Below, one piece after another: positions 1-36,775 of a stretch of DNA of 36,775 nucleotides. This DNA is from Amanita rubescens. Lineage: Eukaryota > Basidiomycota > Agaricomycetes > Agaricales > Amanitaceae. The DNA lies in assembly GCA_015039365.1 (NCBI GenBank), contig WION01000527.1, forward strand, positions 1-36,775, in the 5' to 3' direction. Under the pieces are notes generated by a model, which had not been told where the DNA came from, did not search any database, and was given only the letters and a program-made list of their open reading frames with translations. The translations under genes were made by a program, and so were the position numbers. Each line of letters opens with the position of its first letter. The stretch's first letter is position 1.

Positions 1-2
1 CT

Positions 3-1440
3 GAACGGTCTTACCAGCCTTACTGGCCCTTCAAAACGGACGACAACGTTTTTGAAGCCCCGCGTCGGTCACCTAAGGAATTGACCTTCGTTTCTAAAGA
101 TTGGTGTGGATCAGAGATGGAGATGGCACCTGAAATCATCCGTCACGATTATTATTCTTTTGGCGTGGACTATTGATCTGCGGGCGTTACTCTGTATGCG
201 ATGGTTACCGGCAGAGTAAGTCGTCCAAACATTTATCTCATCTTTTGAAACTGAAATATGCGGGCACCCTTGGGATTACGAAGAAGACGTTGCAAGTCAA
301 ATTCTTGAAGATGATATTGAGTTTGCGCCTGAAGACGACATTAGCGACGAATGCAAAGACTTCCTTTACCAGATGCTGAAGAAGGATCCGGCTGAGCGGC
401 TTCGGATTGGAATCGACATGACGTCTCACCCTTACTTTGCTGGAGTGTACGCGTTCGTTACTGAAATGAGCGCTATTTGCTGATAATGCTCGCAGGGACT
501 GAGAAGCTATGAGAAATAGGACTGTGCTGCCTCCTTGGGTTCCGGACTTTGTCAAAGGACATCATTTCTTCGAGGACTGGGGTACAATCGAATATTTTAT
601 TCCCGGAAGGGCGCCTAATGAGGACGAAGAGGCCATTCTTCCCGACTTTGTCTATACGTCTCCCAACCTGCAACGCAACGATATCAAGGACACTTTGGAC
701 TATGGTTCCCCTAACCCTGAACGAGATACTAACGAAGAATCTTTGAACTTGGTCCCTTCTAATCCTCAACAAAGCTTCCCCCGAGGACTCTTTTGGCCAT
801 CTCTTCTCTTCTGAACTGGACGATGAGATAGATGAGGGGGAGGAACTGTGGACTCTCGAGATCGACAACGACAACGACAACGACGATGCTCTTCCAGTCA
901 ATGAGGTTAAAGCGCACTTTCCGACGATATCTACCCCGGAACCCCACATTCCGATGTTGCCGTCGGTTTACTCGGGATCTTCGCTGCTCCGCCGTGTTGA
1001 ATCTGACCATGTTCCTGAACCTATGTCTGTGCAAGTGGAGTATTGCGTCCCCGAAGCTGCGGTAGAGTCTAACGTTGTCCCTGAATCGCCTGTACCAAGG
1101 CTTCTCCGATTCGCAACAGCGGAGCTTTGTATCGATTTTGCAAGGCCTGCACCGTTCCAACCTATCCTGGAACCTCTAGTCGAATGCGCTGAGCCTGCTA
1201 CCTTGGAGTCTATGCCGTCCCCCTCGATCGATTGCGTCCCAAAAAAGCAACTTGAACTCGAGTCTCGGCTGTATAAAAAGTGGTTGAGAAAACTCTTGTC
1301 TTGGTCCAAGAACGAGATAATGGGTTCATGCTGGCACTACTGCTCACTGATTGCGGTAACGATTCGGTATGGAAGTCTATCAAGTGGAAGTTTCAAAAGA
1401 TTTGGGTGCCGAAAGTGAAGCACACGCAACGTTTACAACG
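3..1440 (+). pseudogene. Decayed C-terminal part of a Ser/Thr protein kinase gene
   Basis: The reading frame enters from the left edge and encodes the end of a kinase domain: an activation segment CGSEMEMAPEII (about 113-148), then a GVDY...SAGVTLYAMVTGR helix (to 215), then, after a candidate intron at 216-262, HPWDYEEDVASQILEDD and DECKDFLYQMLKKDPAERL, ending HPYFAG near 445. These match the C-lobe of AGC-like kinases. Lesions seen directly: the codon for the conserved Trp of the DYW motif is TGA (174-176); the acceptor expected near 260 reads GCGG rather than GCAG; the frame shifts after EKL near 500-510; and it shifts again between the frame ending at 814 and the acidic frame continuing to 1418. 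Downstream sequence (509-1418) is acidic and low complexity. Several independent breaks suggest a pseudogene. Strain-specific decay or assembly errors are alternatives. The N-lobe is outside the window. Confidence 0.7.
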
Positions 1441-1653
1441 CAAGCGAACTATTCTTTGCTGATGAACGAGTGTATCATACTTTTCTCTCGTTTACTTTCT
1501 ATTTATATTATTGCTTCAATCTATACCCCATTCGCCTTGGAAATGAGATAAGATAGAGAGTACATTCGATCCGGTAACTTTTGCGTACCCGGCACTCGGA
1601 CTCAACACACGTCAACAACCGGTTCGTACTCTAATTCTCATTCACGCCCATAC
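1441..1653. other. Intergenic region upstream of dephospho-CoA kinase
   Basis: Short spacer between the decayed kinase and the dephospho-CoA kinase start. I see no gene here. It should hold the promoter of the downstream gene, but no clear TATA box or other element was recognised. Confidence 0.5.
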
Positions 1654-2366
1654 ATGCGCGGTATGCATTCTCGTTCTCACCCGCCATAAAAGATCTCGTT
1701 TTTGATCTCTGCAGCAGTTGTAGGCCTCACGGGCGGAATATCCACGGGCAAGTCGACTGTCTCACGACTTCTCCGAGACGAGTACCACGTCCCTATCATC
1801 GACGCTGACACTTTGGCACATCGAGTTTATGAGCCTGGTACGCGTGCATATAAGAAAATCGTAGCGGCGTTTGGGGAACAAGTCGTCTCGCAGGACGGGA
1901 GTGGAAGAATAGACCGAAAGAAAGTTGGGGAGATTGTGTTTGAGAATGAAGAGAAGAGACGGGTGTTGAATGGGATTGTGCACCCTGAGGTGAGGTGGGA
2001 GATGTTGAAAGAGGTGTTTTGGTGTTGGTGGAGAGGGGAGTCGTGGGTTGTGTTGGATGTGCCGTTGTTGGTCGAGAGTGGGATTTGGCGGTGGGTTGGG
2101 GAAGTTGTGGTTGTGTACTGGTGCGTGCGGTGGGATGTTGTTGTGATCTGACTGACGTGGGGTCACGTAGCCCGGCGGAAGTGCAGTTGGAGCGGTTGAT
2201 GAAGCGGGATGGGAGCAGTGAGGAAGGTGCACGTGCTCGAATTGGAGCACAGATGGGAATCGAAGAAAAGGTGAAGTATGCAAATGTTGTGTTGGATAAC
2301 AGTGGAAGTGTAGAAGATCTTGAGAGGAGAGTAGCAGAGTATGTTGAGAAGAAGCAAAGGAGATAA
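1654..2366 (+). CDS. Dephospho-CoA kinase (last step of CoA biosynthesis)
   Basis: Catalyses ATP-dependent phosphorylation of dephospho-CoA to CoA (CoaE/Cab5 family). Proposed exons are 1654-1660, 1715-2120 and 2171-2366, giving 202 residues, about the length of bacterial CoaE. The first exon is only 7 nt (ATG CGC G). It joins through a 54-nt intron (GTATGC...GCAG) to give MRAVVGLTGGISTGKSTVSR, whose P-loop GGISTGKST is diagnostic. Further family marks are the DADTLAH motif (residues about 33-39), HPEVR, LDVPLLVESG, and YCPAEVQLERLMKRDG. The last is created only by removing the 50-nt intron 2121-2170 (GTGCGT...GTAG). The minus-strand frame over the same DNA is a shadow. The sequence shows no C-terminal membrane segment such as some fungal homologues carry. 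It probably acts in the cytosol or at mitochondria; targeting is not visible. Confidence 0.94.
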
Positions 2367-2444
2367 GATAAGATAAAGTTATTTGGTTGTATTTACTGCA
2401 GCGCCCCTCGTCCGCCAAACTGTGTGGTGGAACGTTCTCGAGTG

Positions 2445-5400
2445 ATGGCGACTGATCACCAGGTCGCTCTTTCTCGCACTCACCATCGTCTTCCTTCCAC
2501 ACCATCACAACATGCCGCTCAACAGCCACGACCCGTCCCAGCTTTCCTCAAGAAGCTTTACGAGATGGTTAATGACCCTCAGAACGTCGCCCTCATACGT
2601 TGGTCAGACTCCGGTGATTCGTTTTTCGGTCAGTACACCCTCACCTATTCCATATTCGTCTTTTTCTTTTTATTTGCGTTTTTTCTCTCTCCTTTTTACT
2701 TATTGCCACTCTTCTCCCCCCCACTAGTCCTCGACCACGAACGCTTTGCACGAGAAGTCCTAGGCAAATGGTTCAAGCACCAGAACTTTTCTTCCTTTGT
2801 TCGCCAGCTCAACATGTACGGTTTTCATAAAATCCCTCACCTCCAACAAGGCGTTCTCCGATCCGGTTCTGAAACTGACTTTTGGAATTTTGGCCACGCC
2901 AATTTTCATCGAGGTCAGGCAGACCTTCTCTATCTCATCCACCGAAAGAAAGGGAACTCGCAACAGCAGATACAGATGCAGCAACAGATGGAGGAGGTCG
3001 CTGCAGCTGCGGCCGCGGCGACCGCGGCCGGATTCCTAGCAGATGTGAACGGCAATACCGTCATGGGCGTTGGTGCGCAAGGCGCAGGCGCGAGCACCAT
3101 CGCTGGTACCGGGTCTCCTAATGCAGCTGCCACCGCTATGGGTGCATCCGGCGCAGGGTCAAGCAGCATGTCAGCTCTCAACAATTCCCAGATTCTGGAC
3201 ATTCATTCCATCGTGCAGGGTATCTCGGCGATCCAGAGGCATCAAGGGGCAATAAGTTCAGAACTTCGGGAGCTTAAACGGTCGAATGAAATGCTCTGGC
3301 AGGATGCGTTATTGGCTAGAGAAAAGCATCAAAAGCAAGAAGATACGATTAATCGGATTGTCAAATTCTTGGCGGGCGTTTTTGGGAAGCATGCGCCACC
3401 TGGTCCTGGCGGTGTTGGAGGCGATGGGCATCATGGAGAAGATGAAAACCCCGGATCGAACGTGTCAGTTCAGAGAAGAAGTGGTGGTGGTGGTGGTGGT
3501 GGTGGTGGACATCAACAAGATATGCATCAAAGAGGGAACGATGGACCGAGACGACGTGCTAGGTTGATGATTGAGGATGTCAGAAGGCAAAACAAGTCCG
3601 TTCCATCGTCGGGAGGCAAACAAGGCATGAATGTAGTGGAAGTAACGGAGGAATCGGACGAAGATACAATGATGAACGATGTTACAATCCCTCTAGGTAA
3701 CACTGGCAATGGAATTGGAGGTGGGGCCGGAAGAGATCAACCGACCTCGCCTGTGACGCTAAGTGATTACCGCTCCCCTCCTTCCCCTCCCCATTCACTG
3801 GGTATTCTGGATTCGAATGATGACACCACAACTTCCTCTTTTTCTGCGTTAGACCTGAACGGCGGTCCGGGCTCGGCCGAGGACACCCTCGGGTACCCTC
3901 AAATTGAAATGGAAATAGAAACACCCAAGTCGGTTAATACACCCTTACCTACATCGCCGGCGGAGACAGTTATGGGTTCAAATGAGAAAAAAGAGACGGC
4001 GACGAACCCGCATTTACTGGCTGCTCTCACCGCGGGACGGGCTCTCGCGCGTACGCCTCCTGTCCATTCGCAGCAAAACACCGCATCAAACGATAATACT
4101 GGATTTTCCTTTGACCCTCGCAATCTCACGATTAACCTCACGCCTGCCCAAATCCAACAACTCTTGGCTTCAGTAGCAACACAGACCATAGCAGAACCCC
4201 CTAGCAACCCTAATGGCTATTCGGGTCACCACAGTGACCACTACGAACGTGGCTTCTTGACACCTGTAGATGGAGACGGTAGCGCAGCGCCGAAACGCGA
4301 TCATACCCAACATTTCAATGGTACCCCTCCATTCGATATCTCGAGCTATCTTGTACCCAGTCCTACGTTGGCCAACTTGTCTATCGGCTCTGCAGTTACC
4401 TCCCCCGGACCATCTACATCAACGCCTGCAACCTCTCCCATGCTCTCTAACCCCACGCCTCGAGTTGGCGGAGGGAACGATAGCGGCGCATACCGCTCCG
4501 GCGCTGCTTCTGCTTCAGTACCAGTACCGGATGGCCTCATTTCGTTCGACGGACCGGAGGCTGCCAACGCGGCGGCGGCGGCCTCTCAGACTTCTAATGC
4601 TGCTGGTGCTTCAGCAGCTACGACGAATGCAGGAACGACAGGGAATACGAATGCAGCTCCTTATGCTGGCGACCTGAGCGTGCTCCCTTGGGCGGCGTAT
4701 CAGGGGTACGGCGGCGCGTATCCTCCACCAGTTATTCCCAATGTCAATGCCGGCGGTACCACGAATGGCGGCGCGTATGGAAATGCACCGGCGGGGTATA
4801 CTCCGTATGGTTTCCCGTACAATCCTGATGGGACGTGGGGGAATGTAGGAGGAAGCGGGACGAGCGACGGAGGAACAGGTGGGGATTATAGCGGCCTCTT
4901 TTCACCTTTGCAAGCCAGTCCGAGGGTCGGGTATTCCGCGACGACGACGACGACGACTGGGGCCGCTGGTGCTGGCGCTGGCGTCAACGGGGGACAACAA
5001 GGTCAAAACACCGATGGGAGCGCGGTTAGCTCGTATAATAACCCTTCTTCTACCGGTTCTGCTGCTGGGAGTGTAGGACAGCACTCGTCTAATTGGCAAG
5101 CGACGGAGGATATCGATCGGGATGTCAGCGCGATGCATACCTCGATTCATAGTTTGATTCAGATGTTGGGTCTTGATCCTTCGTTGATGTCGTCGGGGGA
5201 TGGAGGAGAAGAAGAAGGGGATGACGAGGAAGATGGCTCGACTGGACCGAAGGTTTCGGGGACGGCGAGGAGCGTTGCGGATTTTGACAATTTCATGAAT
5301 TCGTGGAGTGCTGCGGGTGTTATGGGTCCGAATGGCAACGGGACTATGAACCGGTCACCAAGTGAGAGTGCGACGACGGGGTCTTGTTCTACGCCGTGTG

Positions 5401-5891
5401 CGTCTGTCCCGTCACATGCCGGGTCTGTGGCTGGTGAGAGTCCGGGTGGAGACGGTGAGTGTGTAGATGGAGGCGAACCGTCTACGACATTGGGATTCGC
5501 CCGAGGTTCGACTTCAACTTCTGCATTACCTTCGTCCGTGACTCCCCTATCGGCTTCGACGAGGCCTCAGTCTGCTCAGTCGGTCAACTCTGGTATCGTC
5601 CCGGTGGATGACGGTACTGCCCGTCCGATTAATAAGAAGGCGAGGACGGGTTTGACCGCGAGTGCGCCTACGAGTGCGGGTGTGCCTACTACGGTCGTGG
5701 AGGCGGGTGGGAGGAAGAGGAGATCGGCGATTGTGAATGTACCTACATCCGCTGTTGATGAATTGGACGCTTTGGATGGGGACTTGGCTCAGGAGCTGGG
5801 TGCTACTGCTGCATCGCAACTTCAACCAAAGGGCGCAACTACTGCTGCTACTTCTAGCAAGGGAACAAAGTCGAAGAAGCGAAGAGCCTGA
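2445..5891 (+). CDS. Heat shock factor (HSF-type) transcription factor
   Basis: Proposed exons are 2445-2628 and 2728-5891, giving 1115 residues. A winged-helix HSF DNA-binding domain occupies residues about 31-135 (VPAFLKKLYEMV, then FKHQNFSSFVRQLNMYGFHK, the recognition helix). It is followed by a Q/A-rich linker and a coiled-coil trimerisation region at about 217-281 (ILDIHSIVQGISAIQRHQ...). The remainder is long and low complexity (Gly, Ser, Thr, Asn, Pro, Ala) with acidic patches typical of activation regions. It ends in basic clusters GRKRRSA and KSKKRRA, likely nuclear signals. I chose the ATG at 2445; an in-frame GTG lies upstream at 2424. Intron 2629-2727 is needed to join SFF to VLDHERFAREVL. 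It is 99 nt and has no stop, so retention would insert 33 hydrophobic residues inside the DNA-binding domain. It presumably binds heat-shock elements as a trimer in the nucleus. Length is typical of large basidiomycete HSF proteins. Confidence 0.93.
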   Translation: MATDHQVALSRTHHRLPSTPSQHAAQQPRPVPAFLKKLYEMVNDPQNVALIRWSDSGDSFFGQYTLTYSIFVFFFLFAFFLSPFYLLPLFSPPLVLDHERFAREVLGKWFKHQNFSSFVRQLNMYGFHKIPHLQQGVLRSGSETDFWNFGHANFHRGQADLLYLIHRKKGNSQQQIQMQQQMEEVAAAAAAATAAGFLADVNGNTVMGVGAQGAGASTIAGTGSPNAAATAMGASGAGSSSMSALNNSQILDIHSIVQGISAIQRHQGAISSELRELKRSNEMLWQDALLAREKHQKQEDTINRIVKFLAGVFGKHAPPGPGGVGGDGHHGEDENPGSNVSVQRRSGGGGGGGGGHQQDMHQRGNDGPRRRARLMIEDVRRQNKSVPSSGGKQGMNVVEVTEESDEDTMMNDVTIPLGNTGNGIGGGAGRDQPTSPVTLSDYRSPPSPPHSLGILDSNDDTTTSSFSALDLNGGPGSAEDTLGYPQIEMEIETPKSVNTPLPTSPAETVMGSNEKKETATNPHLLAALTAGRALARTPPVHSQQNTASNDNTGFSFDPRNLTINLTPAQIQQLLASVATQTIAEPPSNPNGYSGHHSDHYERGFLTPVDGDGSAAPKRDHTQHFNGTPPFDISSYLVPSPTLANLSIGSAVTSPGPSTSTPATSPMLSNPTPRVGGGNDSGAYRSGAASASVPVPDGLISFDGPEAANAAAAASQTSNAAGASAATTNAGTTGNTNAAPYAGDLSVLPWAAYQGYGGAYPPPVIPNVNAGGTTNGGAYGNAPAGYTPYGFPYNPDGTWGNVGGSGTSDGGTGGDYSGLFSPLQASPRVGYSATTTTTTGAAGAGAGVNGGQQGQNTDGSAVSSYNNPSSTGSAAGSVGQHSSNWQATEDIDRDVSAMHTSIHSLIQMLGLDPSLMSSGDGGEEEGDDEEDGSTGPKVSGTARSVADFDNFMNSWSAAGVMGPNGNGTMNRSPSESATTGSCSTPCASVPSHAGSVAGESPGGDGECVDGGEPSTTLGFARGSTSTSALPSSVTPLSASTRPQSAQSVNSGIVPVDDGTARPINKKARTGLTASAPTSAGVPTTVVEAGGRKRRSAIVNVPTSAVDELDALDGDLAQELGATAASQLQPKGATTAATSSKGTKSKKRRA
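2629..2727 (+). other. Stop-free, frame-neutral intron inside the HSF domain
   Basis: Donor GTCAGT and acceptor CACTAG flank 99 nt with a pyrimidine-rich interior. The reading frame stays open across it, and translation would give a phenylalanine/leucine-rich stretch resembling a membrane segment. Removing it restores the canonical HSF fold, so it is an intron, but an ORF finder will wrongly translate it. Confidence 0.88.
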
Positions 5892-6996
5892 TGCACTCTT
5901 TTCCTGTTGTAATCTTTTCTGGGTCCGGTTGAGGGGATAAAGGTGACTTTTCTACTATTTCTCCCCCGAGGAGAGGAGGGCGTTGATTCAATTTTTTTCA
6001 GTATGAAGACAAATAAAATGACAAAATCGATACGAGAAATGAAGAAAAGAAGAAAAAAGCCGAATCGTTGTATGCTATTGAATCTCACTGACGTAACCGT
6101 CCTTGTCCGTGTTTGCGCCGTTTGCCACGTCTCTCTCTCTCACTCTCGTTACCTGCCCGATCAATCTGTATGCTTAGGCCCCGTGTTTTTTTATTTTGAT
6201 CCCGATTAAGTGAGTGCGTACAAGGCAAGTTTTGTCACCAGTTAAGCTCAAGTTTGGACCAACTACAGCTCTATATATGCATCCGGCCGGATGTACTCCC
6301 GTCATCCTTGCGGTTCCCATGTTGTATACCGTATACCTCTTTGGTGCCTTCTCGTCCCGCCTCTCCACACCCAAAACGAAACAAACGAAACAATCAATGT
6401 ACCTTACCACAACAGTTATTGCTAGGACTTTCCCGTCCATCCTACTTTACGTACGTTTTTTGCTCTCAGAACTGTTGTTTTGATATACACCACGGACTCT
6501 ATCATGGATGTTTATAAAAGCAACTCGTTTACTGGTAGTAGGGTACACATCATACTTTTTGTAATGTATTGAAATATGTACTATGTATGTTCTGCCTACC
6601 TAGGCTGAAGTTGATGTAATTGCAAAATGATGTTGTTAGCAGCATTAGATGCACTCATGCAGTCATACTATGATATGATCAGATAAGTACAAGTATAGTA
6701 CAGGATAAGACCATATTGAAAATTCCGAGGGCGAAACGAATGTAGGCTTCGGCCTTATAACCGATTTTTGGCTGAGCTGAATTTCGGACACTTATTTCCC
6801 GGGTATTGATTAGCCGGTATCCGAGACGCGGATTGCCACGCTGAACCAAATAAACACAGCCACATTTGATGATGGCTCGGCACTTTCTTCGCTTTCCACT
6901 GTAGTTTAGGACATGTATAGTAGTCACTTCTAGTAGGGGTAAAAAAAAATTGATTGCTACTAATGATGTGCCAAAAAATGTCATAGGTCTACACAT
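5892..6996. other. Intergenic region between the convergent HSF gene and gene A
   Basis: About 1.1 kb without a convincing gene. It should contain the 3' ends of both convergent transcripts. A 14-bp perfect palindrome (CATCCGGCCGGATG) lies at 6280-6293. On the minus strand near 6805-6862 there is a degenerate second copy of gene A's candidate terminal exon: VAVFIWFSVA instead of AAVFVWLSVA, then a stop. The region becomes markedly more AT-rich past about 6500, where gene A's compositional domain begins. Confidence 0.5.
6280..6293. repeat. 14-bp perfect palindrome
   Basis: CATCCGGCCGGATG reads the same on both strands. It lies in the intergenic region downstream of the HSF gene, just after a TATATA stretch. 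It could be a dimeric Zn2Cys6-type binding site or chance. No associated promoter is evident. Confidence 0.5.
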
Positions 6997-7083
6997 CTAT
7001 GGGCATGTTATCTTGAAGTTCTGAGGCATTGCCACACTGAGCCAAACAAATACAGCTGCCCCAAGAATTGCAACTGCACACAG
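6997..7083 (-). CDS. Candidate terminal exon of gene A (membrane helix)
   Basis: On the minus strand an acceptor ATCATAG (7084-7090) opens a phase-0 frame of 28 codons ending in TAG. It encodes LCAVAILGAAVFVWLSVAMP and then a short polar tail, a good single transmembrane helix. A second diverged copy of the core lies about 200 bp further downstream (near 6830-6862). About 25 of 30 bases match, and several differences are conservative at protein level, suggesting exon duplication. How it joins the preceding exon is unclear, because the upstream exon reads into a stop at 7129 and no obvious donor was identified. It is therefore an alternative end for gene A. Confidence 0.4.
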   Translation of the reverse strand: MCAVAILGAAVFVWLSVAMPQNFKITCP

Positions 7084-7128
7084 CTATGATGTAGTATGAG
7101 ATGATCCACTCCCACCTGTACTAATATA

Positions 7129-7971
7129 CTATTTCTGTTCATGAGGGTAACAGGCACTTAAACCGTATGTTACAACAGGCTGAAAGAACAGCACTGTGCT
7201 GATATTCTGCATCACAAGAGCACAAAAAACAATACAAGTTTCAAAATCTGATTCAAAACATGTATTCATAGTAGAGGAAATCATGATTGGACATAGGTAC
7301 ATTGGGAAGAATATTTCAGGTAGAAAGGGAATTTCAAAAAATACTTGTGCATAGAAGGAACAACATAGGACAACTGCACAAATAAGTATGAGCTCAATGG
7401 AGAAGCAGCATGGCCAGTATAGCACACATGAGAAGTGATCTGAATATTACAAATAAAAATGAGCTAATGCTTGAAAGGAAATGCAGCTGATACTAAATCA
7501 CCTAAATATCATGCTGTGTGATTCACCCTGCCATCAATTATTCATAAGTACTGCATGACAGGACAAAGTACCTACCATCAATGTGAGTAATCAGCTGATA
7601 GAGTAATGTGAACAAGTCTTGATGACTGGAGTGCAAAACATCAGGAGTGATATCAGTCTTCTTCAACTTCTGAAAATAGCCTTTCTGTTTGTATTGATGC
7701 AAGGCTCGGTCAGCTGAGGCCAGAAATGGTAGGCTGATCCAAAAGGATAGCTTGGCAATGATAATAATTGCTTCAAACTTTAAGCATAAATATGTTAAAT
7801 GAAAGGATTAGTTTACAAACTAAGACTTGGCAATGATTAGGCTTGTTGCAATGGCATGAGTTGTGCACTACCCCATAAAAAAAACAAAAATACCTTGACC
7901 ATACTGAAGTCCCCTTCAATCACTTCATATGTACTTTTTGCATATTCAGGAAACATTGATAAAAGTTCACT
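7129..7971 (-). CDS. C-terminal exons of gene A
   Basis: Exon 7971-7894 (26 codons, phase 0 at both ends) encodes SELLSMFPEYAKSTYEV and more. After an intron of 116 nt, exon 7777-7576 encodes FEAIIIIAKLSFWISLPFL, ADRALHQYKQKGYFQKLKK and a tail to LLYQLITHID. Then 7439-7129 encodes a very hydrophobic stretch (CCFSIELILICAVVLCCSF) ending in a stop. The first two exons align with gene B: SELLSMF with TGLLSLF, AKLSFWISLPFL with AKLSFSIRKPLL, ALHQYKQKGYFQKLK with ALTQFKEQDYMGKLK. That cross-homology between two loci is good evidence that these are real exons and that phase 0 is right. The last exon (7439-7129) has no counterpart seen in gene B and is less certain; 6997-7083 is an alternative end. 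Confidence 0.7.
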
Positions 7972-10900
7972 CTGACCATGAGAAGGGATAAAATATACAA
8001 TGTAGTATTATAGGACCTACAAGCTGCCATGCAGACAAATATCAAAATCAATACTTCATGAACTAGCACTGCTCACCTGGAAATCAAGGAAAGTCACATA
8101 AGTGAGAGAAATGATGACATGAGGTGTGTATGGGTGAAATGAAATCTTACAATCTATGATGATAATAGTGTAAACATGAAAATGGAAAAGATATGGCAAT
8201 GTGCAACATGCTCACTGTCCGCTATACATATATGTATGAAACATTCATGAATTGTGGTATGCTGAGAATGCAGGTCAGAAAATGTGCATGAATGTCACTC
8301 ACTCACCATTGGTCATAGGACAAGATGTGACTCAGATGAGACTGCCATTCACAAAATGTGCAATCTCTGGCACTCACAAACTGTTTGTTGTACATAGAAG
8401 AAGAGACCGTGATACTAAGACTCCTTTCACAAAATGTAGACTCACAAACTGTTAATCATAGGAAAAGATACAGTGATGAGACTTTGTTTTACAACATGTG
8501 CACTCTTTAAGAACTCACATCCTGTTGGTCATAGTAGGAAAAGATATGATGAGACTGCCTTTCACAAAATGTGGGATGCCACTCACTCGCTGTTGGTCAT
8601 AGGAAAAGATGTGATGAGACTGTATTTCACAAAATGTGCAATCTCACTCACATACTGCTGGCCATAGGAAAAGATCTGATTTGAAAAATGTGCAATGACA
8701 CTCACTTGCTGTTGGTTATAGGAAAAGATGTGATGAGACTGCCTTTCACAAAATGTGCAATGACACTCACTTGCTGTTGGTTGTAGGAAAAGATCTGATG
8801 CAACTGCCTTTCACAAAATGTGCAATCTCACTCACTTGCTGTTGGTCATAGGGAAAGATATGATGACATTGCCTTTCACAAAATGTGCAATCTCACTCGC
8901 TGTTGGTCATAGGAAAAGATGTGATGAGACTGCATTTCACAAAATGTGCAATCTCACTCACTTCCTATTGTTCATAAGAAAAAGGTGTGGTGAGGGTCGA
9001 GGCTGCCTTTCACAAAATGTGCAATTCACCCACATCCTGTTGTTCATAGGAAAAGATGTGATTAGACTGCCATTCATAAAATGTGCAATCTCACTCGCTG
9101 TTGATCATATGAAAAATCCTGATGAGACTGTTTCACAAAATATGCATTGTCACTCACACTCTGTTTCATCATAAGAAAAGACTGATAAATTTTCCTTTCA
9201 CAAAATGTGCAATCATGCTTACTTGCTGTTGGTTATAGGAAGAGATGGGATGAGATGGTGTTTCACAAAATGTGCTATCTCACTCACTGGCTGTTGGTTG
9301 TAAAAAAAAAGTGGTGAGAGTCATGAGACTGCCTTTCACAAAATGTGCAATCTCACTCACTTGCTGTTGGTCATAGAAAAGATGTGATGAGACTGCCTTT
9401 CACAAATGTGCAATCTCACTCACAAGCTGTTGGTAACAGGAAAAGATCTGATGAGACTGTTTCATAAAATGTGCAATCATCTCACTCACTTGCTGTTGGT
9501 CACAGGAGAAGATCTGATGATGATGTGTTTCACAAAATGTCTGCTGTCACTCACATCCTGTTGGTCATAGGATGAAACTGGCTTTCATAGAATGTGCAAT
9601 CTCACTCACAAACTGTTAGTCATAGATAAAGATGTGATGAGACTGCCTTTCACAAAATGTGCAATCTCACTCACAACCTGTTGGTCATAGGTAAAAATGT
9701 GATGAGTTGGACTGCCTTTCACAAAATGTGCAATGACACTCACTCGCTGTTGATCATAGGAAAAGATGTGATGAGATGGCTGTGCAATCTCACTCACAAA
9801 CTGTTGGTCATAGGAAAAGATGTGATGGGAGTGCCCTTCACAAGATATGCAATCTCACTCACATACTGTTGGAAAAGATGTAATGAAATTTCTTTTCCCA
9901 AGATGTGCACTCACTTGCTGTTTGTCAGGAAAAGATGTGACGAGACTGCCTTTCACAAAATGTGCATGACACTCACATCCTGTTAGTCATAGGAAAAGAT
10001 GTGATGAGACTGCCTTCACAAAATGTCCAACCTCACTCACTCGCTGTTGGTCAGGAAAAGATGTGATGATTGGACTGCCACTCACAAAATGTGCAATGGT
10101 GCTCACCTGCTATTAGTCATAGGGAAAAATGTGGTGAGACTGCCTTTGACAAAATGTGCAATCTTGCTCACAAGCTGTTGGCCATAGGAGAAGATGTACA
10201 TATGAGACTGCATTTCACAAAATGTGCAATCCCACTCACTCCCTGTTGGTCATAGGAAAAGATGTGATGAGACTGCCTTTCATAAAATGTGTGATCTCAC
10301 TCACAAGCTGTTGGTCATAGGAAAGGATGTGATGAGACTGCCTTTCACAAAATGTGCAATCTCACTCACAAGCTGTTGGTCATAGGAAAAGATATGATGA
10401 GACTGCCTTTCACAACATGTGTGATCTCACAGTTCACTCACTCGCTGTTGGTCATATGAAAAAATCTGATGAGGCTGCCTTTCATTGTCACTCACTTCCT
10501 GTTGGTCATAGCAAAGATCTGATGAGACTGTTTCACAAAATGTTCAATCTCACTCACAAACTGTTGGCCATGAGAAGAGATCTGATGTGACTGCCTTTCA
10601 CAAAATGTCCAATCTCACTCACTCGCTGTTGGTCATAGGAAAAGATCTGATGAGACTGCCATTCACAAAATGTGCAATCTCACTCACTCCCTGTTGGTCA
10701 TAGGAAAAATATGTGATGAGACTGCCTTTCAATGTCACTCACATGCTGTTGGTCATAGGAAAATATGTGATGAGACTGCCCTTCCACTTTCAATGTCACT
10801 CACTTCCTGTTGGTCATAGGAAAAGATCTGATGAGACTGCCTTTCACAAAATGTGCAGTCTACCTCACTTCCTGTTGGTCATAAGAAAGTATGTGATGAG

Positions 10901-13635
10901 ACTGCCTTTCCATGTCACTCACTTTCTGTTTGTCATATGAAAAGATCTTCAGCTGAGACTCCCTTTCAATGTCACTCACTTGCTGTTGTTCATAGGTCCA
11001 GATCTGATGAGACTGCCTTCCACAAAATCTTCAATGTCACTCACTCCCTGTTAGTCATAGGGAAAATAAGAACAGTTATTCAGAAAATTTGCAATGTTAC
11101 TCACATACTGTTGGACAGGCAAAAAATTGGATAAGGTCATTTTTTGAACCACTAGACCAGGATGACATGCTGCTAACCTTCTATGTTTATAAGGAAAGAT
11201 GTGATTTCACTGCCTTTCACAAAACCTGCAATCACCTACAATCTGTAGAACAAAATAATGTTTCTAAATCATCTTGCATCAGAGTGGTCAGCATCACTCA
11301 CTTCCTTTTACATAGAATGAAATTAACATGATGAGTAGGGAAACAAGAGAACAATGCCACTGACTCTCTTTTTCCATAGTATTTCATATGATGAATTCAC
11401 ATCTCACAAAAGTATACATACATCCTGTTTGTTTTGCAATGGCTTGTGAAGAGACTTTGAAAAGGACAAATATTTACTGTCTGTTGTTTTGGGACAAGAT
11501 GTAATGTTTATAGGCAAATGGAGGAAATGTCACTTACTTCCTGTTATTAATCCAATGAAATTTGTTAAGACTCTCTTTCAGATAACAGTAGTCACCAACT
11601 TTCTATTGTTCATTCAGTCATGTCTCATAAACTCCACAAACATAATGTTGCTTACTTTCTTTAAGCAAGTCAGATGCAGTGTGAGGCAGTGCTGTATTAG
11701 TACTCACTCCCTGTGCATGAGAGACTGGATTGGTGACAAGTCTGCTCACAATGATAATTAACTCACTTCCTTTTGGTCATATGATCACCATGGGATAAAT
11801 CAAAATTGATGATGTCACTCACTTCCTGTAGATCATGGGATAAGATTGCTGATTACAACAGGAAGTATTACTCACAAACTGTTGTCATCAGACAATATGT
11901 CAGGTCTATGATAGTTCAATGTCACTTACCCACTGGTATCAATAATATTAAATCCTGCCACCAAAATATGGTAAAAACTAACCTGTGTTTCATTCTCTTT
12001 ATTGACCATCTGAAGCATGACTAATCTCATTTTTGTGTGAAGGTATTGGAGTATTACTTACCTATGAATGAACTTTTTTCAAAATTTTTTCAATCCATAT
12101 GTAGGCTACCTACCTCCCTGGACACCTATTGACATTTAATTTTTCCTATGCTGATGTGCAGTTTCACAAAAAGGTATACCCAGAAATGTGGAAATTTTGA
12201 AAAAACTATGAGAATGACAGTATCCCATCCCCATTTATATTTCAGAACATGTCTGAACTATGTCAATGTTAGTAAGTGACAAATTTATGTGACCCTCACT
12301 GAAGTGCAGATTTAACACAAAGGTCAACATTATTCATCTGTGTTGAAACAAACAGCTGATGTATGCTGTCATCATCTATTGCACCAGCAGTTTGCCGAGT
12401 TAATTCAGCACAATTATTCTCTGGTAAATCTGTGTCTATGAAACAGCATTACTCCCTTTTTTTTTGGGAAGAAACCCCATCTTTCTCACCTTCCAATCGC
12501 ACATATGCTTTGGGAGGGTATTTGGCATCCAAAACTTTAGGGAGATAAATGTTCTGAAAAGTGATTTCAGCAATTTCTCTGGCTCTTGCCCACTTATCTT
12601 CATCATTTGCATCAGTCAAGTTGACAAATTCACTGGCTATTTGACCATCAAATTTAGTGAATATAACCACCAAAGGAACTGTGAAGGAAATATTTGCTAG
12701 TCAGTACTAGTAGAATTTGTGGCAAGTTAGCCAATGGAAAGGAGGTAACAATAGTTAAGACAATCTCTCCAAAACCAACAAGATGAGATATGAAGTCATT
12801 AGGACTTACCTTGGCCTGTCCCTTTATTAAAGAATTCAAGTTCTGCAGGTAGAATGGGACGAGGGCTGTCCATGGGTATACAGTACCTGCAGGAAACCAG
12901 GTCAGCCATTACTGTAAAGGGATAAAGCAAGATACCAAATTGTATGCAGTTGATTCTTCAGTTCAGTTTCTGCAGACTTCTTTTCAATGAACTTCCAAGC
13001 AATCTCCAATTCCTCAGTCGAACCAGACTCAAAACCCTGAGAGTCATGGAAGATAAAGTTACTTCCAGGGTATGTAATTTGATGCTCAATATCATGCAGC
13101 CCTCTCTGTTATCATTCAAGCATGTGAACAGGTGCATCCAAACATCATTATTCATTATCTGACTCACCTCAACTGATGGCATCAAATGAATCACAGACTG
13201 TTCAAGCTGTTTACCTGCAAGAAACTTAACAGTCAAAGGAAGCACAAAACTTAGACTGACTCACCATCCTTGTCATATATGATGGGCTTTGTTGCCTTTG
13301 CTACACCACAAACCTTCTCAAGGATAGTTGTCTTGCCTGCATTAGCCCTTCCAATGACAAGGATGCGAAAGTGTGGGCATAAATAGTGCTCCCTGAGTAT
13401 TTGAACATGTGCTTCATCTGGATCTAATCATATACATATATCAGTCACCAGGCTGAGCCACATAAATTAGCCTAGTACTCAAACTCAAAGAAGGTGCACC
13501 AGTTGCCATAGCTGTGCTAGGAACACGAGTTTGTATCTGGGTTGCCTCGCCTACTGATTCCTGCTTGTATGTCTGGGCCAACTTTCCCAGTATTGAGCGA
13601 ATAACATTCTTCTTCCCATGTTGCTTATTTAGCAT
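7129..13635 (-). CDS. Gene A: P-loop GTPase with a central run of single-codon exons
   Basis: Overall model on the minus strand. G-domain exons occupy 13635 down to 12300. A poorly resolved junction follows (12299-11933). About 60 micro-exons, nearly all 3 nt, lie between 11932 and 8021. C-terminal exons follow at 7894-7971, 7576-7777 and 7129-7439, with 6997-7083 as a possible alternative end. The G domain resembles the large agaricomycete family of P-loop G-domain proteins (P-loop GRANAGKT). Function is unknown; nucleotide binding is inferred from the motifs. The gene is AT-rich compared with its neighbours. The C-terminal exon pair is homologous to that of gene B. The weakest parts are the exon 1 donor and the joint between the last G-domain exon (which ends in phase 2) and the first micro-exon (phase 0). 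Confidence 0.65.
8021..11932 (-). CDS. Array A: about 61 consecutive micro-exons, nearly all one codon each
   Basis: Minus strand. Each unit is AG, then three nucleotides, then GTNNG(T/C/A), then an intron of about 50-70 nt ending TATGACCAACAG or similar. Plus-strand start and minus-strand triplet, in transcript order: 11930 TGG, 11876 TTT, 11823 GAA, 11767 GAA, 11708 GGA, 11656 AAA, 11600 AAA, 11538 GAA, 11478 ACA, 11422 GAT, 11365 AGA, 11302 GAA, 11240 ATT, 11178 AAG, 11105 TAT, 11045 GGA, 10980 CAA, 10923 AAA, 10869 GAA, 10804 GAA, 10743 CAT, 10688 GGA, 10623 CGA, 10548 TTT, 10496 GAA, 10442 CGA, 10370 CTT, 10305 CTT, 10240 GGA, 10172 CTT, 10107 CAG, 10041 CGA, 9977 GAT, 9915 CAA, 9863 TAT, 9798 TTT, 9744 CGA, 9675 GTT, 9610 TTT, 9555 GAT, 9490 CAA, 9424 CTT, 9361 CAA, 9288 CCA, 9223 CAA, 9158 AGT, 9095 CGA, 9034 GAT, 8962 GAA, 8897 CGA, 8836 CAA, 8771 CAA, 8706 CAA, 8652 TAT, 8587 CGA, 8519 GAT, 8446 TTT, 8378 TTT, 8216 CGGACA (6 nt), 8151 ATT, 8021 CTT. 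No stop in phase 0. Phase 0 is fixed by the next exon (7971-7894). The encoded segment would be rich in Q, E, R, L, F and D. Units at 11178 and 11365 have weaker donors. Confidence 0.72.
8071..8082 (-). other. Zero-length exon (abutting AG|GT) near the 3' end of array A
   Basis: Minus strand TTTCCAG|GTGAGC, with the boundary between 8077 and 8076. It lies between the ATT micro-exon (8151) and the CTT micro-exon (8021), which are two unit lengths apart. Gene B has the same arrangement at 22151/22150. It resembles a recursive-splicing (ratchet) site. Confidence 0.5.
8280..11110. repeat. Homogenised tandem repeat (about 65 bp) forming most of array A
   Basis: On the plus strand the unit contains TCACTCAC, a variable triplet, CTGTTGGTCATAGGAAAAG, then ATGTGATGAGACTGCCTTTC and ACAAAATGTGCAATC. 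Around 44 units lie between 8.28 and 11.11 kb, many nearly identical outside the triplet. Units from 11.11 to 11.93 kb keep only the TCAC...CTGTT-like core and the spacing. The repeated part equals the proposed intron; the non-repeated triplet equals the proposed exon. Plus-strand ORFs across it are short and frame-broken, because 65 is not a multiple of three. Confidence 0.92.
8291..8312 (-). other. Array A unit with lost acceptor and a stop triplet
   Basis: Here the plus strand reads CACTCAC TCA CCATTGG. On the minus strand the acceptor that should be CAATAG or CAACAG is CAATGG, and the triplet would be TGA. This is the only unit in array A whose triplet is a stop in phase 0, and it cannot be spliced in by the normal signal. 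If it is skipped, the frame is intact. Confidence 0.6.
11933..12299 (-). other. Unresolved junction between G-domain exons and micro-exon array A
   Basis: Minus-strand sequence between the GTGAGG donor at 12299 and the first clear micro-exon. It contains a strong branch-like TTACTAAC followed by an acceptor at about 12259, another acceptor (CTCATAG), and two places where an acceptor abuts a donor directly: CATAG|GTAAGT at 12062/12061 and CACAG|GTTAGT at 11983/11982. Their spacing (about 50-80 nt) continues the rhythm of the array. I could not build a unique exon chain that restores phase 0. Confidence 0.45.
12300..13635 (-). CDS. G-domain exons of gene A
   Basis: Exons in transcript order: 13635 to about 13449 (ATG start, MLNKQHGKK; donor uncertain), 13423-13265, 13214-13168, 13105-12936, 12886-12810, 12678-12490 and 12429-12300. 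From the second exon on, every phase matches and every boundary is GT-AG. Motifs: G1/P-loop ILVIGRANAGKTTILEKVC, G3 HDSQGFESGS, WYCIPMDSPRPILPAE, and G4 VVIFTKFDG. The tail reads YLPKVLDAKYPPKAYVRLE, then LTRQTAGAIDDDSIHQLFVS. This order is what I know from agaricomycete G-domain (MMR_HSR1-like) proteins. The lysine and threonine of GKT and the aspartate of TKFD are present, so GTP binding is likely. The last exon ends CTTCA before GTGAGG (phase 2). Confidence 0.85.
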
Positions 13636-14417
13636 TTTGGGGACCAGCTAGACAACAGGGTCACAAGCTCCCCCATCAAGATGAGATTGTTTGATGATAA
13701 AAAGGAAATACACACCAGAGATGATGGAAAAAAGCAATGATACCTGGGTGTGTGAATTGGCAAGAAATGTAACTGGGCAGGTTGACGGAGGCAATGGACA
13801 ATGTCTCGGCTGGATTAAGAGATCAGAGACAACAGTGGCAGTTAGACGATGCAGTTGACTTACTAGTATGTGAGGCACAGCGGGTGTGTAGCAGGAGAGT
13901 CGGCTCAAGATAATGATCGAAGAGATAACGGTGCGGTGTCACGCGTCACTGGCAGGTGACCCTGGGATACTAGGCTCCAACTGAATTAGAAGTGTTTGGT
14001 CAAGGTGCCGCGTGCGTCTCTGGTTAAATGGTTGAGAGCGCGCAGGAATATAAGAGGCAGCACTTCGGAATCACTGATCCCAGGAATCAGGCTGCTCTCA
14101 GGGCCCAGGCTTACGTGTTTAACGTTGAGGCAAGAACTCTCCTTCCTTGTGCTCGAGAAGAACCTGGTCTTATTTTCCAACTCGTGCAGAGCTGTCGCGA
14201 CTTCGGCTAGGAGAGGTTCTGACGGGTAGTTGGAGCTACTCGGACAATAACAATTTACAGCATTTTGCGGCACTTTCGCGCGGCACGTGCGAGGAGAAAA
14301 ATAGTGAACCCTTGTCTAGGGTTATAGTATTCTGACCGTATAAATCTTATCACCAAAAGCAATTGAAAGCTGAAGCGTTTGGATCATCGTCCATCACGCC
14401 ACATTTCACATGGCTTT
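13636..14417. other. Intergenic region upstream of gene A
   Basis: About 780 bp between the proposed gene A start and the end of the SRPK-like kinase gene. It probably contains gene A's promoter and the kinase gene's 3' end. Short open frames exist but none resembles a protein I know. A tRNA-like A-box (GGTTAAATGGTTGAGAGC) near 14021-14040 has no matching B-box or cloverleaf. Confidence 0.45.
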
Positions 14418-15809
14418 CTAAGCTATTTCACAACTGTCGGAACGCGTCCCTGCCCGTGGTGTATACTCGAACCAAGGATGCCGCACCACCTCTTTTATCG
14501 TGATTCTGTTCTCTGGCTGATACCTGAGCATCTTCTCCAATAGGTTGCTCAAAAGCTCAATTTCCTCTTCTTCAAGCCGCGTCCCAGGAGGATCCATCAT
14601 GGGCCCGTGCCTCTCACTACCTACCTTCTCATCATCTCCGATCGTTTGCAACAACTTTCGGATAGAGGTCTTTCTCGCTGGAAACAGCGGCTCGCCGTTC
14701 ACCTGAACCTTCGGTTCGCCATTCTCCTCAAACCACACGTGACGCTTCTCGAATTTGCTCCACCAAGGTTCCGGGAGCTTACCCAACGTTCTAACTATAT
14801 TCTGTAAATCCAACGACCCAGCAGTGAAAACTGAATTGAATAGCGAGAATCCGGCACGGATCTCGAAGATGGTGCATGCCAACCCCCATATGTCAGAAGC
14901 GGGGGTGATGATGTTGTCGAAACGAGCCTCTGGGGAGAAATAGTGTAATGCTGTACCCGGTGTGTAATCCTTTGGCAGAGCCGTTATGTCGTAGGATTGA
15001 CCAAAGTCGGTGACGACGATATTTTCCTCTAAGAAAGACGGGGAAGAGATATCGTGGTTATCAATGGGTTGGACAAGTTCACGGGGAGCGTGTGGCCCAG
15101 GCGGTGAGTTGTCCAAGGTTTCAATCTCTTCTGTCCAAAGCCGACCTAGCGTCGAGTAGACTTCCTCGTCGGTCCATCTGCGGACCCAGGGTGAGACCTG
15201 AAAAAGGATGTTGGATGATGTTAAATCTGAGGGGAATTTAGCGGTTCACTTTCGACATAACTGTAGATATAACGAACCTCCATGTACAAGTCCCGCGGAA
15301 TGCATGAGCTCCACCACGTCAGCGGTTTGCTTTGCCACCTTCCTCGCCAAGTCGCCTCGGAGTCGCCCGCACCCCCTGGATCCCATAGAAAGCACACTCG
15401 CTCCAACAAATTGAGTGACAATGCACACGTGTTTTCCATTTGGCCCTTCCACTGTGAAGTAGTCCTTGACGGCTAGGAAATTTTGACCAGCGGGGTTATG
15501 CGTGGCACTAGCGAACATATCAAGCTTATCGGGAACAAAAAGGTCCGGGATCTCGTCCGTCGGCTGGGTGGAACTAAAGCCAGAAAGAACCTTCAAAGCG
15601 ACCAGAGTGTCCGAATCACCTGGCTGCGGCTGCAGGTCTCGTGCAAGCCATACAGTAGACTCACCCCCGTAACCTAACTTGTGCAATATTTTGTAGCGAC
15701 CGTTGGCGTAGATATCGCCAATCGAGACCGGATGAAATCCGCCAGGTTGATACAACTGGATTTCTTCTATTGACCATAAGCCGGAAAATTTGTATTTTCT
15801 TGGAAGCAT
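14418..15809 (-). CDS. SRPK-like protein kinase
   Basis: Proposed exons (minus) are 15809-15278 and 15226-14418, giving 446 residues. The 51-nt intron 15277-15227 (GTTCGT...CTCAG) joins VHG to DLTSSNILF, creating the catalytic loop HGDLTSSNILF. Reading through instead gives a stop. Motifs: glycine-rich loop LGYGGESTVWLARD (about residues 45-58), VALKVL with the ATP-binding lysine, DFGQS as the metal-binding motif, FSPEARF in place of APE, DIWGLACTIFEI, and a C-terminal HPWFEY. The HGD catalytic triad start (instead of HRD) and the SPEA motif are typical of fungal SR-protein-kinase-like enzymes, many of which are expanded in agaricomycetes. Targets are unknown; SR-type splicing factors are the family precedent. 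It is transcribed divergently from the neighbouring F-box gene. Confidence 0.88.
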
Positions 15810-16018
15810 GATTGCGCCAGAGACGCGGGCAGCGGTTGCGAAGAGACTCAGATACTATTGGGTAGCTAGACGTTACTAAAGGAAGAGAGACGAGTCACGC
15901 GGTCACCCTCTAGAGCTATTATACCTGAGCAGTTTCAGAAATGCACAATCATTGCTATGCCAGACGTGCACGGTGCGGCGCAACCCCGGCTATACCTGAG
16001 CAGCATACGATCACTTTC

Positions 16019-17398
16019 ATGGATTTCCCAGTCGAGATTCACCGACGCGTCATTGCAGAGGTTAGTGTATATATGTAGCCACGACGCTTGACTAACTCCT
16101 CTCGCAGTTTCTAAAGGACTTGGACACGGATTTTGACGAATTTAAAGCACTGCGCCTTGTCTGCAGACGGTTCAACGCGATCGTTAAACCCAGAGTGTAT
16201 TCTTCCCATATCAAACTATTCGATGATGAGCATCTATCATCCAATATGGACCAACTCCTGACTCTCTTGTCTTCAAAACCAAATGAGCAATTGCATGCAA
16301 CGACGACTCTTTTCATTGGGACCCATGGTTGGCTTGATGGAAAAAGCGCTTCCATTCCTTTTCGTGTAGTGTCCCGGTTGATCGCAGACATATTTGGGAA
16401 TCCCGGAATCGTTCGCTATCTCGCCTCGCCCATCACAGAACCGCGGGCTTTTCTCCAAAGGGTGGTTAGGGCTGCCTTGCGCGCATTTGCAAGACTCAGG
16501 ATTTACCTCCCCGTTTCCCAATTCAACTTGCCGAATGTCTCTCGCGTTGTGTACGTTGTGTGTTTATTCTCAGGAACTGCTGCTAACGTATCTTAGATGG
16601 AATTCAGGGATTAATCCTCCAAAGTGGATAATATCCCGTATAGTTAAATTGCTCCAACGATTACCTCGACTCTCTGAACTTACTCTCATCATGAATAAAT
16701 GCACGAAGAAGTTTGACCACATCGTCGATTGTGTCGCCAAGTTGCACAATTTACGCAAGCTCAGTTTCCAATTTATTTATGCTCAGTATATTGGTACCAG
16801 CTACACCCGCCCAAAAATTAATTCAGTTGCGAAGATCATCGCGGCAAACCCCAACATAACGCATCTTGAAGTGGTAGGCGACGATATTAAAGATCTTGCG
16901 CAAACGCTTAAACATGTACCTGCCGATCGCCCTTTGAAGCTCGAACACCTTTGCCTCTCTCACCCCTTCCGTAATTCGGCAGCTCTAGCACCTCATATCA
17001 CCTCCTTAACCTCCGTTAATCTTGCCGACTCCGATATCTTGAAGGAGTTGCTTAAACAGAACATATTTCCTCCGACCATGATGTTATGGATGATGGACCA
17101 ATATACGATCGAATACCTTGACGGTCACCCTGGGATTGTTAGCCTAACAAGTTATGGTTACAGTGATGTCTCGTACTGTTCTACCTTACTAAGAATCCTA
17201 TCCCGGCACTTTGAAACTCTAACACATCTTGGCTTTTGCCACTGGATTTTGTACAAATGTATCGAGCAAACGCAGAACGAGTTGGCGTTGCTCCAATGTA
17301 CGAATCTTAAGCAGCTAGCGCTCAACTATCGACCTACCGTGAGCCGGCACGTCGCTGCTCCGGGGCTGCAGATGGTAATTTTGACTCGAAGTCAATAA
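16019..17398 (+). CDS. F-box-like protein
   Basis: Proposed exons are 16019-16060, 16108-16550 and 16597-17398, giving 428 residues. Phases agree across both introns: GTTAGT...GCAG (47 nt) and GTACGT...CTTAG (46 nt, with a GCTAAC branch site). The N-terminus MDFPVEIHRRVIAE, then ALRLVCRRFNAIVKPRVY, is the usual agaricomycete F-box-like start (first helix, then LVCRRF). The rest (LPRLSELTLIMNKC, LHNLRKLSFQF, THLEVVGDD) shows spaced leucine-rich patterns suggesting LRR-like repeats. By family precedent it would recruit substrates to an SCF ubiquitin ligase; the substrate is unknown. I use the ATG at 16019 because it starts immediately before the F-box helix. Confidence 0.75.
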
Positions 17399-17605
17399 TA
17401 ACGAGGCTTGTGTAGCGTGTAGTAGGCTTTGTAGCAGATCCCAAAATCCCCTCCTACGTGACCTAGCGAGGCGCATTGTGTTCCAGTTTTTGGACGATCC
17501 ATATGAATTGGTAAAATGAAGAAATCATTAGTATACAGGCTGTAGCCGCTGAGGTATAATGAAGTTCAGTCTGTAACGTGCAGTTTGACTTGATTCTGCC
17601 TTCCA
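17399..17605. other. Shared 3' intergenic region of two convergent F-box genes
   Basis: About 200 bp between convergent stop codons. An A-run at 17613-17621 lies just inside the end of the minus-strand gene. No other feature was seen. Confidence 0.5.
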
Positions 17606-18958
17606 CTACATCAAAAAAAAAGAACCGTGAGCATAAGTAGGCCCCACTTTGCCAACGATAGCTTCTCGGGAGGCAATAAATGTGAAGAATGTGCCATCTC
17701 CGTCTGAAGCGTAGTTCATCCCGCTCTTCTCCCCCACCTGGCTTAAAAGCTGTTCAAGCTGATGATGAAAGAGGACCTCGACGTGTAGATGCCTGATACG
17801 AGGCGCATCCAAGCCAGGTATCTCTTCCGGACAGAGACGCGATGATACCATGTCGACAATAGTATCAAGCGAGTCCCACTCGCCCTTGTGAAACCTCAAA
17901 TATAAGAGGTTTGGGCACAGTGGAGCTGGCTTGGACGAACGTAAAGTAAGTCTTTTCAATACGTCGTCGGTTACGGCGGGAATTCTGTGAGGGCGCGGTT
18001 GTGTGATCATGGTGTATTCGATAGTGAGTTCTGTGAGAGAATTGCAGTTTTCTTGCTCGAGACAGTCTGTCATGTCGTCCGCGGAGAACGGGATGCCAGA
18101 GAAGGTGAGTTTATCTAGTTGACATCGTGATCGGGTCAAGAAGCTAACGAAGTGGTTGGCTTCTTCCGAACCCGGGGAAAGGAGTATCAGTCTAAGATCG
18201 GCGAGTGAGGGTAAGGTGATTGCTGAGAAGAACAATGCGAGGTTGTATGTCATCAAATCGAGTTTGCGCAGGTTGTTCTGAATGAGGGGGGACGAGGTCT
18301 TGGCTTGTGTTAGGGTGGAATCCAATCTAATGCGCGCATCAACGAGATGGGGGCAGCGCTCGAGAATCTCTAGCGCAACCTCCGGTGACATATCCGCCTC
18401 TATGGTGAAGTGTGTAAGCTGTGACCACGGGACTGACTTGTTCTGATGGAGTGGAGCAAAGTGCTTGGAAGATGATATGCGGCGCAGGCTGCTCCACGAG
18501 GCAAAAGGAAAATCGATGTAGAATTCTGGCGAATGTCGTCGGCCTGGAAGTTCTGCCGCAAAATCGAAGTAGACGGCTTCCCAGCGACTTGCGTGACGGG
18601 TCAAGGCAACTAGGAAGAGAACTGTGCGATCATGTTCGCTAGGGTCCCATTTACCGCGTCTAAGATACAGCGTTAAAGGGAGCACGCCGGAGCGTCCGAT
18701 CCACGTATGAAGGTAGGATATCTGTTCCTCTGCTCTCTCTCCGGAAATGCCATGAAGAATGGTGACGACAACTGCGGTCCACAGTCGGGGTGTGGAAATA
18801 CCAACGTCTCGCCATCTCGAGCATACAGAGCAGAGGGTTCTCGGGTGAGGCAGCTTCAGCCGTTTCCCGGGCAGTTCCAAGGAGTAAAGGAATATTTTTC
18901 CGAGGACCTCAGGAGGTAAACTGTTCAACGGAGGTTGGGTGTACTGTTGTGGGTACAT
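17606..18958 (-). CDS. F-box protein with LRR-like C-terminus
   Basis: A single open frame. I start at the ATG at 18958 (MYPQQYTQPPLNSLPPEVLG), giving 450 residues. The frame is open further to an ATG at 19069 (487 residues), but that would leave under 30 bp to the divergent SF3b2 start. The F-box lies at residues about 13-60: LPPEVLGKIFLYSL, then LCSVCSRWRDVGISTPRLW, the typical agaricomycete F-box signature. The remainder has spaced leucines (LTHFTIEADM, LADLRLILLS, LTELTIEYTM) consistent with LRR-like repeats. It is a presumed SCF substrate adaptor with unknown target. It appears intact and intronless. Confidence 0.82.
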   Translation of the reverse strand: MYPQQYTQPPLNSLPPEVLGKIFLYSLELPGKRLKLPHPRTLCSVCSRWRDVGISTPRLWTAVVVTILHGISGERAEEQISYLHTWIGRSGVLPLTLYLRRGKWDPSEHDRTVLFLVALTRHASRWEAVYFDFAAELPGRRHSPEFYIDFPFASWSSLRRISSSKHFAPLHQNKSVPWSQLTHFTIEADMSPEVALEILERCPHLVDARIRLDSTLTQAKTSSPLIQNNLRKLDLMTYNLALFFSAITLPSLADLRLILLSPGSEEANHFVSFLTRSRCQLDKLTFSGIPFSADDMTDCLEQENCNSLTELTIEYTMITQPRPHRIPAVTDDVLKRLTLRSSKPAPLCPNLLYLRFHKGEWDSLDTIVDMVSSRLCPEEIPGLDAPRIRHLHVEVLFHHQLEQLLSQVGEKSGMNYASDGDGTFFTFIASREAIVGKVGPTYAHGSFFLM

Positions 18959-19095
18959 TGAAAGGATGAACCGAATAGAGACATTGAAGTGTGTGATGCC
19001 GTAGTGTATACTTTTTGGCTGAGTGGATATGTACAAGGCATTCCTAAATAGAGATAAATATTCCCACACGCTTTACAACCATCCTCAACGCCGTC

Positions 19096-21202
19096 ATGGT
19101 TGCGCAAATTGACGTGGTTCCCGCAGTAAACGGCACCACGAAAGCTAATGCAAACGGAAAAATCAAGTCCAGAAACCAATTGCGGCGCCTAAAGCACAAA
19201 CTAAAGAAAGTGGTGCGTCGACCTCGTCTCTCACATCCGACTGCGCCTCTGAAACTTTTTTGAAGCAAATTAAAGATGACTCCCAATCGAATATCGATGA
19301 AACGGAGGCGAAAATGGAAATAGACGATGATATGGATTTGGCTAATGTCGAGTACGTATCTGAGCAGTTGGATATCAAAGGCTCTGCTCTTGAAGCATTC
19401 TCCGACGTCTTTGCTCGCTTTCAGCCGCCACCAGAAGAGATAACTGTGCGTATCCCTTGTATGTTCTCGCTCTCAGCCCAGGCTTGACGCTTTTCGCAAG
19501 GTCAAGGATAAGGAACCAACCAAGGGAGAAGTCATCTACTCTGACGACGACATGGAATCCGAAGGGGACTCTGAAGCGGAGCAAAAGCCACTATCAAAGA
19601 AGAAAGCACGCAAGTTGAAGAGACTTACGGTCGCAGAACTCAAACAGCTAGTGAAAAAGCCCGAGTTGGTCGAATGGACGGATGTGACAGCTGCGGACCC
19701 ACGGCTATTGTTACACATCAAAAGTTATCGGAATACGGTACCTATACCAGCTCATTGGAGCGCAAAGAGGGATTATCTGCAGGGAAAGAGGGGTATCGAA
19801 AAGCCACCGTTCCAGCTACCGGCATACATAGCGGACACGGGTATTGCGCAGATGCGTGACGCAATCAAGGAGAAGGAAGCAAATATGTCGCTCAAAGCGA
19901 AAACAAGGGAACGGGTGCAGCCAAAGATGGGCAAAATGGACATTGACTATCAAAAGCTACACGACGCATTCTTCAAGTTTGCAACCAAGCCGATCGTGAC
20001 CGGTTTTGGTGAAATGTGAGTTTCTTCGACTTCTCAAAGTCCCTGTTAGCTTATATATGCGGCTTAGGTATTACGAAGGGAAGGAGTTCGAGACACAACT
20101 AAAGGAAAAGCGACCGGGGGATCTGTCCCCTGAGCTCGTCGAGGCTTTGTCTATCCCACCACTCGCGCCTCCTCCCTGGCTTATCAGCATGCAGCGTTTC
20201 GGTCCACCACCCAGCTATCCGACACTACGGATACCTGGGCTAAATGCGCCTATCCCTGAAGGGTTCGTTCCAGTTTCAATTTTCATTTTACTATGACTCA
20301 TTACATCTCTAGCGCGCAGTGGGGCTTCCATCCCGGTGGATGGGGGAAACCACCATTGGACGAATACAATCGTCCGTTGTATGGTGACGTGTTTGGCGTC
20401 TTGCCCAAAGTCACCGATACCAATGTAAGCATCATCATTTATACTATCATGACTCATTGACGAATATCTGGCCGTAGATCGGCGAGCCTGTGGATAAGGA
20501 ACCATGGGGCGAGTTGGAGCCGGAAGAAGGTGCGTTACAAACGATTTTTATGCGTAATAGGTAACTAACTTGGTAAACAGAGGAGGAAGAAGAGGAAAGC
20601 GAGTCAGAGGAAGAGGAAGAGATCGCAGAGCCAGCACCCACAGACGGCATGCAAACGCCATCAGGAATGGAAACACCGTCAGGCATGGCCAGTGTCGTAT
20701 CAACCGTTGCCGGCGGTTTGGAAACACCCGATTTCTTGGAATTGCGGAAGAGTTCGCAACGTACTGTATCCGAGGCAGTGGAAGCCGGTCCACGGTCGCT
20801 TTATCAGGTTGTTCCCGAGAAGCAGACATCCGTCCGCGGTCTGGTGGGGAGCGACCGCGCTTACGATGTCAGCGCTGTTTCTGGCGCCGGTGCTGCCATT
20901 CCCGTTCTTGGTGATGACCGATCTGCGAAGGTATGCTTACTTTAAAACCTTATCCGAGCTCCTAGCTGACGGACTGGCTTCAGCGGAAGGGTGGTGTTGA
21001 CGTATCACTCGATGCCAGTGAACTAGAGGGCATCTCCGAGGAGGAGCTGCGGCGGAGATATGATGCTAGCTCGAGGAGTAGTGCTGGTGTGCCTGGATCG
21101 AAGGAAGACTTTTCGGATATGGTTGCGAAGGAGATGGCGAAGAAGAAACAAAAGATGGAGCGGGAGCGTGATAACAAGAAGGGCAAAGAGTTCAAGTTTT
21201 AG
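19096..21202 (+). CDS. Splicing factor 3B subunit 2 (SF3b2 / Cus1)
   Basis: A U2 snRNP SF3b component needed for branch-site recognition in the nucleus. Eight proposed exons: 19096-19212, 19266-19445, 19501-20015, 20068-20262, 20313-20424, 20478-20529, 20581-20930 and 20984-21202. These sum to 1740 nt, or 579 residues, with all phases consistent. An N-terminal SRNQLRRLKHKLKK leads into acidic sequence. Then comes the conserved DUF382/Cus1 core (VEWTDVTAADPRLLLHIKSY, RNTVPIPAHWSAKRDYLQGK). The PSP domain follows (IPPLAPPPWLISMQRFGPPP, GAQWGFHPGGWGKPP), then EYNRPLYGDVFG, an acidic region, and a basic C-terminal helix. Introns are 48-55 nt with the usual signals. The start is divergent from the F-box gene. 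Confidence 0.96.
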
Positions 21203-21678
21203 TTGTGAAATCACGCTAGTAGTTTTTGTTAATTATGTGGTCGATAGGACTAGAGTTCTGTATTACCAGCAAAATGGTGGGTATCTCGCTTGGTGATGAT
21301 CTGACACTGCTTGAAAGAATGTACTAGACTAATGGCTGTCATTGACTACTGGCAGGAATGTTTACTCACACAGAGATTAAATAAGCTTCATTTTGTATTT
21401 CAGTCTCACATTGTTACAACTTGAAAAGTGATATTTAGTCAAAGTTGTCAATCCAACAGTATTTATGTATAGTACAAACATCTGAGCATCATGGATGTAG
21501 GAGAATCATTCAGACTAGATCTTTGAAAGCACATTTTTATCAATGAAAGCATGGTGAGGAAAAGATTGCAACAAAAGGTATGGGAAATCGGAAAGGGATT
21601 TTTCCATTTGCAGGTGGCTGCATCTATGCAGATTAAAGGTAAATGTTAGCTTTCAGATTGTAAGTGAAGTGCACACCA
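21203..21678. other. Intergenic region between SF3b2 and gene B
   Basis: About 480 bp between convergent ends. AT-rich. I see no ORF or RNA gene. Base composition changes sharply after about 21300 to the AT-rich type shared by genes A and B. Confidence 0.5.
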
Positions 21679-22047
21679 TTAGATGCAAATAGCCAAATCA
21701 TATAGAAAGGTAGTCAAAGCTTTTTTGTCAGAAGGCAAAGATTCAGAAGTAATCTGCATCTTGAGTTTGCCCATATAGTCTTGTTCCTTGAACTGGGTAA
21801 GTGCATCTTGTAATGACACAAGGAGTGGCTTCCTTATGGAAAATGACAGCTTGGCAAGGACAACCATTGCTAGCATGCACAATATCAATTCAAAAACATA
21901 AATCAAAGCATTGTGTATTACAGGCTAAGATTTGGAAGGCTACAGGCTGGTTACATTATGTCAGCTGTGTACTACAGGCATAAATATGACTCTTACAGTT
22001 TCTTCAAAATTTGATGGAGCATCTCCAAACAAAGAGAGAAGTCCAGT
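21679..22047 (-). CDS. C-terminal exons of gene B
   Basis: Exon 22047-21997 is exactly 17 codons (TGLLSLFGDAPSNFEET), phase 0 at both ends, bounded by an acceptor GCTAG and a donor GTAAGA. After a 72-nt intron, exon 21924-21679 has 81 codons plus stop. It has a hydrophobic start (ALIYVFELILCMLAMVVLAK, a possible membrane helix), then LSFSIRKPLLVSLQDALTQF and a polar tail ending LAICI. Both exons match gene A. Their phase shows that the preceding micro-exons are read as whole codons. Confidence 0.75.
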
Positions 22048-25000
22048 CTAGCAACTAGAATGAGTGGAATATCAACTTAATCTGGTAATGGCACACAAGC
22101 TAAGTACTCATTAGCATGTATATCAACCTCTTGTGTGTTTTACCACTGACCTAGAGAACCAGTATGATAGCACATGTCATCAGAATGTACTTTGAAGGCC
22201 ATGTATGTATAATGCCATACAATCTATGGATAATAGTGAGTGTGAATGTGGAAGAAGATAGAAAAGACAATATATTTTCTTACTTGCTGTTTGATGGGAT
22301 ATATTGAAATTGGACTCCATGGCAGGAAATATTGCAATGATTACTCACAGCCTGTTTGTATAAGGATGAGATCTGAATTCAATGCCACATTACTCACAAA
22401 CTGTTTGTCAGAGTATTCAGGGTATGAGATATGGTCAGGCCAGGTTGGAGGACAATGAAAACAGTGGTGCACCAACAATCTGTTGGTGGATGGAATTAGG
22501 GTACATCATACTATACGGCTGAAACCAGTGTGGTGCTACTGACTTGCTGTTTTTGAGTTGTAACATGACCAAGCCAAATAGAATCAAAACATGTTGTGTC
22601 ACTTACATCCTGGCAGTCTTAAATGAGACCAGTTGGGATGAAAAAAGATTGGTTTTGTGCTCACAAGCTGTTCATCACATGATACAGTGTGTTTAGAGTG
22701 CATTGTAGCAGAGCTATACTGTAGAATCACTAACTTGCTATTGCAACAATTTTGATTGGACTGCCTGGAGATGGTATTATACAGTGTCACTCACTTGCTG
22801 TTGGTCATGGGATGTGATGTGATTAGAGTTCTAAGATAAAACTCTACAATATTGCTCACAAACTGTTGCTCATTGGGAGATATGATTAGACTGACTGGGA
22901 AAAGAATACTGCAGGAGCACTTACTTGCTTTTTTGAATTGGGTGATATGTGACTGATTGATTTGCAGAAATTACTGGAGTCCCACTCACAAACTGTTCCA
23001 TGTGGAATAAGATATAATCACATTGTCTGGAACAAAAACCACATTATCACTCACTTTCTGTTAATTGGTGCATAACAAGGTATATGATTTAATTGTTTGA
23101 CATAAAAAAGCTGCATTACCACTTACAAACTGTTGGTAATTTTATGAGATTGGCTGGCAGCAGAACAAGGGAAATAGTATTATCACTCACTCCCTATTGG
23201 CTGTGAGAAGACTGAGTGGCAGAAAAACAAGAATTGCAGTATCACCAGTTGCTGTTGGTCATCAGATTTTATCATGCTGTTCTGCAGAAGATCAATGCAG
23301 CATCATCACTCACAACCTTTATGAAAGGACAACATTTGATTAAATTACCTGACAGAAGAATGTCTCAGACTCACTTCCTATCATTAAGGGATGGTATGAG
23401 CTGCGTGATTAACAAGGAAAAACTACACTGTCACCCACTTGCTGTTGGCAATGGGATGAACCATGTCATTATCTTATTGCCAAGCACAAACACAGTGCAA
23501 GCCTTATCACTCACTACCTGTGGTCCATCACAATTATGTTAGTAATGTGTGTGACCATTTGATGTAATCAGACATTGTGGCAAAATACATTCCAGTGCTC
23601 TCACCATCTATTATAAATGCATAAAACATGATTATGCTGGCTGCCAAAAAGTTTTCTGTGTCACTCACAGTCTTTTGGGATGAGGTGAGATTGCTTGGCA
23701 AAAACACTGCAGCATCACTCACCTCCTATTGGCCATGAAATGACAATGATTAGACCTGGCATAAAAAGGTCACAGAGTCACTCACCATCTGTTGGACATA
23801 TGACAAGTGTGATCACACTGCCTGCCAGAATATCACTCATGTCTCACTCACTTCCTGTTGATCATGAGAAAAGATTCAATCAAAGACCATGGACTCAGAA
23901 CATCACTATGGTAGTACTCACTTCCTGTTGGTCATGATATGGCATGTAACTAGACTATCTGAAAGTGCCACACACTTGCTAAAAACCAGCATAAATTAGA
24001 TTAACCTGGTTGCCTGGAAGAATAGGATGTGGTGACACTCACTAGCTGTTGATCATTGGATAAGGTGTAATCACATTATTGCATTACCACTCACTTGTTG
24101 TGGATCCTGGATCATGTATGTACATGAGACATGAAAACCTCTGGCAGTACAGTCACTCACAAGCTGTTAGTTATGCAATGAGGATCAGATAACTGCCCAG
24201 CAGACAAAAAATTGTGACACTCACTTCCTAAGATGCAACAATACACCACAAGACCAGGCTGCTTCAGCTTGGCTAAAAAATGGTGCACTGTTACTCACAA
24301 CCTGTTAACCAGATTTCATCAGACTCTCTGCTAGCATAGCACACCATCATCACCTACAAGCTATTGATTATCATTGCACAAAACATGATTAGGCTGCCTG
24401 GTGGAGAAAGAGTGCATGTCACCTGCTGTTCATCATAAGATGAGTCCTGAAAAAATTGCTTGGCAGGAGAAACTGAAGTGTGACTTACAACCTATGGTCA
24501 ATGTCATGAGAAGTAGTTGGACTTCAAGGCAGAGAAAGACTGTATTGCTACTGACTTGCTGTTGGTTGTGAGATAGGATATAAAGACTGAAATTCTATTA
24601 AAGCACTGCAATGCAATTCCATACTGACTGTTCATTGTGTTGTGCCAATCAGAGTTCCTGCTTGATGATCATTGCAATATTACTTACTTGCTGTTGGTCA
24701 CATATTCAGACTGCTGGGAAATGATGAGTTCATGCCACTCACAAGCTATCATAGTCATGAGAATTGAATGTGTTTCATACTGACCATGCAGAAACATTGC
24801 AGTGTCTGTTACAAACACGGTACGGACTCCTACATTATGATTACATGACACGTTGGACTCGGACATGCTTACTTTTTCGTATATGCCTACCTCTTCGTCA
24901 CATCCCCATTATGTTCATCAGACGGACTACCTCATTCCCTTATCGATCCCCATTCCGTTTACCCTATGCCCAACTCCTTGTTCATACGCGTACCATCCCC

Positions 25001-28000
25001 TATGCCCCTTGTTTTACCTATACTTGCTATCGCCCTTGTTCTACTTATGATACGGCTGTGTTTCTGTACATGTATATAAACCAATGTACCATAGCGTCGA
25101 ACCTTAAGTTCGACTTAACTGTCTTTATCAATATCACATCCCATCTCACCTAAAGAACGTCGTTTCTACTCCGTTCATTATTGCTCTCAAGGATAAGACT
25201 CCTTTTAGTTGTCTTATCACTTAGCCTATTCGTTCACCTATTGTTTGACTTGTCCGTTGGACTTAGTCTACTTTGTCAAGCGCTCTTAGCGTGGACGCAT
25301 CGTAGGTGGAGATCGACGTGATCATAACAATTAAGTCGAACTTATCAAAACGATACCCGAGTATTACCTCGTTGGTGAAACACAAGATAAATATCGAACT
25401 TCCGGAGAACCGGCCCGTTGAAACACTGCAATGTGCTCTGGGTTGTACCCAGCACTGCAGGTGCCATGCACAATAGTGCACAGACTTAAGCTAAGGCTGA
25501 TCTGAGGGGAAGGGAACTCCGATTCTCGTTCGTAGCTGATGTATACGACTACATGTGACATGTACTTATAGTAACTACCATGCGCTTACCATGCGCTTGT
25601 GGTCCGACATAATCCGACATATTCCCGCGCATCCGACGTACTCCGACGAATTCCCGCGCATCGGATCGAAGCGGATCGAAAGCGGACAGAAGTGGACAGA
25701 AAGCGGATTGAAGGATGATCAATGGCGGACATCTTCAGAAAGCTTTGGAGCATGCTGCACACTGTAACAGGATTCCATCCGTTACACCGTAGGTTACCGG
25801 TCAGCTTGCAACAATTTCGGATCAACAGAGGATACCGCCTAATCGTGCTACAAGAGGAACAAGAGGACATTATTATCTAGATCATATCGCTATCTACAAC
25901 GACCCTAAGGACCACCTTTGGAAATACGCGAAAGACCACAGTCTCGTACCAACATCAGAGTTTTGGATACCACAGAGAGCCAACAGACCACCCAACAACG
26001 CATTCTATCATCGGTTCAACGACAAATACTATCTCTTAGGATTTGAAGTCGAATTCGACGAAAATACCAAACGTTGGGGAGGATATAACCCAGGCCCTGA
26101 ATCAGAACTCACATACGAATTTGTACCAGACGATTTCTTCAAAGGACCAAAGTGGATAGAAGGAAACCCAGATAACTTACCCGAAAACCTACAGCACAGA
26201 AGCGCAGTCTCTACACCGAAAGCAGCAGTCAAAACTACACTAAAAGGTAAAACTTTTGGAGTAACACAAGAAAGCGAATCAGGAACCGAATCTAGTGATG
26301 AAAACCCCGATCAGCAATTCGAAAGTTCCAGTGACCTTTCCGAGTCGGAAGACAAAACTGTTCCAGACTTACTTAGCCCAATCGATTTCAACCCGTTTGA
26401 AACAGAACAGGAGAAACCGAGTTCCCCAGGACTTCAATACATAGAAGTCGATCCTAAACCTGATCCTAGTCCAGGACCACCAGTACCACCACAGAAACCG
26501 CCGACACCACCTCCAGAACCACCAACAGTTACAATGACAACGCCAGCAATTCAACCGATTCCTAGTCTCTTAGGAGAAATCCCTACCTTCACAGGAAAGC
26601 GATCTCAAGCACAGGATTTCATAGATCGAATGGAGTTATTCCTAGATCTCAATCCAGGTCGCATCAACACGGATAGACTTAAAATCGGACTGACGTTATC
26701 TATGATAACCGACAAAGCTGAAAACTGGAGACGTAATCAGAACGACGATCTTAACGATGCAGCAAAGACGGAAATATTATGGACCGACTGGACAGGATTC
26801 AAAACCAGATTCCTCAATAACTGGCAAGAAATAGATTCACCCGGAAACACGTACACAGAATTAGTACAGCTTCAGAAACGAAAAGACAAGAAAGGAAAAC
26901 GAATCTCAATCCCAAAATACGTTGGTTTATTCAAAGAACTGATAAAGAAAGCTGGAATCACAGGCAGTGCCGCTACCCACATGTTCGGACAAGGACTCGA
27001 CGCCAACACGTACAGAGCAGTCGTAATGAGAGACCCCAAAACCTTGGACGAATGGTACGAAGGAGCACTTAGAGCATATAACGCCGAAACACGTATTGGC
27101 ATTCTAGCAACCAACAGAGGAGGATCATCTTCACACAAACCCCCTCGAAACGAATGGGATATGGATCTCGATGCAATAATTCTTGGCGCGTTATCTAAGG
27201 ATGAACGAACCCGACATATCCGCGATGGACTCTGTTTCATATGTCATAAACCGGACCACATGTCAGGACAATGCCCCATGAGGAAGGATAAAGGATCTTA
27301 CAAAGGAAAGAAGAAGTTTAATGGAAAGAAAGGAAAGAAATTCGCACACGGTCGTCATATTCGAGCAACCAAAAAGGATGACGATGGCAGTAACTATGAA
27401 GACGTCGAAGAGTCTAGCCAGCATGAACAAGAAGAAGAAGAAGAAGACACTAGCGACAGAACGATACGCGCTATGTTAAAGAAACTCTCTCCAGATCAAC
27501 GTATCAACCTCCTTATCAACGCGGATAAACCGGATTTTTGACAGTGGGACACATGTCAGTGGATGCCTGTCCCATAACTTCGGATTCAACTCCAAAGGAC
27601 GATCTTTCGATATCACCTGTAATAGTACGTTCTATTTCAAGCAATCGATTATCTATTCCCCTCGAAGTTGAAACCGAAGACAACACTGAATCAATGACTG
27701 CACTGGTTGACAGCGGTGCAGAAGGTTTATTTATTAATTCATCAATCACGCTGAAACACTGCAATGTGCTCTGGGTTGTACCCAGCACTGCAGGTGCCAT
27801 GCACAATAGTGCACAGACTTAAGCTAAGGCTGATCTGAGGGGAAGGGGACTCCGATTCTCGTTCGTAGCTGATCGTATACGACTACATGTGACATGTACT
27901 TATAGTAACTACCATGCGCTTACCATGCGCTTGTGGTCCGACATAATCCGACATATTCCCGCGCATCCGACGTACTCCGACGAATTCCCGCGCGTCGGAG

Positions 28001-31000
28001 CGGAGCGGATCGAAGCGGATCGAAAGCGGACAGAAGCGGACGGAAAGCGGATCGAAGGTGGATGGCGGAGGACATCTTCGGAAGGCTTCAGAGCATGCTG
28101 CACACTGTAACAGGATTCCATCCGTTACAACGCATAAATGGAGAAAGAAGAAACTCGCAAGACCAATCCGAGTCAAGAACGTTGACGGCACATACAATAC
28201 GAATGGAGAAATTTCTGACAAGTGTTTGATCACCATCGATATCAATGGAAAGAAGATGACCGAATGGTTCTTGGTCACTTCGCTTGGCGATCAAAACTTG
28301 ATACTGGGGCTTCCGTGGCTCGAGAAGCATGACCCAATCATAAGCTGGAGGAATAGAACTCTGGAGTTCCGTAACTCTAAAGAAGACGAATGGAAGGCAT
28401 CAATACGGAGCATCTTGCATCGACTCGATGAAGAAGCAATGCCTAAATGGGAAGAAGACGTCGTAATTCGGTATTTGTTGTCACACAAAGGACCAGAAGA
28501 GAAGAGTCTACGTTGGAAACCACCATTTGAAGATATAGGAAGATGGACTGAAGAAGATTATGACGAGATCACGATTAATCGCTATTCACCAGCTCAACAA
28601 ATGGAACATAAGTACAACACCGATCAGAAGGAAATCACGCTACCTCCTGAGTATCTCGAATGGAAAGAGATATTTGAAAAACAAGCGTCAGAACGATTCC
28701 CGGACCGCAGATCTTGGGATCACGCAATTGAACTTCGCGAAGATTTTATACCAAAGAAAGGGAAGATCTACCCAATATCACCATTACAACAGAATACGCT
28801 TGACGAATGGATCAAAGAACAACTAGCTAAAGGATATATACGACCATCCAAATCTCCGCAGGCAGCACCATTCTTTTATGTCGAAAAGAAGGATAGCAAA
28901 ACACTCAGACCCTGCCAAGACTACCGATACTTGAACGAACACACGAAACCAAACTCTTACCCCCTACCACTCATATCCGATCTGATGCTACAACTTAAAG
29001 GATCACAATACTTTACGAAACTAGACATCAGATGGGGATACAACAATGTTCGTATCAAAGAAGGAGACGAATGGAAAGCCGCATTCATCACGAATAAAGG
29101 ACTATTCGAACCAACGGTTATGTTCTTTGGATTACGCAATTCACCAGCAACATTTCAAGCAATGATGGACGATTACTTCAGGGACTTCATGAACGAAGGA
29201 TGGATTGCCATTTACATGGATGACATCTTGATACACGCGCGCAACAAACAAGAACTCGAGAAAAGAACAAAGCTAGTACTCGCAAAATTAAAAAAACACG
29301 ATCTTTACCTGAAACTTGAAAAATGCAAATTTGCCGCCGAGGAAGTGGACTTCTTAGGCATGATAATCACGAAAGACACGATAAAAATGGATCCAATAAA
29401 ACTCGCTGGAATCAGAGACTGGCCCCCTCCGACAACAGTTAAACAAGTACGCTCGTTTCTTGGATTTGGAAATTACTACAGACGTTTCATATCCGGATTC
29501 GCGCATCTCGCACGACCCCTTCACGACTTAACAAAGAAAAACAAAATATGGGAATGGACACTAGAATGTAGAGTCGCCTTCGACTCATTAAAGGAAAGTT
29601 TCGTAACAGCACCAGTACTAAAGATGCCAGATGTCAATCAACCCTTCATACTCGAAACGGATGCATCTAAATGGGCTGTCGGAGCCGCCTTAATGCAGAA
29701 AGACGAAAACGGAGACTTACACCCTTGTGGATATCTCTCACACACACTTACGCCCACCGAACGAAATTGGCAAATCTACGACCGAGAACTCTTTGCCATA
29801 ATTTACGCCCTTGACGAATGGAAATATCTACTGCTTGGAGCAGAACACACACTCACTATACACTGCGATCACAAAAACTTAACCTATTACCGCGCACCAC
29901 AACGTCTCACAGCTAGACAAGCAAGATGGTGGAATAATCTCTCAAGATACAATTACCAATTAATTCACGTACCCGGAGCAAAATTAACTCAAGCGGACGC
30001 CTTATCCCGCCGACCTGATCACACTAATGGAGAAGAAGATGACGAAACAGTCACGATGCTCCCTGACTCACTATTTATCCAAGTCATCGCCGAGGATCTC
30101 CGAGATCAAGTAAAGAACGCAACTCAAACCGATGAGTTTGCCGAAACCATTAGAAGATGCTTAAAGGAAAAAGGAACAGCGCCTCTCCGCACAGCAATCA
30201 CCGATTGGACCGAAGATGACGGAATTATCCTATTTAAAAACAAAGCATACGTCCCAATGGACTCTGATCTTCGCCGATCTATTATTAGAGAATACCATGA
30301 AGCACCAAGTGCAGGACACCCTGGATTCTTCAAAACACTTAGCCTACTAAGGGAACACTATTGGTGGCCTAGAATGACAACACTTGTCAAAAGTTTTATC
30401 GACGGATGTCTTACCTGTCAACAGATGAAACCTAATACACACCCCACCGCCGCACCCCTAATGCCGATTAAATCCCACGCACACCGACCATTTCAACAGA
30501 TTACTATGGATTTTATCACCGACCTACCGCCTAGTGACGGTTTTGATTCTATCTTTGTCGTGGTCGACCAAGGACTTTCAAAGGGAGTAATTCTATGTCC
30601 CTGTAATAAAACTATTACATCAGCCGAAACCGCCGACCTCTATATCAAAGAAGTTTTCAAGAACTTCGGATTACCAGACATCATGATATCTGACAGAGGA
30701 CCGCAATTCGCAGCAAAAGTCTTTAAAGGGATAACCAGCGCACTTCAGATCAAACATAAGATGAGCACCGCCTTTCACCCTCAAACAGATGGACAAACGG
30801 AACGCTATAACGCCGTACTAGAAGTATATCTCCGCATATTCTGCGCTTATGAACCAGACAAATGGAATAAGATACTTCCCATCGCACAATTTGCTCATAA
30901 TTCTAGAACGCATGAAGAACTGAAACAATCACCGTTCTACCTCATGTATGGATCTAACCCTGTGGCACTACCTCAGGTTACAGAACAGTCAGCTACCCCT

Positions 31001-34000
31001 GTAGCAGATGAACGCATCAGACTCCTGATCAAAGCAAGAGAAGAAGCTCTGGCAGCACACGACCTTGCACGCCTTAAAATGGCACAACGAACGATGAAAC
31101 ATTCTAAACCGTTCAAAGAAGGAGAAAAGGTTTGGCTAGATTCAAAGAACCTATGCATTCCTTATCAATCACGTAAACTCGCACCTAAACGAGAAGGACC
31201 CTTCAGGATAAAGAAAGTCTTAGGACCTGTCACCTATCAACTAGACTTACCAAAACAATGGAAGATACACAGCGTTTTCCACGCATGCCTACTATCACCA
31301 TATAAAGAAACAGAATTCCATGGACCTAATGACACACGTCCACCACCCGACCTGATAGAAGGATCAGAAGAATACGAAATAGAAGCTATTCTCGCACACC
31401 GAAAGATCGGACGTCAATTACAGTTTCTCGTCAAATGGAAAGGCTATGATACAAGCGAAAACACTTGGGAACCCCAAAGGAACTTGTCAAACGCCGAGGA
31501 TATCCTTGATGAATATAAGAAACGTAGGAAACTCTGAATGAGCAAAGATTACACCTACAACGACTCAGAAACCACCTATGAATCATGGAATCAACAAGAA
31601 CCTCACCGACAATCTCGCCAACAACGACGAGAGCACCATCACCGGAACCGCCCATATACTCAGTCTTTACCCAGACAACGACGACAACACCACCACCACC
31701 GACGAATCCCCCGATACATCCAATAATCAGGATGCTAGCAGAAGGACGACGATCACCGAACCCAATAGGCCACGCCTCGTTCCTTATCACAGCGCTTCAG
31801 ATTCTGACAAAGAGAATCGATCTGATGATTCACCCAGAACAAGCCGAGCTACGAGTCCTCACGATACCACAGAAGATCAAGGTAACGGAAGACATAATGA
31901 AGATACAAGGAGAACTAGGAAAATACTTGATAACATGCGAAAGGTATATCATAACCCCGACTCTCTTGCCGAATTCGACAAGGAATCAACTGGCGATCTT
32001 CGCGACAGAAGCGATGATAACTACCCAACTAGCCCTAGCAGTCGTCGAATCATGGCAGACATCACTCCCTCTGAACCTCAGACGATCTTTACGACATTCG
32101 CAGACTATAACAGCTCAGCTCTTATGCGAAAGACTATTGACGATGTAACGTACCGATTCCGGTTACGTTGTGCAGCAGGCATCCGCGGCCCGATATTCCG
32201 ACATCGGAGATATCCGTCGGAGCATTCCGACGCACTTAAACCTTCGCGCCTCGACACCCGTACACGATGCCAAGGGCTCAACCCGCCGACTCGACATATT
32301 CATACAGCAAGGCAATCCGCATACGCGCACGGACCATCGGAGGAGCTCAGGATGATTGCGGTGAGTGCGCCTCGTGCATATTAGTTTATATACGGCTTCA
32401 TTGTACTGTATGGACATCAGAATATACTGCCCTTCACTCCTCCGCATCCGTTTGATATCTCTCCGTCGCAACTTCGTTGCACTCACGTTCCTTTACGTCG
32501 CGGGTTCACTCCGTCACCGTCGTACGTCTTCGCACTTGTCCGACTTCGTTCCGTCGCGACGCATCTTCGTCGGACTTGCGTCCGTTTGCATTGCGGGTTT
32601 ACTCCGTCACCGTCGAACCCTCCGTCTCCGTACTCTGTACGGTTCCCCTTTGTTAGCCTTTCCTTCGGACCCCTTTGGGCGGACAAGTACATCGCACGCC
32701 CTTCTCACACGTTTCAACGATATTAAAAGACTTTCCGGCCTGTCAATCAATTCTCAGGAACTGGAACGACTTACCAGACTCTGGCGCATTCTCTCAGACG
32801 CAAGACTCGCCAAGGCAATCATCGTCAACGCTCGAGAACGATACAACTATCACTGCGCAGATCTTATAGAAATCTGGACCAACTTAGATCGCATGGAATG
32901 GTACACCAAACTCTCTCATGGATGCACCATCCACCAATTTGGAATCGACCTCTTACGTCGAATCCTCACCGCTGACGTAGAACGCTTCTACGAACAAGCC
33001 ATCCTAGACGTCAGGAATGAAGCACACCCTCCATTCATCCTTAACGACGACCCCAACGATCTTGTCGCCATCCATCACAGCTTTGACCCTCACAGGATCG
33101 CACCAGATGCACAGCATATCTTGGAGCTTACAAACAGAACCGAAATCGGAGCAATCGCCTTAGCTGATCTAGCAGATCGAATCAAGGAGATCGCCGAATC
33201 TTCTAGACGGACCACCGCATGGACAGAAGATCTGTTTACCAAAGGAGCTAAACCGCAGCAACTCTCTCACAACGCCTATGAAGAAGTTGCCCACGTCATG
33301 ATGGAATTAGATCTCCATCAGAATCTTATACCTTCCACGCCCGTCGCCCAGACTGCCGAAAGGTTTAAGAACCTCGGACGCTCGCTCATTCCCCAACATA
33401 ACCTTTATCGACTATGGAAGGGAACGCAGAACAGACCCAACAGACCCCCACCATCTCCAACGCCGCATCGGCCTCCACCCCCTCCGCCTTTAACATCAGC
33501 GCTTTCGACGGCCGAGAACGTCTCGCCCGCATCCACCAGGAAATCTCGGATTTCCTCCATTACCAGTCCCACGTCCGGCTCTTTGCCGCCACATCCCTAC
33601 CGCCAACAGTCCCTCGTCCCGACGACGAATCCAAGGAGCGCATCATCAAGCTCCTTAAAGAAGAGAACCGACGCCTCAAGGTTCTCCACAAACTCCTCAA
33701 CTCACTTGAGGCCAACAACGAAGAACTCGTCCAAACGTATACGGACACACCCACCGACTGGAACGCAGGAGGATGGAACCAGGACGAATGACTTCGACGT
33801 CTTCGTCGACAACTCTGCCGGCTATCATCCTTACGACGATGAAAACGCCCGCCACAACCTCGACACCTAGAGGATACCCGCATATTGTTGTTGCGGTCAA
33901 CAACGTAGAGGAGAGCTAGTGTTACAAACACGGTACGGACTCCTACATTATGATTACATGACACGTTGGACATGCTTACTTTTTCGTATATGCCTACCTC

Positions 34001-36775
34001 TTCGTCACATCCCCATTATGTTCATCAAACAGACTACCTCGTTCCCTTATCGATCCCCATTCCGTTTACCCTATGCCCAACTCCTTGTTCATACGCGTAC
34101 CATCCCCTATGCCCCTTGTTTTACCTATACTTGCTATCGCCCTTGTTCTACTTACGATACGGCTGTGTTTCTGTACATGTATATAAACCGATGTACCGTA
34201 GCGTCGAACCTTAAGTTCGACTTAACTGTCTTTATCAATATCACATCCCATCTCACCTAAAGAACGTCGTTTCTACTCCGTTCATTATTGCTCTCAAGGA
34301 TAAGACTCCTTTTAGTTGTCTTATCACTTAGCCTATTCGTTCACCTATTGTTTGACTTGTCCGTTGGACTTAGTCTACTTTGTCAAGCACTCTTAGCGTG
34401 GACGCATCGTAGGTGGAGATCGACGTGATCATAACAGTGTCACTCACAAGCTATCAATTAGCACATGAAATATGATGACAGTAGCTGGCAACAAATTATT
34501 ACTAACTTCCTATTGATCATAGAATGTTGTGATCAGATTCCTGAAAGAAGAGTGCAGCTATGTTACCCACAATCTATTGATCATGGAAAGAGATACATAT
34601 GATCAGACTGCATGAATGAAAGATGTTGTGATCTTGCTCACCCACTGTTGATCATATGTTGAGGAGGGTTCTCAGATGAGAAGTGGCAGCTAACGGAAAC
34701 CAATGCAATATCACTCACTCTCTGTTGGTAGTATGGTGTAAGATGTCAAAGTGAAGATGCTGCAGTGTTACCCACTTCCTATTTGTCATGGAATAAAATA
34801 CCTGTCATCAAGGTGTATGTGAGAAGAAAATGCAGTGTAACTTACCCACTATTAGTAGTCAAGAGATTAGGCATACTGGTCTATTTGCAGTAAAAAAATC
34901 ATGGCAGAATTACTCACTTCCTGTTGGTCATGAGGTAGCATGTGATTAGACTAGAGTATCAGGCCAAAAGTGCTGCTCACTTGCTGTTGGTCATGGGATT
35001 AAATACAATAAGACTGCCTGGCACAGTGAAGAGTAGTAGTGTTGTTTACCTGCTGATGGTCATGGAATGAGTTGATCCAGCCACTGTTCAGAACAGCATT
35101 ACAGTGACTGTACCCACTTGCTGATGGTTATAGGATATGATGTGGTCAGATTTCCTGTAAACAGTTCCCACAGTGTTACTCACAACCTGCTCATGTATTA
35201 TGAGATCTAGTCAGATTGGATGACAGGAATTACTCACTGGCTGTTGTGGTATGTATAATAAAAAGTGATCAGACCAGTTGGCTGCAAAGATTGTAAAATT
35301 ACCCACAACCTGTTCCCATGGTATGCAATGTGGTAAAAAAACCCTACAGCAGTGTAACTCACAACCTGTTGATCACCAGAAATGTGATGAGATTAGTTCC
35401 CTGGTACACAAAGTATTCATGTATTGGCACTTACACTCTGTTGATCACATTATGAAAAGAATGTATGGGAGAAAAAAGCTGCAGCACCACTCACATCCTG
35501 TTGGCCATGGAATTGGCTGTGATCAAGCTGCCAAAAGAAATCATTGCAATGCAACTCACTTGCTGTTGATGGTGTGATGTGATGAGATTACATTTTTGAA
35601 GACTTGTGCAATGTCACTCACCCACTGTTTGTCATGGATTTGATGTGATTATACTATTTTCATAAAGTACTCCAGCCCTGCTCACCCACTATTGGATGCA
35701 AAAAGCTTAGCTGGAGGAAAAAAGCATGTACTCCTACTCACTTCCTGGTGGTCATAAAGATTGAATTTGATCAGACTGCTTTGCAGAAAATCACAGACCT
35801 CCTGTTAACACAGCATGGGATGGGATCATACTCCTGCTAAAAAACAATACATGATCACTTACAAGCTTTGGAATTGTACATGATATTATCAGAGTGCTTT
35901 TGAAAAAAACTGTGCTAGCACTTACAACCTGTTTATTGCCAATATGTGAATTAGAATGTCTGGTAAAAGGACTCTAGTGTCACTAACAGACTGAATGACA
36001 GGTGATCTGAGTGCCTTTAAAAAACATAACTGAAATTTCACTCACTTGCTGTTGGATATGTATGATAAGATAAGTAGTGAGATTAAAGGCAGTGTCACTT
36101 GCCCACTATTGTCATGGAACAAATTGTAATCATTCACCCTGGCAGGAACATTTTGCTCACTCCCTGTTGCTTATAGCATGAGGGGTGTTCAGGATATGTG
36201 AAAAAATGAGCACCACTTACAATCTGTTGGTTGTGTGTGATCAGACAACCTGGAAGAAGTAGTTTTACTCACTTGCTGTTGATGGTCATGGGAGTGATGT
36301 GATCAAGCTATTTACTTTTACTTGAAAGACATGTCACTTACCCCCTGTGACTCATTAATGATATGTGATCAAAGTGTCATGCAACACTGAGGCTACTCAC
36401 CCCCTTGTTGGTTATGTGATCAGATTGCCTGACTGAAAAGCACTCCAGAGTCACTCACTTGCTATTTGTCATGAGACATGATGTAGGAAGTGGCACTAGC
36501 CTGAGTGTCACTCACAAGCTATTGCCCATGGGATGAGGCATGATGAGATCACCCACAAGAAAAATATCACATCATCACTCACAATCTGTCAATCATGGGT
36601 GAGATGTATCAGACTGCCTGACAACAAAGTAATGCAGCATCACTTATGGACCTTCTGTTGACAAGGGATACAGCGGATGTGGTTACATTGCTCAATAGAA
36701 CACAGCAAAATTGCCCTCACTTGCTGTTGGTTATATTATAATACAGAAATTGATTTAGTGATGCAGAAAACAAGG
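21679..36775 (-). CDS. Gene B: paralogue of gene A with a single-codon exon array, interrupted by a retrotransposon
   Basis: Partial; the 5' part (presumably a G domain) lies beyond the right edge. On the minus strand, about 37 micro-exon units lie at 36723-34448 and about 41 at 24745-22097. They were contiguous before a Gypsy element inserted at 24807-34436. Phase-0 C-terminal exons follow at 22047-21997 and 21924-21679, ending in a stop. These align with gene A's C-terminal exons. Intron interiors are much more diverged than in array A, yet donor, branch region, acceptor, spacing and triplet length remain. The gene may still be functional if the antisense 9.6-kb intron insert is spliced out, but disruption is more likely. 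Protein function is unknown. Confidence 0.6.
22097..24806 (-). CDS. Array B, downstream half: about 41 micro-exon units
   Basis: Plus-strand start and minus-strand triplet, in transcript order: 24743 CTT, 24688 CAA, 24625 TCA, 24556 CAA, 24489 GTT, 24423 CAG, 24358 CTT, 24299 GTT, 24225 GAA, 24161 CTT, 24095 CAA (acceptor CAG mutated to CAA, probably skipped), 24043 CTA, 23976 CAA, 23922 GAA, 23852 GAA, 23786 ATG, 23723 GAG, 23669 ACT, 23605 ATG, 23515 GTA, 23439 CAA, 23375 GAA, 23314 GTT, 23246 CAACTG (6 nt, donor GTGATA), 23191 GGA, 23127 TTT, 23055 AAA, 22990 TTT, 22925 CAA, 22860 TTT, 22795 CAA, 22735 CAA, 22665 CTT, 22607 GAT, 22544 CAA, 22477 ATT, 22398 TTT, 22349 GCT, 22284 CAA, 22221 ATT, then AG|GT at 22151/22150, then 22097 CTT. 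Donors vary (GTGAGT, GTAAGT, GTTAGT, GTCAGT, GTGGGT, GTTGGT, GTATGG, GTGTGT) but are nearly all valid fungal donors. No stop in phase 0. Confidence 0.68.
22145..22156 (-). other. Zero-length exon (abutting AG|GT) near the 3' end of array B
   Basis: Minus strand CTCTAG|GTCAGT, boundary 22151/22150, between the ATT micro-exon at 22221 and the CTT micro-exon at 22097. Position and neighbours (ATT before, CTT after) match the AG|GT site of gene A at 8077/8076. Confidence 0.5.
24802..24806 (+). other. Left target-site duplication of the Gypsy element
   Basis: GTGTC immediately before the 5' LTR. The same five bases follow the 3' LTR at 34437-34441. A 5-bp duplication is usual for Ty3/Gypsy integration. 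The target lies inside an array B intron, six bases downstream of its donor on the minus strand. Confidence 0.9.
24807..25329 (+). repeat. 5' LTR
   Basis: Starts TGTTAC and ends ATAACA. A TATA box (TATATAAA) lies at 25073-25080. It carries a 6-bp insertion relative to the 3' LTR (near 24855). The stretch AAGTTCGACTTAA at 25106-25118 is the likely RNA 5' end, by distance from the TATA box. Confidence 0.93.
25073..25080 (+). promoter_or_regulatory. LTR TATA box
   Basis: TATATAAA, about 33 bp upstream of the proposed transcript start at 25106. The same sequence is present in the 3' LTR. Confidence 0.7.
25331..25343 (+). other. Primer-binding site, probably self-primed
   Basis: TTAAGTCGAACTT, one base after the 5' LTR, is a perfect 13-nt reverse complement of 25106-25118 within the LTR, located where the retroelement RNA should begin. 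This is the arrangement known from Tf1/sushi-type elements, where the RNA 5' end folds back to prime minus-strand synthesis. I recognised no tRNA 3' end complementarity. Confidence 0.75.
25419..25786 (-). mobile_element. Nested LTR-like element, copy 1
   Basis: 368 bp, TGAAAC...GTTACA on the plus strand, flanked by CCGT duplications (25415-25418 and 25787-25790). Nearly identical to copy 2. Its right end matches the left end of copy 3 in inverted orientation. No coding capacity. It is a solo LTR or terminal-repeat-in-miniature element. It sits in the leader between the primer-binding site and Gag. Confidence 0.82.
25793..27541 (+). CDS. Gag polyprotein of the Gypsy element
   Basis: The frame is open from 25793, but its first ATG is at 26534 (335 residues from there). 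The upstream part translates into protein-like sequence (FYHRFNDKYYLLGFEVEFD, later PPQKPPTPPPEPP). The true start may therefore come from splicing or an upstream start lost by insertion of nested copy 1. From 26534: a retrotransposon Gag capsid-like region (IDRMELFLDLNPGRINTDRL, ...FLNNWQEID) and a CX2CX4HX4C zinc knuckle, CFICHKPDHMSGQC, near 27234-27275. An acidic C-terminus follows. The stop TGA (27539-27541) follows a run of five Ts; Pol is in the -1 frame. Confidence 0.85.
   Translation, partial: VTGQLATISDQQRIPPNRATRGTRGHYYLDHIAIYNDPKDHLWKYAKDHSLVPTSEFWIPQRANRPPNNAFYHRFNDKYYLLGFEVEFDENTKRWGGYNPGPESELTYEFVPDDFFKGPKWIEGNPDNLPENLQHRSAVSTPKAAVKTTLKGKTFGVTQESESGTESSDENPDQQFESSSDLSESEDKTVPDLLSPIDFNPFETEQEKPSSPGLQYIEVDPKPDPSPGPPVPPQKPPTPPPEPPTVTMTTPAIQPIPSLLGEIPTFTGKRSQAQDFIDRMELFLDLNPGRINTDRLKIGLTLSMITDKAENWRRNQNDDLNDAAKTEILWTDWTGFKTRFLNNWQEIDSPGNTYTELVQLQKRKDKKGKRISIPKYVGLFKELIKKAGITGSAATHMFGQGLDANTYRAVVMRDPKTLDEWYEGALRAYNAETRIGILATNRGGSSSHKPPRNEWDMDLDAIILGALSKDERTRHIRDGLCFICHKPDHMSGQCPMRKDKGSYKGKKKFNGKKGKKFAHGRHIRATKKDDDGSNYEDVEESSQHEQEEEEEDTSDRTIRAMLKKLSPDQRINLLINADKPDF
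27535..27541 (+). promoter_or_regulatory. Putative -1 frameshift site between Gag and Pol
   Basis: TTTTTGA: the last Gag codon TTT (27536-27538) can re-pair one base back onto TTT (27535-27537), after which the next codon is TTG in the Pol frame (27538). The slip is directly before the Gag stop. I did not analyse any stimulatory structure. Confidence 0.55.
27538..31537 (+). pseudogene. Pol polyprotein of the Gypsy element, split by a nested insertion
   Basis: The protease part begins near 27538 and carries the active-site motif VDSGAEG (about 27706-27726). It is broken at 27752 by nested copy 2 (382 bp including the duplicated ACGC, which shifts the frame). Coding resumes at 28130 with the flap and LILGLPWLEKHDP (protease end). 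Then come reverse transcriptase (FYVEKKDSKTLRPCQDYRYL, YMDD at about 29213), RNase H (ILETDASKWAVGAAL), and an integrase HHCC zinc finger (HEAPSAGHPG...CLTCQQ). The integrase core carries D, D and E (MDFITDL, ISDRGPQF, DGQTERYN). A C-terminal chromodomain (FLVKWKGYDTSENTWEP) ends at 31537. Apart from the insertion the frame looks intact. Chromodomains usually direct integration toward marked chromatin. Confidence 0.93.
27752..28129 (-). mobile_element. Nested LTR-like element, copy 2, disrupting the protease
   Basis: 378 bp, TGAAAC...GTTACA, flanked by ACGC (27748-27751 and 28130-28133). The interior is almost identical to copy 1, with small indels in the CGGA-rich section. Insertion between the DSGA motif and the rest of the protease makes this Gypsy copy defective. 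The similarity of copies 1 and 2 implies recent activity. Confidence 0.85.
31585..32148 (+). CDS. Overlapping ORF in the Gypsy 3' region
   Basis: 187 residues in a different frame from the 31578 ORF. After a Pro/Thr-rich start it reads ordered and helical (ASFLITALQILTKRIDLMIH, VTEDIMKIQGELGKYLITCE, MITTQLALAVVESW), more protein-like than the overlapping frame over the same bases. Its end at 32148 lies within nested copy 3, so the original C-terminus is lost. No family recognised. Which of the two frames is translated, or whether both are, cannot be settled here. Confidence 0.4.
   Translation: MESTRTSPTISPTTTRAPSPEPPIYSVFTQTTTTTPPPPTNPPIHPIIRMLAEGRRSPNPIGHASFLITALQILTKRIDLMIHPEQAELRVLTIPQKIKVTEDIMKIQGELGKYLITCERYIITPTLLPNSTRNQLAIFATEAMITTQLALAVVESWQTSLPLNLRRSLRHSQTITAQLLCERLLTM
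32144..32716 (+). mobile_element. Nested LTR-like element, copy 3, inverted and longer
   Basis: 573 bp, TGTAAC...GTTTCA, flanked by ACGA (32140-32143 and 32717-32720). Its first 40 bases align with the reverse complement of the right ends of copies 1 and 2 (shared TGTAACG, TGTGCAGCA). It is therefore the same family, in opposite orientation and more diverged. It contains a TATA-like TTTATATACGG near 32390. TG...CA ends and 4-bp duplications fit a solo LTR or small non-autonomous LTR element. Confidence 0.75.
33414..33791 (+). CDS. Small coiled-coil ORF in the Gypsy 3' region
   Basis: 125 residues, in another frame over the Pro/Ser-rich tail of the previous ORF. It contains FNISAFDGRERLARIHQEIS and a strong heptad-like helix (ERIIKLLKEENRRLKVLHKL, LEANNEELVQTY). 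This composition is much less like a shadow than the overlapping Pro/Ser-rich frame. It may be a separate small protein or reached by frameshifting. No family recognised. Confidence 0.4.
   Translation: MEGNAEQTQQTPTISNAASASTPSAFNISAFDGRERLARIHQEISDFLHYQSHVRLFAATSLPPTVPRPDDESKERIIKLLKEENRRLKVLHKLLNSLEANNEELVQTYTDTPTDWNAGGWNQDE
33920..34436 (+). repeat. 3' LTR
   Basis: 517 bp, TGTTAC...ATAACA, preceded by a purine-rich tract (GAGGAGAG) and followed by GTGTC (34437-34441), the right target duplication. Seven single-base differences from the 5' LTR, all transitions. Confidence 0.93.
34437..36775 (-). CDS. Array B, upstream half: about 37 micro-exon units, running off the right edge
   Basis: Plus-strand start and minus-strand triplet, in transcript order: 36721 CAA, 36652 AAG (weak donor GTCCAT), 36583 ATT, 36516 CTT, 36459 CAA, 36401 GGG, 36342 GGG, 36273 CAA, 36221 ATT, 36161 GGA, 36103 TGG (GC donor, GCAAGT), 36046 CAA, 35988 TCT, 35926 GTT, 35863 CTT, 35799 GAG, 35742 GAA, 35686 TGG, 35622 TGG, 35560 CAA, 35495 GAT, 35435 AGT, 35363 GTT, 35307 GTT, 35238 CCA, 35184 GTT, 35118 CAA, 35050 CAG, 34981 CAA, 34918 GAA, 34846 TGG, 34776 GAA, 34719 AGA, 34642 TGG, 34571 ATT, 34507 GAA, 34448 CTT. 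Spacing is about 55-80 nt. Intron interiors differ strongly between units, while CTCAC or CTTAC, the triplet, and CTGTTGGTCAT-like flanks persist. No stop in phase 0. The array probably continues beyond 36775. Confidence 0.68.

Follow-up and report, generated by a model that had tools for sequence, protein, structure and literature searches.

The window, by which we mean the whole stretch of DNA analysed, is contig C470 (36,775 bases) of a 75.7-Mb assembly. It carries a gene in which G-domain exons (with GRANAGKTT and TKFD), ending in ..KFPHFW, lie upstream of a long array of tiny units, here array A, and in which exons reading SELLSMFPEYAK.., PNHCQVLV(S) and IIIIAKLSFW.. lie downstream of it. 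A second member of the same family, with array B, is also present. The features, in the direction of reading, are as follows; relatives are named by protein number.

13265..13423, minus strand: G-domain exon with the P-loop GRANAGKTT, read from the sequence
13168..13214, minus strand: G-domain exon, from sequence and homologues
12936..13105, minus strand: G-domain exon FHDSQGFESG, from sequence and homologues
12810..12886, minus strand: G-domain exon WYCIPMDSPRP, from sequence and homologues
12490..12678, minus strand: G-domain exon VPLVVIFTKFDG, with at least 150 matches in its own genome, haplotype copies included
12300..12435, minus strand: G-domain exon DTDLPENNCAEL..VKSALQ, from sequence and homologues
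12180..12252, minus strand: exon HVLKYKWGW..KFPHFW, its FPHxW shared with P0001, P0010 and P0011
12114..12125, minus strand: 12-nt exon VSRE (VDRE or VDRA in relatives; VDRA in P0001)
11983..12009, minus strand: predicted 27-nt exon MVNKENETQ (MANxQLSExQ in relatives; EMANKQLSEAQ in P0010)
11045..11932, minus strand: conserved first part of array A, where the 16 one-codon exons read WFEEGKKETDREIKYG and the introns are unlike one another; the counterpart in P0001 is WFEKGKKESDREIEYDG
8378..10982, minus strand: variable part of array A, with 42 one-codon exons whose introns belong to one repeated type
8216..8221, minus strand: predicted 6-nt exon of two codons, CGGACA, close to the end of the array, from the sequence
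8021..8153, minus strand: final one-codon exons, ATT at 8153-8151 and CTT at 8023-8021; an AG/GT site at 8077/8076 lies between the two; the counterpart in P0121 is ..CLKI-C-DELFSMF
7894..7971, minus strand: C-terminal exon SELLSMFPEYAKSTYEVIEGDFSMVK, phase 0; P0121 has DELFSMFGDGQRNFAVK at the same place
7817..7841, minus strand: C-terminal exon PNHCQVLV(S); P0121 has PTDCQVLVS
7576..7770, minus strand: C-terminal exon IIIIAKLSFWISLPFLASADRALHQ..THID (IIIIAKLSFW..), with at least 150 matches in its own genome, haplotype copies included
36775 to about 22218, minus strand: array B, which belongs to the second family member and whose introns are dissimilar; a Ty3/gypsy-like retroelement splits it at ~24780-34440
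about 21870-21680, minus strand: C-terminal exon of the array B gene, from the sequence

The joined G-domain exons matched the MMR_HSR1 profile weakly, at 21.7 bits against a cut-off of 21.9 (E 2.2e-4). Among 18 aligned proteins, TKFD is invariant and GxANAGKTT nearly so, which supplies the motifs of TRAFAC P-loop GTPases (GxxxxGKT, TKxD). Matches to the G-domain and C-terminal exons in the same genome, when paired by hand, are mostly 2.5-7 kb apart.

Array A runs from 11932 to 8021 on the minus strand. All 60 of its triplets have AG before and GT after, and none is a stop. The first 58 units, at a spacing of 52-73 nt (mean 62.3), translate as WFEEGKKETDREIKYGQKEEHGRFERLLGLQRDQYFRVFDQLQPQSRDERQQQYRDFF, to which the last two add I and L. 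A typical unit has the donor GTGAGTGAC, a branch-like element CTATGAC and the acceptor CAACAG, with an intron of ~62 nt. On its minus strand the array contains the strict motif [CT]AG-NNN-GTRAGY 45 times, on its plus strand never; the mean in 200 local shuffles is 0.145, and 24.5 kb of sequence from elsewhere in the window has two occurrences. The original prediction, made from the letters of the window, had described minus-strand units of AG, three nucleotides and GT, and these counts bear it out; its figure of about 60 one-codon exons likewise fits the 60 triplets, with two units irregular, namely one near 8307 that has no AG acceptor and the two-codon exon at 8221-8216.

Between the last two exons, ATT and CTT, an AG directly abuts a GT at 8077/8076, with zero nucleotides in between. 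Such a zero-length site at the array end recurs across arrays, and we keep it as a genuine oddity, distinct from the artefacts at array starts described below.

Array B has 78 AG-NNN-GTNNG sites in 4.9 kb, against 4 antisense. Genome-wide, a strict two-unit pattern, ACAGNNNGTGAG..ACAGNNNGTGAG, finds 3051 matches, and 145 when read backwards. Among the first places listed, 10 of 11 clusters of this pattern lie downstream of a family G exon (one of them by 12-20 kb), C1:764461 being the remaining cluster. The GTPase family with one-codon-exon arrays would comprise on the order of a hundred genes.

Exon length and coding signals in paralogous arrays

Forty paralogous loci (L numbers) were taken from the same genome and studied with the two window arrays. 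The sample includes near-identical copies (L030-L032; L010, L011, L017) as well as haplotype copies of array A (L009), which makes its unit counts non-independent. Of its 2172 strong donors, 1837 are preceded at exactly 3 nt by an acceptor; in antisense this spacing occurs 4 times. Two chain searches were run with site scores for which donors and acceptors had been trained separately on 3-nt units. With exon lengths of 0-30 nt equally allowed, 1970 of 2112 exons came out at 3 nt, the next commonest lengths being 0, 6 and 24. The other search ran end to end from FPHFW to the C-terminal exon with 0-160 nt allowed, in 38 of the 40 loci plus array A (array B, L027 and L047 were left out), and gave 39 models in which 2141 of 2499 internal exons are 3 nt long. 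These models have 27-94 three-base exons per gene (median 54) and a median intron of 62 nt; the longest unbroken run of 3-nt exons, in L024, is 71. Taken over the 39, which are predicted models and not cDNA, most internal exons between the FPHFW and IIIIAKL exons are microexons of a length divisible by 3, the pattern by which micro-exon genes are recognised.

Some of the other lengths called near the array start (zero-length, 1-nt, and 16- to 19-nt exons) were judged, in the loci inspected, to be artefacts of the splice score. The recurrent zero-length call there is, where inspected, the end of a missed 27-30-nt MANxQLSETQ exon, and behind a 17-nt call is a 3-nt exon, GAA/AAG, whose donor is GTTAGC. 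Of eight young arrays inspected, three (L011, L028, L031) contain 2- or 4-nt exons and seem to be out of frame.

The triplets themselves avoid stops. Among 1386 distinct units, counting only those with a GTRAGY donor, two are stops where about 91 are expected from base composition by position (observed/expected: TAA 0/55.2, TAG 0/7.0, TGA 2/28.9), and TGG is in excess at 33/3.7. Codon usage in the arrays draws mainly on one codon for most amino acids, ending in A or T. Triplets with NAG or YA endings are rare, presumably because they would make rival acceptors.

Read with each exon as a codon, the joined triplets contain 2 stops in 2032; one base later there are 6 in 1930, and in the third frame 218 in 1930. 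The near absence of stops from the second frame would follow from the avoidance of YA endings, and the flanking exons and the homologous proteins fix frame 0 though the second frame is almost open too. The natural look of the joined triplets when read one base later is probably due to their NNA/NNT alphabet. We considered a captured gene read out of frame and rejected it, as a search that skipped simple repeats gave the joined triplets of five young arrays no contiguous genomic source apart from weak low-complexity matches. In the first part of the array, conservation at exon positions (0.90, 0.93, 0.95) against intron bodies (0.89), measured on 10 exons in 30 of the 39 models after removal of near-duplicates, is uninformative because the paralogues are young.

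Proteins that enter the array region

A protein search with the joined window protein gave 760 matches, of which the best 120 were examined; a region-limited protein search matched only its own query. Among 23 proteins read, at least seven (P0001, P0010, P0011, P0019, P0021, P0024, P0052) pass FPHxW into the array region, and their contigs measure 1.4-1.9 kb; the rest stop before it, switch to other sequence or are remote relatives. P0001 reads on as FPHLW-VDRA-V-TNEQLSETK-WFEKGKKESDREIEYDG, the last part being equivalent to WFEEGKKETDREIKYG in the window, and in P0001, P0010 and P0011 the conserved first array codons are read as residues.

The ends of these three proteins resemble translated introns, which were maybe retained: the P0001 end scores 54 (shuffles 34, 43, 33) and the P0010 end 47 (32, 32, 38), and the P0011 end, at 43, is at chance level (35, 40, 43), yet the match begins exactly at array donors. 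Intron matches proposed for the tails of P0013, P0053 and P0076 were rejected, with scores of 35, 32 and 39 against 38-43, 30 and 38 in shuffles.

The decisive agreement is that of P0121 (a contiguous public protein of 156 aa, from a 2135-nt contig), one of ten matches to the joined L021 protein, with the array predicted for L035 before P0121 was known. P0121 scores 243 against L035, the next best of the 39 models scoring 46 and 200 shuffles giving a mean of 35.3 (SD 6.7, maximum 67). Of the one-codon residues 52/59 are identical, with codons that in the genomic DNA span 3782 bp. Length differs at four places, each time by a single residue that is extra in P0121, and the part from the C-terminal exons, contiguous with the array part, is 90% identical to L035 over 67 residues. 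P0024 agrees with L050 in 12 of 15 consecutive one-codon exons and has no trace of the L050 G-domain introns. Judging by the absent introns and the contig sizes, the contigs of P0121 and P0024 are most likely transcripts of related fungi.

Homologous array codons are included in P0121 and P0024, and P0049 (260 aa, 1098-nt contig) is without the array. Past ..IIIVFSK, P0049 continues out of frame into sequence that matches L045 in its last intron and its C-terminal exon (score 76, shuffles 42, 37, 38), and by this alignment it would be an array-skipped or damaged molecule or copy. In P0063, a deposited A. rubescens model, FPHYW is joined to the C-terminal part without array residues. The deposited annotation seems to miss this gene class: the 46 F5887DRAFT proteins among the best 120 of the 760 matches cover at most 66% of the spliced query in their best local alignment.

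Proposed splicing of the array and its alternatives

We consider it probable, at roughly 0.87, that the 60 three-base units of array A are joined codon by codon by the spliceosome, to give a variable segment flanked by the G domain on one side and the C-terminal domain on the other. The original prediction had placed a one-codon-per-exon region in the middle of a GTPase gene, and stop avoidance, the dominant 3-nt length, the paralogues and the contiguous homologous proteins all uphold it. Comparison of sequences establishes the dominance of the 3-nt length, the avoidance of stops, proteins with the codons in order, length differences of whole codons, and identical introns beside different codons. 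Splicing is strongly supported at the level of the family, and for the gene in the window the support would come through its likeness to these relatives.

Intron definition is the usual mode in fungi, and each ~62-nt array intron would be recognised across itself in this way, with no requirement on exon length. Since two spliceosomes would hardly find room 3 nt from each other, neighbouring introns would have to take turns in being removed. With the array introns in phase 0 in the proposed frame, the gain, loss, exchange or skipping of a unit would alter whole residues and keep the frame. In exons of 3 nt, U1 and U5 would meet no constant sequence, a possible reason for the strong donor.

The array might instead be a minisatellite in one large intron that is removed whole, with an intron-like unit that is chance or relic; this we regard as very improbable. 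Array A is indeed a tandem repeat (a period of 65 covers 8513-11066), P0049 and P0063 are without array residues, and the low coverage of the F5887DRAFT proteins would be in keeping with such removal. Nevertheless, the 3-nt spacing is common to array B and the opening 16 units of array A despite their dissimilar introns, the triplets avoid stops and have TGG in excess, the triplets are present as residues in P0121 and P0024, and P0049 is out of frame past its join. A minisatellite should also vary over its whole unit with no coding constraint, whereas here the introns are near-constant and the triplets stop-avoiding. Somewhat more plausible, though still unlikely, are one-codon exons that serve mainly as alternative-splicing cassettes, subsets or the whole array being skipped to yield many isoforms per gene. 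Skipping of 3-nt phase-0 units would preserve the frame, and both the absence of the whole array from P0049 and the introns perhaps retained in P0001, P0010 and P0011 could be variants of this kind; but the aligned P0121 misses no L035 codon, P0024 misses none of the 15 L050 codons, and the four extra residues of P0121 may equally be extra units in its gene. Joining of the units codon by codon is the reading we carry forward.

Variation of the units, possible function and known systems

Nine young arrays, with 300 units whose introns are within 6 mismatches of the commonest, show where variation falls: deviation from the commonest base is 0.9% at intron sites and 47, 61 and 33% at the three codon positions. 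There are 86 groups of at least two units with base-identical flanking introns, and codons differ in 14 of them. The largest group draws its 156 units from eight loci; they share 124 identical flanking bases but carry 19 codons. Most other groups are copies in near-identical loci.

Exon and intron divergence was compared in ten locus pairs. Between L010 and L017 introns differ by 0.7% and codon bases by 35%, with 22 non-synonymous and 0 synonymous changes (the pairing of identical units being arbitrary), and between L010 and L011 the figures are 0.2% and 27%. L036 and L037 have unrelated codon strings (exon 0.471, intron 0.131). In older pairs exons and introns diverge alike (array A/L009 0.038/0.033; L042/L043 0.044/0.036; L039/L046 0.105/0.083), and two pairs have less divergence in exons than in introns (L013/L014 0.020/0.051; L014/L015 0.009/0.011). 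When codon strings are aligned, nine pairs of recent relatives reach z above 12, the next pair z 4.4.

Adjacent identical codons number 78 in the young arrays against 49.9 expected (SD 6.0), and 125 in the old against 101.0 (SD 9.1), an excess of the kind expected from single-unit duplication. In L024 a block of 18 units is duplicated along with its intron marks, and by eye 5/18 codons are not the same, three of these having every base changed. To explain how codons are shuffled, we favour unit duplication and exchange between near-identical units, together with selection for novelty, a process that these comparisons suggest.

Introner-like gain would reverse the order of events, a coding stretch that already existed having received copies of one intron at intervals of about 3 nt, so that codon diversity predates the introns. 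Perfectly identical introns flanking different codons would fit this, as would odd exons (e.g. AATT followed by CA) that bring the frame back, as though the introns had shifted their positions. Still, in a search that skipped simple repeats, the joined triplets of five young arrays had no contiguous genomic source except four weak low-complexity matches in C557; the paralogues L010, L011 and L017 combine near-identical introns with different codon strings; and in the duplicated L024 block codons were replaced while the intron marks match. We give this origin a small chance, and a slightly smaller one to a targeted mutation process that hits the 3 nt between introns. The contrast between codon positions and intron sites in young arrays would suit such a process, as would the wholly non-synonymous changes between L010 and L017 at so low an intron divergence (with the arbitrary pairing already noted), but older pairs diverge equally in exons and introns, or less in exons. 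The excess is therefore found mainly in young arrays, where unit exchange can explain it, and duplication with exchange remains our preferred account.

As to what the segment does, an AlphaFold2 model of P0019 (18 sequences) has a mean pLDDT of 74, with fair confidence in the G domain and the C-terminal helical part and pLDDT <50 at residues 297-312 and 318-356, the region equivalent to the array. Foldseek with this model finds GM4951 and Irga6 (IRG) as best matches, which are weak (TM-score about 0.29-0.36 by query length); a bacterial dynamin is among the first matches, ranked below the IRG GTPases. The hypervariable array segment is probably flexible, and it may recognise something variable, nonself or pathogen, a role suggested by the family expansion, the hypervariability and the weak IRG fold match. 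Perhaps, and we put this forward tentatively as something we doubt more than we believe, the arrays are a device for rewriting a protein residue by residue: codon cassettes between interchangeable introns would be added, lost, swapped between genes and rewritten, and about a hundred genes would thereby make hypervariable recognition segments on an immunity-like GTPase.

If splicing proceeds as proposed, the arrays bear on the lower limit for exon definition, as it seems that a eukaryote splices three-base exons in unbroken series of dozens. They would be natural substrates in which intron definition, splicing order and spliceosome spacing become directly testable. Protein variation would come in one-residue steps that seldom endanger the frame. 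That identical introns are uncoupled from the diverse codons between them also raises sharply the question of how new sequence arises.

Our literature searches, which covered PMC, listed no description of single-codon exon arrays. Schistosoma micro-exon genes also have many tiny exons, mostly of a single phase, in fast-evolving multi-copy families. Fungal NLR repeat domains and IRG GTPases belong to expanded families in which a nucleotide-binding domain has a variable segment next to it. In fungal NLRs the variation is located in ordinary coding repeats, whereas in the Amanita GTPases it lies in one-codon exons.

The aphid bicycle and megacycle genes resemble the arrays in their many tiny, mostly single-phase exons and in forming fast-evolving multi-copy families: bicycle genes average ~17 exons, the internal ones nearly all phase 2, and megacycle has >100 microexons. 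They differ in that the available text of that report describes neither a run of single-codon exons nor near-identical tandem introns (PMC9168663). Near-identical spliceosomal introns that have multiplied are known as fungal introner-like elements and repeated stwintrons; in the passages available, those copies sit at separate gene positions, whereas the Amanita introns stand head to tail ~3 nt apart (PMC4457414, PMC9024468, PMC8469720). Recursive (zero-nucleotide) splice sites, where AG beside GT permits stepwise removal, have a likeness in the AG/GT at the end of array A; as portrayed in the excerpted source, however, they leave no exon and occur mainly in very long introns, while the arrays keep 3 nt per step (PMC13149111).

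Exons equally small are spliced singly in plants and fungi. Plant microexons go down to 1 nt, with two adjacent in rice and GTRAGT-type donors at conserved 1-nt exons (PMC8831610), and the lipS genes of Dactylellina haptotyla have two 3-nt exons (PMC5639578). The original claim of no described fungal precedent holds for runs as far as the searches show, isolated 3-nt exons being on record. Within the portions of these reports available, such exons number one or two per gene (PMC8831610, PMC5639578), against up to 71 called in a row in the Amanita locus L024. Hardly any feature of a raw window lies so far from known gene architecture.

Irregular exons and splice sites of the arrays

The arrays of three paralogous loci of the GTPase family (L028, L011 and L031) contain exons of 2 and 4 nt amid identical or near-identical introns. 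These odd-length exons read AATT, CA, CATT, CAAT and CTTC and compensate one another only in part; the reading frame of these array copies may have been lost. A GC donor, gcaagtga, lies directly 3' of a TGG codon in two further paralogues (L050 and L052), and array B, the second one-codon-exon array of the window, has one place, at ~36108, where a TGG codon is followed by the same gcaagtga.

At the end of array A, AG abuts GT (CCAG|GTGAGC), with zero exon bases between them:
8077/8076, minus strand: AG|GT site of array A, flanked by its last one-codon exons, ATT and CTT

In end-to-end splice models, a zero-length exon was called again at this array-end position in many paralogues.

Protein forms without the array residues

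P0049, a protein from a 1098-nt jgi contig, departs from the FPHFW exon upstream of the array within ..IVFSK and resumes close to the C-terminal exon, now out of frame; judging from its sequence, it is an array-less form. The deposited A. rubescens gene model P0063 (on contig C650) joins FPHYW straight to the C-terminal part, and the array residues are absent.

Inserted, unassigned and possibly foreign sequences

Array B is interrupted by a retroelement, whose flanks (24764-25153 and 33919-34260) are alike:
24780-34440: Ty3/gypsy-like retroelement inserted in array B
26534-27541 and 28058-31537: ORFs of this element

A single strict paired array motif lies at C1:764461-764525, with no G exon (G-domain exon) of the family nearby among the matches listed.

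For this assembly, the search for 5.8S rRNA reported a single match (39 of 2808 candidates scored), a partly N locus, L049, on contig C566. Its 5.8S is followed by a 2S-like stretch, an arrangement that we take to be dipteran, and this resemblance in sequence suggests that fly DNA was present in the mushroom sample.
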